This document shows positions 1 to 64,000 of a DNA stretch of 64,000 nucleotides, one piece after another. The notes under the pieces were generated by a model that saw only the letters and a program-made list of their open reading frames with translations, searched no databases and had not been told where the DNA came from. Origin of the DNA: an uncultured Tateyamaria sp. (GTDB lineage: Bacteria; Pseudomonadota; Alphaproteobacteria; Rhodobacterales; Rhodobacteraceae); NCBI GenBank assembly GCA_947501275.1, contig CANMVD010000001.1:1612001-1676000 (forward strand), given 5' to 3'. Position 1 is the first letter of the stretch. Every line of letters begins with the position of its first letter. Made by a program: the position numbers and the translations under genes.

Positions 1-212
1 GCGCCTGTCCCCCTTCCAGCCGGTGGTCTCCTACTGTTTTCCGGATTGGGTTTAGGTGTGCTGTTACGGCGGTCAACCAAAAGCACTTGAGGTCGGTTTG
101 GAATTCATATTCGCCTTGTCGAGTAACGCATTAAATGGCCAATTTGCGTGGTGAGCAGAACGCGTCCAAGACGAACGGCGTTTTGGCATCGATTGCGAGA
201 GCGCCTTTCTGA

Positions 213-770
213 TCATGCTTTGCCCGTTTGCTGTGGCGTAGAAAAGATCTTGGCCTGTTTCCAGAGGTTCGGAGGGATGGCGATGAGCAAGAATTCGTCA
301 TTTTCTCCACATGGGACGCGAAATCACAGCCTTACCAAGCCAAGAATGCGCTTGGGGTGCGCGAAGAGTGTCTCGACCTCCGTTAGGAGCCTTACTGAGA
401 TCTTGTATTGGGCTGACTTGCGGATGTCGCGGGCATTTTCGTGTTCTTCACGGGTGATCTTGCGGCAGTCCACCTTGGGGCAACATTTGGTTTGGTAGGG
501 CAAGCGTGGCAAGATCAGAGAACCATGTGAGCTTGGGCTGCACAGAGGTCGCGGCACAGACGATTGACCAACCCTTCTTCGATGCACCGCGCCACGGCTG
601 TTTCGAACAAGTGGCGCAGCAGTTCGCTCTCTCGAAAGCACTCATGGCGGTTCATTGAAAAGGTACAGTGTTCCGGAACGCGGTCCGCCAGATCGAGCCA
701 GCAGAACCAGCGATAGACGGCGTTCCTCTTCGCACTGTTTACGTTCGCTTGACGATGTATTTCGCCCGTG
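213..770 (-). pseudogene. Decayed IS1182-type transposase remnant
   Basis: Three minus-strand pieces in different frames match the IS1182-type (IS5/DDE superfamily) transposase in order. The first, about 770-510, reads as an N-terminal part with YRWFCWLDL, VPEHCTFSMNRH and RESELLRHLFETAVARCIEE. The second, about 485-324, holds KCCPK, a REEHENARD segment and VETLFAHPKRILGL. The third is the C-terminal end NDEFLLIAIPPNLWKQAK, stopping near 213. The catalytic core between pieces one and two is missing, and frameshifts and stops separate the pieces, so it cannot be active. Family assignment is from remembered IS1182 motifs. It lies next to an integrase gene, consistent with a mobile or formerly mobile edge. 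Confidence 0.75.
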
Positions 771-775
771 CGGGG

Positions 776-809
776 AATGTCCGCAAAGCGGGCTGCGGTC
801 GCAGCATTG
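776..809. repeat. Dispersed palindromic repeat, copy 1
   Basis: A 34-base segment that recurs at 13874-13907 with about five differences. Its core is GCTGCG-gt-CGCAGC here and GCTGCG-ac-CGCAGC in the other copy, so both keep the two arms of a 14-base palindrome. Both copies lie between genes. It may be a small family of intergenic hairpin repeats; function unknown. Confidence 0.55.
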
Positions 810-1198
810 CGGAACAGTCTCGAGTGACCGCTTTGAAACCGTCCGTGATGTCAGCATCTTTTGCAGGAGGGGCAATGCTGCACTGCGTCTGAAGGCAGCT
901 TTGAGCCCAATCTGTGAATTTGGTTTTCCCGCTGCGAGCGCTTGCAGCGAAAAAATTGCTGTTAGTGCTCAATCTACAACGCTGCGCGGCAGCAACGAAA
1001 GTCGCCATTCGTTCGTCGTCAGCCGCTTGGACGTTATTCGTGAAGGTAAGGTCGACTCAAGGCTCTCAACTGCCGAAGCACATGCAGCACCGACGTAGTC
1101 AGTCGGCTCCCGAAAACTACCCTTGCCAAGGACGATACAATTCCACTGCCAGCGCGGTGCTGGTGATTGGGTTTGGAGGGAGGATCGGAGGGCAAATC

Positions 1199-1819
1199 AT
1201 GTCAAGAGTCCAAATTCCAGCAATAACCCCGAAACGCAGAGCCTGGAACAAGGGGCGGATCATCGGTCAAAAACGGCCTTTGCTGCCCAAACAGGTCTGG
1301 GCAATCCGGGCAAGGCTCGAACTCGCGGGTTATCTGCGCGATCTGGTTTTGTTCAACGTCGCCATCGATAGCAAGCTTCGCGGCTGTGATCTCGTCAAAT
1401 TAGCCGTGTCTGACCTGGCAAAAGATGATCGTGTGCGAGAACGCGTTTCGGTGATCCAGAGCAAGACAAAGCGCCCAGTTCAATTTGAGCTGACGGAAAA
1501 CACGCGTGAAACTGTGCTGGCGTGGGTTAAATCACCCGAGATGTTTGCTTGCCGCTTCATGTTCCCGAGCCGGTTCCATGGCAGGCCGCACATCTCCACC
1601 CGCCAGTATGGTCGGCTTGTCCGCGATTGGGTGACTGCGATTGGTCTTGAACCAAGTGGTTATGGCACGCATTCACTTCGTCGTACAAAGGCTGCAGAGA
1701 TTTACCGCAAGACAGGAAACCTCCGCGCGGTGCAACTGCTGCTTGGTCACACGAAGGTCGACAGTACAGTGCGCTACCTTGGCGTTGAACTCGAAGACGC
1801 CCTGAGCATCGCCGAATGA
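1199..1819 (+). CDS. Tyrosine-type recombinase/integrase (short form)
   Basis: A 206-residue site-specific recombinase of the phage-integrase family, made mostly of the catalytic domain. Catalytic-type residues are visible in order: Arg in KLRGCD, a beta-hairpin Lys in QSKTKRPVQ, HSLRR (the H-x-x-R box), GHTKVDSTVRY with the second His and the presumed nucleophilic Tyr. The open frame extends upstream to 914, but the ATG at 1199 is chosen because GGAGG-like sequence lies just before it and conserved sequence starts there. The usual N-terminal core-binding domain is absent; short forms like this are common in alphaproteobacterial genomes. It sits beside a degraded transposase, with no att site or cargo boundary recognised. 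Confidence 0.85.
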   Translation: MSRVQIPAITPKRRAWNKGRIIGQKRPLLPKQVWAIRARLELAGYLRDLVLFNVAIDSKLRGCDLVKLAVSDLAKDDRVRERVSVIQSKTKRPVQFELTENTRETVLAWVKSPEMFACRFMFPSRFHGRPHISTRQYGRLVRDWVTAIGLEPSGYGTHSLRRTKAAEIYRKTGNLRAVQLLLGHTKVDSTVRYLGVELEDALSIAE

Positions 1820-2121
1820 ATCGACCTCTAAGCGATGTCGGCGAACGGTGTCTGCCGTTCGTCGATACAGAAGAGAACTAAGACTACGCAGCGGCGAAAC
1901 CGAAGTGCGAGCCCAACCGATGAATTCATCTATTTCGCTCCATGCGTATGCGACGAGATAAACGTGGCTTTCGTGACAGCTCTCATCCTGTTCCGCAGTG
2001 TGTGATGCGGCAGTTCGGGCAGTTATTAGCAATAGACGAACGTCTCATTCACAGGTCGTGGAGAAGTTGCCGCCAATTTTTGATAAGCGCATGCTAGCTT
2101 TCCTCGCTCAACGCGGAAAGA
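1820..2121. other. Intergenic stretch, no feature seen
   Basis: About 300 bases between the convergent integrase and LysR genes. Only overlapping open frames without recognisable similarity occur, and no clear hairpin terminator was found. Confidence 0.5.
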
Positions 2122-3036
2122 TCAACTGATGCCGAAACCGTATTCCGTGGCCCAAATCTGATCCATCATGAAATCGATGAAAAGATGTGCCAGCCCATCT
2201 TTCGGGCTATTGGCGGGATAGATTGCGTAGACGTCGATCGGGCGCAGCTTCACCTCCGGCAGCAAGTGGACCAGACGGCCAGCGCGGAAATCATTTGCCA
2301 CAAGCGGATAGGTTTCGATCATGAAGCCTAGTCCTTCATCGACAAATTTTCGGGCCACCGTGAGATTGAAGCACGTGGCCGCTGTCCTCGGTGTGCGTTC
2401 CGGGGCTGTTCCATCTGCCAAGGTTGCCAAAGCTGACCAAGGCACTGGCAGGCTTTGAAGCCAATCCCAGTCGGCCAAGTCATCTATCGATTGCGGCATG
2501 GGTCTGCCCTGCACGTACGACGGTGCCGCGAAGACGCTGAAATGGACATTACCCAACTTGCGCGCCTTATAGCTGCTGTCGTCAAGGTTGCCAGCGCGCC
2601 CCCTGATCGCGACGTCAATGTTCGATCCTGCCAAAGGGATCGCACGGTCTTCAAGCTGAATAGACAGATGCACATCAGGATAGGATTGAGCAAACCGCGT
2701 GAAGGTCTCGACATAAGGACTGTGCGAAAACGGGGTCGATGCGGCGATTGTCAGCGTGCCCGTTGGTTGCGATGCCCGTCGTTGAACCGCCGCAAGCCCA
2801 TCGATTGCCGCGGACGTCATGCGCTGACTGGCTGCCAAGAGCGCCACGCCTGCGTCAGTCAACGACATGCGACGGGTCGAGCGATACAGCAAAGGCGTGC
2901 CAAGGTCTTCTTCAAGCTTAGAGATATGGTGGCTGATCACGGATGGAGAGAGGTTCAGCTTTTTCGCGGCCTGTCGAAACGACCCAAGCTCGGCCACCGT
3001 TTGAAAGATCGCCATGGTTCTGAGTTGGTCAAACAT
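2122..3036 (-). CDS. LysR-family transcriptional regulator
   Basis: A 304-residue LysR regulator. Residues 1-60 form the winged HTH (FQTVAELGSFRQAAKKLNLS, then SVISHHISKLEEDLG), followed by a linker helix and a periplasmic-binding-like effector domain from about residue 90. It belongs to the group typified by YafC/DsdC-like regulators with FxQ(S)YPDVHL in the effector domain. It is divergent from the small gene at 3157, and an inverted repeat sits in the shared promoter, so that gene is its most likely target. The effector is unknown. Length is normal for the family. Confidence 0.93.
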   Translation of the reverse strand: MFDQLRTMAIFQTVAELGSFRQAAKKLNLSPSVISHHISKLEEDLGTPLLYRSTRRMSLTDAGVALLAASQRMTSAAIDGLAAVQRRASQPTGTLTIAASTPFSHSPYVETFTRFAQSYPDVHLSIQLEDRAIPLAGSNIDVAIRGRAGNLDDSSYKARKLGNVHFSVFAAPSYVQGRPMPQSIDDLADWDWLQSLPVPWSALATLADGTAPERTPRTAATCFNLTVARKFVDEGLGFMIETYPLVANDFRAGRLVHLLPEVKLRPIDVYAIYPANSPKDGLAHLFIDFMMDQIWATEYGFGIS

Positions 3037-3054
3037 TGTTCGATCTTATGAAAT

Positions 3055-3070
3055 TATAAAACGCATTATA
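3055..3070. promoter_or_regulatory. Inverted repeat, candidate LysR operator
   Basis: TATAA-N6-TTATA, a perfect inverted repeat in the 120-base divergent region between the LysR gene and the small gene at 3157. LysR proteins commonly bind A/T-rich dyads in such regions; assignment to this regulator is inference. Confidence 0.45.
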
Positions 3071-3156
3071 CATGTATACCCAGATAACCGCAGACGTGCC
3101 ACCCTTCAGGCGTTCCGGCAGTTGGCCGGAAATCCAGATGTTTGAAAGGACACATC

Positions 3157-3429
3157 ATGACACTGCTCGTTTCTATAACCCGCGTCTCCCACATCCCGGT
3201 GGGCGCTGAACTCGAAGAATTTCACGCCGCCCACGCAAGCCTTTTTGGTGAGGCCGTCGGCAAGATGACGTTTCTGCGCGACCCGCAAGATGCCAATCAG
3301 GTTGCTGTCGTTGGCGAGGTCCATGACCTTGAAAAAATGCGCGTGATTAGCCGGACGCCGGAAGGTGATGCCATGATGCGCAAGTACGGTTTCATTGAGC
3401 AGCTGAGCTATTTCCTGGAGGACGCTTAA
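3157..3429 (+). CDS. Small protein, putative dimeric alpha/beta-barrel fold
   Basis: A 90-residue protein of unknown function. ATG at 3157 is preceded by AAAGGA at good spacing, so it is preferred over an in-frame TTG at 3142. The predicted layout is strand-helix-strand-strand-helix-strand, with LLVSITRVSH at the start, a central FLRDPQ/VAVVGEVHD region, and QLSYFLED at the end. This resembles small ferredoxin-like (Dabb/ABM/DUF1330) folds, a weak structural guess. It is divergent from the LysR gene and is probably its target. Confidence 0.75.
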   Translation: MTLLVSITRVSHIPVGAELEEFHAAHASLFGEAVGKMTFLRDPQDANQVAVVGEVHDLEKMRVISRTPEGDAMMRKYGFIEQLSYFLEDA

Positions 3430-3653
3430 GCCATGTGGATTCGATGGGGAAAACGTTCGACCCGAAAAAACGCAAGCTCAAAAGATGCAGGGTCAGCGAA
3501 TGAGCGGTTTGACCTGAAGCTGCAGGAATTCGTCATCGCGCAGCAGCACTTTTGCCTGTTCGCAGCCTGAAGGATTGCGGTCTTGCAAGACGCAAAAAAC
3601 CGCGCGATGCGTCACGCCATATGTATCGCGCGCAAGGGTTAGGATTGATCCCG

Positions 3654-3944
3654 CTACGCGATGCCTTCAACGCCAACAAGGCGCGCTGAGCTGCAGGCGT
3701 CTCTGACAGCCTTCAAACCTTGATATGTTTCTCCGTTGTAGAAGTCTTCCCAGTGCGACAGTGAGGGGAACTCGAGCAGGACAATCCGGCGCGGCTCCCA
3801 ATCGCCTTCATAGACTTTGTGGTCGCCCCCACGTGCAAGGTATTTAGCCCCTGCTTTTTCTAATGCCGGTTTTACGCCAAGCATAAACGCTTGGTATTGA
3901 TCCATGTCGTGAATTTCGACGTCGAAAATGACATATGCTGTCAT
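3654..3944 (-). CDS. DUF1330 family protein
   Basis: A 96-residue protein matching the DUF1330 pattern: YVIFDVEIHDMDQYQAF near the start, then GAKYLARGG, VLLEFPSLSHWEDFYNGE and YQGLKAVRDACSSARLVGVEG. DUF1330 proteins adopt a dimeric ferredoxin-like barrel; their biochemical role is unknown. GGGAAA precedes the ATG at 3944. It lies downstream of, and in the same direction as, the LysR gene at 3990-4949 (45-base gap), so they may be co-transcribed. One of about seven such folds in this window. Confidence 0.9.
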   Translation of the reverse strand: MTAYVIFDVEIHDMDQYQAFMLGVKPALEKAGAKYLARGGDHKVYEGDWEPRRIVLLEFPSLSHWEDFYNGETYQGLKAVRDACSSARLVGVEGIA

Positions 3945-3989
3945 GGGTTTCCCTTTTTGAATACTTGTCCGGAATGAGTCTTGCTTTTT

Positions 3990-4949
3990 CTAGCCTGACA
4001 GCGGAATGGCCACCTCAGAGAATTGGCGCGTTATCTCATCCTGATGCGTGGAATAGGCCTCGATCACGAGTTCGCGCAGCCAGGTGTTCGCCGGATCGGA
4101 ATTATTGCGGGCGGACCATGCAAAACGGTGCGGAAAGTTGGTTGGGGCGGCGACCGGTTCCAAGACCTCCAGATCGTACTGTTTCCAGTTTTCTTCCATC
4201 GCGGCGCTTGGCTGCGTTGCGATGAAATCCGTCGCAGCAAGCATTGGGCCGACCAACGAGAAGTCCTGAACCTTACCACCCACTGTTCTGGGCCGGTCGC
4301 GTTGCCTGTGCTCTGTTTCAATCGGCTTGATGCCGTGTTGATCCTCGACGGCGACCTGAAGGTAACGGTACTGTTCTGCGGTCTCAGCACTCCAGTTCTT
4401 CGCCGCTGGATGCTTTTTTCGCACAAAGCTGAAAAAGGTGAACGGTGCCAAATCGACCACTTCGATCCCGTCGCCCAGATGGGCCGGGCCGCCAACCTGC
4501 ATGAGGTCGATCAAGCCATCCGCCAGATCAGTGCGATTGATCGGCTTGATACGTACCCAATCGATCATCACGTTCGGCGCTTCCTTGAGGATCAAGGCGG
4601 TTGTGCGGGCCATGAACGCGGGCGACGAATGCAAGGCAATCCGAAAGAGCCTGTTGCTGGTCGCCGGGTCAAACGTGTCTTGCGGCTTCAACGCGCGGCG
4701 CAACCCCTGCAGCACTGGCCCCAAATCCTCGGCCAGGCGCATGGCCGTTTCGGTTGGCTGCATCTTGCCGCCCACCCGCACAAAAAGCGGGTCGTCCAAT
4801 TGCGTGCGCAGGCGCCCAAGCGCATGACTGACCGCCGAAGGCGTTACATTCAGTATTTCCGCTGCTGTCGCGACGCTGCCGCCCGCCATCAATGCCTCAA
4901 AGGTGGAAAGTAGATTAAGGTCGATTTTATGTAATTGAATTTCGTTCAT
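3990..4949 (-). CDS. LysR-family transcriptional regulator (NodD/NahR-like group)
   Basis: A 319-residue LysR regulator. The frame is open to 5030, but MNEIQLHKIDLNLLSTFEAL at 4949 is the conserved beginning of this group, so that ATG is chosen. HTH lies at about residues 8-65 (SVATAAEILNVTPSAVSHALGRLR). The effector domain includes FRIALHSSPAFMARTTALIL and ends with FAWSARNNSDPANTWLRELV. It is paralogous to the proteins at 10845 and 11801, which share DLNLL..FEALM, TPSAVSHAL.RLR.Q, and a W-ARxxxDPAxxWLR type end. It faces the methyltransferase gene at 5230, a possible target. Confidence 0.93.
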   Translation of the reverse strand: MNEIQLHKIDLNLLSTFEALMAGGSVATAAEILNVTPSAVSHALGRLRTQLDDPLFVRVGGKMQPTETAMRLAEDLGPVLQGLRRALKPQDTFDPATSNRLFRIALHSSPAFMARTTALILKEAPNVMIDWVRIKPINRTDLADGLIDLMQVGGPAHLGDGIEVVDLAPFTFFSFVRKKHPAAKNWSAETAEQYRYLQVAVEDQHGIKPIETEHRQRDRPRTVGGKVQDFSLVGPMLAATDFIATQPSAAMEENWKQYDLEVLEPVAAPTNFPHRFAWSARNNSDPANTWLRELVIEAYSTHQDEITRQFSEVAIPLSG

Positions 4950-5229
4950 GTCGGTCTGAAATCGTTTCGCTGGACTAACGTCACCCTGCAGCGAATACTC
5001 AGCCCAAGTCCAACGAAAAGCACTGCGCAAACCTGAGGGCCTTTGACAAGTGACTGAATTTCATCAACCTTCTGAATATGCGACCTTTTACCCCTGCCCC
5101 TGCCGATTTTCCGGGCAATGAATTGAGACCCTGAATTGAATTTCCGGCGGACGCCGATCCACAGCGCCTTTGTGTTGCGCTGACAGAGATGGTCTGCCGC
5201 CACCAAAGCCAACAATCGGAGACGAGACC

Positions 5230-6048
5230 ATGACAGTTACAGAAACACCCAAAACAGAGACCCGCGTATTAAGCGGTGACATGAATGGCCAGATCTGGGG
5301 CGCGCGCGCCGCCGATTGGGCTTCGATCCAAGAGGCACAATGCGCGGCTGGATACCATGCCGTTCTCGACAAGGCCTCTGTCGGATCCACGACATGCCTG
5401 CTTGATGCGGGTTGCGGGGCGGGCATGGCGATGCAGCTCGCAGCGGAACTGGGTGCTGATGTTTCAGGAATTGATGCATCGGCCGGACTGCTGGAGGTCG
5501 CCCGCGACCGTTTGCCAAATGCGCGTTTTGAGCATGGGGACCTCGAGATTCTGCCTTTTGAGGATGACAGTTTTGACGTCGTCACCGGTTTCAACGCGTT
5601 CCAGTTCGCGGCCGACCCCGTAGCGGCGTTGAAGGAAGCGCGCCGTGTGACAAAGCCCGGCGGAAAGGTATTTGTCATGACCTGGGGTGAACCCGGCAGT
5701 ATGGAAGTCACGGCGTTTATCGCCGCCTTGAAACCGCTGCTTCCGCCGATGCCCGCAAACGCGTCGGGCCCCTTCGCCTTGTCCGAACCCGGCAAATTGG
5801 AAGAGCTTGCATCAAGCGCGGGTCTCACCCCACTCGAGGTGTTCGACGTGGACAGCCCATGGACCTACCCCGACCTCGCAACGGCGCTGAAGGGTCTTGG
5901 GTCGTCAGGTGTTGCCTTCAAGGCCGCCGAGACAAGCGGTCAGGCAGCGCTGGATGCAGCACATGAGGCGGCGATCGCCCCATTTGCCCAGCCTGATGGC
6001 GGCTACCGGATCGGCGCAACCTTCCGTGTTCTCATGGCCGAAGCCTGA
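5230..6048 (+). CDS. Class I SAM-dependent methyltransferase
   Basis: A 272-residue methyltransferase. Motif I is CLLDAGCGAGMAMQLA at about residues 56-71, followed by the acidic SGIDAS, then HGDLEILPFEDDSFDVVTGF and KPGGKVFVMTWG, typical of the Methyltransf_11/UbiE-like fold. The frame is open from 5170, but ATG 5230 has GGAG just upstream. No signal peptide. Substrate cannot be read from the sequence; small-molecule O-, N- or C-methylation is likely. Divergent from the LysR gene at 4949 (280 bases), which may regulate it. Confidence 0.9.
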   Translation: MTVTETPKTETRVLSGDMNGQIWGARAADWASIQEAQCAAGYHAVLDKASVGSTTCLLDAGCGAGMAMQLAAELGADVSGIDASAGLLEVARDRLPNARFEHGDLEILPFEDDSFDVVTGFNAFQFAADPVAALKEARRVTKPGGKVFVMTWGEPGSMEVTAFIAALKPLLPPMPANASGPFALSEPGKLEELASSAGLTPLEVFDVDSPWTYPDLATALKGLGSSGVAFKAAETSGQAALDAAHEAAIAPFAQPDGGYRIGATFRVLMAEA

Positions 6049-6194
6049 GAGAAACTCATCACGGTCTTTACCCGTCGTCTACAAAGACCACGAAGGATGA
6101 CGCTTGTGTTTGTATCAAAGCTTACCTTAAGTTAACTTTTGCAAGTAATTCAACGTCAAACAAATTTGATCTCGATTTCCTATCGGAGACAGCA

Positions 6195-6680
6195 ATGCGC
6201 CAGATAATTCAAGTAGCCGCAATTGCGGTCGCAACACTCGGCACTGGCGCAGCAACAATGACTGTGATGAACGAGGACATCCCCGACCTACAAGTGCCGG
6301 AAGGCGCATGGGAATCCTCTGGCGCGTTGGATGGAAAGGCTTTCACAGTTCTTGGCACCGATGTTGAAAGCGGTGCGGTTCTCGAGGACGAACTGATATT
6401 CCGCGAAGGGACCTTCCAGTCCACAGATTGCCAAGAATACTGTGATTTCGGCTGGTCTGACTATCAGACGAAAGACGTCAATGGCGTGATCCATTTCACC
6501 GCCACCACTCTTTGTCCGGACGCACCGCACACGGTAGTCTGGTACGGCCAAGTCGAAGGTGACACGGTCACGCTCGATGTGACATGGACCACCCGTCGTT
6601 GGTACTGGACAAACCAGATGATGATCCAAGGCTCGGGTACTGCCACAAATTTCGACGCCGCGACCGCTGTAACGGGCTGA
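6195..6680 (+). CDS. Secreted protein of unknown function
   Basis: A 161-residue protein with a putative signal peptide (MRQIIQVAAIAVATLGTGAA). GGAG lies just before the ATG. The mature part carries VPEGAWESSGALDGKAF, a likely domain start. It has three cysteines: a close pair in STDCQEYCDFGW and one in TTLCPDAPH. It ends in a beta-rich region with YGQVEGDTVTLDVTW. No family recognised. The next gene starts 10 bases downstream, so they are probably co-transcribed. Confidence 0.75.
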   Translation: MRQIIQVAAIAVATLGTGAATMTVMNEDIPDLQVPEGAWESSGALDGKAFTVLGTDVESGAVLEDELIFREGTFQSTDCQEYCDFGWSDYQTKDVNGVIHFTATTLCPDAPHTVVWYGQVEGDTVTLDVTWTTRRWYWTNQMMIQGSGTATNFDAATAVTG

Positions 6681-6690
6681 GATCGACTCG

Positions 6691-7347
6691 ATGCGCACGT
6701 CAAGCCCCTCGATGGGCAGTATCCTTTTGCGCATCGTGATCCTGATCGCAGTGCTGGTGCTGGCCACCTGGGGCGCGCACGAGGTGCGCGATGCCCTGAA
6801 CCTGCAGATCAGGCCTGATAACGAGCAGCAAGTTCACCGCATGATCATGTTTGGCGCGGTTGCCTATATCGGGCTTCTTGCGCTCCCGTTCGTGCCGGGG
6901 GCCGAGATCGGATTGGCCATGCTGGCCGCCTTTGGTCCCGCCATCGCCCCGCTGATTTACGTCTGCACGGTGGCGTCCATGGTCCTCGCCTACACTGCGG
7001 GACGCTTTTTGCCCATCGCGGTCTTGCAGCGGTTCTTGTCCACCGTGCGAATGCACCGGGCCGCTGATCTTGTTGCCCGTGCAGCACCACTGTCAGGCGA
7101 CGACCGCGTGGCGATGCTTCTGGACGGACAATCAGCGCGGGGAATGCGGATGGCCGTCCGCTATCGCTATGTTGCCTTGGCATTGGCGGTGAATACGCCC
7201 GGCAACTCTATCATCGGTGGTGGTGGCGGCATCATGTTGATGGCCGGGTTGAGCGGGATTTTCTCTCCGCTGGCGACGGTTGCGACGATTGCGCTTGCTG
7301 TCTCACCGGTGCCGTTGGCCGTCGTGTTTTTTGGATTGCGTTTCTAA
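6691..7347 (+). CDS. Integral membrane protein, TVP38/DedA-like
   Basis: A 218-residue inner-membrane protein with about five hydrophobic segments. The features PFVPGAEIGLAMLAAFG in the first half and NTPGNSIIGGGGGIML in the second are reminiscent of the SNARE-associated/TVP38-DedA group, where prolines and glycines sit in re-entrant loops. The family match is from pattern memory and moderate. The start at 6691 is weakly supported by an SD; MGSILLR at 6712 is an alternative. Follows the secreted protein gene by 10 bases. Confidence 0.75.
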   Translation: MRTSSPSMGSILLRIVILIAVLVLATWGAHEVRDALNLQIRPDNEQQVHRMIMFGAVAYIGLLALPFVPGAEIGLAMLAAFGPAIAPLIYVCTVASMVLAYTAGRFLPIAVLQRFLSTVRMHRAADLVARAAPLSGDDRVAMLLDGQSARGMRMAVRYRYVALALAVNTPGNSIIGGGGGIMLMAGLSGIFSPLATVATIALAVSPVPLAVVFFGLRF

Positions 7348-7499
7348 TGGCGGGCGTTGCGATTTATTTTGGCGTCCGCGCAAACCGCCCGATAAAGACA
7401 TGAAATCAAGGCGAATTAACCGGGCCTTGGCGGACTGTGCCACCCACTTGTCAAATGTATCCGAGATGCTCATGCTGATCGGGCAACAAAGGAAATCTC

Positions 7500-7793
7500 A
7501 TGCTGCGTCACATTGTTCTTGTCTCTTTCAAGCCTGAGGCCACCGAGCAGCAGCTTGCGGCTTGGCGCGCTGCCGTGACGAACCTGTGCGAGACGGACGA
7601 CGAGGTGCTTTCCTTTGCCCTCGGTACGAACGTGGGCAGTGGCCCGAACCACCATGATGCCGCCCTCGTCGCTGACTTCGCGGATATGGACGCGTTCCGC
7701 CGCTATGTGTCCAGCGATGGCCACAAGGCCTATGTCGAAGACCACGCGAAACATGTGACGGCCAAACTTGCGGCAATCCAGCATGAGATCTAG
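7500..7793 (+). CDS. Stress-responsive Dabb family protein
   Basis: A 97-residue Dabb (dimeric A/B barrel) protein: MLRHIVLVSFKP at the start, FALGTNVGSGPNHHDAALVADFAD in the centre, YVSSDGHKAYVEDHAKHVT near the end. These features are diagnostic for the family, but no enzymatic role is established for most members. AAAGGA precedes the ATG. The next gene, a LysR regulator, begins 13 bases later in the same direction, suggesting a two-gene operon. Confidence 0.93.
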   Translation: MLRHIVLVSFKPEATEQQLAAWRAAVTNLCETDDEVLSFALGTNVGSGPNHHDAALVADFADMDAFRRYVSSDGHKAYVEDHAKHVTAKLAAIQHEI

Positions 7794-7806
7794 GCGCATC
7801 CCGTAG

Positions 7807-8700
7807 ATGGCCGAACCAAACTGGAGCGATTTCCGTATCATTCTAGCCTTGTCCAAGGGTGGGTCTGTCACAGGAGCCGCGAGACTGCTTGGCGTGGATG
7901 CCTCGACCGTCAGCCGTCGCCTCGCCGCTGCCGAAGAGGTGTTTGGTGCCACGCTGATCGTCCGGGGCGGCAACACGTTTGAATTCACCGCTGAAGGGCG
8001 CGCCGTCTTGGAGACCGCAGAGGCGATGGATGCCAAGATCAGTGCGACAACCTCTTCAGTCCGCTCGATGCGCCAGAAACCTGAAGGCACCGTGCGCATT
8101 GCCTGCGTCCAGACCGCAGTGCATGTGTTGCGTCCGCTGGCCGCGCAGATACCCCAGATGCATCCGGGGTTACGGGTTGATCTGATGGCCTCAATCACCA
8201 GCGTTGACCTTGCAAAGGGTGAGGCGGACATTGCAGTTAGAACAATCGCGCCGAAGGATCCGGGCCTTGTGATCGCCCATTCCTTTACCTGGGGTAGCTG
8301 TCTTTATGCATCGAAAGACTATCTTGCCAAACATGGCCGCCCTGAAACGCCTGAGGGGCTTGCCAAACATCAACTTGTGCGGACGGGGACGCCGTTGCTC
8401 GGTACGCCCGCATTCGGCTGGATTGAGCAATTCGCCGACCCGAATGCGCCTGCCATGCGTGTGGAAAACACCGACTCTGCCCGGATCATAATCGAACAGG
8501 GCGGCGGCATTGGTGCGCTGTTTTGTGTTGTGGGTGACAGCTGTGCATCGCTGGAAAGAGTATTCCCAGAGCCCTTTAATCAGATGGACTCTTGGGTGCT
8601 GTATCACGAGTCCGCGCGCGGCTCGGCTAAGGTGCGGGTGGTTCTGGATGCCTTGATCCCGTTCTTGCGTGAACGACAGTCGGTCCTATCCGGGATCTAA
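7807..8700 (+). CDS. LysR-family transcriptional regulator
   Basis: A 297-residue LysR regulator with HTH at about residues 5-60 (GGSVTGAARLLGVDASTVSR). The effector domain starts near residue 88 (GTVRIACVQTAVHVLRPL). It is closely similar to the protein at 12758: both begin MA-PNWS-FR-ILAL and share VENTDSA and DSWV-YHESARGS. Probably co-transcribed with the Dabb gene upstream. The stop overlaps the convergent gene at 8697-9107 by four bases. Confidence 0.92.
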   Translation: MAEPNWSDFRIILALSKGGSVTGAARLLGVDASTVSRRLAAAEEVFGATLIVRGGNTFEFTAEGRAVLETAEAMDAKISATTSSVRSMRQKPEGTVRIACVQTAVHVLRPLAAQIPQMHPGLRVDLMASITSVDLAKGEADIAVRTIAPKDPGLVIAHSFTWGSCLYASKDYLAKHGRPETPEGLAKHQLVRTGTPLLGTPAFGWIEQFADPNAPAMRVENTDSARIIIEQGGGIGALFCVVGDSCASLERVFPEPFNQMDSWVLYHESARGSAKVRVVLDALIPFLRERQSVLSGI

Positions 8701-9107
8701 CCACCATTATCTGCCTGTAAATCTGTTTGCGTGGCTGGCGCATCGAGGTCTGACCAGAACCGCGGGTCGGTGTCGTGCAAAGTGATCACCGGGTCTGAGA
8801 TAACCCCGCCCGCTTGCATCGCGTTGCGGACCGCGGGGTCGTTTGCAAAAGCCAAAGCGGCGTCTGCATCGGTCCATTCGAAGATGGCCATGACGGTGAC
8901 GGGCGGGCCGGGCTTTGTCAGGATTTCAAACTGCAGCTCGCCTGCGCTTTGTCTTGTGGATAGGCCACTGTCGAACACCTCGCGCCAAGGGGCGTAGGCT
9001 GCGACGTCATGCTGGACGATCATCCAGACTGTGTCAGGTTGGCCTTGGGCTGCAACAGGCAGGGCGATGGCGCAGCACAAGGCTGCCGCGAATTGAAAAC
9101 GTGTCAT
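8697..9107 (-). CDS. Secreted small protein, putative barrel fold
   Basis: A 136-residue protein with a signal peptide (MTRFQFAAALCCAIALPVAAQ, likely cleaved after AAQGQ or nearby). The mature part has DTVWMIVQHDVAAYAPWREVF, VTVMAIFEWTDADAALAFAN and DPAVRNAMQAGGV, matching the rhythm of ABM/DUF1330-type barrels, here apparently exported. AAAGGA precedes the ATG. It may belong to the sulfotransferase transcription unit upstream at 9814. Function unknown. Confidence 0.8.
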   Translation of the reverse strand: MTRFQFAAALCCAIALPVAAQGQPDTVWMIVQHDVAAYAPWREVFDSGLSTRQSAGELQFEILTKPGPPVTVMAIFEWTDADAALAFANDPAVRNAMQAGGVISDPVITLHDTDPRFWSDLDAPATQTDLQADNGG

Positions 9108-9132
9108 GTGAAATAGTCCTTTGAGAAATGGG

Positions 9133-9157
9133 GCGCCGCCAAAGGGTCCGGCGGCGC
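9133..9157 (-). terminator. GC-rich stem-loop
   Basis: GCGCCGCC, nine-base loop, GGCGGCGC. It lies between the end of the sulfotransferase gene and the start of the next minus-strand gene. Only a poor T-tract follows, so it may be an attenuator-like or mRNA-stabilising hairpin rather than a full terminator. Confidence 0.45.
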
Positions 9158-9172
9158 GGTTTAGGGCGGCAA

Positions 9173-9814
9173 TTAATCAGCGGGCTCTTCTTCGAAGTTG
9201 TCCCAGAATTCGTCGCGGCCGTTGCTGCGTGGGAAGGGCGTGTCAGGGACTGGGACTTGAAGAAAATCGCAGAGCGGCCCCCAGCCATCGGACGGCGTGA
9301 AGACCAGCAAGCGATCGGCTGGCACCAATTCGCGAACAAGGCGGTTGTTGCGCCGGTAGGCATTCAGCGCCATCTCCTTGTCCGGCATCCCGCCAAAGGT
9401 ATCGTCGATGTAGAATGGCGTCAGCTTCACAAAGATGTCCTGAATATGCTGCGGCATGTTTTGGGTGAGGCGTTCGTGGTTGGCCCAAACCTTCAGCACC
9501 GTCTTGCTGAAACTGGCCCACCAGTCTTCTTCCGGGCGTTCGGTGTGCAGCACCTTGGCATCAGGGAAGGCATGGATCGTCTGTTGCCAGACACGGCCGC
9601 CGGGGAAATCAACCTGCGACCCGTAACCTTCAAACACAATGTCCCAAGAGATGGGTTCGCAGCGAGCAACCTCGGCCCATTTTTCGACCTCAGCCGGGTC
9701 CGCGAACAATTCCATCATGTGGTGGCAAGGTCCGAACCCGAGGGCTTCGAGGGCTGTTTTGGTGGACAAAGTGCCGGTGCGGCTCATGCCGGTTCCGATG
9801 ATCTTGAGGGACAT
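9173..9814 (-). CDS. Sulfotransferase family protein (Sulfotransfer_4-like)
   Basis: A 213-residue protein. The N-terminal GTGMSRTGTLSTKTALEALG resembles the 5'-phosphosulfate-binding loop of PAPS-dependent sulfotransferases, followed by FGPCHHMMEL, DFPGGRVWQQ, and FPDAKVLHTERPEEDWW, typical of the Sulfotransfer_4 group. RPEEDWWASF and YRRNNRLVRELVPADRLLVF are conserved with its neighbour at 10027. ATG 9814 is chosen over the longer frame because AAGGA precedes it and the paralogue starts at the same point (MSLK-IG). Acceptor unknown. Cytoplasmic. Confidence 0.88.
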   Translation of the reverse strand: MSLKIIGTGMSRTGTLSTKTALEALGFGPCHHMMELFADPAEVEKWAEVARCEPISWDIVFEGYGSQVDFPGGRVWQQTIHAFPDAKVLHTERPEEDWWASFSKTVLKVWANHERLTQNMPQHIQDIFVKLTPFYIDDTFGGMPDKEMALNAYRRNNRLVRELVPADRLLVFTPSDGWGPLCDFLQVPVPDTPFPRSNGRDEFWDNFEEEPAD

Positions 9815-10026
9815 TTGATTTCCTTCCTTAATGCGTTCAGGTGCTGTCAGGAGGCCGCACGCGATCGGCCGGTGACGGGCCAAAAGACCGACACGGCGCG
9901 TTGCTATTGGCTTTCCATTTCAGCGATGATCCGAACCTACTGGAAGCCACGCTTGGAAGCGCCAGAGAAGATCGCAAAGACCGATTGCAAAAATGCCTGC
10001 GGCCCTTGCGCCCGCGCAGCCGGCAT

Positions 10027-10662
10027 TCACGCCCCCGTCGGTTCTCCACCAAAATGCGCCCAGAATTCGTCGCGCGCATGGCTACGTGGGAAGTCGCCTG
10101 CAGGCACGTCCACCTCAAGGAAGCGGCAAAGCGGATCCCAACCATCCGTTGGCGTAAAGACCAGCAACCTGTCCGCCAGGATCGTGTCGCGGACCTTTTC
10201 GTTGTTGCGCCGGTAGGCCTTGATCGCGCGTTCCCGGTCGGTCCCGCCGATGAGGTCCTGCACCACAATTCTATCCATCGTCTCGAATATCGGAACGAGC
10301 GGCGGCGGCAGGTCCAATCGCGTCCGATGTTGCCAGAATTTGTTGATCGTGCCGGAATAGCTGGCCCACCAGTCCTCTGCCGGCCGCTCATTGTGCAGTA
10401 CCTTGGCATCGGGGAAGGCGATGGACAATTCGTGCCAGACAGCCGCACCGGGAAAATCGACCTGCGCGCCGTAACCGGTAAAGGCTTCGGCCCAGTCGAT
10501 CTCTTTACCTTCGGCATGTGCCGTCCAATAGGCGGGCTGGTCGGGGTTGCCCATGACCTCGGTCATGTGATGGCAGGGGCCAAAACCCAGCTGCTCCAGC
10601 GCGATCTTGGTCGACATGGTGCCGGTGCGCCCAAAGCCTGATCCGATGACTTTCAAAGACAT
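10027..10662 (-). CDS. Sulfotransferase family protein, tandem paralogue
   Basis: A 211-residue protein clearly homologous to the gene at 9173: MSLKVIGSGFGRTGTMSTKI at the start, LGFGPCHHMTEV, DFPGAAVWHELS, FPDAKVLHNERPAEDWWASY, YRRNNEKVRDTILADRLLVF and GWDPLCRFLEVDVP. By eye about half the positions agree. The two lie head-to-tail 212 bases apart and probably arose by tandem duplication. The different middle part suggests different acceptors. Divergent from the LysR operon at 10845, whose first gene may regulate it. Confidence 0.88.
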   Translation of the reverse strand: MSLKVIGSGFGRTGTMSTKIALEQLGFGPCHHMTEVMGNPDQPAYWTAHAEGKEIDWAEAFTGYGAQVDFPGAAVWHELSIAFPDAKVLHNERPAEDWWASYSGTINKFWQHRTRLDLPPPLVPIFETMDRIVVQDLIGGTDRERAIKAYRRNNEKVRDTILADRLLVFTPTDGWDPLCRFLEVDVPAGDFPRSHARDEFWAHFGGEPTGA

Positions 10663-10844
10663 AACGTGTTCCTTTTTGTGAGCAAATCAAAAGACACACC
10701 TGTCCCGGTCGCAGGACAGCGCCCTGCGGTCTTTAGTCTGGGAGTGATGGAGGGTGTGGTGTCGTCGCTCTTTTGTTTGCGGTTTCGATGACAAGAGTAT
10801 TCACTTGGACCCAGCGGAAACCTAACGAAACGATTTCAGCGGTC

Positions 10845-11804
10845 ATGAAGGAAATTCAGCTACACCGGATCGACCTGAATTTGCTGGTCGTATTCGAGGC
10901 GCTTATGCTTGAAGGCAGCGTCGCGGGGGCCGCGTCGCAGCTGAACAAAACGCCATCAGCGGTCAGTCATGCGCTGGCCCGACTGCGGGAACAGGTCGGC
11001 GACCCCCTGATGGTCAAGGTCGGCGGCCGCATGCAGGCCAGCCCGTTTGCCCTGCAACTAATCGAAGATATCCGGCCACTCCTGAGCGGGATCAAACGGG
11101 TGCTGCAACTGCCCGAACCGTTCGACCCCAAAACCAGCGCCCGCACATTTCGCATCGAATGCCCGGTGTCTGCCAAAGTCTTGTCGACTGTCGCAAACCG
11201 TATTCTGGAAGAGGCGCCGGGCATCAACATCGACTGGCTGGCGGCGCCCCACAAACTTCAAGACGCCGTGGCCGAAGGGCACATCGACCTTGCAAATCTT
11301 GGCGGTGACAGTGTCTTGCCTGATGGCGTAGATGAACAAGAAATGCCGCCGATGAAATTCACAAGCTTTGTGCGCGCAGGACATCCGGCGATCACGCAAT
11401 GGGGGCCGCAGGCTTGGAACCACTATGGCCATATCAAAGTTGCCATCACCAACGCCGCACGCAGTCCGGTTGATGAGGCGTCACCTGCGCCAAAGCCCGA
11501 ACGCCGGATCGCTGCACGGATTTCAGAGTTTTCGGCCGTCGGACCGCTGCTTGCCTCAACGGATCTGATCGCAACTCTTCCACCCGAAATCATGGCATGG
11601 GACATGGAGACTTACGGGCTGGTGCCGCTTCCAGCCATCAACCCAATGCCACCGTTCCGCGTGCGTTTCTTCTGGTCATCGCGCACGGCAAACGATCCGG
11701 CGATGGTGTGGGTGCGCAATCTTGTGATGGGTGCGTATCGCGAGGCCCACGTGGAAGCGACAGCGCTTGTGGCGGCACGCATGGAGCGGGAAATGACACT
11801 ATGA
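10845..11804 (+). CDS. LysR-family regulator, first of three in an operon
   Basis: A 319-residue LysR protein. Start at MKEIQLHRIDLNLLVVFEAL (10845), matching the family, rather than 10773. HTH region is SVAGAASQLNKTPSAVSHAL. The effector domain begins near residue 90 with TFRIECPVSAKVL and ends with RFFWSSRTANDPAMVWVRNL. The stop overlaps the next gene's ATG (ATGA), so translation is likely coupled. Paralogous to 3990-4949 and 11801-12754. It faces the sulfotransferase gene at 10662 across a 182-base gap. Confidence 0.93.
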   Translation: MKEIQLHRIDLNLLVVFEALMLEGSVAGAASQLNKTPSAVSHALARLREQVGDPLMVKVGGRMQASPFALQLIEDIRPLLSGIKRVLQLPEPFDPKTSARTFRIECPVSAKVLSTVANRILEEAPGINIDWLAAPHKLQDAVAEGHIDLANLGGDSVLPDGVDEQEMPPMKFTSFVRAGHPAITQWGPQAWNHYGHIKVAITNAARSPVDEASPAPKPERRIAARISEFSAVGPLLASTDLIATLPPEIMAWDMETYGLVPLPAINPMPPFRVRFFWSSRTANDPAMVWVRNLVMGAYREAHVEATALVAARMEREMTL

Positions 11805-12754
11805 CGCCCCTCCACAGGCTCGACCTCAACCTCCTCGTCACCTTCGAGGCGCTTATGGATGAAGGCTCCGTTGCCAAGGCCGCGGAACGGCTGAACAAGA
11901 CGCCATCCGCCGTCAGTCACGCCTTGGCCCGACTGCGCGAACAGGTTGGCGACCCGCTCATGGTGAAGGTCGGGGGGAAGATGCAGCCATCGCCATTTGC
12001 TGAAAGCTTGATCGAAGACGTGCGGCCAATCCTGCGCAGCATCCAACGGGTTGTAACCCCCCCCAAACCCTTCGACCCAGCGACCAGCACCCGCACCTTC
12101 CGGATTGCTGTCCCCGCGATCACGGCACTGATCGCTGAGGTCTTTGCGCGGATCAATGAGGCGGCGCCCGGCGTGGCTTTGGAATGGGTGAACTTGGGCC
12201 CGCATCTTTACGATGCAGTTGCCAATGAAGAGATCGACCTTGCGCTGCTTGGCGCAGACAAACCCCTGCCAGAAGGATTGATGGAACAGGTCATGCCAAC
12301 CCTGCAGCGCTATACCTATATGCGAGCGGGGCATCCGGCGGCGCAGACTTGGAACAAACAAGACTGGCTTGATTGGCCCCATGTCATGGTTGGCATGTCA
12401 AATGCCGCGCGCCAAACGGTAGAGGATCGTGTTGCACGCGATGGCATGGAACGCCGGATTGGCGCGCATTTGCCTGAATTCTCGGGCGTCGCACCGCTTC
12501 TGGCGCGCACGAATATGCTCGGCACCACGGTGCCTCTGTTCATGACTGACGATATGAAGACCTACGGGTTGATCGCCAAGCGCCCACCGGTCGATCTGCC
12601 GGACATCACCTTTCGCTTCTTCTGGAGCGCGCGTCTGTCGCAGGACCCTGGCGACAAATGGCTTCGGTCAATCGTGATCGACGCCTACAATTATATCAAC
12701 GAAAAGGCTTTAGACGCTCTGGGAGCCGACGCTTTCAAAGGAGTAGACAGGTGA
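11801..12754 (+). CDS. LysR-family regulator, second of three in an operon
   Basis: A 317-residue LysR protein beginning MTPLHRLDLNLLVTFEALMD. Its HTH, SVAKAAERLNKTPSAVSHAL, is nearly identical to that of the upstream gene (QVGDPLMVKVGG is shared exactly), so the two may recognise similar DNA. Effector domains differ more (TFRIAVPAITALIAEVFARI). It starts inside the previous stop and ends three bases before the next LysR gene. This close pairing suggests recent duplication, and heterodimers are possible but untested. Confidence 0.93.
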   Translation: MTPLHRLDLNLLVTFEALMDEGSVAKAAERLNKTPSAVSHALARLREQVGDPLMVKVGGKMQPSPFAESLIEDVRPILRSIQRVVTPPKPFDPATSTRTFRIAVPAITALIAEVFARINEAAPGVALEWVNLGPHLYDAVANEEIDLALLGADKPLPEGLMEQVMPTLQRYTYMRAGHPAAQTWNKQDWLDWPHVMVGMSNAARQTVEDRVARDGMERRIGAHLPEFSGVAPLLARTNMLGTTVPLFMTDDMKTYGLIAKRPPVDLPDITFRFFWSARLSQDPGDKWLRSIVIDAYNYINEKALDALGADAFKGVDR

Positions 12755-12757
12755 CTC

Positions 12758-13669
12758 ATGGCAAACCCTAACTGGAGCCATTTCCGCGTCATTCTCGCCC
12801 TAAAGAACGCTGGCTCGATAACCGAAGCTGCGCGCCTTCTGGGCGTGGATGGATCGACGGTGAGCCGCCGGTTGGCCGGTGCCGAGCAGGCCTTCGGGAC
12901 ACCTCTCGTCATACGGGGCGGTGGCGAATTTACCTTCACGCCCGAAGGCTTGGTCATTGCCGACGCCGCAAAGCAGATGGATGCGGTGGTCCATTTCGCC
13001 CAGATCAATGTAAGCGCGATGCGCCAGCAGCCGACCGGCTCTGTTAAGATCGCTTGCGTCCCCACCGCGGCCCACATCCTTCGACCTTTGGTACACCAAA
13101 TTGCCGAGGCATATGATGGACTGAACGTCGATCTTATCAGTTCAATCTCAGCCTTCGACCTGGCGAAAGGCGAGGCAGATATCGCTGTGCGCACCCGCGA
13201 ACCTAAGGATCCGGCGCTCGTCGTCGCCTATTCGTTTACCTGGGGACGTGCCTTCTATGGATCAAAAGCCTACTTTGAAAGGCACGGTCGCCCAAGCACA
13301 CCCGAGGACTTGCGTGACCACACACTTGTGCGGATCGGAACTGGAAATTCGCCTTCAAAAGCTTCGGCTTTGATTGATAGCTTAGACAATCCTGAGCGTC
13401 CCAGCATTCGGGTGGAAAACACAGATTCTGCTCAAATGATGATCGAGCAAGGTGCTGGCATCGGCTCGCTGTTCTGTGCCCTCGCGGATACGAACCCCAA
13501 CATCGAACGGGTCTTTCCCGACCCATTCGATCAAGTTGATTCCTGGGTCATCTATCACGAGTCTGCGCGTGGCTCTCAGCGTTTACGGATCGTCTTGGAC
13601 GCCTTGGTTGGGTATCTCAAAGATAACCGCGCCGTACTGACCGGTTGGCGTGAACGCGACCAACAATAA
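12758..13669 (+). CDS. LysR-family regulator, third of three in an operon
   Basis: A 303-residue LysR protein starting MANPNWSHFRVILAL. HTH is AGSITEAARLLGVDGSTVSR. It is a close paralogue of the protein at 7807-8700, sharing KGEADIAVRT, SFTWG, VENTDSA and DSWVIYHESARGS. It follows the second LysR gene with only three bases between stop and ATG. Thus the operon combines two LysR subfamilies, both of which also have single copies a few kilobases upstream. Confidence 0.93.
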   Translation: MANPNWSHFRVILALKNAGSITEAARLLGVDGSTVSRRLAGAEQAFGTPLVIRGGGEFTFTPEGLVIADAAKQMDAVVHFAQINVSAMRQQPTGSVKIACVPTAAHILRPLVHQIAEAYDGLNVDLISSISAFDLAKGEADIAVRTREPKDPALVVAYSFTWGRAFYGSKAYFERHGRPSTPEDLRDHTLVRIGTGNSPSKASALIDSLDNPERPSIRVENTDSAQMMIEQGAGIGSLFCALADTNPNIERVFPDPFDQVDSWVIYHESARGSQRLRIVLDALVGYLKDNRAVLTGWRERDQQ

Positions 13670-14015
13670 CGATATACCAGACGAGGTGATTGCCTGTGCG
13701 CAAATCTCCATTTCACAGGAATTGAATGACCGTTTTGGCGCTGTGAGCCGCAACGCAGTTGTATTCTTGCCGCAAGAGCAAAAAAATGCCGCATAAGCAA
13801 TAGCCGCAACTGCACAAGTCCGGTTTGTCCCGCTTGGTAAGTTCGACAAGTGTGTGATTTTGCGGTCCCACCAAATGTCGGCAAGGCGGGCTGCGACCGC
13901 AGCAATGAGACGAGATGCCCTTTTGCTGCAAAAGACCGGACATTCTTGTCGGATTTCTTCTTGACCTGGAGTTACTCAAGGCCGGTATTCGCCAGCCTAA
14001 AGGAGGACTAATGTC
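13670..14015. other. Intergenic stretch with a dispersed repeat
   Basis: About 350 bases between the LysR operon and the MerR operon. It contains the second copy of the palindromic repeat (13874-13907) and, at its right end, a strong AGGAGG for the MerR gene. No coding sequence recognised. Confidence 0.5.
13874..13907. repeat. Dispersed palindromic repeat, copy 2
   Basis: Matches 776-809 at about 29 of 34 positions, with core GCTGCG-ac-CGCAGC. The change in the palindrome loop leaves the stem intact, as expected if hairpin formation is conserved. Confidence 0.55.
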
Positions 14016-14369
14016 ATGCGCATCTCTGAGGCTGCAGCTCGGTCGGGACTCAAAGTTGATACAATCCGGTACTACGAGGCTGAAGGGCTTGTCCCAAATG
14101 TAGTGCGGGGTTTGGATGGGCAGCGGCGGTTTTCGCCCGAGAACGTAGACTGGCTGACTTTGCTCTACTGGCTGCGCGAAACCGGTATGCCGATGAAGGT
14201 GATGCAGCGGTTTGCGGCGCTTTATGCGCAGGGGGATGGGACAATACCGGATCGGAAGGAAATACTCCTCGATCACTCCCGGCTATTGGCAAAACGCAGG
14301 GATGATCTTGATCGGTGTGACGAAATTCTCTCCCGAAAGCTCGAAATTTATGAGGAGTACCTGCGATGA
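14016..14369 (+). CDS. MerR-family transcriptional regulator
   Basis: A 117-residue MerR regulator: MRISEAAARSGLKVDTIRYY is the typical HTH beginning, followed by EAEGLVPNVVRGLDGQRRF and a dimerisation helix ending LDRCDEILSRKLEIYEEYL. AGGAGG lies nine bases before the ATG at 14016. No metal-binding Cys cluster at the C-terminus, so it resembles the small-molecule or stress-responsive MerR group (AdhR/SoxR-like without Fe-S). The stop overlaps the SDR gene's ATG (ATGA), giving a coupled three-gene operon with the SDR and binding protein-like genes. Confidence 0.92.
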   Translation: MRISEAAARSGLKVDTIRYYEAEGLVPNVVRGLDGQRRFSPENVDWLTLLYWLRETGMPMKVMQRFAALYAQGDGTIPDRKEILLDHSRLLAKRRDDLDRCDEILSRKLEIYEEYLR

Positions 14370-14965
14370 AAATCATTCTTGTTGGCGCCTCAGGCGATGT
14401 CGGACAGGCCGCCTTTGCCGAGCTTTCGCAGCGCCATAACGTGGTTCGCGTTGGGCGAAACTCCGGGGACGTGCGCGCCGATATCTCTGACCTTGGCACA
14501 ATTGAAGCCATGTTCGAAAAGGTTGGAGCCTTCGATGCGCTCGTCTCTGCGGCTGGCCACGTTCATTTTGCCCCGCTTGCGGAGCAGACAGATACGTCGC
14601 TGAAAATGGGGCTTGAGAACAAGGTTATGGGGCAAATCAACCTTGTGCTAGAGGGCTTGAAGCGGATCGCGGGCAACGGTTCTTTTACGTTGACCAGCGG
14701 TGTCCTGGATCGTGATCCGGTAGTCGCTGGCACGGGCGCGGCATTGGCAAACGGTGCGCTGGCGGGTTTCGTGACGGGTGCTGCAATCGAGATGCCGCCC
14801 GGGGTGCGCATCAACGTGGTGAGCCCGGGGCTGCTTGATGTATCCGACCGTCGCTATGGCGCCTTGTTTCCGGGGCACGCGCGTGTATCGTCGGAGCGGG
14901 TCGGACGGGCATTTGCCAAATGCGTCGAAGGAGCGATCAACGGTCAAGTGGTGATCGTGGAATGA
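14366..14965 (+). CDS. Short-chain dehydrogenase-like protein, atypical active site
   Basis: A 199-residue Rossmann-fold protein. The dinucleotide motif is VGASGDVGQAA at residues 5-15, followed by ADISDLG and SAAGHVHFAPL. The segment where an SDR has YxxxK reads ALANGALAGFVTGAA, with no Tyr or Lys, followed by the normal RINVVSPG. This small SDR subgroup lacking the catalytic Tyr is known to me from similar proteins, so a non-standard or binding-only role is possible. Coupled to the MerR gene upstream and to the next gene downstream (ATGA overlap). Confidence 0.85.
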   Translation: MKIILVGASGDVGQAAFAELSQRHNVVRVGRNSGDVRADISDLGTIEAMFEKVGAFDALVSAAGHVHFAPLAEQTDTSLKMGLENKVMGQINLVLEGLKRIAGNGSFTLTSGVLDRDPVVAGTGAALANGALAGFVTGAAIEMPPGVRINVVSPGLLDVSDRRYGALFPGHARVSSERVGRAFAKCVEGAINGQVVIVE

Positions 14966-15669
14966 AGGTCGCATATCTCATTGAGCCGCCTTTCAACTAT
15001 GTTGATGAAGCGGGAGACGTGACCGGGTGCGATGTCGATCTGGCGCGGTACGTGCTTGATAAACTTGACATAGACGATGTGGAGTTTGTTGAAACCGAGT
15101 TTGCCCAGCTTTTGCCCGGCCTCGCCCGAAACGACTGGCAAATGACAACAGGTCTTTTTGCGTCCCGCGAACGGCAGCGTATTGCGTTGTTCAGTCGGCC
15201 GATCTGGGCACTGCCGGATGGATTGCTTGTCCGGATGGAGGATGCACAGTCTCTGGCCGGGTATAGTAGCCTAGCCGTTTCCGGAGAACCAAAACTCGCG
15301 GTCATACGGAACCAGGTACAGCATGCGACCGCTCTTGAATTCGGGGTGCGGCCGGCCCAGTTTCGCGTGTTTGAAACCTACGCAGACGCGGCGCAGGCGG
15401 TTCAGGATGGTACGGTCACTGCGTTTGCCAGTGTCGCTCAGGCACATAAAGGCTACCTCCAAACGAGAGCTGCCACGGGCCTAGCCGTCATCCACGTCCC
15501 GCTCTTTGAACGTGCTCCGGCCCTTGGATGCTTCGCATTTGCCCGGGCTGCTACCGATCTCAGAGATCGTGTTGATCACGTTCTGAATTCGTTTATCGGC
15601 AGTACAGAGCATCGACGATTGGTGAAGACGTTCGGGTTTGCGGACGCCGAAGTTGATCGCGTCCTTTGA
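14962..15669 (+). CDS. Solute-binding (SBP_bac_3)-like protein without signal peptide
   Basis: A 235-residue protein with the amino-acid-binding (family 3) fold: VAYLIEPPFNYVDEAGDVTG, CDVDLARYVLDKL, ETEFAQLLPGLARNDWQMTTG, and FSRPIWALPDGLLVR match the first lobe. No signal peptide or lipobox, because it starts inside the SDR stop codon at MKVAYLIEPPF. It is therefore probably cytoplasmic and may sense or bind a metabolite rather than serve an ABC importer. No permease or ATPase is nearby. Last gene of the MerR-SDR operon. Confidence 0.8.
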   Translation: MKVAYLIEPPFNYVDEAGDVTGCDVDLARYVLDKLDIDDVEFVETEFAQLLPGLARNDWQMTTGLFASRERQRIALFSRPIWALPDGLLVRMEDAQSLAGYSSLAVSGEPKLAVIRNQVQHATALEFGVRPAQFRVFETYADAAQAVQDGTVTAFASVAQAHKGYLQTRAATGLAVIHVPLFERAPALGCFAFARAATDLRDRVDHVLNSFIGSTEHRRLVKTFGFADAEVDRVL

Positions 15670-15787
15670 GCTCAGCGGGCAAGGAATGGCTTGCGGATGT
15701 GGACCACGGTCATGGCGGTCGACGTCAATCGACGGTCTGATGAGCCCCGGTAGGTTTGGTCAACGTCTCACCCGGGTGAATGTCAGA

Positions 15788-16150
15788 TTAGATTTCAATG
15801 ATGTTGTGTTCCGGATCGCAGAAAAACAGCGCCCGGTGGTGCCAATTCTGGTTCGTTGGAGGTTCGATGACGTCTGTTCTGTCTTTGGCCAGCCGGGTAC
15901 GGGCAAGATCAACGTCGGCTGGCAGTACACGAAAGCCGATCTTAATGGACGCAGATGGCGTTGACCGTTGATGTGCTTGGTCCGTCGTAGCGGCGACCGT
16001 GTTTCCTGAGGCCAAGAAACAAGCTGCCGACCCGAAAGAAGATCATCTGTTCCGGAAAATTCTCTTCGACTTGGAACACAAAAAGCGGTTGGTAGAACGG
16101 GTTCAACTTTGCGAGGTCATCGCAAGGAATGATCACATAATCCAAGCTGC
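15788..16150 (-). pseudogene. Frameshifted VOC/glyoxalase-family gene
   Basis: Two minus-strand frames complete one VOC protein. The N-terminal piece (from about 16150) has LDYVIIPCDDLAKLNPFYQP and IFFRVGSLFLGLRKHG. The C-terminal piece (to 15788) has IKIGFRVLPADVDLARTRL and HHRALFFCDPEHNIIEI. They are one reading frame apart and join near 15985, so a frameshift breaks the gene. VOC proteins include glyoxalases and fosfomycin/bleomycin resistance proteins. It lies immediately downstream of the beta-lactamase. A sequencing error is the alternative. Confidence 0.75.
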
Positions 16151-16164
16151 GATTGCTCAGTAGG

Positions 16165-17040
16165 TCAATCTGTGCAGTTAAACGCACCAATGTCTTGGAG
16201 AACCGAGTAGGTGATTTTGGTTCGCATCGATAAATATCGCGTGTCTGGCATATCCATGTTCAGTGCAAAGATGTAAGTCTCGTCCGAACACTCCAGCCAG
16301 CCAACGTGCCAGCCTACGTCCATGCTGTTCTCACTGTATCTCCAGCCGGTTTTGGATCGCATGATCCAATTGCCGCCCCTGTCACTTTCCATGATTTCGA
16401 ACGCTGTTGCATAGGTCGCCTCTGAAATCTGCAATTGTCTGGATGCCAAATTAGATAGAAATGCAACTTGCTCGACTGCGGATACCCTGAGCGTATCGTC
16501 AAGCCAGTATGTGGTGAGTTGATCGGCAGAGCCGACATCTCCATTGCCATACTCAAAGCTAGCCAGACTTTCCGACAAAGTCTTTCGTCCTGCGTCCCGT
16601 GCGAGCCCTTGATAGACCCAAACCGCCGAATTCTTGAATGCGGAGGCTAGTGTCTGATCCGCGTTCCACTTGCGGGAGCTTCTAATAACGCCATCCCAGT
16701 CGAAGACTGTTTCCGGAGTGGCCAGTCCATGTTCCAGTGCGATCAATGTGTGAGGGATTTTCGAGGTCGATGCGGGCGAATACCGCTGTTGAGCGCGTTC
16801 AGGATTGCTTATCCATTTCTGGCCGTCAGACCTGCGGATGACGACTACGGTAGAGTTTTCGATCTGATTTCCTGTGGACTGAACGACATGCCCGACATCG
16901 TTCGTATTCGCTGAAACGCTTGACGAAAGGATGGTTACGAATACGGCCAAGGCTGACACGTTGCGCTTCGTCAGCCGCTTGGCTGATGTCTTTGGAATGG
17001 CTGCGCGCCACCACTCAATCGCTGTAAGAACTGAATTCAT
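16165..17040 (-). CDS. bla: Class D (OXA-type) beta-lactamase
   Basis: A 291-residue serine beta-lactamase. All class D signatures are visible: S91-T-S-K94 (active-site Ser with the Lys that is carbamylated in the family), W-D-G in FDWDGVIR, S138-A-V140 in NSAVWVYQ, Y164-G-N166, and K230-T-G232. A W-x-x-G follows in WHVGW. The N-terminus has a long signal-like region (RNVSALAVFVTILSSSVSA), so it is periplasmic. The ATG at 17040 overlaps the stop of the HxlR gene (ATGA), so the two are probably one operon. Activity and substrate range cannot be inferred; such genes also occur as intrinsic environmental enzymes. Confidence 0.92.
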   Translation of the reverse strand: MNSVLTAIEWWRAAIPKTSAKRLTKRNVSALAVFVTILSSSVSANTNDVGHVVQSTGNQIENSTVVVIRRSDGQKWISNPERAQQRYSPASTSKIPHTLIALEHGLATPETVFDWDGVIRSSRKWNADQTLASAFKNSAVWVYQGLARDAGRKTLSESLASFEYGNGDVGSADQLTTYWLDDTLRVSAVEQVAFLSNLASRQLQISEATYATAFEIMESDRGGNWIMRSKTGWRYSENSMDVGWHVGWLECSDETYIFALNMDMPDTRYLSMRTKITYSVLQDIGAFNCTD

Positions 17041-17417
17041 CTGTTGCTCGATGGATGTTCGGGTGATTGCTGCCCGGCCAACCACCAGTCGTGCATTTCG
17101 CGGAACATTTTCGTAAGAGCTCTCGCTCGATCTGTCGCGGAGTATTCTACTCGTGGCGGCACTTCTGGATAGACTTTTCTCGACACCAATCCGTCTGCCT
17201 CCAAAGCACGCAGCTGGCTCGTGAGCATCGTTTGCGTGATCCCGTCAATGGAGCGTTTCAGTTCGCTGAAACGCTTTGTGCCGTGGAAGATCAGGATTTG
17301 TAAGATGATAAGCTTCCACTTGCCGCCGATCAGTTTCGCAATGTCAGGCATTGGACAAAGCTCAATATTCTCAGAGAGTTGTGATGATTTTCGGCTCTTG
17401 GATTTGTCCAGTGGCAT
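17037..17417 (-). CDS. HxlR-family transcriptional regulator
   Basis: A 126-residue HxlR regulator: PDIAKLIGGKWKLIILQIL, then GTKRFSELKRSIDGITQTML, LEADGLVSRKVY and PPRVEYSATDRARAL, the family's winged-HTH order. Cys21 in ELCPM sits where HxlR proteins such as YodB and HypR carry a redox- or electrophile-sensing Cys. GAGGGT precedes the ATG. Its stop overlaps the beta-lactamase start. The divergent DUF899-DUF2182 pair is a typical HxlR target arrangement. Confidence 0.92.
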   Translation of the reverse strand: MPLDKSKSRKSSQLSENIELCPMPDIAKLIGGKWKLIILQILIFHGTKRFSELKRSIDGITQTMLTSQLRALEADGLVSRKVYPEVPPRVEYSATDRARALTKMFREMHDWWLAGQQSPEHPSSNR

Positions 17418-17433
17418 GTCTTGTACCCTCTAA

Positions 17434-17453
17434 TAGTACTGTTTTTGATACTA
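17434..17453. promoter_or_regulatory. Inverted repeat, candidate HxlR operator
   Basis: TAGTA-N10-TACTA, a perfect inverted repeat, 16 bases upstream of the HxlR start in the divergent region. HxlR-family proteins known to me bind dyads rich in AGTA/TACT; linkage to this regulator is inferred. Confidence 0.5.
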
Positions 17454-17572
17454 CATCAGAAATTTCTGCCTTCTTGCGAAAGCATAGTGCACCAGTATTT
17501 TCACGACAAGCAAATGTGAAGCTACAGGAACGGAACACCCGCACGGGTAAAACACTTTGATGGAGCAATGAG

Positions 17573-18280
17573 ATGAAGCCTGAGAAAGTCGCCACGAGAG
17601 AAGAATGGCTGTTCGCACGAAAAGCACTGCTGGCGCGCGAAAAAGAGCATACCCGACAAAAGGATGAAATTACGCGGGCGCGGCAGGCACTGCCGTGGGT
17701 CAGAGTTGAAAAAGACTACTTGTTCCAAACATCAAAGGGGCAAAGGGCACTTGCTGAGCTTTTCGAGGGTCGTTCCCAGCTCATCACCTATCATTTCATG
17801 TTCGGACCTAACTGGGATAGCCCTTGCAAGAGCTGCTCGTTCTGGGCTGACAGTTACCATGGCCTGAACCCACACCTCGCCGCTCAGGACATCACGCTGA
17901 TCGCTGTTTCATCTGCGCCTTTGGAGCGCTTGCTGGCGTTCAAAGAACGCATGGGCTGGGATTTCGAATGGGTGTCGTCACACGGCAACGATTTCAACTT
18001 CGACTACGATGTCGGATTTGGCCCTGAGCGTCCGGATGACCTGCCGAACTCCTACAATTTTGGAACGATGCAAAATCCGCATTTAGACGAGATGCATGGC
18101 ACCTCAGTCTTTGCGAAGGGTGATGATGGCGACGTGTACCATACCAATTCAGTGTATGGTCGCGGGCTCGATGCGACGAATGCGGCGTATGCTTACATCG
18201 ACCTGACACCCAAAGCGCGTGATGCTGAACCAACAAGCGGTAACCCGATGGGCTGGCTGGAGTATCGTGACTCATATTGA
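17573..18280 (+). CDS. DUF899 thioredoxin-like protein
   Basis: A 235-residue DUF899 protein: KVATREEWLFARKALLAREK at the start, LFEGRSQLITYHFMFGPNWD, then the C-x-x-C in SPCKSCSFWAD, ERMGWDFEWVSSHGNDFN, and YHTNSVYGRGLD. DUF899 has a thioredoxin-like fold; its substrate is unknown. The next gene, DUF2182, overlaps its end by 14 bases. Divergent from the HxlR-bla operon. Confidence 0.92.
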   Translation: MKPEKVATREEWLFARKALLAREKEHTRQKDEITRARQALPWVRVEKDYLFQTSKGQRALAELFEGRSQLITYHFMFGPNWDSPCKSCSFWADSYHGLNPHLAAQDITLIAVSSAPLERLLAFKERMGWDFEWVSSHGNDFNFDYDVGFGPERPDDLPNSYNFGTMQNPHLDEMHGTSVFAKGDDGDVYHTNSVYGRGLDATNAAYAYIDLTPKARDAEPTSGNPMGWLEYRDSY

Positions 18281-18986
18281 ACGCTTGGGCCCAAGGTCGC
18301 GCCAAGGCGTCGTGCTCTGCGTTGCTGTCATCGTGCTGTCGTGGGTTTGGCTAATGAGTGGTGCGGGCATGGGAATGCGCATTTCGGCCATGACAACTTG
18401 GAGGTTCCCACCGGGCGGCGAGAACGCAATGATGCCGATGACTTGGAGCATCGGCCATGCGGCACTGATGCTGGTCATGTGGTCGACCATGATGTGGGCG
18501 ATGATGTTACCGGCGTTGCTTGCGGATGTTCAGCACACGCTGCGTTCGGAGCAACTCTCTATCGCATTTGTAGTTCACTACATGTTGACCTGGACAATGT
18601 TCTCCGTCGTGTCCACGGCTTTGCAATTCCTCGCGGAATCAATGGGATGGCTCGACAGTATGCATATGTGGTCGATTGACCCCGGCTTTTCGACTGTCTT
18701 GGCAGGTACCGCCGCGTTCTCTCAGTTGGTGCGATTGGGGCCAGCGCATGTGATGTACGCGCCCGCGTGTGCAAAGCGGCTTGGCCGATCGACCTATGCC
18801 CTGAATTGCGTGGCCACGACCGGTCCGATGATGATGCTGCTCTTCGTCGGGGGAGTGATGAACCTGGTCTGGCTTGTTGGCTTAACCGTGTGGACGATCA
18901 CGCGAAAGCGCTGGCCGCATCCAAGATGGCATGCTGTTGCAAGCACCTTGATCTGCTGTCTTTTGATTGGTCAAATCTGGGCTTGA
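18267..18986 (+). CDS. DUF2182 membrane protein
   Basis: A roughly 239-residue membrane protein. It shows the DUF2182 signature: an Met-rich MWSTMMWAMMLPALL segment, then hydrophobic helices including YMLTWTMFSVVS, and a C-terminal pair of helices. Methionine-rich membrane proteins of this family are suspected to handle metals, without proof. The GTG at 18267 has GGAG upstream and is preferred; GTG 18219 or ATG 18222 would lengthen it by 15-16 residues. DUF899 and DUF2182 are often adjacent in genomes. Confidence 0.88.
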   Translation: MTHIERLGPRSRQGVVLCVAVIVLSWVWLMSGAGMGMRISAMTTWRFPPGGENAMMPMTWSIGHAALMLVMWSTMMWAMMLPALLADVQHTLRSEQLSIAFVVHYMLTWTMFSVVSTALQFLAESMGWLDSMHMWSIDPGFSTVLAGTAAFSQLVRLGPAHVMYAPACAKRLGRSTYALNCVATTGPMMMLLFVGGVMNLVWLVGLTVWTITRKRWPHPRWHAVASTLICCLLIGQIWA

Positions 18987-19791
18987 GGACATATTGAAGA
19001 AAACGACTGTTTCGGCGGTTGGTTACTTGTCGGTCGTGGTCCCGTGGCGCTGATCTGGCACGGTGACTTGATCGAAGATGTACCCGTGTCGTTCGGCTAC
19101 ATTTAATGAGAGCCGAATACCCCTCTTGGTCTTGTCGCAATCGTTCCGCAGGGCATTCTTCAATGGTTATATCTGCAAATGCTTGCTGGTATCCAACGGG
19201 GTGTCGCAGGGGCCATGCTGTTCTGTGCCTTGTTGGGCGTGTTCTTCTGAGTATCTCATGTGCGGGTTTTTGCGCGAACAGAAGGTCGTAGGGCATCAGC
19301 ATCGCTGTACGCATCGCATGCGGCACGGCGCCCCTCCCAGCAAGGGGTCGCTGCCCAATTGCCGGGCTCGAAAACCATCTGAAGGGTCTTCTTCTTCAGG
19401 CGCACTGGGGAACTGAATGCCCCCTTTGACCGCCCCAAAAGCTTGAGTCGCGCGCTCTCTCTTCGTCTGTTTCGGCCGCTAAGTTCGGCGATCAAGGGGC
19501 CCATTGTGTAAAGCATCTGGTTCCAGTTGTCGGCGCTGGCAGTACCCTCTTCGAAACAGACATGAACCATAACCATAGGGGTTCAACTGCTTTGCACAAT
19601 CCTCTCCAGTGTGGCCAGCCCGGGGGACAAAAGCGTCAGCGTTCTTCACTGAGAAATTGAGGGACAGACACGGTATCATTGACCGTACTGAGGCAGTTTT
19701 TTATGCCTTCTTTCAATTGGTTAAGACTCTCACTAACTCCTTTTCATGCGCACAATCAGGTGTGGCTGAAGATGTATAGGGAGACTGCGAA
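18987..19791. other. Long intergenic stretch, nothing recognised
   Basis: About 800 bases after DUF2182. Minus-strand frames of about 100 residues occur but have no recognisable domains or good SD sequences. The right end contains the promoter region of the AhpD-like gene (GGGAGA before its ATG). It may hold decayed genes. Confidence 0.4.
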
Positions 19792-20325
19792 ATGAATGAA
19801 TTTGTAACTCTGGGGCCAGACGCCAGCATCGGCGACATCCTCTTTGCGAACCCTGAAAGGTTCGGACCAATCCTGACCTTTGCACAAGGTGTGATGCGCG
19901 GATCGGGCACCTTGAACCAAGCGGATCGCGAACTGCTGGCCGCATATGTGTCAGCTTTGAACGCATGTTCCTTCTGCCATGGCGTTCACGCAGCGACGGC
20001 AGAAAAGTTTGGTGTGGGGGCTGATCTACTTGAGACTTTGATGACCGATCGAAGCCTTAAGGCACTGGACCCCAAGCTCCGACCGATATTTGCTTTCGCG
20101 CATAAACTGACGTTGGAGCCTGCTCGGGTTACAAGCGCTGATCGACAGGTCGTCTTACAAACCGGGTTTGACCAATCGGTTATCGAAGAGGTTATCGCCA
20201 TTGTTGCTCTCTTCAGCTTTTTTAACCGGTTGGTAGACGGGTACGGCGTCAAAGGAACCTCTGAAATCTATGCCCGTGACGCAGAGATGTTGGCGTCCTT
20301 TGGCTATGTGCCACCCACTCAATGA
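19792..20325 (+). CDS. AhpD-like/carboxymuconolactone decarboxylase family protein
   Basis: A 177-residue protein of the CMD/AhpD family. The redox C-x-x-C with following His is C59-S-F-C62-H-G-V-H66, the peroxidase-related signature. It is preceded by LNQADRELLAAYVSALNAC and followed by FSFFNRLVDGYGVKG, typical of the helical fold. Its stop abuts the next gene region; the SDR has its own SD sequence. A likely thiol peroxidase-like role is inferred from the family; no AhpC is nearby. Confidence 0.9.
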   Translation: MNEFVTLGPDASIGDILFANPERFGPILTFAQGVMRGSGTLNQADRELLAAYVSALNACSFCHGVHAATAEKFGVGADLLETLMTDRSLKALDPKLRPIFAFAHKLTLEPARVTSADRQVVLQTGFDQSVIEEVIAIVALFSFFNRLVDGYGVKGTSEIYARDAEMLASFGYVPPTQ

Positions 20326-20357
20326 CCAGTGATCATCATTCCAAAGGGGAGGCTTTG

Positions 20358-21104
20358 ATGTCGACCAATTTTCAAACAGCTCTGATCGTGGGCGGCAGCC
20401 GTGGTGTGGGCCGCGAACTCGCCATCCTTCTTGATGCCAAAGGAACAAAAACGCATGTCGTGGCACGAGGATCGCAAGACCTTGAGGCGATGTCGACGAG
20501 TACGTCCAGCATCGAAACCATCCCAAGAGATGCCACTGAGCAGGGAGTTGCAGATGACTTGCTTGTTGACTTGCAACCAGACCTGCTTGTCCTGACAGCT
20601 GGCGCGACTCCGAAAATGGTGCCGTTTCATCAGATGGACTGGCCAGAGTTTAGCGCAGCGTGGGAGACAGACGTGAGGATCGCGCACAATTTTCTCACGG
20701 CTGCGCTAATGTTGCCAATAATGCCGGGTGGAACGATTGCCAGTTTTTCCAGTGGCGCGGGACTCAGCGGCTCGCGTTTGTCCGGCGGTTATGCGGGGGC
20801 AAAACGTATGCAACACTTCCTGACCGACTACGCACGACAAGAAGCGGACAAGGGCGACCTTGGTCTTCGGTTTGTGTCAATCATCCCCAAACAATTGGTG
20901 GAAGAGACTGAAAAAGGACAAGCCGCGGCCATGGCCTATGCTGCGTCGTCAGGCATTCCGCTTGAGCGGTTTTGGGCACAATGGAACGCGCCGTTGACCG
21001 TCAAAGGTCTTGCGCATCATGTGGCAGAGGTCGTGTTCCAGCCTGATCGGTGGCCCGGGCACGCCTACGCCATTACAGGTGATGGTCCATCTGAGTTGAG
21101 TTGA
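20358..21104 (+). CDS. Short-chain dehydrogenase/reductase
   Basis: A 248-residue SDR. GGSRGVGRELA is the nucleotide-binding motif, LTAGATPK takes the NAG place, and Y-A-G-A-K in SGGYAGAKRMQHF gives the catalytic Tyr/Lys pair. ATG at 20358 is preceded by GGGGAGG and preferred over an in-frame ATG at 20322 that overlaps the AhpD-like gene's stop. Cofactor and substrate unknown. It is probably co-transcribed with the AhpD-like gene. Confidence 0.88.
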   Translation: MSTNFQTALIVGGSRGVGRELAILLDAKGTKTHVVARGSQDLEAMSTSTSSIETIPRDATEQGVADDLLVDLQPDLLVLTAGATPKMVPFHQMDWPEFSAAWETDVRIAHNFLTAALMLPIMPGGTIASFSSGAGLSGSRLSGGYAGAKRMQHFLTDYARQEADKGDLGLRFVSIIPKQLVEETEKGQAAAMAYAASSGIPLERFWAQWNAPLTVKGLAHHVAEVVFQPDRWPGHAYAITGDGPSELS

Positions 21105-21145
21105 GTAAACGGCTCTACATATTCGCAAAAGCGGCGAGGAGGCAG

Positions 21146-21172
21146 CCGCGCGGTAACAGGGTCGCCGCGCGG
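21146..21172. terminator. GC-rich stem-loop between convergent genes
   Basis: CCGCGCGG, 11-base loop, CCGCGCGG; the arm is self-complementary, so the hairpin works on both strands. It lies between the convergent SDR and DUF1330-like genes, as expected for a bidirectional terminator, but lacks a long T-tract. Confidence 0.5.
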
Positions 21173-21261
21173 TGTTTGGAGATTGGAAAGAGTAGGGACA
21201 TTGCCATTCCGGGACATGTTGCTTGACGCCTAACGAGTCCCGAGCTTGAACGGCCCGAGCA

Positions 21262-21705
21262 TCAATGCTCCATCGCCATAACCACCTGACGCGAGACAGC
21301 CGCAGTGCGATGCTGGAACGCCTCAATATATTCCGGGTTCGAATACAACGCCTGAAATGCCGCCAGATTGGGATATTTGCCAATCGCGATCAGGTCCCAA
21401 TCCTGCTCGGACCCAAGCAGACTGCCGGCAAATGGAGCAACAGCCAGAAATTCGCCGCCAGCCCTGTGCATCGACGGAACACTAACATCGGCATATCGCT
21501 GAAAGGCTTCGTTGCCTGAGGCCTCGGGAAACGAGGTGTGTCCGTAGTCTGCTGTCTCGCGGAACTTGAAGAAGTTGATCAAGCTGAAGCCGCAGTCTGG
21601 GTCCCGGTTCAAAATCCGTCGCCATTGTTCCTGTGTCGGAGCAGTGCCGTCGGAGCCGTCCCCATATGCGTCCAGCATGGTTTGCACAGTTTCGTTGACG
21701 TTCAT
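21262..21705 (-). CDS. DUF1330-like protein
   Basis: A 147-residue protein; GGAGG precedes the ATG at 21705 (MNVNETVQTMLDAYGDG). The DUF1330-type core is visible: FSLINFFKFRE, GNEAFQRYADVSVPSMHRAGGEFL, EQDWDLIAIGKYPNLAAFQALY, and PEYIEAFQHRTAA. Biochemical function unknown. It diverges from the TetR gene with two operator-like boxes between them, so it is a likely TetR target. Confidence 0.88.
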   Translation of the reverse strand: MNVNETVQTMLDAYGDGSDGTAPTQEQWRRILNRDPDCGFSLINFFKFRETADYGHTSFPEASGNEAFQRYADVSVPSMHRAGGEFLAVAPFAGSLLGSEQDWDLIAIGKYPNLAAFQALYSNPEYIEAFQHRTAAVSRQVVMAMEH

Positions 21706-21722
21706 TCTTGCCTCCATTTTAA

Positions 21723-21760
21723 TGACGCGTGTCAATAAACAGGATTCGTTACACGTGTCA
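21723..21760. promoter_or_regulatory. Pair of TetR-type operator-like boxes
   Basis: Two related 12-base quasi-palindromes, TGACGCGTGTCA (21723-21734) and TTACACGTGTCA (21749-21760), 26 bases centre to centre. Each is followed by a similar AAYAAAC, so the units form a direct repeat of about 16 bases. They sit in the gap between the divergent DUF1330-like and TetR genes, with the second over the proposed TetR start. Confidence 0.55.
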
Positions 21761-22348
21761 ACAAACATAAGAGGCGACAAAACCCGCTCCGATCTGCTGG
21801 ATGCTGCATGGGACTTGGTTTCAGAGCAGGGCGCTGATGTTTCGGTGTCAAAGATTGCAAAGGCAGTCGGGATTAGCCGGCAGACTGTATATCTGCATTT
21901 CGGGACCAGAGGGGGTTTGCTGGTTGCACTGGTCAGGCGCGCTGACGACAGGTTCGAAATCAGGGAGCAATTCGAAGCAGCATTAAATCTCGAATGTCCA
22001 ACAGACCGGTTGTCCATGACATTGAAGGCGTGGCTTGAGTTCGTTCCCCGAATCTATCCGGTTGCCAAGGATCTTATACGCCTGCGCGAAACCGATCCCG
22101 AAGCCGCCGCAGCCTGGGCAGATCGCATGGAAGAGCTACGCGAGTGGTTGTTGGACTTGATGCGGAGCATCGAAAGAGATGGCGCACTGAAAGAAGGCTG
22201 GTCTTCGCAAGAGGCAAGCGAGTTCTTTTGGGCTCACACAAGTGTCCAAGTTTGGGGGCTGCTCAAATACGATTGTGGGTGGGATGAACAAGTTATTGCA
22301 GCCCATCTTGAGGCAACACTTGCTCAGACCCTGTTGCAGGCGGACTAA
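21755..22348 (+). CDS. TetR-family transcriptional regulator
   Basis: A 197-residue TetR regulator: RSDLLDAAWDLVSEQGADVS, KIAKAVGISRQTVYLHFGTR is the HTH, followed by a helical ligand domain. The GTG at 21755 with AGGA at about ten bases upstream is preferred; the frame is open further, and ATG 21722 has no SD. The effector is unknown. The paired boxes at its start suggest autoregulation and control of the divergent gene. Confidence 0.9.
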   Translation: MSTNIRGDKTRSDLLDAAWDLVSEQGADVSVSKIAKAVGISRQTVYLHFGTRGGLLVALVRRADDRFEIREQFEAALNLECPTDRLSMTLKAWLEFVPRIYPVAKDLIRLRETDPEAAAAWADRMEELREWLLDLMRSIERDGALKEGWSSQEASEFFWAHTSVQVWGLLKYDCGWDEQVIAAHLEATLAQTLLQAD

Positions 22349-22743
22349 TTGATTTTGGAGACTTTCGGCATTCTGTCACGCAAGAGACGTCACGTGCGAA
22401 GAAGCCCCAATTTATTGTTCGGAAGAAGGCAGAGTCACAGTGCAACTCCTACTTTTGTGCAATCGATCGACGAACATGGAATGCCAGTAATGACTGTTGT
22501 TGGAGCAATCCGTGGCGATCATTTTCGAGATGGAACAGGTTGCGTTTCCTGATCTGAAAATCTGGTGTTGACCCCCGAGATTACCGATCACCTAGGTCCA
22601 CTGGTCTACGGCATGTACGAATTCCAAAACAAAGAACGATGGACCGCTTTCGCACCAGACCCCACGCAAGAATGATCCATCGGGATGTCCCAACATTGGG
22701 ATAGTCTGGCGGTTCAGGAAACCTCCCACTGGAATTGTCCGTT
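22349..22743. other. Intergenic stretch before the ergothioneine genes
   Basis: About 395 bases. No gene recognised; short frames only. The egtB promoter should lie near its right end, but no confident promoter was identified. Confidence 0.4.
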
Positions 22744-23997
22744 ATGCAATTGTCCGAAGCCGCATCCGCGTCCACCGAAATTCCTCACCTGTTTGGCAAA
22801 GTGCGAAGGCAGACTACTGCTCTGGTAGATCCGCTTTCGGCTGAAGACATGATGCTGCAGTCTATGGAAGACGCAAGCCCCGCGAAATGGCATCTGGCGC
22901 ACACCACGTGGTTTTTCGAAGAGTTCATTCTGAGGAAGTACCAACCAGAGTATCGCTCACCTGATGACCGCTTCGCTTTCCTGTTCAATTCCTATTACGC
23001 GCAAGCCGGGCCGCGCCACGTGCGCGACAAACGCGGACTGATCTCTCGCCCCGGCTTGAAAGACGTTCTTTCGTATCGCGGCCATGTCGAAGATGCTCTG
23101 GAACAGCTTATCAATGCCGGTAACGGCGACGCTGAGACCATTCTTGAGCTCACGGAACTTGGCTGCCACCACGAAATGCAGCACCAGGAGCTGCTGGTGA
23201 CGGATCTTCTGCACGGCCTGTCTTTCAACCCGTTGTTGCCAGCATACCAACCACCAGAACCCATGCCAGTTGAAGCGCAAGTCGAGCTTCGCTTTGACGG
23301 TTTCGATGGTGGTCTGGTGGAGGTTGGTCATGCAGGAAACGGGTTTGCCTATGATTGCGAGGAACCGAGGCACAAGACCTACCTGAATGCCTACAAGCTG
23401 GCGAACCGCGCTGTGACAAACCGGGATTGGATCGCGTTCATGGAAGACGGCGGCTACGAAAAGGAACCGTTGTGGTTGTCGGAAGGCTGGGCTGTTCGTA
23501 GCAGAGAGGAATGGACGCACCCGCTGTATTGGTGGAAGCAGGATGATGAATGGTGGTCGTTCACGCTGCGCGGCGCGCAGCCCGTGAACCTTAACGCACC
23601 GGTGGTCCATGTCAGCTATTACGAGGCCGAGGCCTTTGCCCGGTGGGCCGGCGCGCGCTTGCCGACAGAGGCCGAGTGGGAAAACGCGGCAGCCGGAACA
23701 ACGATCGAAGGCAACTTCATGGATCGTGGCGCATTCCGCCCGCTGCCGGGAACATCCTTATGGGGCGATGTGTGGGTCTGGACGCAGAGCCCGTTCACGC
23801 CTTATCCGGGGTTCCGGGCACCCGAGGGTGCAATTGGCGAATACAATGGCAAGTTCATGGTTAATCAGATGGTGCTGCGCGGTGGCTCCTGCGCGACGCC
23901 AGCGGCACAGATGAGAGCCACATATCGCACGTTCTTTTACCCTCACCAACGGTGGCAAATGCTTGGCCTGCGCTTGGCTAAGGATGCAGACCAGTGA
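22744..23997 (+). CDS. egtB: Ergothioneine biosynthesis protein EgtB
   Basis: A 417-residue iron-dependent sulfoxide synthase joining trimethylhistidine to a thiol donor. The N-terminal DinB-like domain has WHLAHTTWFFEEF and GCHHEMQHQELLVTDLL, which supply the three-His iron site. The C-terminal FGE-sulfatase domain has VSYYEAEAFARWAGARLPTE and LRGGSCATP near the end. ATG 22744 is preferred; the frame also allows TTG 22735. It overlaps egtD by four bases (GTGA). No egtA or egtC is nearby, so the thiol donor (gamma-glutamylcysteine or cysteine) and the lyase cannot be assigned from this window. Confidence 0.95.
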   Translation: MQLSEAASASTEIPHLFGKVRRQTTALVDPLSAEDMMLQSMEDASPAKWHLAHTTWFFEEFILRKYQPEYRSPDDRFAFLFNSYYAQAGPRHVRDKRGLISRPGLKDVLSYRGHVEDALEQLINAGNGDAETILELTELGCHHEMQHQELLVTDLLHGLSFNPLLPAYQPPEPMPVEAQVELRFDGFDGGLVEVGHAGNGFAYDCEEPRHKTYLNAYKLANRAVTNRDWIAFMEDGGYEKEPLWLSEGWAVRSREEWTHPLYWWKQDDEWWSFTLRGAQPVNLNAPVVHVSYYEAEAFARWAGARLPTEAEWENAAAGTTIEGNFMDRGAFRPLPGTSLWGDVWVWTQSPFTPYPGFRAPEGAIGEYNGKFMVNQMVLRGGSCATPAAQMRATYRTFFYPHQRWQMLGLRLAKDADQ

Positions 23998-24938
23998 ACA
24001 AACCAATCCGAAACAATTCCCTACTTGTCGCGTCGGCGCGCACAGGGCTTTCGAAACTTCAGAAAAGTCTCGAAGCCAAGTGGTTTTACGACCACGCGGG
24101 CAGTGCGCTGTTTGAAAAAATCACGGAACTCCCGGAATACTACCCGACACGCACGGAAGTCGGGATTCTGAATGATAACATTGATGCAATCGTGCATCTG
24201 TTTCCGGAACCAGCGTCACTCGTCGAGCTGGGAAGTGGCGCCAGCACCAAGACGCGCTTGCTGCTCTCGGGCGTTCCTAAAATTGACACCTACGTGCCGC
24301 TGGATATTTCGGGCGACTTTCTGATGGACACAGCAACAACTCTGGCCTCGGACTACCCTTCCATTACCGTCCAGCCTGTTGTCGCAGACTTTATGGAGCC
24401 CCTGAACTTTCCCGATGACATACAAATCAGACCAAAAGTGGCTTTCTTTCCCGGCTCAACCCTTGGCAATCTGGACGCCGACGCTGCTGTTGAATTGATG
24501 TCCCGCGTGAGAAGTTGGCCAAACGTAAAGGGCTTCCTGCTGGGCGTCGACTTGGTGAAAGCCGTTCCACGATTGATTGCGGCATATGATGACGCAACCG
24601 GGGTGACGGCTTCATTCAACATGAACATCTTGCACCGCCTGAACCGAGAGGCCGGTGGTACAATTGATACGTCGGCGTTCCGCCACGAGGCTCGTTGGAA
24701 TGGTCGCGAGTCGCGCATTGAAATGCACTTGGTTGCGAAAAGGGCCACAGAATTCCTGATTGATGGCCAGGAATTCTCGATGCGCCGTAATGAGAGCATC
24801 CACACAGAGAACAGCCACAAATACACCTTCAAACGCATTGAGAAAATGGCGGACAGGTCTGGGTGGCACGTCAGCAAGTTTTTCACTGACGAGGGCGACG
24901 ATTTTGCCGTTGTGTTCCTCGAGCCTGCTGGCCGGTAA
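23994..24938 (+). CDS. egtD: L-histidine N(alpha)-methyltransferase EgtD
   Basis: A 314-residue SAM-dependent methyltransferase making trimethylhistidine (hercynine), the first step of ergothioneine synthesis. Family features: LQKSLEAKWFYDHAGSALFE, ITELPEYYPTRTEVGIL, SAM motif LVELGSGASTKT, and FFPGSTLGNLD. The GTG start overlaps the egtB stop, so translation is coupled. Order egtB-egtD without egtC is common in proteobacteria. Length is standard. Confidence 0.95.
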   Translation: MNKPIRNNSLLVASARTGLSKLQKSLEAKWFYDHAGSALFEKITELPEYYPTRTEVGILNDNIDAIVHLFPEPASLVELGSGASTKTRLLLSGVPKIDTYVPLDISGDFLMDTATTLASDYPSITVQPVVADFMEPLNFPDDIQIRPKVAFFPGSTLGNLDADAAVELMSRVRSWPNVKGFLLGVDLVKAVPRLIAAYDDATGVTASFNMNILHRLNREAGGTIDTSAFRHEARWNGRESRIEMHLVAKRATEFLIDGQEFSMRRNESIHTENSHKYTFKRIEKMADRSGWHVSKFFTDEGDDFAVVFLEPAGR

Positions 24939-25221
24939 CCGCTCGGATCAACACCGCAAGGAAGGGCTTTTGCAAGTAACGGCAGGCGTTTTTTGTTTGC
25001 TCAGAAGTGGTTGCACCAAATGCCCGACCTGCATTTGCAAGCAATTGGTGAGAGTTCGGTTGCCAACGAGCACACGAGGCCATGAGGTGCCGTTTTTGGG
25101 GCGCCTTAGACAGTGTTTGCGGCAAAGTTCTTTGGTCCTGCGGCAGAGCCGAGGAAAACGAAGAGCGCCTTACGGGATGTAAGAGAGAGAGCTTTCTGCG
25201 CCGAGAAATAACCGCGCGGCA

Positions 25222-25560
25222 AGCTACGACATCCAGCGCGGCCTGCCGCGAGAACCCGGCATAGATGAACCTCTGAAATTGGCTGGGTGCCTTGTGGCCC
25301 TTATTGCGCAGAACCAGCAGCGCGAAATCGTTCAACGCCTCCCGATTTGGATCTTCAAAGACTTTGCCCTGACGGACTGACTTACTTCGTTCGTCGATGT
25401 TGCCGAAGATTTCCTGCGGATTGAGGGTCGCATGGCCCAATAGATTGTTCTGAGTCTGCCAGTAGGAAGTCAGCCGAGGGGCGCTGCGGGAGAGGACGCC
25501 AGCAAGGTTTGGGATCATGCCGACATTGCCGACATGCAATTTGTTGGCTTCCTTTGGCGC
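25222..25560 (-). pseudogene. AhpD/CMD-family gene remnant lacking its active site
   Basis: Minus-strand frame with VGMIPNLAGVLSRSAPRLTS and then FEDPNREALNDFALLVLRNK, followed by FIYAGFSRQAALDVV, which align to the start and end of alkylhydroperoxidase-like proteins. About 30 codons that should carry C-x-x-C and the His are missing between them, and the frame then runs into unrelated sequence. Its start is not clear. Best read as a decayed paralogue of the AhpD-like class. Confidence 0.65.
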
Positions 25561-25732
25561 ACCCGGCGCGGGCTCTGCTGTGTGGATCGCAAAGCCGTGT
25601 GCGGTACCTTATGGGGCAGTTGTGTTTGATTTCCTGTTTGAGGTTGCAAAACCAAACTGAGTTGACGAAAAACGAACCGATACGGCCAATTTTGCGTTGG
25701 GTGTGGCTCAGGAATGCACCAGAGGACTGGCG

Positions 25733-26617
25733 ATGCAGAACGACTGGAATGACCTGCAGATTTTCCTTGCATTGGAGCGCGGAGGCACCGCCCGAGCCGC
25801 CGGCGCGCGCCTGAAAGTCAGTCATTCCACCATATCGCGCAGGCTCGACGCAATGGAGCAGCGCTTTGGCACCAAGCTGTTCGACCGCACGCCGGATGGC
25901 TTCGTACCCAACGCATCTGGAGCGCGCATTTTGTCCCGTGCGCAGCAGATTGAAGCCGAGATGATGGAACTGGAGCGCTCCGTCATCGGAAATGACATTC
26001 GACTTCAAGGCGACATACGTCTGACCGCGCCGCCGCCGGTGATCGAATATATTCTGTTGCCGCTACTGGAGCAGTTTCAGAAGGATTACCCGCTCATCAC
26101 CATCGAGCTGAATTCAACATATAAACAGGTCGACCTCTCTCGACGTGATGCCGATTTGGCCATTCGGTTTTGTGACAAACCTGACGACTACCTCGTGGGG
26201 CGGCGCTTGCCAGAGTTTCGTGAAACGGTATTTGCCTCACCCGAATACATCGCCCGACACTGGGACGGGGACACGCCGGTTAGCCCAGAATGGATTGGTT
26301 GGCACGAAGATGGCCCTTTGTCGCTGCGTGCGCGCAGGGAAAACTTTCCAAAAGCCCCGATCAAATGGAAGATGCCAAATCTGGGACTTCACGCCCGCGC
26401 TGCAGTTCAAGGCATGGGAATGGCTTCACTCCCCTGTCCCATGGGGGACTCGATTCATGGTCTTGTTCGGGTTCCCGGGGCAAAACTTGTCAATTCCTAT
26501 CCAGGCTGGCTTCTGACACATCCCGATCTGCGCCGCATGGAACGGGTTCGTGTCTTCGCCAAATTCTTGCATGAATCGATCAATGCTCAATCGGATTTCA
26601 TCGGCGGAACTGTCTAG
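25733..26617 (+). CDS. LysR-family transcriptional regulator
   Basis: A 294-residue LysR protein. The start MQNDWNDLQIFLALERGGTA at 25733 matches the family; the frame is open to 25697. HTH: ARAAGARLKVSHSTISRRLD. Effector domain from about residue 90 (DIRLTAPPPVIEYILLPLLE). This lineage resembles LysR proteins that regulate redox or aromatic metabolism, without a specific target here. The nearest divergent sequence is the decayed AhpD-like gene, possibly its former target. Confidence 0.92.
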   Translation: MQNDWNDLQIFLALERGGTARAAGARLKVSHSTISRRLDAMEQRFGTKLFDRTPDGFVPNASGARILSRAQQIEAEMMELERSVIGNDIRLQGDIRLTAPPPVIEYILLPLLEQFQKDYPLITIELNSTYKQVDLSRRDADLAIRFCDKPDDYLVGRRLPEFRETVFASPEYIARHWDGDTPVSPEWIGWHEDGPLSLRARRENFPKAPIKWKMPNLGLHARAAVQGMGMASLPCPMGDSIHGLVRVPGAKLVNSYPGWLLTHPDLRRMERVRVFAKFLHESINAQSDFIGGTV

Positions 26618-26652
26618 CCCCCCTTGATTCCGGGCCACTGATTTTGGTTTTT

Positions 26653-26860
26653 TCAACAGGATTTCCGGTACGGGTGGGTGCATTTTTGCGCCTGATGAGG
26701 GCGGTTGTGATTGCACTGCTTGAGCCACTGAGTGATGACAATCTGAGCTTGCATTGTCGTTGCGAACCACTCTGCATTCAGGTCCTCCCGGCGCAAGGTC
26801 CGGTTGGGCCGCTCGCTGTATCCGTTCTCCCAAGGTGATCCCGTGTAAATGCGGATTGGC
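26653..26860 (-). mobile_element. IS3-family transposase C-terminal fragment
   Basis: The frame reads YTGSPWENGYSERPNRTLRR, then NAEWFATTMQAQIVITQWL and CNHNRPHQAQK. This is the C-terminal end of the IS3 OrfB DDE integrase domain (SPWENGYxES..NxxLR and the N.xRPH end). Everything upstream is lost and no terminal inverted repeats were identified, so it is a remnant. Confidence 0.8.
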
Positions 26861-27290
26861 TGGGGTAGGGCGGCGATGGGTCTTGGACAAAGGAGACACC
26901 ATTTCCAAATGCGCCGCAACGACACTCGCTTTTGAAGTGTTCATGCCGAAAGAAGTGGCGACAAATGGTGTGGGTATGATCTGCATTCCGGCGTTCCTCG
27001 GTGGTGCTGACTGTCGCATCGTCCGAATTCCTAGCGTTGCTTTGAAGAAAGAATGATCGCTATGACTTCTGCTTGGCGATTTCAGGGGCACAGCTAGAGT
27101 GCGTGCTTTTGTGGATCAATTCGCCAACCATTTTGCAAAAACCGACACCTGTTTCAAAGCTGATCAACCGGTATCCATGTGTGGTTCAAATTTGCAACGG
27201 GGTGACTGCAAAATTGACTGTTTTGGTTCTTTTTTGGGTTCAATATGGTCTCCTTGTCGCCATCACGGCGATCCACCAACGGAACTCCAC
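26861..27290. other. Intergenic stretch next to the IS3 remnant
   Basis: About 430 bases without a recognised gene. It may contain other decayed insertion sequence pieces. No clear terminator or promoter was found. Confidence 0.35.
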
Positions 27291-27875
27291 ATGCTCTCAC
27301 TAGCGCGCCGTTTGTTCTCGGTAGTTGCCGCCGTCGTTTTTTTCACGCCCGTTGCAACATTGGTCAAAGATAAAACAGTCTTGCTCGATTTCGGCGTTCT
27401 CAACAACGGCGTCGAACTGCAAGAGCGCAACGACTACGAAAAACTGATCCGCCTTGATACGGAGCGCCATGGCATATCGGTGCTGCATACCGGTCGACTC
27501 AATGAAATCAAGAACATGCGTGCGCTCACCATTTACATGGTCAGTTCCGCTTTCGAGGAACGCCTGATCACAGATGCCGCCCTTCTGGTGGATCTGGTTA
27601 TGAGGAATGACAGACTTGGCGCAGAAGAACGTGCAGAACACCTGGCTTCCATTGAACCTATCGCGGCTAAATGTGGCTTCTTCAGGATGGCCTCCTTTCC
27701 TTTCAGTGCAAAAGCTGCTGGACGTGGCCTGGAAGAGCCTCCTCAACTGAACCTGTGGCGGGTGGAGGACCCCGCAGGTCTTCAAACGCTCTTCGCTAAT
27801 CCTGAGTTCGCAGCATTCAGCGAACGCCGCAGCGAGTTGCACAATTTCGACAAGCTGACGTTGTTCCTCGCATAA
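27291..27875 (+). CDS. Secreted protein, putative two-domain barrel
   Basis: A 194-residue protein with a signal peptide (MLSLARRLFSVVAAVVFFTP then VATLVKD). The mature part contains YEKLIRLDTERHGISVLHTG, NMRALTIYMVSSAFEERLI, RMASFPFSAKAAGRGL and LNLWRVEDPAGLQTLFANP, then FSERRSELHNFDKLTLF, resembling duplicated dimeric alpha/beta-barrel units. No named family recognised. Upstream of the tag-like gene by 86 bases in the same direction. Confidence 0.7.
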   Translation: MLSLARRLFSVVAAVVFFTPVATLVKDKTVLLDFGVLNNGVELQERNDYEKLIRLDTERHGISVLHTGRLNEIKNMRALTIYMVSSAFEERLITDAALLVDLVMRNDRLGAEERAEHLASIEPIAAKCGFFRMASFPFSAKAAGRGLEEPPQLNLWRVEDPAGLQTLFANPEFAAFSERRSELHNFDKLTLFLA

Positions 27876-27961
27876 CCGGGGAAAAGATTGCCAACGCCGT
27901 TAGACCAAGGTGACGCGCACACGCCCCGATCAGACACAGCTAACCAAAACTGGAGGAAAAA

Positions 27962-28630
27962 ATGCGCACTCTGGAACAAATTCTGGAAATCAGCATAAAA
28001 CGGAAAGGCAGCGGAGAGGCTGTCTTTGACGGGTTTGAACCGTCGAAATCTTCTGATGTGATTGCTGCGATACCCGACGATCGCTGGCTTGCCGAAATGA
28101 CACGCGCCGTCTTCCAGGCAGGTTTTAACTGGAAAGTTGTTGACCGTATGTGGCCGGACTTTGAGGCCGCGTTTTCCGGCTTCGACATCGGCCGAAACGC
28201 TATGATGAGTGATGACCGCTTTGATGAGCTCTGCAAGGACACGTCCATTGTGCGCTACCCTCAAAAGATCCAGTCAGTGCAGAAGAACGCCGTCTACATT
28301 CAGGAGATTGCCGCCGGGCACGGTAGTTTCGGGGCGTTCATCGCGGGCTGGCCCAGCGATGACTTTGCAGGATTGTTGGAAACCTTGAAGAAAAATGCCA
28401 ACCGTCTGGGCGGAACGACTGGACAGTATTTCCTCCGAGCCATGGGCGTCGATGGCTACATCCTTTCCAAGGACGTGGCGGCGCGTCTCATCGCCGAGGG
28501 CGTGATCGACACAGCGCCTACCTCCAAATCCGCCATGAGGTCGGTGCAAAACGCCATCAATGCGTGGTCAGAGGAGTCCGGCCGGTCCTTGAAGGAAATC
28601 AGCCGCATAATGGCAACGAGCTGCGGATAA
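27962..28630 (+). CDS. DNA-3-methyladenine glycosylase I family protein
   Basis: A 222-residue HhH-type DNA glycosylase of the Tag family: DDRWLAEMTRAVFQAGFNWK, VDRMWPDFEAAFSGFD, DTSIVRYPQKIQSVQKNAV, then LGGTTGQYFLRAMGVDGYIL and TSKSAMRSVQNAINAW. It should excise alkylated adenine from DNA. It lacks the Cys/His zinc residues seen at the ends of classical Tag, as in the shorter alphaproteobacterial variants. GGAGG precedes the ATG. Confidence 0.88.
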   Translation: MRTLEQILEISIKRKGSGEAVFDGFEPSKSSDVIAAIPDDRWLAEMTRAVFQAGFNWKVVDRMWPDFEAAFSGFDIGRNAMMSDDRFDELCKDTSIVRYPQKIQSVQKNAVYIQEIAAGHGSFGAFIAGWPSDDFAGLLETLKKNANRLGGTTGQYFLRAMGVDGYILSKDVAARLIAEGVIDTAPTSKSAMRSVQNAINAWSEESGRSLKEISRIMATSCG

Positions 28631-29000
28631 CGCACCTGCTTGCTCAATAGCGCACGGAGACACGCGCCATGACTGTCGAATTTAACCCGTCTTCGATGAC
28701 AACGGCCCAAAACACCATCGGACCAGAACTGGCGGTACTCTGAAAAACGAGCGGTTTTTTGGCGTCAGCGTCGAGTTTGTGCGGTTTGATCGCTCACGCG
28801 ACCCTAGCTCGTAGGGGAAGCATCATTGGCAATACGCGTTGGAGATACTTGCCGAGCAATGTGCCCAAGGCTGGCCCACAAACTTCAAACGCAAAAGCCG
28901 CATCAACCCTAGTGGCGACAGTGAATCCTTCAGGTCGATGCAGCGCTCGGTGAAATGACCCGCATAAGCGAGGTGTGTAAAAAACCTCTTGAGGGAACCA
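28631..29000. other. Intergenic stretch with a 24-codon frame
   Basis: About 370 bases. A 24-codon frame begins at the ATG near 28669 after GGAGA, with MTVEFNPSS as its start, and stops early; it may be the remnant of a longer gene. No other feature seen. Confidence 0.3.
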
Positions 29001-29948
29001 TCAGATGGCCCAGTGGAACCCCGTCGCCTCCTCAGACACTTTCCACAGCTTCTCTATGACTGTCTTGTCATAAGCATGGGGATTGAGCGTGCCCTTCCCG
29101 ACGGGCCCGCCCGTTTGCATCAACCCCGTAGGACCATAAAGCGCACGCTGCTCTAATCCGTCCTCGGTCGCGCACATAATCTCGGGATACGCACCCTTTT
29201 CGGCCGTTTGCACCATCGGCGTCTTGCTCATGAGCCACCAAATCAACCGCGTTAGACGACTTCCACTTGTGCTGATCAGTGATGTTGCGGATGCGCCCGG
29301 GTGACAAACGTAGACCTGTACCTTCTTGCCTGTCCCATTGAGGCGATTCTGCAACTCATAGGCAAACATCATCTGTGCCAGCTTGCTTTGGCTGTAAACA
29401 GGATTGGCGCTGTAGTTCTTGTCCCAATTCATATCGTCGAACTGGATGGTTTTGATTCCCATGTTGTAGCCAAGACTGGCGACAACAACGATGCGGCCGT
29501 TGCTGCGTTCAATCAGGCCAAACAACATCCCACACAGCAAGAAGTGACCGTAGTGGTTTGTGCCTAGCTGGCTTTCGAATCCGTCAACGGTCAACTTCTG
29601 TGTGGGCACTTGTGCGATAGCCGCGTTGCAGATCAGCGCGTCGATTTGCGGAACTTTTTTCGCTACCTCGTCTGCCGCGGCACGTACGCTTGCCAGATCG
29701 GAAAGGTCCATACGTATGAAACTTACGTCAGAGTTGGCGCCAAACTCTTTTTGCAGATCTTTGACAGCAGCGGAGGATTTCTCCACGCTGCGATTCAGCA
29801 TCACCACCTTTGCGCCTTTGGACAGAAGGATGCGTGAGGCCTGAAATCCGGCACCCGCGTTGCCGCCGGTGATCACAAAAGTCTTGCCTGCGAGAGAACC
29901 GAGACGCTCTGGCGTCCAGCCTTTTGGTCCGAATGTCGTGTCAGCCAT
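29001..29948 (-). CDS. Short-chain dehydrogenase (retinol dehydrogenase-like)
   Basis: A 315-residue SDR. T-G-G-N-A-G-A-G is the cofactor motif, LICNAAIAQVP replaces the NAG box, and Y-S-Q-S-K carries the catalytic Tyr/Lys. The PGASATSLIS and a long C-terminus (HAYDKTVIEKLWKVSEEATG) match the WWOX/RDH-like bacterial SDR group of about 300 residues. Divergent from the AraC gene at 30118, its probable regulator. Substrate unknown. Confidence 0.92.
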   Translation of the reverse strand: MADTTFGPKGWTPERLGSLAGKTFVITGGNAGAGFQASRILLSKGAKVVMLNRSVEKSSAAVKDLQKEFGANSDVSFIRMDLSDLASVRAAADEVAKKVPQIDALICNAAIAQVPTQKLTVDGFESQLGTNHYGHFLLCGMLFGLIERSNGRIVVVASLGYNMGIKTIQFDDMNWDKNYSANPVYSQSKLAQMMFAYELQNRLNGTGKKVQVYVCHPGASATSLISTSGSRLTRLIWWLMSKTPMVQTAEKGAYPEIMCATEDGLEQRALYGPTGLMQTGGPVGKGTLNPHAYDKTVIEKLWKVSEEATGFHWAI

Positions 29949-30117
29949 TGTTTTGCTCCTTATGAGGTTCGCACTTCAGCCGCGCGATTCACGTTAGTGC
30001 CTTGGAGATGTCGTTAGCTCTCGCTGGTCTCTGGAAATAGGCTGGATCGTCGCGAATACTTGCCTGATTGTATCAGTTGGGTTGTCAGTGTGATTTCTAC
30101 CCGACTACACTGGCCGA

Positions 30118-31011
30118 ATGAGCAAACACGGTATCAAACGGCTTGTCGAAGACCGCACTGACCAAGACGGTTTGACGGAAACGGGCATCCCGGGCGTGCG
30201 CTTGTTTCGTGCGACACAATCGATCCCGTGTGTTCCGGCGGTGTACGAACCCAGCGTCGTCGCCATTGTGAGCGGCTCAAAGGAGGCCATCCTGGATGGC
30301 CGGAGATTTGTCTACAACGACAGCAAGTATTTGTGTTGCCCCATGTCAATGCCAGTCAAAGCCGGCACACCCAACGCGTCTGTCGATGATCCTCTTTATG
30401 GCGTGTTCATTTCGCTGGATCAGCGTGTCATGACCGAACTTGCGCTTGAAATGGAAAACGTTGGTGGCGCGCCTCCTGCGGTCCGGGGCGGTTTGCGGGC
30501 GCAGGGGATCGCATTGGCAGAGTGGGACGAAGGTTTCACCGATGCGCTGCAGCGACTGCTGCAGCTTGGCGCAAATCCAACCGACGCGGCAGTTCTTGGC
30601 GATGCCCGCCTGCGCGAACTCTACTACGCGATCCTGCAAGGCGAGGCTGGCTTCTTTGCCCTACAAGCCTTTGGCGCTGGCAATGCCATTGCACGGGCCA
30701 TTGCGCATGTGTCGTCCCATTTGGAAGCGCCAATTTCGATTGATGAGATGGCGGCCCGTGCAGGCATGAGCCGTGCCGTTTTTCATCGCAAGTTCAAACA
30801 GGTCACAACAATGGCCCCGATCCAATTCGTGAAATCAATGCGCCTCAACAACGCTGCGATGAAGATTGCAGAGGGCATGACAGTGAACGAGGCGGCAATC
30901 GACGTGGGGTATGTCAGCCCGTCTCAATTCAGCCGAGAGTTCAAACGCATGTATGGGCAATCACCACGGCAGTGGAGTAACAGCCATCATCTTGCACTTG
31001 GAAATGCGTGA
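30118..31011 (+). CDS. AraC-family transcriptional regulator
   Basis: A 297-residue AraC regulator with an N-terminal AraC_N domain (PCVPAVYEPSVVAIVSGSKE) and two C-terminal HTH units: ISIDEMAARAGMSRAVFHRK and MTVNEAAIDVGYVSPSQFSR, followed by EFKRMYGQSPRQW. This is the group often divergent from dehydrogenase genes. The 169-base intergenic region with the SDR gene should contain its operator. Confidence 0.93.
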   Translation: MSKHGIKRLVEDRTDQDGLTETGIPGVRLFRATQSIPCVPAVYEPSVVAIVSGSKEAILDGRRFVYNDSKYLCCPMSMPVKAGTPNASVDDPLYGVFISLDQRVMTELALEMENVGGAPPAVRGGLRAQGIALAEWDEGFTDALQRLLQLGANPTDAAVLGDARLRELYYAILQGEAGFFALQAFGAGNAIARAIAHVSSHLEAPISIDEMAARAGMSRAVFHRKFKQVTTMAPIQFVKSMRLNNAAMKIAEGMTVNEAAIDVGYVSPSQFSREFKRMYGQSPRQWSNSHHLALGNA

Positions 31012-31593
31012 TTGGTCGTGATGTCCGCCTATACTGTGAGCGCGCTCTGTAACGCATTTCGTGATGGCAGCGGCGTCCGCTATGCGGGTTGCGGCATGTT
31101 GGTTCAGTGCGGAAGGTCCGGTTTGGACTGCTCTTGCTGAAGTTGCGGCACCTAACTGGCGTACTTGCTACAAACGAATTAACGGCTTGTAAGCGCCTCT
31201 TTAACTAGATGCTACATCTTTCATGGACCCCGCTAAACTGAGTTTGAGAACTGCGGTGATCCGGGCTCAAGTTCCAGAGCTTCGATTGCTCCCTGCTCAG
31301 AGCCTCGCCTTCTTGTTCACAAATGGAATTGCACGCCGCAAACCCACGATTGCATGAGAACTGGCGCACAAGGACTCGTTCGGGTGTCAATCTGTTACCT
31401 TCGACCCTTGCCAAGGTCTGCGGGTATTTCGGAGCCGGGCGAGCGCGGTTGCCGGAATTGATTTGATCGCGACAGTTGTCATCGCCGCTTCGGGGCTTTT
31501 GCGCGGCGCATTGACCGCCATTGCAGGTGGTTGATGGCGCTTGAGTCGGTGACTTTTGGGGTCTCAGATCCCCCGAAAGGGCACTGACGCGCG
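31012..31593. other. Intergenic stretch, no gene recognised
   Basis: About 580 bases between the AraC gene and the end of the iron operon. Only shadow frames are seen; no clear terminator for either side was found. Confidence 0.4.
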
Positions 31594-31914
31594 TTAGTTT
31601 GCTGTGATGTCCTGAATGACACTGAACCCTTCGAAGGTGGGCGCCCCTTGGTGTAATTTTGCTGTGTTGCCTGCGTTTTTGTGGGCGGCGCGGAAGGCGT
31701 CGGATCGTGTCCATGCCCGGAACGCATCTTCTGATGCCCAGACGGTGTGTGAGGCATAAAGTCGGGTGCCGTCCTCGTTCTCCGGACCCTTCAGCATCTG
31801 AAATTCCACAAATCCGTCCATGTCCTTGAGGTGGCTGTCTCGACCAAGCCAAAGCTTTTCGAATGCCTGTGCGTTTTCGTGCGAAACAGTGAAGCGATTC
31901 ATGGCGATATACAT
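31594..31914 (-). CDS. Haem-degrading monooxygenase-like protein (IsdG/HmoA type)
   Basis: A 106-residue ABM-fold protein. It keeps the IsdG/IsdI catalytic triad at family spacing: N6 (MYIAMN), W68 (AFRAW) and H78 (FRAAH), with W to H ten residues apart as in IsdI. VWASEDAFRAWTRSDAFRAA is the diagnostic stretch. ATG 31914 has AAAGGA upstream. It is the last gene of the DUF1111-imelysin-DUF1513 operon, so release of iron from haem is a plausible task. Activity is inferred from the triad only. Confidence 0.85.
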   Translation of the reverse strand: MYIAMNRFTVSHENAQAFEKLWLGRDSHLKDMDGFVEFQMLKGPENEDGTRLYASHTVWASEDAFRAWTRSDAFRAAHKNAGNTAKLHQGAPTFEGFSVIQDITAN

Positions 31915-31925
31915 GTGCTGTCCTT

Positions 31926-33005
31926 TCAAACTGGAGTAAGCGCGACGAGGTGATTGTCGAATGCGTATTTGTGTGTGGCGAGGTGGGTAAATGTGCTGTC
32001 CTTGAGTATATGCACCCGTCCTGTACCATCCGTCACGAGGCACATGCCGTCCGGAGTCGCGCAGAGTCCGCAGACATCTCTGGCGCTGTGCGTTCCGCTT
32101 TGTGTTCCTGTGCTGTCGAATTCGAAAGTCATGTTGCCACGCGGGGCCGAGGCGGCGTAGCGGCCGTTTCCATAGGCGCTGACGCTGCCGATATAGCCGT
32201 CGAGCTTGCGCAGGTTGGTGTCATCCATCTGGGCCGGGATCAAGGTGCCATTGCCTGTGTAGAGCGCCACAAGCGGGGGCGCATCAAACCGGTCGCCCTG
32301 CCATTGGAAGCCACAGACGATATTGCCATCGCGTCCTGCCGAGATATGGCGCAGGGAGTTTTGGTGCTGCGTGTCCGGCCCTTCGGCCATGTCAGCCAGC
32401 CGACCGTCTGCGTCAAAGATCGCGAGGTTGGGGCGCATCGTGTCGAGGTTCAGTTTGTCCCGTCCCGTTGCGGGGTGCGTGCGGATGCCGCCATTTGCGA
32501 CGGCCAGTTGGCCACTGGGCGTGCGCAGGATTTCGTGGGGTCCGATCCCGGCTGACGAGAAACTGTCCAGCCGTTTGTAGCGGGTGCCGCTTTCCCACAC
32601 GCCGATCCAGCCAGCGCCTGTCGCGATGTCATTTTCGGGCGTGAACAGAAACGCGCCATCTGCCGAAAACGCGCCATGGCCGTAGAAATGGCGCCCTGTC
32701 GGGGCATGCAGCGTTTGCTTGACCCTGCCGCGTGCGCAGTCAATGACTTTGGCAAAGGTGCCGGGGCGGCGGGCGATGGCGACCGCTTCGGCCACGTGTG
32801 GGTGCGCTGCGGCCGCGTGCCCGCGTGCGGGCAAGGTGATCTCAAAGGTGATATGCCCCGTGCGCGCCAGTCCCACCAGCACGTGTTGGCCATCCGGGCG
32901 CCGCGCGGCGCTGAGTGCGATAGGGTTGCCCGCATCGGCCCAGCCCAGCGTTGGCGTCAGTGAGGCAGAGGTCAGCCCCGCGAGAAAGGTGCGCCGTGTG
33001 GGCAT
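31926..33005 (-). CDS. DUF1513 protein (Tat-exported)
   Basis: A 359-residue DUF1513 protein predicted to form a beta-propeller. MPTRRTFLAGLTSASL has a twin-arginine-like signal, so it is likely periplasmic. Family segments: HFYGHGAFSADGAFLFTPEN, GAGWIGVWE, GIGPHEILRTPSGQLAVANG and GGIRTHPATGRDKLNLDTM. DUF1513 genes accompany imelysin and DUF1111 genes in Fur/iron-regulated operons. The ATG overlaps the imelysin stop by one base; the haem monooxygenase follows 11 bases later. Confidence 0.9.
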   Translation of the reverse strand: MPTRRTFLAGLTSASLTPTLGWADAGNPIALSAARRPDGQHVLVGLARTGHITFEITLPARGHAAAAHPHVAEAVAIARRPGTFAKVIDCARGRVKQTLHAPTGRHFYGHGAFSADGAFLFTPENDIATGAGWIGVWESGTRYKRLDSFSSAGIGPHEILRTPSGQLAVANGGIRTHPATGRDKLNLDTMRPNLAIFDADGRLADMAEGPDTQHQNSLRHISAGRDGNIVCGFQWQGDRFDAPPLVALYTGNGTLIPAQMDDTNLRKLDGYIGSVSAYGNGRYAASAPRGNMTFEFDSTGTQSGTHSARDVCGLCATPDGMCLVTDGTGRVHILKDSTFTHLATHKYAFDNHLVALTPV

Positions 33006-33982
33006 CAGTCACCGTCCAGGCTGTTGAACCCGGCGGTGATCCCGAGGGGTGTGCCGATTTCGTCAATAACGGCGATCTGGATGGCCCGCACAGCCTGCTG
33101 GATCAACTCGACCCGGAAGCGCCCGCCGGGGTCTGCGACACCTTGCAAGGCGGGATCGTCCAACGCGTCGGCGCGCGCACGGGCGGCGGCAAAGGCCGCT
33201 TTTGTCGCGCTCAGGTCACTGTCAGTCATGGCAGCGGCAAGTGTTTCCAGCGCAGCCAGCTGCAGTTGCACATGGCGCAAGGATCGCTCGGATCGCCGCG
33301 CTTCGGCGCGCAGGGGGCGCGGACGCTCGAACGTGCCCAGGGGGCGCCCCAACCGCTGGTCGTGCAGGAATGCGAGGCCGGTTGAGAGCGCTGTATAGAG
33401 CGCGCGCCGGGCTTCGTCTTCGTTTTGGAAGCGGGTATTGCCATCGGCCCCCGCGCTGCGCATCAGGGTGGCAAAGGCAGGCCAATCCGCGTTGATCGCT
33501 GCAGATTTGCGGGCCAGATCCCGGGCAATGGCTTGGGTGAGGCGGCAGGCATATGCCGCATCGGTTTGTGTCTCATAGAGCAGCCGCTCGAGCGCGGTGA
33601 ACCCTTGGGCCGTTGCCGAGACATCGCCAAAGGCCTTGGGTTGATCGACAATCGGGTCAGCGGCAGCGGTGAGCCGGGCAAGTGCCTTTCCCGTGCTGTC
33701 CTTGGGGTCGGGCCAGTAGGACATGTGCAGCGTCAGGGCCTGATCTTCGATCGGTCCAATCTGGATGTGGCTGATGCTGATCCATGCATCATAGGCGGCG
33801 TGGAAGGCGGGGCGCACGGCCTCCGGGCTGCAATCGGCTTGGGCTGTGTTCGCCAGTTCAGCGGTGCGCATGCTCAGCGCTACGTGGCCGGGCAGGATAT
33901 GCGTGTCGATGGCACGCTGGACGTCTGCAACGGCAGGCAAGGCAGACAGGGCGGACAGGCAAAGGGCGATGGCAAGGCGCAT
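33005..33982 (-). CDS. Imelysin family periplasmic protein
   Basis: A 325-residue imelysin (peptidase M75-like) protein with a signal peptide (MRLAIALCLSALSALPAVAD). The family core is present: FHAAYDAWISISHIQIGPIE, the motif GFTALERLLYE and an N-terminal half/C-terminal half repeat. Where IrpA-type proteins have GxHxxE, this has G-F-T-A-L-E, so the His is replaced, as in other second-copy imelysins. Periplasmic iron binding is the family's suspected role. One base separates it from the DUF1111 gene. Confidence 0.92.
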   Translation of the reverse strand: MRLAIALCLSALSALPAVADVQRAIDTHILPGHVALSMRTAELANTAQADCSPEAVRPAFHAAYDAWISISHIQIGPIEDQALTLHMSYWPDPKDSTGKALARLTAAADPIVDQPKAFGDVSATAQGFTALERLLYETQTDAAYACRLTQAIARDLARKSAAINADWPAFATLMRSAGADGNTRFQNEDEARRALYTALSTGLAFLHDQRLGRPLGTFERPRPLRAEARRSERSLRHVQLQLAALETLAAAMTDSDLSATKAAFAAARARADALDDPALQGVADPGGRFRVELIQQAVRAIQIAVIDEIGTPLGITAGFNSLDGD

Positions 33983-33983
33983 A

Positions 33984-35507
33984 TCAGAGGCTTTCGAGAA
34001 ATCGGATCAGGGCGGCGCGGTCGGCGGGTGGCATGTCGATCACGGATTGCTTGTGTGGCTCCGCTTCGCCGCCATGCCACAACACCGCTTCGAGCAGATT
34101 GCGGGCACGTCCGTCGTGCAGGAAATAGGTGTGGCCAGACACCGTTTCAGTCAGCCCAATTCCCCAAAGCGGCGGCGTGCGCCATTCGCGGCCATCTGCG
34201 CGCGCCTCGGGGCGGTTGTCGGCCAAACCCGGCCCCATGTCGTGCAACAACATATCGGTATACGGCCAGATCAATTGAAAGCTTTGTTCGGGCTGACCGT
34301 CGAGCCTGTGGGTGACGTGTTTGGGCGTGTGGCAGGAGATGCAGCCAGTTTCGTAAAAGACCTGTTTGCCGCGCAGGACTTGGGGCTCGCCCGTATCGCG
34401 CCGGGCAGGGACGCCCAGATTTGACGCATAAAAGGCGACAAGAGCGAGGCCTGCATTCCCTATTTCGGCACCGTCATGCGCAGGCGTGTTGCCATCAGGT
34501 GCAGCACGGCATTTGGCTTGCGCCGGGGTGCAGTCGCCATGCCCTGCCGGGAACAAAGTGGTGGAAATGCCGATGTCACCGGCAAAGGCCCCGGCAGATT
34601 GTTCCCACACCGATGGCTTGCCGGCCTTCAGGCCAAAGCGACCCAGCATCGGCTGCCCATATTCGGCGGACATAACAATTTGCGCGCGCCCGGAGATGCC
34701 ATCGCCATCCGTGTCATCGGGATCCGCAAGGGCGAGGATGTCTGTCGCTGGGATCGCATCAAGCAACCCCAGACCGATCATTTGCGGAGCGACGCGTGGG
34801 CTGATCATCGTGCCCGGGTGCAGTGGTCCATAGCTCAGATCGCCCAGTGCGTGGTGTGGCGTGCGCAGCGTGGCGGTTTCCCCACCCGACAGCGCGACAG
34901 TTGTCTCTGTGTATGTGACGCTGATCCGGGCCTCCGCGGGAATGCCTGCGACTGAAAAATCCTGAATCTGTCCACCATAGGTCGGCTCTGGCTGGGTGGC
35001 GATGTAGTCCTGGATCGCGTCCGGCGTGGGCCCGCCGGGAACGGAGATCCGCAGCAGCAGGGAGGTTGCGCTGTCCTCGGGGCTTTCGGGCGGGTGACCC
35101 CGCCCGTCCTTGAGGTGGCACCGCTGGCACGAGCGGGCGTTGAACAGTGGACCCAGCCCATCGGATGCCAGCGTGGAAGACGGTGAGGACACCCACAGCT
35201 TTTTGAAAAGGCCGTTCCCGACCTTGAAATCCAGCTCTTGTTCAAAGGTGATATTGTCGGATGGTTGGGAAAACGCATTGCGGTTATTGAGGGCGCGAAC
35301 GGTGGCTGCCCCGGCCGGATTGCTTTCAAATTGTTCGGGTTTTGTGAAATCCGTGGTTGGTTCGGTGACACGCGAAATACGCTCCGCCTCGGCCGCGGTG
35401 CGGGGGATCACCGGCAGGTGCAGGTCGGTGAGCGTTGCCTGCGCCAAAGCTGAATTGGCGAGGATGCCGATCAGAATTGCGGGCGCAAAGGTTGTGATCC
35501 TGTTCAT
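33984..35507 (-). CDS. Di-haem DUF1111 oxidoreductase
   Basis: A 507-residue periplasmic protein with signal peptide (LIGILANSALAQ) and two c-type haem motifs, C127-Q-R-C-H131 and C389-I-S-C-H393. Sequence such as GPLFNARSCQRCHLKDGRG and FLHDGRARNLLEAVLWHGGE matches the DUF1111 (di-haem thiol oxidoreductase-like) family. It heads the operon DUF1111-imelysin-DUF1513-ABM. Redox of periplasmic iron is the inferred role. No good SD precedes the ATG at 35507. Confidence 0.93.
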   Translation of the reverse strand: MNRITTFAPAILIGILANSALAQATLTDLHLPVIPRTAAEAERISRVTEPTTDFTKPEQFESNPAGAATVRALNNRNAFSQPSDNITFEQELDFKVGNGLFKKLWVSSPSSTLASDGLGPLFNARSCQRCHLKDGRGHPPESPEDSATSLLLRISVPGGPTPDAIQDYIATQPEPTYGGQIQDFSVAGIPAEARISVTYTETTVALSGGETATLRTPHHALGDLSYGPLHPGTMISPRVAPQMIGLGLLDAIPATDILALADPDDTDGDGISGRAQIVMSAEYGQPMLGRFGLKAGKPSVWEQSAGAFAGDIGISTTLFPAGHGDCTPAQAKCRAAPDGNTPAHDGAEIGNAGLALVAFYASNLGVPARRDTGEPQVLRGKQVFYETGCISCHTPKHVTHRLDGQPEQSFQLIWPYTDMLLHDMGPGLADNRPEARADGREWRTPPLWGIGLTETVSGHTYFLHDGRARNLLEAVLWHGGEAEPHKQSVIDMPPADRAALIRFLESL

Positions 35508-35510
35508 AAC

Positions 35511-35525
35511 TTATAAATATACTCA
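35511..35525 (-). promoter_or_regulatory. TGA-N9-TAA box at the DUF1111 operon
   Basis: On the minus strand TGAGTATATTTATAA, ending three bases before the start codon. It shares TGASTAT...TAAG with the box at 40481-40495 and the second box at 39357-39371. The architecture is like the TGA-N9-TCA iron box described for alphaproteobacterial Rrf2 iron regulators (RirA/IscR). It also contains a -10-like TATATT. Confidence 0.45.
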
Positions 35526-35580
35526 GGAATTCAGAATGGCGAGGTGATTCCTGCCATTCATAGGCGGGAGAGACTGCGAC

Positions 35581-36015
35581 ATGGTGCCCTTGCGACTGGA
35601 TTTGGCGGCAAATGCACGCCGCTTTGCGCACCCGTCGTGCAAGATCTCAGACAGCGCATTCGCCTTTCTCAACCACCTGCGTTTCACATCCATGGCGTGC
35701 CGCGCGAAACCCCGCGCCGATCTGTTCGAAGCCTGTGCGCTGCTGCACGTCACGCGGTCAGCGAATCTGCAGGCGCATTCCGATGCATTGATGCGATGTC
35801 TGGCTCAGGCGCTTGGAAAACAGCCCATATTGCATGCGCCTGGGACAGTAGAGACAAGTTTTGATGAAAACTGGCTGCTGCAACTTGAACAAGCCACGGT
35901 TGGGCGGGATGATGCTAGCATTGCCTTCCTTTTAACGTCCCGTGTACTGCCCGAACATCGTCGTCTCATCCTGTTTCTGGTTATCCGGATTTCGGCCTTG
36001 TCTCCACTAAATTAG
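35581..36015 (+). CDS. Conserved-looking protein of unknown function
   Basis: A 144-residue protein. The ATG at 35581 has GGGAGAG upstream. Seen: RLDLAANARRFAHPSCKISD at the start, LNHLRFTSMACRAKPRADLF, EACALLHVTRSANLQAHSDA and then FDENWLLQLEQATVGRDDAS. The pattern of helices looks like a compact globular protein, and three Cys are present (SCKISD, MACRAK, EACALL). Divergent from the DUF1111 operon by 73 bases, and ends at the Irr box of dps. An iron-linked role is suggested only by location. Confidence 0.75.
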   Translation: MVPLRLDLAANARRFAHPSCKISDSAFAFLNHLRFTSMACRAKPRADLFEACALLHVTRSANLQAHSDALMRCLAQALGKQPILHAPGTVETSFDENWLLQLEQATVGRDDASIAFLLTSRVLPEHRRLILFLVIRISALSPLN

Positions 36016-36026
36016 AATTATTCTAA
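36012..36026 (+). promoter_or_regulatory. Irr/ICE-type box upstream of dps
   Basis: TTAGAA-TTA-TTCTAA, a perfect inverted repeat matching the core of the alphaproteobacterial ICE motif (TTTAGAA-N3-TTCTAAA) bound by Irr. It lies about 95 bases upstream of the dps ATG. A second, weaker CTAATTATTCAG segment follows near 36055. Irr control of an iron-storage gene is expected from the regulon known in this group. Confidence 0.7.
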
Positions 36027-36121
36027 AAAGCTCTTGCTTCCGGGTGTGAGCCATCTAATTATTCAGAAGCGAGCCAGCCAGTATTGTGCAAGCCAGCATC
36101 CAAAACATAAAGGAGCTTGGG

Positions 36122-36592
36122 ATGACCCAAACAGCTGTTGCGCTGTCCACAGACGCGCGCGCCGCAATCGTTGATGCGCTGAATCAATCCGTTGCGGAAA
36201 CTGCCGTTGCAACGATGCTGGCGCAAAACTTTCATTGGAACGTGAAGGGGATGGCCTTTGGGCCGCTGCACGATCTGTTCCAGAAAATCTACGAAGATCA
36301 CTTTATCGCCCAGGATGATCTGGCCGAGCGCATCCGGGCGCTGGATGCCCATGCTGAAGGCACTTTGGCGGGCATGTTGAACCGCTCGAAGGTCATGGAA
36401 CATGGTGGTCACGCCTCTGACAAAGAGATGATCAAGGCCATGCAGAACGCGCAGGAAATATTGGCCGCGACGTTGGCCGGTGCCGGCGCGACGGCAGCAG
36501 AGGCGGGCGATACCCTGACAGAAGACCTATGTATTGCGCGCGGTCAGGTGCATGAAAAGTTCGCATGGTTTTTGCGCGCACATCTCGCCTGA
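36122..36592 (+). CDS. dps: Dps-type DNA-protecting ferritin-like protein
   Basis: A 156-residue Dps protein. NFHWNVKGMAFGPLHDLFQK contains the two His ligands (H38, H50, 12 apart) and AQDDLAERIRAL holds D65 and E69. The acidic residue usually four after the second His is Q54 here, a change in the ferroxidase site compared with E. coli numbering by spacing. AAAGGAG-like SD precedes ATG 36122, preferred over 36086. Iron storage and oxidative-stress protection in the cytoplasm. Preceded by an Irr box. Confidence 0.92.
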   Translation: MTQTAVALSTDARAAIVDALNQSVAETAVATMLAQNFHWNVKGMAFGPLHDLFQKIYEDHFIAQDDLAERIRALDAHAEGTLAGMLNRSKVMEHGGHASDKEMIKAMQNAQEILAATLAGAGATAAEAGDTLTEDLCIARGQVHEKFAWFLRAHLA

Positions 36593-36737
36593 TATCCGCT
36601 TCGATGCGCTGTAAATGCCCGGGATGTTGAGCGGTCTTTCCGGCAGCCAAGTATCACACCAGCGATCCGCAAACGCACGAGATCCAAGCCACGTTGTTCA
36701 AGCCTGCGCTGGCTTGGCAGCGATCAACGCAGCAGGG

Positions 36738-36995
36738 TCAGGCGGCGTTGCGCACCACATCAACGGGCTTGGCTTTCTTCTTCAGGCACTTGCGCAGATA
36801 GTGCGGTGTCCAGTGGCTGTATTTTCCAAGCCGGGACTGCTGGCCCACCAACATCTGAACAAATGTCTTGCGGTGCTTGTCCTTCTTCAATGCCTTGAAA
36901 AGTGATTTTTGCGACTTGGTCATCGAACAACCGATGCAATGCCCGTCGCGTTTGAATTTGCAAACGTCGATACAGGGGCTGGGTGTCTTGGTCAT
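36738..36995 (-). CDS. DUF1289 small Cys-rich protein
   Basis: An 85-residue DUF1289 protein: TPSPCIDVCKFKRDGHCIGC is the signature four-Cys motif (C-x3-C-x7-C-x2-C), likely binding metal or Fe-S. The C-terminus is basic (KYSHWTPHYLRKCLKKKAK). The ATG at 36995 follows GAGG in the leader. Lies 168 bases downstream of irpA on the same strand and convergent with dps; it may belong to the irpA transcript. Confidence 0.9.
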   Translation of the reverse strand: MTKTPSPCIDVCKFKRDGHCIGCSMTKSQKSLFKALKKDKHRKTFVQMLVGQQSRLGKYSHWTPHYLRKCLKKKAKPVDVVRNAA

Positions 36996-37163
36996 GGGAA
37001 ACCTCGCGGATGTCGAAAAAGCCGGGTTGTGTGATCTGAATTGGCACTGCGCGCACCGGCAAACGCGGGTAAGCCGATGCGCGCCTTTGCTGCCCGGATG
37101 AGCAGCGGCGTGTGCGGGTGCCTCAGTTGGGGAACAACGGCTGGGTCCGCACACAGATTGGTG

Positions 37164-38423
37164 TCACTGAAAAACCGCGTCGGGGTTGTCGAGGCTGTCC
37201 GAGCCCTCAATCGCAATCGCATCAACCCCAAGCGCAACTACAGCCCGTTCGATTGAGCGTGTCTGATCAATCAGTGCGTTCACGCCGCCCATGATCAGCG
37301 CCTCACCCGGTGCGTTGCCCCGTTCCAGCATTGAATCATAGGCAAAGCCCGCCTCGGCGGCGATCTTCATTTCCAGCATCTCCAGCACGGCCGTGTCCAG
37401 TTTGGCCCGCAACTCCGCATCGACATCTGCGTCGACCGCGGCAACCAGCGATGACAGGGATGCACCCGACACAATCGAGCCGTCCACGCGCGTGTAGCTG
37501 CCAAGATAGACGTTGCGGATGCCCACCGCGTTATAGAAGTGGTCATTGTGAGTGTTGTCGGCAAAGCACGAATGCTCTTCTTCGGGGTCGTTCAGCATCA
37601 CACCGAGGCGCATTCGCTCCCCGGCTGTTTCGCCGTAAGACAAAGAGCCCATGCCGGTCAGGATCGTGCTGATCCCGGCGTTTTCGTCTGCGGTCAGTTG
37701 GGCGCGGGCGTCCCCGCTGTCCTGCCATTGCGCCACCATCCATTCCAGATCGGACACCAGCAGTTCCGTTGCGGCTGTCAGATAGTCGGCGCGGCGGTCG
37801 CAGTGCCCGCCGGTGCAAGCATCACCGTGGGCGTAGTCCGTCCAGGGGCGATTGCCGGCACCTGCCCCGTGGCCGTTCAGATCCTGACCCCAGAGCAGAA
37901 ATTCGATAGCGTGATAGCCGGTGGCGACATTGGCCTCGACGCCGTCCGCCTCATGCAGTGCTGTTTCGAGCAAGGCTGGCGTGATGTCGGCAGCGTCAAT
38001 GGTGTCACCTGACAAGGTGAAAGACGGGTGCGCAATCACGTTCAGCACGGCGTATTCATTTTCGTTCGTGGCACCGCCATAGGTGGCGTCAACATAGTCG
38101 ATAAGCCCCTCATCCAGCGGCCACGCATTCACCTTGCCTTCCCAGTCATCCACGATGGCATTGCCAAAGCGGTACACCTCGGTTTGTTGATAGGGGACAC
38201 GGGCGGCAAGCCACGCCTGTCTGGCGGTTGCCAGCGCATATGCAGAAGGGGCATCGGTCAGCGCGTTGACGGCGGCAAGCAGGGTTTGCGCCGTTGTGAG
38301 GCTGTCGGAATATTTGGCGAGCGCAATGTCGGCGTAGTTATCCAGAACCGCAGCTTTGTCCGCGAGGGCAGGGGTGGCTGCCAAAAGCACTGTCCCAAGT
38401 GCTGTTGTCAAAGTGAGTTTCAT
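37164..38423 (-). CDS. irpA: IrpA-type imelysin, putative periplasmic iron-binding protein
   Basis: A 419-residue imelysin with signal peptide (MKLTLTTALGTVLLAATPALA). It has the full G169-Y-H171-A-I-E174 motif (GxHxxE) followed by FLLWGQDLNG, and WLAARVPYQQTEVYRFGNAI in the first half, as in cyanobacterial IrpA and Pseudomonas IcmP. GERMRLGVMLNDPEEEHSCF is the typical second-half segment. ATG 38423 is chosen because AAGGA precedes it. Probably last or second-last in the hemP operon. Confidence 0.92.
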   Translation of the reverse strand: MKLTLTTALGTVLLAATPALADKAAVLDNYADIALAKYSDSLTTAQTLLAAVNALTDAPSAYALATARQAWLAARVPYQQTEVYRFGNAIVDDWEGKVNAWPLDEGLIDYVDATYGGATNENEYAVLNVIAHPSFTLSGDTIDAADITPALLETALHEADGVEANVATGYHAIEFLLWGQDLNGHGAGAGNRPWTDYAHGDACTGGHCDRRADYLTAATELLVSDLEWMVAQWQDSGDARAQLTADENAGISTILTGMGSLSYGETAGERMRLGVMLNDPEEEHSCFADNTHNDHFYNAVGIRNVYLGSYTRVDGSIVSGASLSSLVAAVDADVDAELRAKLDTAVLEMLEMKIAAEAGFAYDSMLERGNAPGEALIMGGVNALIDQTRSIERAVVALGVDAIAIEGSDSLDNPDAVFQ

Positions 38424-38457
38424 TGGGTGGCGTTTCCTTGGTTTTTGGTCTGACAAA

Positions 38458-38937
38458 TCAATGCAGGCGGGCCACAAGGTCCGGATCTACAGGGGAATGT
38501 GTTGTGGGTTCGCGGTGGACGCGCCGGATGGTGTCGCCCACTTCGCCTGCCAGAATGGCGATGTGTTCTGCGTGCGCGGGGCCAGAAAGCAGCGTGGCAA
38601 TCAATGCGGCGTCGTTCAGGTGGCCATCCGAGGCTGTGCGGATGAGGTGCACAAAGATGCATTCGTCAGAACCGACGCAATTGCATCCAACTTCGTGCCG
38701 GATCAGCGGGCGGTGCGCGGTGCCAAGCACCTTGCATACCAGCCGCTCGAAACTGGCCCAAGCACGGTCGGCTTCTGAGTCGGGAAAGGCCTCGGCATAA
38801 TCTCGTCGTGCAAGGCGCTGCGCGTTTGGTCCATCACACCAGAGCCGCAGGTTCAGAACCAGATTGACCTCCCATGCTTCCATGTGATCGAGAGCCGCCA
38901 CAGCGACGCCGCCACGTCTTTGATGTTCCGAGGTCAT
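38458..38937 (-). CDS. Unknown protein with Cys cluster, HemP operon
   Basis: A 159-residue cytoplasmic-looking protein. HMEAWEVNLVLNLRLWCDGP, then LGTAHRPLIRHEVGCNCVGS and DECIFVHLIRTASDGHL are prominent. Cys34, Cys68 and the cluster Cys85-x-Cys87-x5-Cys93 could bind metal or haem. No family recognised. Its ATG overlaps the hemP stop (ATGA) and irpA follows 34 bases later, so the gene is tied to iron uptake by operon position alone. Confidence 0.85.
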   Translation of the reverse strand: MTSEHQRRGGVAVAALDHMEAWEVNLVLNLRLWCDGPNAQRLARRDYAEAFPDSEADRAWASFERLVCKVLGTAHRPLIRHEVGCNCVGSDECIFVHLIRTASDGHLNDAALIATLLSGPAHAEHIAILAGEVGDTIRRVHREPTTHSPVDPDLVARLH

Positions 38938-39107
38938 TTGTTGAGGATCAGTTTGCCTGCGCGGGTGATGCGCAGATAGTAGATTTGGCCATCAAGCACG
39001 ATTGACACCTGGCTGCCGTCCTTGATCAGATCGCGAGCGTCATACGTGTCGATCTGCTTGTGCTGGGGCGGGGCGCTTGGTTCGGGGACGTCTGCCATGA
39101 TGTTCAT
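38934..39107 (-). CDS. hemP: Hemin uptake protein HemP
   Basis: A 57-residue HemP protein: DTYDARDLIKDGSQVSIVLD, then GQIYYLRITRAGKLILNK, the conserved C-terminal signature. HemP is a small regulator or accessory of haem uptake in proteobacteria. The ATG at 39107 overlaps the stop of a 50-residue gene upstream (ATGA), and its own stop overlaps the next gene. Longer frames to 39200 are rejected because they conflict with that upstream gene. Confidence 0.93.
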   Translation of the reverse strand: MNIMADVPEPSAPPQHKQIDTYDARDLIKDGSQVSIVLDGQIYYLRITRAGKLILNK

Positions 39108-39256
39108 GTGGTGCGCTCCAGGTGGTCGAGCATACGCTCGACATATTGATCGGCAGGAACAGCGCCCTCCATCACCTCTTGCAACAATGCTTGGCAGCAC
39201 GGTTTCTCAATGCACTTGAGGGTTCGCGTGCTGTCTGTGTGCTTCGGTTCCGCCAT
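39104..39256 (-). CDS. 50-residue Cys protein heading the hemP operon
   Basis: A short gene read directly from the sequence: it begins MAEPKHTDSTRTLKCIEKPC at 39256 after AGGAG, and ends in LDHLERTT at 39104, overlapping the hemP ATG. It has Cys15, Cys20 and Cys21 in KCIEKPCC, followed by an amphipathic helix region (QALLQEVMEG, YVERMLDHLER). It is not recognised. Good SD and the ATGA overlap argue that it is translated. It may bind metal or act with HemP. Confidence 0.8.
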   Translation of the reverse strand: MAEPKHTDSTRTLKCIEKPCCQALLQEVMEGAVPADQYVERMLDHLERTT

Positions 39257-39328
39257 GTCTCTGCTCCTGTCGGATCGGGGCGTCCGGGCTGCCCGCGTGC
39301 GGGTGGCTGAGACTCGGTACAGATATGT

Positions 39329-39371
39329 TGATCGTTTTTGTCAGGTACGTCAATCCTGAGTATTAAAGTAA
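39329..39371. promoter_or_regulatory. Iron-box-like motifs upstream of the hemP operon
   Basis: TGA-N9-TCA at 39329-39343 (palindromic outer triplets) and TGAGTATTAAAGTAA at 39357-39371, which resembles the boxes at 35511 and 40481. Both lie 73 to 115 bases upstream of the 50-residue gene. This arrangement is like the RirA/IscR iron box (TGA-N9-TCA). Assignment is inference. Confidence 0.5.
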
Positions 39372-39382
39372 GAAAAGAAAAA

Positions 39383-39402
39383 GGCGCGGGATTGCCCGCG
39401 CC
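39383..39402 (-). terminator. Rho-independent terminator of the ferric-binding protein gene
   Basis: GGCGCGGG, four-base loop, CCCGCGCC. On the minus strand it is followed by TTTTTCTTTTC, so it terminates the gene at 39429. It lies 26 bases beyond that stop codon. Confidence 0.88.
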
Positions 39403-39428
39403 TTCTACGTTTTTTGGCGGATGTCGGC

Positions 39429-40448
39429 TTATTCCCAGCCGACTTCGTTAAAAATCTTTTGTGCGGTTGGGACATTCTTGGCCACTTTGGACAAATCCAC
39501 CGCGTCGGGGCGGAACAGACCCAAGCTGGCAACGGACGGGCTGAGGCCGACGCCGGGCACTGCCGGGTATTCGTCATTGCCTGCCGAGAAGTACTGCTGT
39601 GCCTGATCCGAGGCGAGGTATTCGAGGAACAGGATCGCGTTGTCTTTGTTCGGGGCGTTGGCTGCGACGCCGGCACCGGAGAGGTTCATATGTGCCCCTT
39701 CGCCATTTTGAGCTGGGAACACCCAGCCGATATTGGCACGTGCATCTGCGGACAAGCCGTCCACCTCTTTGCGCACAGCGCGCGCAAAGTAATAGGTGTT
39801 CGAGATCGAAATATCGCATTCGCCGGACACAAGCCCGCGCAGCTGGTCCGTGTCGCCGCCCTGTGGTGCGCGTGCAAAGTTGTCCACGACACCTTGCGCC
39901 CAACCTTTGGCGGCCTCTTCGCCATGGTTTTCGATCACAGCAGACAGCAGCGTTTGCGAATAGACGTTGGAAGAGGAGCGGTGGCAGACTTGGCCCTTGT
40001 AGGCCGGGTCCGCGAGGTCAACATAGGTGGTGGGCGGGTTTGTTACGTCCGTCTTGTCGTAAAAGATGATCCGCGCGCGTTGCGAAAAGCCAAACCACTG
40101 GTTCTCTGCATCCTGAAGGTTGGCGGGAATGCGGGCTTCGAGCAATTCGCTGTCGATGGATTGCAGCACGCCTGCCGCCTTGGCGCGTTCAAGACGCGAC
40201 GTGTCTACCGTCAGAAGGATGTCAGCAGGTGAGTTGGCACCTTCGGCTTCCATGCGGGTGATCAGTTCGTCTGCCTTGCCCTCAATGCGGTTGATGGTGA
40301 TGCCCGTGGCTTCGGTGAAGTCCGAATAAAGCCGCTCATCCGTGTCATAGTGACGTGATGAATAGAGGTTCACTTCGCCTTCGGCAGCGGCACTTGTGGC
40401 AGTGATGGCCACCGCGGCAAGTGTGACGAAAGAAGTTTTGGCGGTCAT
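39429..40448 (-). CDS. fbpA: Fe(III) ABC transporter substrate-binding protein
   Basis: A 339-residue periplasmic ferric-binding protein with signal peptide (FVTLAAVAITATSAAAE). VNLYSSRHYDTDERLYSDF is the family start and SNTYYFARAV carries the adjacent Tyr pair typical of iron ligands in FbpA/FutA. ATG 40448 is chosen over 40496 by signal-peptide fit. No permease or ATPase gene (fbpB, fbpC) is in the window, so partners are elsewhere. A strong terminator follows. Confidence 0.93.
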   Translation of the reverse strand: MTAKTSFVTLAAVAITATSAAAEGEVNLYSSRHYDTDERLYSDFTEATGITINRIEGKADELITRMEAEGANSPADILLTVDTSRLERAKAAGVLQSIDSELLEARIPANLQDAENQWFGFSQRARIIFYDKTDVTNPPTTYVDLADPAYKGQVCHRSSSNVYSQTLLSAVIENHGEEAAKGWAQGVVDNFARAPQGGDTDQLRGLVSGECDISISNTYYFARAVRKEVDGLSADARANIGWVFPAQNGEGAHMNLSGAGVAANAPNKDNAILFLEYLASDQAQQYFSAGNDEYPAVPGVGLSPSVASLGLFRPDAVDLSKVAKNVPTAQKIFNEVGWE

Positions 40449-40480
40449 GGAGATGCTCCTGTATCCCATCGATTTAATTC

Positions 40481-40495
40481 TTACTGAAATAGTCA
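40481..40495 (-). promoter_or_regulatory. TGA-N9-TAA box upstream of the ferric-binding protein gene
   Basis: On the minus strand TGACTATTTCAGTAA, 32 bases upstream of the ATG at 40448. It matches the TGASTAT...TAAG pattern of the other iron operons in this window. It overlaps a TTGACT element usable as -35, consistent with repression. Confidence 0.5.
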
Positions 40496-41255
40496 ATTAC
40501 AGAGGTTGCCGGACAAAGCAACCCTTCCAAAGTAAAATTGTCAGGAATCTATTCTGCGGGGCTGATATTTGCCGTCGCCCCGTCTGGCCGGCACCAAGGC
40601 TTGCCTAATTTCGCCACCATCGAAGTGATGTTCATCACCGGCGATGTGACAGATTTTGGGTGTGAGAAGGGTATGAGCTTCGTTTTCTGATGCACAGGCT
40701 GAAACGGACCAATGGTGCAGTGTCGAGCAATCATGATGACGTGGAGGTGATGCGTACATATTATGCAGCTCAGCCTTGAATGATCATGCAGTGTCCAGTC
40801 AACGGGCCACGGATTTTGGCGATCTCGCGGTGGCAGCGTTGGACAGCAGCTTGGCGGATCACGCTATGGTCATCCAAGTGACGCGACCATGTCCTTTTTG
40901 GGCGACGTCGCTTGATGGCTTGTCATGGTAGTACACAATCGTGACAATGCATCACCCACCGATTTTGGCGGGGATCGAGGAAATGGACATTAAAAACGCA
41001 CGTTACATCAGGCAGTTGAAATCAGTTTTGGCACATTTCTCTGGCGAACTGAGGTTGGCCTGTGGCCATGTGAACCGCAACTTTGTGGCGTCGCTTTGCA
41101 AGCTGATCGCCCACATCGCAACCGGCGCACCCAATTGCCTGACGACGGAGCCGGGTGGCATTTTGCGGCACGACACGCGCACCGGCGTCATGAACTCTCA
41201 CATTCCTGTCGGAGATCGCCCCGGCCAAAACCTGTTCTACCCGGCCACGTAACAC
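40496..41255. other. Intergenic stretch, no gene supported
   Basis: About 760 bases. A 103-codon plus-strand frame (40941-41252) precedes the cotransporter gene with a GAGGAA at its internal ATG, but has no recognisable domain and is not called. No clear repeat or RNA element seen. Confidence 0.4.
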
Positions 41256-42935
41256 ATGGAAGACTCCAGCATCATTCTGTTTGCATTGCATATTGCTGGC
41301 GCTGCTGCCCTGTTGATCTGGGCCGTGCGATTGCTGCGCACCGGCGTAGAGCGCGCTTTTTCGGTTCAGCTGCGCGCCTTTTTGCGCCGCTCGGATGCCA
41401 ACCGGTTACAGGCCTTGGGCAGTGGCGCGTTGGCTGCATTATGCCTGCAAAGCGCGACGGCTGTTGCCGTTCTTGTTTCGAACTTCGCCACCAAGGGCGC
41501 TGTCGGTTTGCTGGCTGGCATTGCGATCTTGCTGGGCGCGGACATTGGCTCAGCGATTGTCTCGCAGATCCTGTTGGTCCGCCAAGACTTTCTGATCCCG
41601 CTGCTTTTGCTGTGCGGCGTGGTGCTGTTCCTGCGCAGCACGCGCAACGAAATCCGTCAGTTCGGCCGCATGATGATCGGGATTGGGTTGATTTTCGTCT
41701 CGCTTGATATGATCCGTGCGGCGACCGGCCCGCTGATCGGAAGCCCTGCCACAGCCAGCGTCATGGCCTATCTGGCGGGCGATCTGGTGACGTCATTCCT
41801 GATTGGGGCGTTGTTTGCGTGGGGCGTGCATTCATCGGTGGCGGCAGTTTTGTTCTTTGTCACCCTGACAGCGCAAGGCCTGTTGCCTGCCAGTGGTGCT
41901 GCCGCCATGGTTTTGGGGGCAAATGCAGGGGGGGCCATTCTGGCCTATGTGCTGACCCTTGCCGCACCGATGGCTGCGCGCCGTATGGTCATCGCCAATC
42001 TGCTTTTGCGGGGCGGCGGTGCTGCGATTGTTCTGGTTGTTTTGCTTCAAAGCGGGGGAAACCTTGGCTGGTTGGGCGCGGAGTCAGCCCGTCAGATCAT
42101 CAACCTGCACCTTGTGTTCAATTTGGGCCTTGCTTTGACCTGTTTGCCCTTTCTTGGCTGGATCGCGCAGGCAACGCTGCTGCTGACCCCGGACAGGGAT
42201 GACAGGGCCAACCCGCTGGCCCAAAGCTCTGCGCTGGATCCCTCGACCCTCGATCAACCATCACGTGCTTTGCCCTGTGCTGCGCGTGAAGTGATGAAGA
42301 TGGGAGAGGAAACGGAGATCATGCTGCGTTCTTCCCTTTCATTGTTTGAAATTTGGGATGCGCCCACTGCCAAGGCGATCCTTGAAAAGAGCACTCGCGT
42401 CAGCACCCTGCACACTGACATCAAAGGTTTCCTGGCACAGCTTGATCACGACAACCTGTCTGACCAAGAACGAGAAAAAGCAGCAGAATTGGCGTCTATT
42501 GCCCTGAACCTCGAGACTGCAGCGGGGGGCATTTCGCAAGGGCTTGTGGCACAGGCAAATCAGTTGAACACCGAAGGTCTGGCGTTCTCTGAAGGCGGTT
42601 GGTCTGACCTGACGGATTTTCACGACAGGGTTCTGAACAATGCCCAGCTTGCGTTGAACGTGTTGATGACGGGTGCGCCGGATGCCGCGCGCCAGTTGTT
42701 GCGGGCCAAAGACAAGGTGCGCAAGGCCGAGCAAAAGCTACAGGAACGCCATCTGGCCCGGTTGCGTGACAACATTCCCGCCAGCTTTGAGACCAGCCGT
42801 TATCATCAGGACATCCTGCGCACTCTGAAGAACATCAACGCTGCATTTGCCACGATTGGTCATCCGATTGCTGTACGCTCGGGCGATCTGCTGTCCTCAC
42901 GTCTGTCCTCGAAGCCGAAGGCCAACGCCGGCTAG
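41256..42935 (+). CDS. Na/Pi cotransporter family protein with PhoU-like tail
   Basis: A 559-residue membrane protein. The N-terminal half has repeated NptA/PF02690 units: LCLQSATAVAVL (the Q-S-x-T-x element) and WGVHSSVAAVLFF in the second unit, with hydrophobic segments between. The C-terminal half is soluble and helical (MKMGEETEIMLRSSLSLF, then KDKVRKAEQKLQERHLARLR), as in PhoU-domain cotransporters. Inner membrane; sodium-coupled phosphate movement is the family role, though some members move other anions. Convergent with the cyclase gene. Confidence 0.92.
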   Translation: MEDSSIILFALHIAGAAALLIWAVRLLRTGVERAFSVQLRAFLRRSDANRLQALGSGALAALCLQSATAVAVLVSNFATKGAVGLLAGIAILLGADIGSAIVSQILLVRQDFLIPLLLLCGVVLFLRSTRNEIRQFGRMMIGIGLIFVSLDMIRAATGPLIGSPATASVMAYLAGDLVTSFLIGALFAWGVHSSVAAVLFFVTLTAQGLLPASGAAAMVLGANAGGAILAYVLTLAAPMAARRMVIANLLLRGGGAAIVLVVLLQSGGNLGWLGAESARQIINLHLVFNLGLALTCLPFLGWIAQATLLLTPDRDDRANPLAQSSALDPSTLDQPSRALPCAAREVMKMGEETEIMLRSSLSLFEIWDAPTAKAILEKSTRVSTLHTDIKGFLAQLDHDNLSDQEREKAAELASIALNLETAAGGISQGLVAQANQLNTEGLAFSEGGWSDLTDFHDRVLNNAQLALNVLMTGAPDAARQLLRAKDKVRKAEQKLQERHLARLRDNIPASFETSRYHQDILRTLKNINAAFATIGHPIAVRSGDLLSSRLSSKPKANAG

Positions 42936-43003
42936 CCCTACCAAAACATTGCGTGACGCCGTGGTGTGTTCAGAGGAAATGCCCATAACGATCAAACTGG
43001 CAA

Positions 43004-45598
43004 TCACGCATCATTGGCCAGCTTGAACACTTCAATCGGTTCACGAATACCTTTGAGACTGAGTTCGCCACGGGTCTCGATTGTGAAATCATCCTCAACT
43101 GCAATTCCGGCCCGCGCACTGAGCAGGATTTCCCCATCCGTGGCCTCGTCGCACAACCGCGACGCCAGATTGATCGCAGTGCCCGAAGCCGTGTAGTCGA
43201 ACCGCCCCTCAAAGCCCACAAGCCCGACTGTGGCATAACCAAGAGAGACGCCAACGCCAAAGCCAAGGCGATGGCCCAGTCGTTTCCAGCCCGCACACAG
43301 TTCGCTCATCCGCTCGCGCATCGCAATGGCAAGGCGCACCGCGGCCCCAGCAGGGTCATCACATGGCACCGGGTCGTTGAAAAGCACCATGACGCCATCG
43401 CCCATGCGCAAGTCGACACCCGCGCCGTGAGCGTTGATCAGTTTACCCATCTCTTCGTGATAGGTTTGCAGCACTTCAATAGTTTCCTCGGGCTCTGCGG
43501 TTTCGCAGAACGCGGTAAAGCCACGGATGTCGCAGAACAGGACGCCCAGCAGGGCACGGTGGCTTTGCAGCATCTGCTCAGACCCTGAAGACACAACCGT
43601 GTCAGCCACGGCAGATGGCAAAAACCGCTTGAGCCGGCCCATCCGCTCGATCTCGCCCACCTGTGCTTCGACTTTTGCCGCGAGTGAGGCGTTCAGCATC
43701 TGAACTTCGGATGTGCGCGCCTGCAAGTTTTTAAATTGGCGCGCATTTTCGATGGCGATGACGGCTTGCGCGGCAAAGGTTTCCACCAGCGCAATTTCAT
43801 CAGCAGTGTAGGGTTTGACCTCTGTGCGGAACAGCACAAGGACACCTTCACCCCCCTCTGGCGTCATCAGCGGCACAAACAGGTTCGTGCGGATGCCGGA
43901 GTCATCCACAACGGACGTATAGTGCGGCACACCGTTGCGATAGCCATCGGTATCGGCCATGTCTTCGACGTGAACCACGTCGCCCGACAGGATCGCCTTG
44001 GCCGCCATCGAGATGTCGGGGTTCATCGACACTTCGCCGCGCGCATAGACATCAAGCGTGTCCTGACTGACGCCGTAAGACACCGCCATACGTTGAAATG
44101 CATCTCCCTCGGAGCCCAGCGTCAGGGCACCTGCGCTTGCACCGCTCAGATCAATCGCCTTTTTCAGAATAGTGTCAAAGACGGGTATCATGTCGTCGCG
44201 GTGTTGGTTGATGACTTGCAGGATCTCGCGAGTTGCAGCCTCTCGCTCCAGCCGATCCCTGAGATCCCGGAACTGACGCACGTTTTCCAGCGCGATGACG
44301 GCTTGGGTGGCAAAGGTTTCGACCAATGCGATCTGTTCATCGCTGTAGGGGCGGACCTCGTGGCGGAAGATGATAAAGCAACCGATGCCTTCGCCGTCCC
44401 GGATGAGCGGGACAAACAGATTGGTGCGAATGCCCTGCACGTCACACAATTCGACGACGTTGGGCACGCCCGCCCGGTACTGGTCTGTGTCCATCATGTT
44501 GTGCAGATGCACCGGGCGCTGCTCGATGATCGCCCGCGCGGCAAATGATTTGTCGGGATCCATGGGCACACGGCCCTGACTGTAGAAACTTTCCGTGCTT
44601 TGCAACGCGCCGTGATGGGCGATCATGGTTTGCGCCCCATCCGTCTTGCGGCCCAGAACAAGCGCCGCGAAAGGCGCGTCGCACAGTTTGCGAGCGTTGC
44701 TCAGAATGGCGTCGAACACCGGTCCCTCGTCATCGCGGGCATTGCTGATTGCGTCCAGAATTTCGCGAGAGGCCGCCGCCTGATCCAGACGCGCCTCGAT
44801 CTCGTTGATGTGCAGCGAGTTCTTGATCGCGATGGCGGCCTGGTCGGCAAAGGCCTGGGCCAGTTCCAGGGCGCGGTCGTTGAACGGATGCACGCGGGTT
44901 CGGTAGACGCTGAAGACGCCGATCAAACGCCCGCCCGCCATCATCGGGATCGCAGCAAGGGATCGCGCCTGCCCGTATGTCACGGTCGCATAGCGCAGCG
45001 GGTTGTCGTCGTAACTGACGTTCTCCGCGTTCACATCGACAACGCTGACCGGTTTTTGTGTTCTGGCTGCACGCCCCACGGCCGTGTCCGGCCCCGGGTG
45101 GAACAGCCCCTGTTCGGCCAGCCATTTGGCAAAGGGCGCACTGATATGGCTTGAGCGCATTTCGGAAAAAGTGAAATCCCCGTGGTGTTCCATCAGAATG
45201 CCGAATTCCGCCTCGCAGATTTCAAGCGCTTGTTCGAGAACTTCGTCGATCACATCATCCAGATCGCCGCTGCTTTCGTTGATGATGCGCAGCACGCGGG
45301 TCATCGTGCGCTCGCGGCGCATCGCCTCGTCGAGCTCCAGCGCCAGATCAGCTGTCAACCCGCCTGAATCCTGGCCGTTGGCCATGTTGGCTTCCGGATC
45401 CGCAAGCGCCTGTGCAAGTGCAATTTTCGATGTGACGTTCAGCTTGCCGTAGACTGTGCGCAAATGAGAGCGCACGGTTGTGGGAGAAATCCCGAGGTCG
45501 CGGGCAATCACCTTGTAGCTGGCGCCATCTGCGTAGGCGGCGGCCACTTCGGCCTCTCTTTTGGATAGCGTTTCAATAGGTTGCGCCGCGTCTGACAT
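43004..45598 (-). CDS. HTH-GAF3-adenylate/guanylate cyclase fusion
   Basis: An 864-residue multidomain protein. Residues about 10-65 are a LuxR-type HTH (LSKREAEVAAAYADGASYKV, RDLGISPTTVRSHLRTVYGK). Three GAF-type units follow (about 110-265, 290-445, 470-625), each ending with an F-A-x-QA-x-IAI-x-N helix. The C-terminal class III cyclase has CDIRGFTAF and MGDGVMVLF with the metal Asp residues, and YTASGTAINLASRL. ATG 45598 has a G-rich SD. It should sense small ligands and make a cyclic nucleotide; a DNA-binding output on the same chain is unusual. Confidence 0.93.
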   Translation of the reverse strand: MSDAAQPIETLSKREAEVAAAYADGASYKVIARDLGISPTTVRSHLRTVYGKLNVTSKIALAQALADPEANMANGQDSGGLTADLALELDEAMRRERTMTRVLRIINESSGDLDDVIDEVLEQALEICEAEFGILMEHHGDFTFSEMRSSHISAPFAKWLAEQGLFHPGPDTAVGRAARTQKPVSVVDVNAENVSYDDNPLRYATVTYGQARSLAAIPMMAGGRLIGVFSVYRTRVHPFNDRALELAQAFADQAAIAIKNSLHINEIEARLDQAAASREILDAISNARDDEGPVFDAILSNARKLCDAPFAALVLGRKTDGAQTMIAHHGALQSTESFYSQGRVPMDPDKSFAARAIIEQRPVHLHNMMDTDQYRAGVPNVVELCDVQGIRTNLFVPLIRDGEGIGCFIIFRHEVRPYSDEQIALVETFATQAVIALENVRQFRDLRDRLEREAATREILQVINQHRDDMIPVFDTILKKAIDLSGASAGALTLGSEGDAFQRMAVSYGVSQDTLDVYARGEVSMNPDISMAAKAILSGDVVHVEDMADTDGYRNGVPHYTSVVDDSGIRTNLFVPLMTPEGGEGVLVLFRTEVKPYTADEIALVETFAAQAVIAIENARQFKNLQARTSEVQMLNASLAAKVEAQVGEIERMGRLKRFLPSAVADTVVSSGSEQMLQSHRALLGVLFCDIRGFTAFCETAEPEETIEVLQTYHEEMGKLINAHGAGVDLRMGDGVMVLFNDPVPCDDPAGAAVRLAIAMRERMSELCAGWKRLGHRLGFGVGVSLGYATVGLVGFEGRFDYTASGTAINLASRLCDEATDGEILLSARAGIAVEDDFTIETRGELSLKGIREPIEVFKLANDA

Positions 45599-45754
45599 AA
45601 TACCCCCGGCCGAATGTTGGGGCACAATACCCTACATTCCTCCTACATCAATTGGTTCATTTGAACGATACTGTCGCTTGCACGCATTGCGTAACTTGAG
45701 GTCATGACGTTGCGGGGACTGACCCCCGGGCGCTGCATTTTAGGAGACGACACA

Positions 45755-46168
45755 ATGGGTATGACGGATATAGCACAATCCTTTTTCGAAGCCTGCGAAA
45801 CCGGCAAGGGTTGGGACGAATGTGCACAGCATTGCAATACAGATGCCAGCTTTTCCTGCCAGTCCGGGGCGCTGGCGGAAACGCACACATTGGAGGCCTA
45901 TACAGAGTGGATGAAGGGGTTGCTGACGCCAATCCCGGATGGCCGCTACGAGCTTAAAGGTTTTGCAGCAGATGAAGATCGCAGCATCGTTTTGGCCTTT
46001 GCCGTTTTCCACGGCACGCAATCCGGTCCCGGTGGTCCTGTTGAGCCGACTGGCGCGCAAGTCGCGTCTGACTACGTCTACGCGATGGAGTTTGCGGGCG
46101 GGAAGATCGCCCATATGACAAAGATCTGGAACGACGGTCACGCATTGGCGCAGCTTGGCTGGGCCTGA
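45755..46168 (+). CDS. SnoaL/NTF2-like protein
   Basis: A 137-residue protein with an NTF2-like fold: MGMTDIAQSFFEACETGKGW, TLEAYTEWMKGLLTPIPDGR, and SDYVYAMEFAGGKIAHMTKI, ending WNDGHALAQLGWA. GGAG lies before ATG 45755; the frame is open to 45704. Role unknown (cyclase, isomerase and ligand-binding versions exist). Divergent from the cyclase gene by 156 bases and may be controlled with it. Confidence 0.88.
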   Translation: MGMTDIAQSFFEACETGKGWDECAQHCNTDASFSCQSGALAETHTLEAYTEWMKGLLTPIPDGRYELKGFAADEDRSIVLAFAVFHGTQSGPGGPVEPTGAQVASDYVYAMEFAGGKIAHMTKIWNDGHALAQLGWA

Positions 46169-46177
46169 TATCTCCAG

Positions 46178-46202
46178 ACAGGGGCGGCATGCACGCCTCT
46201 GT
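46178..46202 (+). terminator. Stem-loop after the SnoaL-like gene
   Basis: ACAGGGGCG, seven-base loop, CGCCTCTGT, a nine-base stem with one mismatch, ten bases after the stop codon. There is no T-tract, so termination is uncertain. Confidence 0.4.
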
Positions 46203-46570
46203 CGCAATATCCCAAGTCAGAATTGAAGCCCAGGGTGGCCAAACCACGCGGGAAACGGACCAACCCGTCGGTGCCCGCATATCCAGCCGTCTCTGTTTGG
46301 TCGAGGCGATTTCCAAGGCGTATCTGACCCTTATCAGCGTCAGAATTCGCTGCCGTATGTTGCTGATATTGAAGTGAGTTTTGTGCACTATCCCGCATTG
46401 CGTGTGCTCTCTTCGTAACAGGTGACGCCGATTTCCAAGATTTCCCCATGAATGTGCAAAATTAATGATGCACATGCGGTGAAGAACAGACCGAATGTCG
46501 CCAGTGCTCTGCCAGCCGACGCGCTGGCACCTAAACAATAATCGGCAAAAGCCGAGCGTGAGGGATGAAG
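46203..46570. other. Leader region of the giant repeat protein gene
   Basis: About 370 bases without a gene. Near its right end a small CGGC-AAAA-GCCG hairpin (about 46543-46554) precedes GAGGG, the SD of the giant gene. No promoter could be assigned. Confidence 0.4.
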
Positions 46571-49500
46571 ATGTCGAAGCTCAAAGCAGCCGTGAGTGCG
46601 GTCATTGCCGCTGTCCTCTCAACTGTATCTGCCACGCCCCCGGCTGACGCGACGCCATTCACCACGAATGTTCCGGGAACGAATATCTCGCTGCCAAGCG
46701 CCTACCCGGAGGCCGGTGGCGTTGTCATCGTCATGGAAGGCGTGAATGGACAGATCTACTACCAGTTCAGCGACCCTGACGGCGCTTTTCGCGGCTTCAA
46801 TTCCAACGGTCAACCGACACGGTTTCGGGGGAACCCCTTTACGATCAACGACCCGATCCCGCTGGATTGTGGCATCCGGACGTGTACCGAATACTTCGGA
46901 GGCGCGATTGCGCGCGTTTATGTCCGCTTTTCTGCCTATGACGGCGATACGCAACCGGGTGGGTTTGACGAGAATGACATCAGCCTGATCCTGAATGGGG
47001 TCAATGTCGGAAGCTGGTCCGGGCTCACAACCGAACGGACCAACAATTCAGGCACAGTCAGTCAAGGGTTTACCACGGGTTTTGGCAACAACACGTTCAA
47101 CACCGGTTGGTTCACCTCAACGAACCCGACATTGCTGAACAGCCTTTTGACGACCGGGCAGACGTCGACACAAGTGCTGGATGACGACCCCAATGACAAC
47201 TTCTGGGATTTTCGCCGCGGCGACAGTCTGGACAATGAAGCACTGCGCACAATTGCACCGGGGTACGAGTTTGAAAAGACAACAACTGCAACATCTTACA
47301 CAAATGTAGACGACACTATCCTCTATACCTACAAGGTTACCAATATCGGTTCGGTGAACATCAACAACCTCACGATTTTTGATGACAAGGTGGACGCGCA
47401 AGGCAGGTCCGTCACTTGCAACACAACGACAATCAACGAAACCACGGGCGGCGGCACGGCCGAAGTAGCAACCTGCACGGCTACTTATACCGTGACGCAA
47501 GAAGACATCGACAACGGCAGCCTGACCAACATCGCGCGCGCCAACGGGGTTCCGGAATTTGGCCAATTGGGCGCAGTCGAAGACAGTGTGACATTGCCGG
47601 GTCCGGCTGCTGCTCCTGATATGATCGTCACCAAACAGGCCGGTCAGGCAACATTCACGACCGTTGGTGAGGTGATTTCCTACGACTACACGCTTGAGAA
47701 CACGGGCAACACCACGCTGACCGATCTATCCATCAGCGATGATCGTATTCCCTCGCTCAGCTGTGCGCAGGCGTCGTTGCTGCCCGATGAAGTGCTGACC
47801 TGTTCGGCGACTTATACTGTGACACAGGACGATCTGGACGAGTTTGCAATCAACGGCACGCCCTTGACCAACACGGCAACAGCCGTCGGGCAGGACCGGG
47901 GCGGTGCGACCCTGACCCGTTCTGTAAACGAGACCGTGGACGGCCCTGCGGCGGCGCCAGCCATCGTGGTGACCAAGACCGCGCTGCAACAGGACTTTGA
48001 TGCGCGTGATGACGTCCTGCAATTCAGGATCGAGGTAACAAATACCGGCAATGTCACGTGGCCAGGGCCGCCCAGTATTACAGATGCGTTGATTACAAAT
48101 GCAGGAGGCAGCGTCAGCTGTCCGCCGGGGTCCGTGCCGCCAAACGGCAGCGTGATTTGTACCGCGGATTACACGGTCTTGCAGAATGACGTGAACATTG
48201 GCGAAGTCCTGAACGAGGCAACAGCCAGCATCACCGTCGGAGGCACAACCGTCAGTGCCACAGACGATGTCACCGTTCCTGCGGTGCAGACATCGGGCCT
48301 GACACTGCTCAAACAACTCAACAGCGCCAGCGCCACCAGCTTTGATGCACCAAACGTCACATTGATTTACGACTACGTGCTGACAAATACGGGCAACGTT
48401 ACGCTGAGCACACCACGTGTGAGCGATGACAAGATCACTGTTGCCTGCGCAGCCACCGAAATCCTGCCCGGCATGTCAGTTACGTGTACCTCTGACAACT
48501 ACCTGACAACACAGGACGATGTGGATACGGGCAGTGTCACCAATATCGCTACGGCTGCTGCTGACGATCCGGACGCAACCGAAGTCACCAGCGCGCAGCA
48601 ACAGGTGACTGTCGACGCTGACCAGATGCCAGAACTGACCCTCGACAAGCAAGCGCCCGTGGTGCCGCCTGTCGATTTCTTCGAAGGTCAGACTGTCACC
48701 TACACCTATGAAATCACCAACACGGGCAACACAACCTTTACCGGGCCGCTGACGGTGAATGATGACCGCATTTCCGGCCCCATTGATTGCGGATCGGCTG
48801 ATCTGCCGGTGAATGGCGTGCGCACGTGTCAGGCGATTTACACTGTAACGGCTGCGGATGAAGATCTTGGTTTTGTCACCAACACTGCAACCGCGACGGA
48901 TGGCACCACAACGTCGAACGCGGACACCGAAACCGTGCCTCAGGCGGGCACCGATGCGATCGAGCTGACCAAGGTTGCCGATCTGACGTCCGTGTCCAGC
49001 CTGTCGGATGTGATCACCTATACCTTCACCGTGACGAACGTGGGCGATCGTTCCATCGGGACGTTGCGCGAGATCACGGTCGATGACCCCCGTATTGGCA
49101 CGGTAAATTGTTCTCAGCCGGATCGGATTTTCCCGGTGGGGCAGGGCACACCCAATTCCATCACCTGTACCGGCACCACCAACCCGACACAGGACGAGCT
49201 TGACGCGGGCGAGGTTGTGAACACCGCAACAGCGCAATTTACACGCCCGAACGGGGGGACTCCATTTACCGTTGTTTCGCCGTCGGCTCAATCTGTTGTG
49301 CCTGTGGCCATCACGCCCGCATTCACCCTCGACAAGATCGGCCCGGCGCAGTTCACGTCTGTGGGTGAGCAGATCACCTACACATTCCGCGTCACCAACA
49401 GTACCGAACAGACCATCGCGACCGCCACTGTGACGGACCCGCTGATCCCCGGACTGTCTTGCGATCTGACGGATATTGGCCCGCTTACCTCGCAGGACTG

Positions 49501-52500
49501 CACCGGCACATATACCGTGACACAGGCCGATGTAGACAACGAGACCATTACGAACACGGCCACTGTCAATGGCATGTCCAGTACAGGCCAGACATTGGAC
49601 CCGGCCTCTGACACCGAAGTGATCCCGATTGATCCGGCGGCAGCGACGCAAGCTGTCGATCTGTCGAAAACGGCGAATGTGACCGAGTTCAATGCGGTTG
49701 GGGATCAGATCCGCTACAGCTTTGCCGTGGCCAATACCGGCACACAGACGTTGACAAGTATTGTCGTTACCGATCCGCTTGTGTCCCTGACTTGCACGAT
49801 TCCGGTGTTGGCCCCCAACACCTCGGACGACACTACTTGTCAGGCGGTTTACACCGTTGCGCAGGCCGATCTGGATGCCGGTGCTGTGAACAACACTGCC
49901 AGTGTGGCCGCCCCCGGCACTCCGGGTGATACCAGCACGTCGTCGGTTCCTGCGGCATCTCGTGATGCGTCCTTTAGCATCGACAAACAGGCTGATGACG
50001 CGGTGAGCGTAGTCGAAGGACAGATTGTCACCTACAGCTACAAAGTAACGAATACGGGCAATGTGACCCTGTCGAATGTTGTTCTGAGCGACACCCATAC
50101 GAGTGCCGCAGGCACGCAAGCCCTGACCATCTCAGGTGGCGGCAATACGGGCAGCATCGCACCGGGCGACGACGTGACTTTGACGGCCACTTACACGGTG
50201 ACCCAAGCCGATATCGATGCAGGCGACGCGCTGACCAACACAGTCAGCGGCACTGGTACACCGCCCACCGGCGTGACGCCGCCCACCGCGATTGATGACG
50301 AGACCGTAAGCGTTGCTTCCGCCAACCCGATATTGCGTGTGGTCAAGACAGAGGTGGACGGCTCCGGCACCTTTGGAGCGGTCTTAAGCAGTGAGGCCTA
50401 TTCGTTCGAAGTGTTCAACGATGGCAACGTGACCCTGTCCTCTTTGGTGCTGAGCGATGACCTAACCGGATTTACCTGCGCATTGGACGATCTGCCCCCG
50501 CTGACATCCACGACCATCTGTACGGGCGGGGCTGCTCTGAGCGACAGCTACACCGTTTTACAGTCAGATGTGGATGCCCGGTTCCTGACCAACGAAGTCA
50601 GCGTCACTGCTGCGGCGCCGGATGGATCCACGCTGACTGACACGGACAGCGTGACATTGTCGGGTCCAACGCAGGCCCCCTCCATCACCATGGTCAAAAC
50701 GGCAACCGCCGGGGCTGGGTTCTCTGTCTTGGGTGAGACGCTCAGCTATGATTATGTCGTGACCAATTCGGGTAACATCACCTTGACCGAAGCGATCACG
50801 ATCTCTGATGACCGGGTGTCGGTAACGTGTCCGGCGCTGCCGCTTGGCGGCTTGGCCCCCGGGGCAACGCTGACCTGTACGGCGACTGACACTGTCACGC
50901 AGGAAGATCTGAACACCGGCAGCGTAACAAACAACGCAACCGCCAGCGTAACTCAGCCCGTCGTGCCCGACACACCCGCCGATCCGACCACGATTACATC
51001 CACGACACCTTTGCAAACAGAGGTTGTCACTGCCACGCAGTCGCCGGGTCTGTCGATCTCCAAGGGGCTGGCCAGTGTGTCGGCCAGCAGCTTTACCGCT
51101 ATCGGGGATCAGATCACCTACGAATACACGGTCACCAACAGCGGCAATGTCACAATCACTGACACGATCAACGTCAGCGACGACAAGATCGCGAGCGGCG
51201 CTGCGCAATTCTGTTCTGACGCTGATCTGATGCCCGGTGACAGTCTGACCTGTACGTTGGTCTGGACGGCCGATCAGGGGGCCATCGACGACGGTGAAGT
51301 GATCAACACGGCCAGCCCAGTGTCGACCTTTGGTGGCAACCCGGTCCCGTCTACCAGTGACACGTTGACTGTGCCTGCGGTTCAGACGCCTGCGCTTACA
51401 ATGCTCAAAGAGTTCGTAACAATCCGCAACGCAACCCCACCACCCGTAGTTGGGGATTTTGCGGCTGGCAATACCGTTGTCTATCGCTACACGGTTACCA
51501 ATTCGGGCAACACCACCATCACTACAGAACCGGTGGTCAATGACAATCTGATCGCCAGCGCGGATATCTCAATTGATGCGGCGTTCCCCGCAAGTGGGAT
51601 GGCACCCGGTGACAGCGTGACCTTCACCGGTGAATATGTGCTCACCATTCAGGATATTCAGCTTGGCAGTGTTACAAACAATGCCACGGCCACGTCCAAT
51701 GGCGTCACATCGAACCCGGACGCGGAAACAGTGCCAACCGGATCCACCCCTGCGTTAAGCGTTGTGAAATCGGCCTTGCAGCCTTCGTTCACCGCGGTGG
51801 GTGATGTGATTGACTACGAATATGTGGTGACCAACACGTCGCCCGGTTCCCCTGCGCCTGCTTTTGCCAATGCGATCACGGTTGCGGATGATCGCACGAC
51901 TGTGACCTGCCCTGCGACACCCGGCGGCCAGTTGCGTGTGGGTGAATCCGTGACCTGTACTGCGTCCTACACCGTCATTCAGGAAGATTTGGATGCTGTT
52001 GCCGCCGGGCAAGCGGGTGGTTTTGTCACCAACGTTGCGACCGCAAACACAGTCTTTGGCGGGCAGGACGTGCAATCGCCCGCAGATACTGTCACCGTGC
52101 CTGCCGTCAATGACCCGGCCCTGACAGTTGCCAAGAGCGTCTCGGGCGGACCGGACCCGGCCGGTGCTGGTGATACAATCACCTATGCGATCCTCACCAC
52201 AAACAGCGGCGATACTACAGTGAACGGTGTCGACGTGAGTGATCCGATGCTGGCGTCTCTCAGCTGCTTTGCGGGCGCAAGCAATGCAGGAGCGCCTGTG
52301 ACACTGCCAACCACGCTTGCGCCCGGCGCGCAATTGCTGTGCGAAGGCGACTACATCATCACACAGGACGACGTGGATGATCAGAACCTCGTCAACACAG
52401 CCACGGTGCAAGGCACCACACCGGCAGGCGCGGCCGTGAGCGGGACGGGAACAGTTGCAGCGCCACTGGAAGTTGACGCCCCAGCCGTGACCGTGCTCAA

Positions 52501-55500
52501 AGCCCTGAGTGCCAGCGAGCCTGACAGCAGTTTCAGCATTGTCGGTCAGGTGATCGAGTTCACCGTGACCGTGCGCAACTCCGGTAATGTCACGCTGAGT
52601 TCGACAACGGTCACCGATGATCTGTTGCCCGGCGAAAGCTGTGATGTTCCCAGCCTTGCCCCGGGTGACGAAGACACCAGCTGTACCTTCGCTTACACCG
52701 TCACGCAGGACGATATTGATGCCGGCGAGTTGACCAATGTGGTGCGCGCCAGTTCTGTGCCTGTCAGCGATCCGGGCAATCCTGTTACGGATGACGGCAC
52801 GCTGTTGGTGGATGGCCCAGCAGCGGAACCTGCGTTCAGCCTTACCAAGACGGCTGATGTGGCCACCTTTGCGGCACCGGGTGAGACGATCACCTACAGC
52901 TACCGTGTGTCGAATACTGGCAATGTGACGCTCACGGCACTTCCGACCATCACGGATGACAAGATTTCCAGTGTCGCCTGTCCGCCGTATCCTTCGGGGG
53001 AATTGGCACCGCAAGACAGCATTGTTTGTACCGCGACCTACCTGACCACGCAGCTTGATGTGGACAATGGCGGCGTCACCAACATCGCATCGGTCCAAAG
53101 CAGCGAAGTGCCATTTGATCCAAACGATCCCGACCGGGCCGAGGCGACCGAAACCGTGCCTGCCGCGCAGGGTCCTGCCTTTACCATCGACAAGACGGTG
53201 GACGATGCCTCATTGGTCGAAGCCGATCAGGTTCTGACCTACAGCTACCGCGTGGTGAACACAGGCAATGTTACCCTGACCGACATCACGCTGAACGATG
53301 CGCATACCAGCGCGGGTGGGACAACCGCACTGACATTGAGCAATGGCGGCGTGATTGCCAGCCTTTTGCCAGGCGCTGAGGCGACGCTGACGGCCACCTA
53401 TTCCGTAACGCAAGCCGATCTCGATGACGGTGGCGATATCACCAACACCGTGTCGGGAACCGCGACACCGCCCGGCATATTGACCCCGCCCGTGGCAGAA
53501 GACACCCAAAGCGTGACAGTAGCGGCTTCCGATCCGGAGATCACTGCGATCAAGACGGTAAGTGCCAACACGGGCACCGGTGTCGGTGATACCGTGACCT
53601 TCGATATTACCGTGACGAACACCGGCAACGTCACCTTGGACACTGTGTCCCTGACGGACACCTTGCGTGACGGAAACGGGCAGGCGATCACACCTGCGCC
53701 CGTGCCTGCATTGGTCTCAGGCGACGGTGCAATTCTTGATGTGGACGAAGTGTGGACTTACCGTGTGAGCTATACGCTGACGCAATCGGATATCGACAGT
53801 GGTGGCCTCAGTAACTCGGTTCTGGTGCGGGCGCAGGACCCAAGCGACACACCCGTCAGCGACCTGAGCGACAACAACATCCCCGGCGACGGGCCAGACA
53901 CGCCAACAACCTTTGAACTGCCCGCACAGGCGGCGGTGACCGGGCTAAAATCCATCACTTCATCGGGCACCAACGTCGGGGAAACTGTCAGTTTTGCGAT
54001 CACTGTCACAAATGTCGGCAACGTGACCCTGACAGATGTAGGCATAGCATCAGATACATTGGAACGCCAAGATGGTACTCCGCTGGCGCTGGCCACCGGA
54101 CCCACGTTCTCGTCCAACAATGCAGGCTCGCCCGAAGGCACGTTGGAGGTCGGAGAAATCGCGACATTCGTGGCGACTTACGTGTTGATCCAAGCCGATA
54201 TCGACGCGGGCGGCATTCGCAACTCTGCTGTGGTGGCGGGCACACCGCCGCGTGGTCCGCCTGTCACTGACGTTACCGACAATGGTGTGCCGGGCGATGG
54301 CGACGACACGCCAACCTCTCTCGATATCACAGCGGCACCTGCCTTTACGTTCAACAAGGCCTATACCGGTGCTGATGCGAGCTTTGACAGCGAAGGCGAT
54401 GTGTTGGAATACACGTTCACGCTGGTCAACACGGGCAACGTCACTCTGCGCGATGCGATCGTGATCACCGATCCCATCATCACCAACCCGATTGTGTGTG
54501 ACCCCGTGTCTGCTGCTGCACCATGGCCCCCGACCGAGACACGCACCTGCACGACCACCTATGCGGTCACGCAAAATGACGTCGACAACGGCGAAGTCCT
54601 CAACACCGCCACCGCCGCAGTTGGGCCAGCATCCGATCAGACTGACAGTGCAACTGTTCCCGCCAACCAAACTCCCGCTCTTGAGCTGCAAAAGGTGGCC
54701 GACAGTGTTGATCCGGCGACCGAATTCTTTGTGGGGGCGCTGATCAACTATACCTACACCGTGACAAACACGGGCAATACGACCGTCGACACGCCCATCA
54801 CCATCAACGACAACCTCATCCCGGCAAGTGACATCACGTGCCCTGTATTCCCTGCGGATGGCATCGCGCCGGGCGGCACATATGTGTGTGAAGGTGTCTA
54901 TACGGTGACCGCAGGCGATGTGGACCTGACGCTTGTCACAAATCTCGCCACGGCCACGGATGGTGTCACCACGTCACCGCAGGTCACTGAAACCATTCCA
55001 AACAATGCTGTTCCGGCGCTTGAGCTGACCAAAGAACTGTTGGGCGTGACTGACGCAAGTGACGCGGCACGCGCGGGCGGGTTTGAAGCGGTTGGCGACA
55101 AGTTGCTCTACCGCTTCAGCGTCGTGAACACAGGCGGTCTGGCCTTTGTGAACGATGTGGTCATCAACGATGCTCTGCTTTCGGCTCCGCTGGTGTGTTT
55201 TACCGCATCAGGTGCAGATCCTGATTTCCGTCCCGGCGAAACTGTGACCTGCGAGACAGATGCAATCGCGGCCTATGTAGTGACGCAGGACGATCTTGAT
55301 GCGGGTGAAGTGTTTAACGAGGCCATCGCCGAGACCAGCGCAACCGGGCTCACAGCGCCGGTGATTTCGGATGTGTCTTCGGTTACCACACCAGCGGCAA
55401 CAGATCCGATGTTCGAGCTGACCAAGACAACCGTGGCAAGCAGTTTTGCGACTGTTGGCGAAACGATCACGTTTGACTTTGTGCTGAGCAACACGGGCAA

Positions 55501-58500
55501 CCAGACCCTGTCCAATCTCGAAGTGACGGATCCGTTGATCCCAACCCTTGTGTGTTCTGTTGCATCACTTACGCCGGGGGACGATCTGACTTGCGCAGGC
55601 GATTATGTCGTCACGCAAGAGGACATTGATGCAGGTACGTTCAGCAATACGGCCACTGCCACAGGCATAACCCCATCAGGTGTTGCAGTGCCACCGGTCA
55701 CGAGCACTGCAGTCGTGCCTGGCCCCTTGAGCGATCCGTTGACACTTGCACTGACCAAAACGGCGACGCCGTCGCCCTTTGGTGCAGTCGACAGCACGGT
55801 GTCTTACGGGTTCTCGATCGAGAACACCTCGCGGTTCACCTTGGTGGATGTGACGGTCACCGATCCGTTGATCCCGGGCTTTAGCTGTGTGATTGCGCAG
55901 CTTGATCCCGGTGTGACCGACAGCACAAGCTGTGCGGCGACCTACACCGTCACGCAACAAGATGTGGATCGCGGATCGCTGGAAAACACCGCCGAAGTGA
56001 CGGCGGGCGATTTGTCCGGCACACGCACCGTCACGGTGAGCGATACGATCACGACACCGGGGCCTGCACGTGTGCCTGCACTTGAGGCCACGAAGACGGC
56101 AAACATCACAAGCCTGACGCCCGGTTCTGACATCGTTTACACGCTGCGTGTGGTCAATACGGGCAATGTAACGCTGGATGTGACCGGCGTGAGCGACACC
56201 ATGAACCGGATCAATACCGGCGCGCCGACGTTCCTGACGACGCCCTTCGCCCTTGTTGCGGGTGACAGCAACAATGACGGTTTCCTCGATGTGGATGAGG
56301 TGTGGGAATACAGCGCGACCTATCGCATCACGCAGTCCGATCTGAATGCGGGCGGGGTGGAAAACTCGGTTGAAGTAACGGCCGTTGGCCCGACAGGCAC
56401 AGGGCCCACCAGCGACACCTCGGATGACGGAGATGATGGTGATGGCAATGTGAGTGACGATCCGACCGTAGTTGAAATCACGCTCGATCCGCGCCTCGAT
56501 GTAACCAAAACCGTTGTTACATCCGGCACGCAAGCCGGTGACACGGTCGTGTTTGAAATTTCGGCAGCCAATATTGGTAATGTGGACATCAGTGGCCTGT
56601 CGATCACCGACACGCTCAGCCGGGCAGACGGGACACCGCTTGGGACCCAACCGGCCGTTCCCATCGGCGCCATTGGCGATCCGTTGTCTCCGGGGGCGAC
56701 TGCCGTTTGGCGGGTGTCTTATGAATTGACGGCTGATGATGTGGATGCAGGTGGGCTGTCCAACGCTGTTGTTGTCAGCGGTGTCGGCCCCGGCCCTGGA
56801 TTTGTCCCGGTGACGGACACAGGCGATGATGGCGATGACACGGACGGCAATACCAGCGATGATCCGACTGTTCTGGCCATTACGCCCCAACCCGAACTGG
56901 TGGTTACCAAGACATCCGCCAACCAGACGACAGCCCCGACGGCACCCGGCGAAACCGTATCGTTCGACATTCTGATCGAGAACCTTGGCAATGTAACGCT
57001 GCGCGATCTGGTCTATACCGATACGTTAACCCGATTGGATGGCACGCCGCTCACCCCGAGCAACACGCCACCCACAGGTTTGCCGGAATTGGGAGCAGGG
57101 GACAGTACAACCGTCACGGTCAGCTACATTCTGACCCAAGAGGATTTTGACGCAGGCGGTGTTCAGAACGTGTTTGAAGCAACCGGCACAGATCCGCTTG
57201 GCCTGCCGATCACGGATGTGTCTGACGATGGTGACGATACAGACGGCAACACACTGAACGACCCAACACAGGTCCCGATCCCGGCGGTTACGACCGTGAC
57301 ACTCAGCAAGACTGCGGATGTGCCCACGCGTATCCTTGGGACGGTGTTCGAGGTTGTCTTTACCCTCACCCTTCAAAACACAGGCAATGTCACCCAGGCG
57401 GACCTTGTGCTGGAGGATGATCTGACCGTCTTTGTCGCGCCTGCGACCCTGACATCGGTTGCCACGCCCGTTGCCACAGGCTTTACGACAGGTGGCGCCA
57501 ATGGTGGTTTTGACGGCCAGGGGACGCTGAACACATTGGCACCCGGTACGTCGCTGGCTCCGGGCGAGACCGCCACTGTGACTATAGCCGTACAATACGA
57601 CACAGCCGCAGGGTCGCCTGCGGGAACGAATACGGCATCGCTGACGTCCGATCGCATCGCGACGGCTGTAACGGCCTCTACAGCGGTCAGCAGTTCTGAA
57701 CCGGCGTCGGACATTGTCGCCGGCAAGCGGTTGATCAGTGGTGGTATTGTCCAGCGTGGGTCGGTTGTGACGTTCGAATTGACGTTCGAGAACCGCAATA
57801 CCACTGCAGAAAGCGGTTTGACCTTTGTAGATCAACTGCCGCCCGGCCTGATCTATGTGCCGGATTCTGTAACCTTCAATGGTGCAGCGACGCCTGCACC
57901 TACACTGAACGGGCGTGCGGTGACGTGGCCGGGGCAAACGCTGGCGGCAGGGGAGTTGGTCACGATCCAACTGAGTGCGCGCCTGACCGGCGGGGCCGGA
58001 GAATACACCAACAGCGCTTACGTGATCGGGCCAGATGGGTCGCGTGCGTCCAACACCGCAACCGCTGTGCTGCGTGTCAGCCCCGAAGCGGTGTTTGACT
58101 GCGGCGACATCATCGGAAAGGTGTTCGATGATCTGAACGCGGATGGTTATCAGGATCCGCCACGCACGCTTTTGCGCGATGGCAACACGGCCGCGGTGCG
58201 TCGCAAGCTCGACACGTGGACGCCAAAGCAGATCCAGGAGGATGGCGGTGAGCCGGGCCTGCCCGGTGTCAAGCTGGTGACTCCGCGTGGCGATATCATC
58301 ACCACAGACAAATATGGTCGTTTCAACGTGCCGTGCGCGCTTTTGCCAAATCAGCGGATAGGCTCGAACTTCCTGCTGAAACTCGATGATCGCTCGTTGC
58401 CCACTGGTTACCGCGTGACCACCGAGAATCCGCGCGTGATGCGGGTGACGGCAGGCAAGATGGTCGAGATGAACTTTGGTGCGCGTCTTGGCAATCTGGT

Positions 58501-58753
58501 CGAGATTGATCTGACAGCCACCGCTTTTGCTGGTGATGCGCCCAGTGCCGCATTGGTTCAGGGGCTGTCAGGGCTGGTGGGGCAGATCAGAAACGAACCA
58601 TCGGCTATCGTGCTGCGCTACTACCGCAGCGATGAAACGTTGAGTACCGCGCGTGCCCGGTTGCGCGCCGCGGAAGCAGCCCTGCGCAAGGCGTGGAAGG
58701 GTCGAGGCACCTACCGGTTGGACGTCGAACGGTCCGTCAGGCGGCTGCAGTGA
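46571..58753 (+). CDS. Giant secreted DUF11-repeat protein
   Basis: A 4060-residue protein. Signal peptide (MSKLKAAVSAVIAAVLSTVS); ATG 46571 is chosen because GAGGG sits six bases upstream, the ATG at 46565 being too close. Residues 30-225 form a unique N-terminal domain (VNGQIYYQFSDPDGAFRGFN). From about 229 to 3841 there are about 30 DUF11/DUF7507-like Ig repeats. Most have V-TNTGN-TL and Y-VTQ-D-DAG-x-NTA. An SdrD B-like domain follows (CGDIIGKVFDDLNADGYQDP), then a C-terminal 85 residues (IVLRYYRSDETLSTARARLR). Exported; a surface or periplasmic stalk is inferred. The barrel gene follows after 11 bases. Confidence 0.93.
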   Translation: MSKLKAAVSAVIAAVLSTVSATPPADATPFTTNVPGTNISLPSAYPEAGGVVIVMEGVNGQIYYQFSDPDGAFRGFNSNGQPTRFRGNPFTINDPIPLDCGIRTCTEYFGGAIARVYVRFSAYDGDTQPGGFDENDISLILNGVNVGSWSGLTTERTNNSGTVSQGFTTGFGNNTFNTGWFTSTNPTLLNSLLTTGQTSTQVLDDDPNDNFWDFRRGDSLDNEALRTIAPGYEFEKTTTATSYTNVDDTILYTYKVTNIGSVNINNLTIFDDKVDAQGRSVTCNTTTINETTGGGTAEVATCTATYTVTQEDIDNGSLTNIARANGVPEFGQLGAVEDSVTLPGPAAAPDMIVTKQAGQATFTTVGEVISYDYTLENTGNTTLTDLSISDDRIPSLSCAQASLLPDEVLTCSATYTVTQDDLDEFAINGTPLTNTATAVGQDRGGATLTRSVNETVDGPAAAPAIVVTKTALQQDFDARDDVLQFRIEVTNTGNVTWPGPPSITDALITNAGGSVSCPPGSVPPNGSVICTADYTVLQNDVNIGEVLNEATASITVGGTTVSATDDVTVPAVQTSGLTLLKQLNSASATSFDAPNVTLIYDYVLTNTGNVTLSTPRVSDDKITVACAATEILPGMSVTCTSDNYLTTQDDVDTGSVTNIATAAADDPDATEVTSAQQQVTVDADQMPELTLDKQAPVVPPVDFFEGQTVTYTYEITNTGNTTFTGPLTVNDDRISGPIDCGSADLPVNGVRTCQAIYTVTAADEDLGFVTNTATATDGTTTSNADTETVPQAGTDAIELTKVADLTSVSSLSDVITYTFTVTNVGDRSIGTLREITVDDPRIGTVNCSQPDRIFPVGQGTPNSITCTGTTNPTQDELDAGEVVNTATAQFTRPNGGTPFTVVSPSAQSVVPVAITPAFTLDKIGPAQFTSVGEQITYTFRVTNSTEQTIATATVTDPLIPGLSCDLTDIGPLTSQDCTGTYTVTQADVDNETITNTATVNGMSSTGQTLDPASDTEVIPIDPAAATQAVDLSKTANVTEFNAVGDQIRYSFAVANTGTQTLTSIVVTDPLVSLTCTIPVLAPNTSDDTTCQAVYTVAQADLDAGAVNNTASVAAPGTPGDTSTSSVPAASRDASFSIDKQADDAVSVVEGQIVTYSYKVTNTGNVTLSNVVLSDTHTSAAGTQALTISGGGNTGSIAPGDDVTLTATYTVTQADIDAGDALTNTVSGTGTPPTGVTPPTAIDDETVSVASANPILRVVKTEVDGSGTFGAVLSSEAYSFEVFNDGNVTLSSLVLSDDLTGFTCALDDLPPLTSTTICTGGAALSDSYTVLQSDVDARFLTNEVSVTAAAPDGSTLTDTDSVTLSGPTQAPSITMVKTATAGAGFSVLGETLSYDYVVTNSGNITLTEAITISDDRVSVTCPALPLGGLAPGATLTCTATDTVTQEDLNTGSVTNNATASVTQPVVPDTPADPTTITSTTPLQTEVVTATQSPGLSISKGLASVSASSFTAIGDQITYEYTVTNSGNVTITDTINVSDDKIASGAAQFCSDADLMPGDSLTCTLVWTADQGAIDDGEVINTASPVSTFGGNPVPSTSDTLTVPAVQTPALTMLKEFVTIRNATPPPVVGDFAAGNTVVYRYTVTNSGNTTITTEPVVNDNLIASADISIDAAFPASGMAPGDSVTFTGEYVLTIQDIQLGSVTNNATATSNGVTSNPDAETVPTGSTPALSVVKSALQPSFTAVGDVIDYEYVVTNTSPGSPAPAFANAITVADDRTTVTCPATPGGQLRVGESVTCTASYTVIQEDLDAVAAGQAGGFVTNVATANTVFGGQDVQSPADTVTVPAVNDPALTVAKSVSGGPDPAGAGDTITYAILTTNSGDTTVNGVDVSDPMLASLSCFAGASNAGAPVTLPTTLAPGAQLLCEGDYIITQDDVDDQNLVNTATVQGTTPAGAAVSGTGTVAAPLEVDAPAVTVLKALSASEPDSSFSIVGQVIEFTVTVRNSGNVTLSSTTVTDDLLPGESCDVPSLAPGDEDTSCTFAYTVTQDDIDAGELTNVVRASSVPVSDPGNPVTDDGTLLVDGPAAEPAFSLTKTADVATFAAPGETITYSYRVSNTGNVTLTALPTITDDKISSVACPPYPSGELAPQDSIVCTATYLTTQLDVDNGGVTNIASVQSSEVPFDPNDPDRAEATETVPAAQGPAFTIDKTVDDASLVEADQVLTYSYRVVNTGNVTLTDITLNDAHTSAGGTTALTLSNGGVIASLLPGAEATLTATYSVTQADLDDGGDITNTVSGTATPPGILTPPVAEDTQSVTVAASDPEITAIKTVSANTGTGVGDTVTFDITVTNTGNVTLDTVSLTDTLRDGNGQAITPAPVPALVSGDGAILDVDEVWTYRVSYTLTQSDIDSGGLSNSVLVRAQDPSDTPVSDLSDNNIPGDGPDTPTTFELPAQAAVTGLKSITSSGTNVGETVSFAITVTNVGNVTLTDVGIASDTLERQDGTPLALATGPTFSSNNAGSPEGTLEVGEIATFVATYVLIQADIDAGGIRNSAVVAGTPPRGPPVTDVTDNGVPGDGDDTPTSLDITAAPAFTFNKAYTGADASFDSEGDVLEYTFTLVNTGNVTLRDAIVITDPIITNPIVCDPVSAAAPWPPTETRTCTTTYAVTQNDVDNGEVLNTATAAVGPASDQTDSATVPANQTPALELQKVADSVDPATEFFVGALINYTYTVTNTGNTTVDTPITINDNLIPASDITCPVFPADGIAPGGTYVCEGVYTVTAGDVDLTLVTNLATATDGVTTSPQVTETIPNNAVPALELTKELLGVTDASDAARAGGFEAVGDKLLYRFSVVNTGGLAFVNDVVINDALLSAPLVCFTASGADPDFRPGETVTCETDAIAAYVVTQDDLDAGEVFNEAIAETSATGLTAPVISDVSSVTTPAATDPMFELTKTTVASSFATVGETITFDFVLSNTGNQTLSNLEVTDPLIPTLVCSVASLTPGDDLTCAGDYVVTQEDIDAGTFSNTATATGITPSGVAVPPVTSTAVVPGPLSDPLTLALTKTATPSPFGAVDSTVSYGFSIENTSRFTLVDVTVTDPLIPGFSCVIAQLDPGVTDSTSCAATYTVTQQDVDRGSLENTAEVTAGDLSGTRTVTVSDTITTPGPARVPALEATKTANITSLTPGSDIVYTLRVVNTGNVTLDVTGVSDTMNRINTGAPTFLTTPFALVAGDSNNDGFLDVDEVWEYSATYRITQSDLNAGGVENSVEVTAVGPTGTGPTSDTSDDGDDGDGNVSDDPTVVEITLDPRLDVTKTVVTSGTQAGDTVVFEISAANIGNVDISGLSITDTLSRADGTPLGTQPAVPIGAIGDPLSPGATAVWRVSYELTADDVDAGGLSNAVVVSGVGPGPGFVPVTDTGDDGDDTDGNTSDDPTVLAITPQPELVVTKTSANQTTAPTAPGETVSFDILIENLGNVTLRDLVYTDTLTRLDGTPLTPSNTPPTGLPELGAGDSTTVTVSYILTQEDFDAGGVQNVFEATGTDPLGLPITDVSDDGDDTDGNTLNDPTQVPIPAVTTVTLSKTADVPTRILGTVFEVVFTLTLQNTGNVTQADLVLEDDLTVFVAPATLTSVATPVATGFTTGGANGGFDGQGTLNTLAPGTSLAPGETATVTIAVQYDTAAGSPAGTNTASLTSDRIATAVTASTAVSSSEPASDIVAGKRLISGGIVQRGSVVTFELTFENRNTTAESGLTFVDQLPPGLIYVPDSVTFNGAATPAPTLNGRAVTWPGQTLAAGELVTIQLSARLTGGAGEYTNSAYVIGPDGSRASNTATAVLRVSPEAVFDCGDIIGKVFDDLNADGYQDPPRTLLRDGNTAAVRRKLDTWTPKQIQEDGGEPGLPGVKLVTPRGDIITTDKYGRFNVPCALLPNQRIGSNFLLKLDDRSLPTGYRVTTENPRVMRVTAGKMVEMNFGARLGNLVEIDLTATAFAGDAPSAALVQGLSGLVGQIRNEPSAIVLRYYRSDETLSTARARLRAAEAALRKAWKGRGTYRLDVERSVRRLQ
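47255..58092 (+). repeat. About 30 tandem DUF11-type domain repeats
   Basis: Protein-level tandem repeats averaging about 120 residues, counted by eye from each L-x-x-K-x start (EFEKTT at the first, IVAGKR at the last). Repeats 1-18 and 21-25 mostly carry a Cys pair, as in VTCP and LTCTATYTVT, likely an intradomain disulfide. Repeats 19-20 and 26-28 lack Cys and end in Asp-rich linkers such as DGDDTDGNTSDDPT. Repeats 29-30 are divergent and resemble classical DUF11 (LPPGLIYVPDSV). DNA identity between units is low, so the array is old. Confidence 0.88.
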
Positions 58754-58764
58754 GGGTGATTGGT

Positions 58765-61700
58765 ATGAAACGGGTTTTCGCAACAACTGCATTCTTACTG
58801 GGGTCTACTGCATTCCCGGCGCTGGCGCAGGACGGATTTGTTATCCAATTGAATGGGGACAAAGTTGCGGGCAGTGATCCTGTCCTTGAACGTCAGATCA
58901 AACGTATCGATGAAGTGCTGGAACGCGCGGATGTGCGGGTTCAGTATGATGGGCTGGATGTCACCCCGCGCCTTGATCTGGAGATTGAGGGATCAGATGA
59001 GGGTCGCCGCGCAGGCGAGATTGTCACCCTGCAATCCGCGTTGAACTATCCGGGTTTTGTGACGCGGGGCGAAATTCTGATTATGGATCTGAATGCGCGC
59101 GGCGGGCCAAAGACATTGGGGCGCTATGACATCGCGCCCAATGGCCAAGTCAAGGTGAAGGTACCCGAAGGCGACAATATCGTGGCCTTGCACCGGGTCT
59201 ATGATGCACGTGGCCGCTATGATGAAACCGCGCCATTGCGTCTCAGCCGAGGTGATGAACGCGACCTTGTGGACGGTGTCGAGGACGGCAATGACGCCAC
59301 CGCGCGCCGCCGTATTCCTGTGTATGGGGGGGCGGTGACGGTATCAGGTAGCAGCGTGGCTACCGGAGCGCAGGTCAGCACGTTGGGCGAAGTGATCCGC
59401 CCCAATGGATCGGGCGAGTTTGTCATTCAGCGCATCCTCCCGCCCGGCGAACATGCCGTTGGTGTGCAAGTGCGCGGTGCAGGTGCAGCACCGGTGGACG
59501 TCGTGCGTGAGATCGAAGTGCCTCGTTCGGACAGCTTCTATGCGGTGCAACTGGACCTGACGCTTGGTTATAGCGACAGCGATCTGGATGGGCGCGACTA
59601 CTACCAAGAGGGGCGCGTCGCAGGCTACTTCAAGGGCCGCTTTGCGAATGGCGTGGAACTGACCGCGCAGGTGGACACGGGCGAAGGCGACCTTGATGAT
59701 ATTTTCTCCGGTCTGGGGGAACGCGATCCGCGCTCGACTTTCTTGCGGCTGGATCCGGATGATCTTTATCCGACATATGGCGACGACAGCACGTTGGTTG
59801 ATGACACCCCGACCTCCGGCAAGTTTTATCTGCGGGTGGAGAAAGACAACAACTATGCGCTTTGGGGCGATTGGCGCGCCAATATCGCCAACACAACCTA
59901 TCTGCGCAACGATCGCACACTGTACGGCGCGAGAGGTCACATCGAATCCAGGGACGTCACATCACAAGGTGAGCCACGCTGGCAGTTCGATGCCTATGCC
60001 GCGCAGCAGGATACGCTGACGCAACGGGATGTCTTCCGGGGCACGGGCGGGTCCGTCTACTTCCTCAGCCGTCAGGATCTGACCATCGGTTCGGAAACCC
60101 TGCTGGTGCAGGTGCGCGATGCGACAACGGGGCGGGTGATCTCGACTCAGACACTGGTGGCTGGGCGCGACTACACGATCAACCACATCCAAGGCATCGT
60201 GACCCTCGAAGAGCCGTTGCAATCGGGGTCTGGCTCAAACAGGCTTGTCGTGACGGACGTAGGCGGTGCTGCGGATGTGAACCTTGTTGCGCAATACGAA
60301 TTCACCCCTGACGCGGGCGATATTGACGCGTTTGCCTATGGTGGGCGTGGCGAGGTCTGGGTAAATGACCGTTTGCGCTTTGGCGCAACTGTGCAAAGTG
60401 AACAGACGCCTTCGGGCACACAGGACTCCTTTGGGCTGGATCTGCGCTATCAAGTGAATGAGGAAACCTACCTGAACCTTGAATATGCCAAGTCCGAAGG
60501 TCCTGGTTTCAGCTCAGACATCTCGACCGACGGGGGCCTTGTTTTCGACGAAGCCACTGCGGTGGCGGGGCGCGGAGAAGCCTACAGGATCGAAGGGCGC
60601 GCTGCGCTGGTTGATCTTGGCATTGCTGCCGAGGGCGCCATAAGCGCCTATTTCGAAGAACGCAGCGCCGGGTTCACAACGCTGGATTACTCCACTGTTG
60701 ATGACGAAACGTTGTGGGGTGTTGCGCTTGATGTTGCGGTGACAGATCGGCTCGATATTGCGCTGTACTTTGACAGTTTCGAACAGGATGGCGGCAAGAT
60801 CGACCGCGAAGGTGGGATCGAAGCCAACTATGCACTGACGGATCAAGCGACACTCAGCTTTGGTCTTGAGAACCTTGAACGCGAAGGTGTGTCCGGATCG
60901 GGGGACGGATCGCGTACAGACGCGGTTGTGCGCCTTGGTTTTGAGCCCTCTGAAACACTCAGCTGGTACGTCTTTTTGCAAAAGACATTGGAGCGTTCGG
61001 GCACGCTTGAGGACAATGATCGCGTGGGGCTGGGTGGCCGTTTGGCATGGGCTGAGAATTGGGAACTCGAAGGGGAAATCTCTGACGGTGACAACGGCAC
61101 AGGCGGACGTTTGCTGATCCGCAATGACAAGGGCGAGGCTGGCAACACTTACTTCGGCTATGAACTTGATCCTACACGTGAAATTTCGGGGTTGAGCCGG
61201 ACGGAAACAGGCCGGTCCCAAGGGCGTTTCATCGTGGGAGGGGAACGCAAGGTCAGCGGAACTGTGACCATGTTTGGCGAAAATGCGTATGACCGGTTTG
61301 GCCGCTACAAAAGCCTCACCTCGTCATACGGCATCACCTATGAGCCAACGGAGCGACTGTCTTTCCTGACAGCTTTCGAAACCGGGCAAGTGCGCGACGA
61401 GGTGAATGGCAACTTTGACCGATACGCCTTGTCCCTTGGTGTGCAGTACCAATCCGAAATTTGGGAAGGCAAGGCACGGCTGGAATACCGACAGGAAGAC
61501 GGCACAGGCAGTGCGTCGACCCGCGACAGTGACACGTGGTTGTTCACGGGTTCAGGCAGCTACAAGATTGATGAAAGCCAGCGCTTGGTCTTTTACGCCA
61601 AAGTGTCAGACACCGACGGCAACGGCGGTATCGCACCGGATGCCAATTTTACTGATCTGTCTGTTGGCTATGCCTATCGTCCGATCCACGACGAGCGGCT

Positions 61701-62157
61701 GAACGTGCTGTTCCGCTATCGCTATCTGGACGACGAATTTGGCCAGAGGGTGCGCGACAGCAATGACCCCGGTCCGGTTCAGCGCAGTCACGTGTTCAGC
61801 GTTGATGCAGAATACGATCTGACTAAGACATGGTCCTTGGGTGGCAAGATCGGTGCCCGGTTCAGCGAAAGCGCGTTGACCAGCGCGGATGCCTATACTT
61901 CAAACGATGCGGTCTTGGGCATCATGAATGCGCGCTGGCACATGCTGGACAAATGGGATGCCCTGTTCGAATTGCGCGCTCTGGATCTGCGCGACGTAGG
62001 CACCACCGAAGTTGGTGGGCTGGCCGCTGTCTATCGGCACGTCGGCAAAAACGTGAAGCTGGGTATTGGCTACAACTTCACCAATTTCAGCGATGACCTG
62101 ACGGACCTGACTTATGATGACAAGGGCGCTTTCATCAATGTCGTGGCTAAGTTCTAA
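58765..62157 (+). CDS. Outer-membrane beta-barrel partner of the giant protein
   Basis: An 1130-residue protein with signal peptide (MKRVFATTAFLLGSTAFPALAQ). Residues about 25-180 form an N-terminal periplasmic region. An Ig-like part follows near 183 (IPVYGGAVTVSGSSVATGAQ), and from about 266 strands alternate (LTLGYSDSDLDGRDYYQEG) with conserved DLYPTYGDDSTLVDDTPTSG and YLRVEKDNNYALWGDW. The last residues INVVAKF end in Phe, the outer-membrane barrel signal. No TonB box or plug. ATG 58765 is 11 bases after the giant gene, so one operon. It may anchor or export its neighbour. Confidence 0.88.
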   Translation: MKRVFATTAFLLGSTAFPALAQDGFVIQLNGDKVAGSDPVLERQIKRIDEVLERADVRVQYDGLDVTPRLDLEIEGSDEGRRAGEIVTLQSALNYPGFVTRGEILIMDLNARGGPKTLGRYDIAPNGQVKVKVPEGDNIVALHRVYDARGRYDETAPLRLSRGDERDLVDGVEDGNDATARRRIPVYGGAVTVSGSSVATGAQVSTLGEVIRPNGSGEFVIQRILPPGEHAVGVQVRGAGAAPVDVVREIEVPRSDSFYAVQLDLTLGYSDSDLDGRDYYQEGRVAGYFKGRFANGVELTAQVDTGEGDLDDIFSGLGERDPRSTFLRLDPDDLYPTYGDDSTLVDDTPTSGKFYLRVEKDNNYALWGDWRANIANTTYLRNDRTLYGARGHIESRDVTSQGEPRWQFDAYAAQQDTLTQRDVFRGTGGSVYFLSRQDLTIGSETLLVQVRDATTGRVISTQTLVAGRDYTINHIQGIVTLEEPLQSGSGSNRLVVTDVGGAADVNLVAQYEFTPDAGDIDAFAYGGRGEVWVNDRLRFGATVQSEQTPSGTQDSFGLDLRYQVNEETYLNLEYAKSEGPGFSSDISTDGGLVFDEATAVAGRGEAYRIEGRAALVDLGIAAEGAISAYFEERSAGFTTLDYSTVDDETLWGVALDVAVTDRLDIALYFDSFEQDGGKIDREGGIEANYALTDQATLSFGLENLEREGVSGSGDGSRTDAVVRLGFEPSETLSWYVFLQKTLERSGTLEDNDRVGLGGRLAWAENWELEGEISDGDNGTGGRLLIRNDKGEAGNTYFGYELDPTREISGLSRTETGRSQGRFIVGGERKVSGTVTMFGENAYDRFGRYKSLTSSYGITYEPTERLSFLTAFETGQVRDEVNGNFDRYALSLGVQYQSEIWEGKARLEYRQEDGTGSASTRDSDTWLFTGSGSYKIDESQRLVFYAKVSDTDGNGGIAPDANFTDLSVGYAYRPIHDERLNVLFRYRYLDDEFGQRVRDSNDPGPVQRSHVFSVDAEYDLTKTWSLGGKIGARFSESALTSADAYTSNDAVLGIMNARWHMLDKWDALFELRALDLRDVGTTEVGGLAAVYRHVGKNVKLGIGYNFTNFSDDLTDLTYDDKGAFINVVAKF

Positions 62158-63284
62158 GTGGGTACGCCAGCCATATGTCCTGCGCGGCAGTATCGTTTGA
62201 GATCAAATGATGGGGCAGGTTGCGCCGCCTCACGGGTCTGAAGTTGCATCTGTTCTGACAGGCCGGGGTCAGAAGGGAGCGAACCCGTCTGACGGATCAG
62301 CTTCGGAATATGGGATCTGCCCGTTTTCCCCCTAAAGCCATAGTACAGAGTTCGACCGTTGCCCGTGTGATCGGTGCGCAAGCGTGCCTAATGCTTTCAT
62401 GGTTGGTCAGCCATGCCAGATTCAAGAAACCGCTTTTCAACGCTGTGATCCCAATGTCCGCACTGTCCGCAGACGCATCAGTAGCCGGGCACTGGAGCGG
62501 CATGCCTGATCATAGTTCGTGACTCAAAACCGAATGAGATGCGCATGACCAAGACCATTCGTATGACGGCATCGGTCTTTTGACGGCACAGAACCTTGCC
62601 AGCGAAGGTCCTGGAATCCTCCTTCATTGGCGAGGTGCTGCCAAGTTCGAAGCGGCAGAGGCCAAGGTCGGGGAGATGTCGAAATCTTTGCCGCTGATCT
62701 GTTGCGCATGGTGGATGTTCAGGCGTTTTCTGCGGAAGCTATTGAAAGTATTGTCTTCTTGATGGGCTTACTCGCAACTCTGGTGTGTTCAAAGTGGCAA
62801 ATGCAAGACGGAAGCAGGCCATGACGTGCGCTTTGTCTTTAACACGTTTGTGCCATGTGCGCTGACCCTTGCGCCAATGCCGACTTTTTCCGAAGATGAT
62901 CGCGTAGTGATACTGTCTTCGGCGGCACAGGCACCCATCAACGTGGACGCCCTGTCCGTAATGGCTCAGCTTGAGCGCATTGAGGCATATGCACATATCA
63001 AACTTGCCACCACGATCTGCCCCCGTGAGCTTGCGAAGGACCTGCCCAATGGCCCCATCGTTAAGGCCGTGAATCCGGGCTTGATGCTTGCCTTCAAGAT
63101 GGTCAAGGAAGTCTATGGGTGGCAGGTCATCACCCGAGATATGGCGATGGGCTCCGGCTGACGAGGTGCAAAACGGCGGCAGCCAAAAACAGTGCCAATG
63201 GCATTGCAGGTCATCTGCACCCGCTCTGACTGTTGTCCAGAAAAGGCTTCGATCCGAACGCCGATTGCTCGCCAGATAGGGCGA
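62158..63284. other. Long region with only doubtful small frames
   Basis: About 1.1 kb between the barrel gene and the response regulator. Only the frame at 62826 looks possibly real. No terminator with a T-tract was found after the barrel gene, and no repeat or tRNA was recognised. Confidence 0.4.
62826..63161 (+). CDS. Possible small exported protein
   Basis: A 111-codon frame starting with GTG. RFVFNTFVPCALTLAPMPTF could be a signal peptide, followed by DDRVVILSSAAQAPINVDAL and ATTICPRELAKDLPNGPIVK. No family is recognised and the SD is weak, so the call is tentative. Confidence 0.35.
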   Translation: MRFVFNTFVPCALTLAPMPTFSEDDRVVILSSAAQAPINVDALSVMAQLERIEAYAHIKLATTICPRELAKDLPNGPIVKAVNPGLMLAFKMVKEVYGWQVITRDMAMGSG

Positions 63285-64000
63285 TCACATCATTTCGTGA
63301 GACGCCGTGGCGATCAGGTTCTGGGCAACCGCAAAGCGCATGAGCGAGGCCCGGTCCGTCAGGTTCAACTTGCGCATGGCGCGTGATTTGTAGGTGCTGA
63401 CCGTCTTGTCGCTTAGATCCAGTTTGAAGCCGGTCTGTTTTTGGCTCAGCCCGCTGGCGAGTGCCGTCAGTACCGCCAATTCACGAGCACTCAGCAGTGC
63501 CTTGGGGTCGGTCTGCTGCTGAGACGGTGCAACCACGCCTGAGTGCACGCGCTGGAATTTTTGTGCAATGATCGGGCACAGAAAACGCCCCCCATAGGCG
63601 GCCGTCACAATGGCCAGATACAGGATGGACAAGTCCTGTTCCTTGGAAGCAAAGCAATCAACCCCTGCATCCAACACGTCATTCACGGTCTCATTTGAGG
63701 TGTCAAAACTGTAAGCGACGCTAAAGACGTCCTCACGATCCGCAATGGAGCCAAGATAGTCACGCGCGGAACCATCGATTTGCGCCGGGTCAAATACAAC
63801 AACCGTTTGATCGCCGCGTTCCACATCTTCGGAAATCTTGGTTGGATCGAATTCTTCCGCGTGGCATTCCAACGGCTGGAAAGCTGACAGCGATGCGCTG
63901 ACGCATTTGGACAAAACGGGATTTCGGTCAATGATGCAGGCCACGATGGGCCCGCGACCGGGTGCAACTTTGTGGTCCGTTGGTTCAAAGTCGATGGGCA
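63285..64000 (-). CDS. LuxR-type response regulator, running off the window edge
   Basis: A protein of at least 219 residues. The C-terminal HTH (LSARELAVLTALASGLSQKQ, LSDKTVSTYKSRAMRKLNLT) is of the LuxR/NarL type. The N-terminal part resembles a receiver: IVACIIDRNPVL at beta-1 with a single Asp, VVVFDPAQ with a candidate phospho-Asp, and CFASKEQ with the Lys. A GTG at 63944 falls inside beta-1; the frame continues upstream (IDFEPTDHKVAPGRGPIVAC) and the codon at the edge is xTG after CCC, so the real start is probably at or beyond 64000. Confidence 0.85.
   Translation of the reverse strand, partial: PIDFEPTDHKVAPGRGPIVACIIDRNPVLSKCVSASLSAFQPLECHAEEFDPTKISEDVERGDQTVVVFDPAQIDGSARDYLGSIADREDVFSVAYSFDTSNETVNDVLDAGVDCFASKEQDLSILYLAIVTAAYGGRFLCPIIAQKFQRVHSGVVAPSQQQTDPKALLSARELAVLTALASGLSQKQTGFKLDLSDKTVSTYKSRAMRKLNLTDRASLMRFAVAQNLIATASHEMM

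Follow-up and report, generated by a model that had tools for sequence, protein, structure and literature searches.

A giant Ig-like repeat protein and a large predicted outer-membrane barrel are encoded as a pair: a candidate two-gene surface-display unit

The window analyzed here, a stretch of 64,000 nucleotides from an uncultured Tateyamaria sp., carries a gene for a giant protein of Ig-like repeats followed directly by a gene for a large outer-membrane barrel protein. Giant and barrel are paired in the same way at most of the places where the giant's C-terminal tail was detected in other genomes. We consider it fairly probable that they form a two-gene surface-display unit working like a split autotransporter, in which the giant would dock to the barrel, be exported and end up at the cell surface. 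An earlier note on this DNA had placed the giant gene 11 nt upstream of the barrel gene and counted 30 repeats in the giant, and both points hold. The features of the locus are as follows.

46565..58753, plus strand: giant repeat protein gene, 4062 aa (open reading frame calls, Pfam DUF7507/DUF11)
46565..46654, plus strand: residues 1-30 of the giant, its signal peptide region, with a hydrophobic core at residues 6-24 (hydropathy, sequence reading)
46655..47248, plus strand: N-terminal tip domain of the giant, residues 31-228, without a Pfam match of its own
47249..58024, plus strand: stalk of the giant, 30 tandem Ig-like repeats, residues 229-3820 (iterated repeat profile)
58094..58489, plus strand: SdrD_B/CnaB-like domain of the giant, residues 3844-3975 (tail model, fold search)
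58490..58750, plus strand: C-terminal beta-alpha-beta-alpha-beta domain of the giant, residues 3976-4062, basic (tail model)
58754..58764, plus strand: intergenic gap, 11 nt (read from the sequence)
58765..62157, plus strand: outer-membrane barrel gene, 1130 aa, terminal Phe (open reading frame call, barrel model)
58765..58827, plus strand: residues 1-21 of the barrel protein, its signal peptide region (sequence reading)
58828..59514, plus strand: acidic N-terminal domain of the barrel protein, mainly beta, residues 22-250, presumably periplasmic (barrel model)
59530..62154, plus strand: beta-barrel, residues 256-1130 (barrel model, fold search)
59767..59790, plus strand: YPTYGDDS, within the stretch still matched by a distant single-chain family

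A GAGGGTG stretch starts within the stop codon of the giant gene and runs toward the barrel gene. No promoter-like site was listed between the two genes in a scan that was itself uninformative, with numbers close to chance (4 promoter-like sites found against 6.4 expected, and 18 terminator-like sites against 14.6). Profile searches of the source genome gave a single tail match and a single barrel match, both at this locus. Many long antisense open reading frames of up to 547 codons lie on the minus strand inside the giant gene (47117-57970), and are probably a by-product of the codon composition of the repeats.

Profiles of the tail and the barrel were run on 394 genomes of the family, 240 of the class and 249 of the phylum. 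The draws partly overlapped, and each tail place was counted once. Candidates scored per genome were limited to 2 or 3 for the barrel and 7 or 12 for the tail, which makes all copy numbers minima. Among 70 tail places the barrel was directly next in the same order at 55 and in reversed order at one, tail and barrel were fused in one reading frame at five, two places were cut by contig ends and seven were unpaired, meaning that no barrel was found downstream within the fetched DNA. The earlier note had asked whether the two genes are often separate in relatives; they are not, and the co-occurrence of tail and barrel supports the pair as a unit well.

The family sample held 52 tail places in 41 of the 394 genomes. 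The barrel was found downstream on the same strand at 42 places, with 5-440 nt between the profile matches, and two further adjacent pairs in the fetched DNA (G340:C39 and G414:C3) raised this number to 44. The other places were three cases of one open reading frame (G409:C1, G192:C5 and G097:C42), a reversed adjacency with the barrel preceding the giant (G420), two places cut by contig starts (G163) and two unpaired tails (G097:C62 and G241:C212). The class sample added 10 places, four adjacent, one fused (G631:C38) and five unpaired; four of these five belong to one genus (G527, G631) and the fifth (G522) is a weak match. Seven of the eight further places in the phylum sample were adjacent and one was fused (G865); the second of the G725 pairs rests on a weak tail match. 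Tail and barrel were also found at one locus in four genomes of the same genus (L005, L006, L007 and L010), which are not among the 70. Little or no upstream DNA was covered at G527:C73, G631:C50, G522:C188 and G241:C212, and a reversed order is possible there.

In the family sample, barrel matches lacking a tail were located at contig ends (G064, G198 and G209), in G420, in short or broken fragments and in the distant single-chain family. Four giants of G527 and G631 without a downstream barrel (L153, L154, L155 and L156) have tails extended at the C-terminus by a further conserved part, about 120 residues long; barrels on their own are present elsewhere in this genus (G527:C58 and G631:C36).

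The five reading frames that join tail and barrel, three strong and two with weak tail matches (47 bits in G192:C5 and 32 bits in G097:C42), are the best evidence that tail and barrel act as one functional unit. The G865 frame of 2079 codons, open at the contig start, combines a tail match of 157 bits with a barrel match of 870 bits. In G409 the two matches (79 and 720 bits) share one frame, and the stalk consists mainly of CarboxypepD_reg repeats, not DUF7507. The 4548-codon frame of G631:C38, which begins at the contig start, has matches of 112 bits to the tail and 373 bits to the barrel, and its CnaB-like domain runs almost straight into the barrel. A rule that fusions always lose the last domain of the giant and the N-terminal domain of the barrel protein fits G631:C38 but not G409 or G865, and was rejected. 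The distant single-chain family has a recognisable barrel core in open reading frames of mostly ~1,650 to 2,300 codons and is widespread in the phylum. Its members include L013 (partial view), L064, L066, L067, L072, L144, L150, L151 and L152, and some of these reading frames also carry a CnaB-like or DUF11 domain.

Barrel matches were found in 23 plasmid records, and a giant was located directly upstream in all five that were examined (Sulfitobacter guttiformis, Eleftheria terrae, Vibrio campbellii, Sinorhizobium meliloti and Croceibacterium atlanticum). A canonical OmpA domain (PF00691) belongs to the giant itself in Croceibacterium and to the barrel protein in Eleftheria; in Vibrio it is encoded by the next gene downstream of the barrel. 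Such shuffling near the junction points to a single complex that brings together the stalk anchor, the OmpA module and the barrel. The Vibrio campbellii giant ends after the CnaB-like domain and lacks the last domain; the product of the gene after its barrel (L166:17584-18495) resembles a lipoprotein and contains two OmpA stretches. Within the genus of the window the barrel was found in 5 of 20 genomes searched, the source genome included. Together with the limited presence of the tail in the family, this marks the pair as an accessory system, which also occurs on plasmids.

Tail and barrel distances were correlated over 48 pairs (Mantel r 0.78, with 0 of 2000 permutations as high), a co-divergence that would also arise from linkage alone. 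When paralogues were swapped within five genomes the true pairing ranked 1 of 96, nearly tied with the best swap (0.78206 and 0.78204, respectively), and tail and barrel had a nearest neighbour in common in only 25 of the 48 pairs. We compared 28 stretches, in which flanks were often short and upstream DNA often little or absent, and no third gene was shared by more than 3 of them. The unit therefore seems self-contained, while a weakly linked third gene may lie beside the pair, given the short flanks.

Pfam assigned 28 DUF7507 and 12 DUF11 stretches to the giant, which an iterated profile resolved into 30 repeats with a mean spacing of 120 residues. Lys, Asp and Asn form isopeptide cross-links in the DUF11/DUF7507 stalks of CLIPPER adhesins (PMC12617251), and each residue of this triad is present in 30 of 30 repeats. 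Every repeat accordingly has the residues required for covalent self-locking, and the bonds themselves may form. With tandem domains and the triad, the giant corresponds to the CLIPPER/DUF11-DUF7507 type of stalk. The stalk is acidic, in contrast to the basic tail. No Pfam match to a known adhesive domain was listed for residues 31-228, and an adhesive role of the giant is presumed. The first 260 residues of the 120 giants closest by tail were compared by a crude word-sharing test, which placed 86 of the 120 tips in one group and the others in smaller groups or as singles, some of which are fragments starting inside the repeats. N-terminal regions hence vary among some giants with related tails, and a constant base with tips that vary would be in keeping with a display device.

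Of 4449 candidate proteins, 1143 matched the last 243 residues of the giant at E 0.001. The last 342 residues were modelled (pLDDT 93.3, pTM 0.72) as an Ig-like domain, a CnaB/SdrD_B-like domain and a beta-alpha-beta-alpha-beta domain. In a fold search, which covered mainly model residues 1-256, the CnaB/SdrD_B-like domain matched Gram-positive pilin domains. Comparison of the tail with PDB sequences gave chance-level matches only, and a distant tail copy gave none. The tail in the window has a pI of 9.6; the last 85 aa of the giants have a pI above 8 in 88 of 119 cases, with 31 of 119 not basic. In the model the last domain resembles an OmpA domain in layout, and it is possibly a degenerate OmpA-type domain. 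This assignment is kept tentative: the last domain has no match to PF00691 or another Pfam family, profile-profile comparison with OmpA gave no statistical support (probability 2.7 percent, E 0.017), and the one intermediate, a distant homologue, was weak (13.6 bits, E 0.09, below the cut-off). A stand-alone open reading frame of 247 codons (L054:3977-4717, on G097:C62) has a signal-peptide-like start, a CnaB-like domain and the C-terminal tail without any repeats, and no barrel was found in the 1.7 kb up to the contig end.

The barrel model contains 44 strands of at least 7 residues or 38 of at least 9 residues, and a fold search with it matched porins, ushers and other large barrels. A 2020 review names SprA, with 36 strands, as the largest such barrel; if the strand count holds, the barrel described here rivals the largest outer-membrane barrel known. 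The match to the SprA fold is weak (TM 0.15). The SprA family TIGR04189 gave no match in the source genome, yet none in 14 control genomes either. The barrel profile had no match among PDB sequences, and the lumen may be plugged. The pI of the N-terminal domain has a median of 4.9 (n=120; range 4.3-9.8). Two-partner secretion (type Vb) is defined by POTRA domains and a barrel of the Omp85/TpsB family. No POTRA, Omp85 or TpsB family, no autotransporter (type Va) barrel family and no intimin-type barrel family matched the window's barrel or was among the 9 families matched by 28 aligned members. The barrel frame is split into two pieces in three genomes (L118, L114 and L148; G055, G561 and G719), due to either sequencing error or decay.

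For the pair in the window we infer docking, passage through the barrel and its direction as follows. Giant and barrel protein would both cross the inner membrane via Sec, and the barrel would insert in the outer membrane. The tail, with its CnaB-like and basic beta-alpha domains, would dock to the barrel on its periplasmic face, and the 30-repeat stalk would exit through the very wide barrel, probably with the tail-proximal part first. Outside, the repeats would fold and an isopeptide bond would lock each of them, so that they could not slip back. The tail would remain as anchor, joined in some relatives by an OmpA-family domain. As Ig-like repeats measure ~4 nm each, the N-terminal tip would be displayed ~120 nm out. 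We counted in favor of display the pairing, the fusions, the co-divergence, the lack of a recurrent third gene in the stretches compared, the triads, the large predicted barrel, the shuffling, the basic tail with the acidic N-terminal domain and the variable tips. Against it we counted the 7 of 70 unpaired tails, the 2 weak fusions, the 31 of 119 non-basic tails, the near tie in the paralogue test, the 25 of 48 shared nearest neighbours, a co-divergence that linkage would explain, a possible plug in the lumen, the T11SS-type protein encoded elsewhere in the genome and the patchy distribution.

The main rival to an autotransporter-like route is a barrel that serves as anchor only, with the giant reaching the surface by a different route, such as BAM or a T11SS-type protein, and its tail binding the barrel from outside or inside. 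Linkage and fusion require merely a stable complex, and giants without an adjacent barrel exist. The source genome also encodes, elsewhere, a protein with a T11SS/Slam-type barrel match (G000:C2:510124-510975; PF04575, 32.8 bits, cut-off 22), which could export the giant. However, fused stalks lie on the N-terminal side of the barrel chain, so that the passenger would have to pass that barrel or BAM, and the compared flanks of the pair contain no recurring exporter gene; we regard this explanation as unlikely.

Import rather than display would be the function of the barrel if the stalk captured a nutrient ligand. TonB-dependent receptors are among its fold matches and provide the label of 7 of the 23 plasmid-record barrels. 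These fold matches are, however, weak (TM 0.12-0.16 by query length). No TonB plug or receptor family was found by name in the window's barrel or among the 9 families of the 28 aligned members, where one outer-membrane barrel family, PF14905, matched 1 of 28 at 0.0029. A nutrient receptor is thus quite improbable. Slightly less credit still is given to a giant retained in the periplasm, where it would tether the barrel to peptidoglycan within the envelope. OmpA-family domains do lie close to the junction in three relatives, but 30 Ig-like repeats are several times longer than the periplasm is wide, and the N-terminal regions differ between giants. Triads in 30 of 30 repeats are also in keeping with exposed stalks such as those reported in PMC12617251.

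Type Va autotransporters consist of a passenger followed by a C-terminal barrel of 12 strands, an order shared with the single-chain versions of the present system. The barrel in the window differs in being about three times larger, in being a separate chain and in having no autotransporter family match. The CLIPPER adhesin B9T28_05395 of Acinetobacter silvestris is similar to the giant in its tandem DUF11-type stalk, K-D-N triad and N-terminal tip, and has an OmpA-like end (PMC12617251). The main text of that paper mentions no dedicated barrel partner and uses neither "outer membrane" nor "barrel", whereas the stalk of the giant ends in a CnaB-like domain and has its own barrel partner. ZirTS of Salmonella also consists of two genes, one for a barrel and one for the separate, Sec-dependent passenger that this barrel exports, and a split intimin/invasin or autotransporter is one origin its authors suggest (PMC2270342). 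ZirT differs in being intimin-like, with homology over residues 88-368, and in releasing its passenger (PMC2270342); the window's barrel has no intimin-type Pfam match and far exceeds ZirT in size, and the tail of the giant is conserved. Type IX secretion shares a C-terminal targeting domain on the cargo and a very large barrel, the 36-strand SprA, and its OmpA-family peptidoglycan anchor PorE recalls the OmpA-type module of the relatives, but it has at least 19 components compared to two linked genes here (PMC7463736). By analogy, the giant-barrel pair would behave like a split autotransporter with a CLIPPER stalk.

Among the matches listed from the open-licence literature, none described the pair by title and start of abstract. 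DUF11-type stalk adhesins of Gram-negatives have already been described; with the fused and split versions found here, a partner can be named for the outer-membrane crossing or retention of Sec-exported stalks of thousands of residues. In 17 of 23 plasmid records the barrel is annotated as a hypothetical protein or as a TonB-dependent receptor, and this family becomes directly testable. More tentatively, and with some doubt on our part, the pair may represent a new secretion and display system of Pseudomonadota, in which a very large single-chain barrel, exceeding SprA with its ~38 to 44 strands, would be dedicated to the export and holding of stalks that are thousands of residues long and locked covalently, in split, fused and three-gene (separate OmpA) versions.

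Elsewhere in the window, a single protein encoded at 43004-45625 combines a LuxR-type HTH, three GAF stretches and a cyclase domain, and an imelysin gene (PF09375) lies near a di-haem oxidoreductase gene (PF06537) at 33984-38477; these two genes may have a role in iron uptake.
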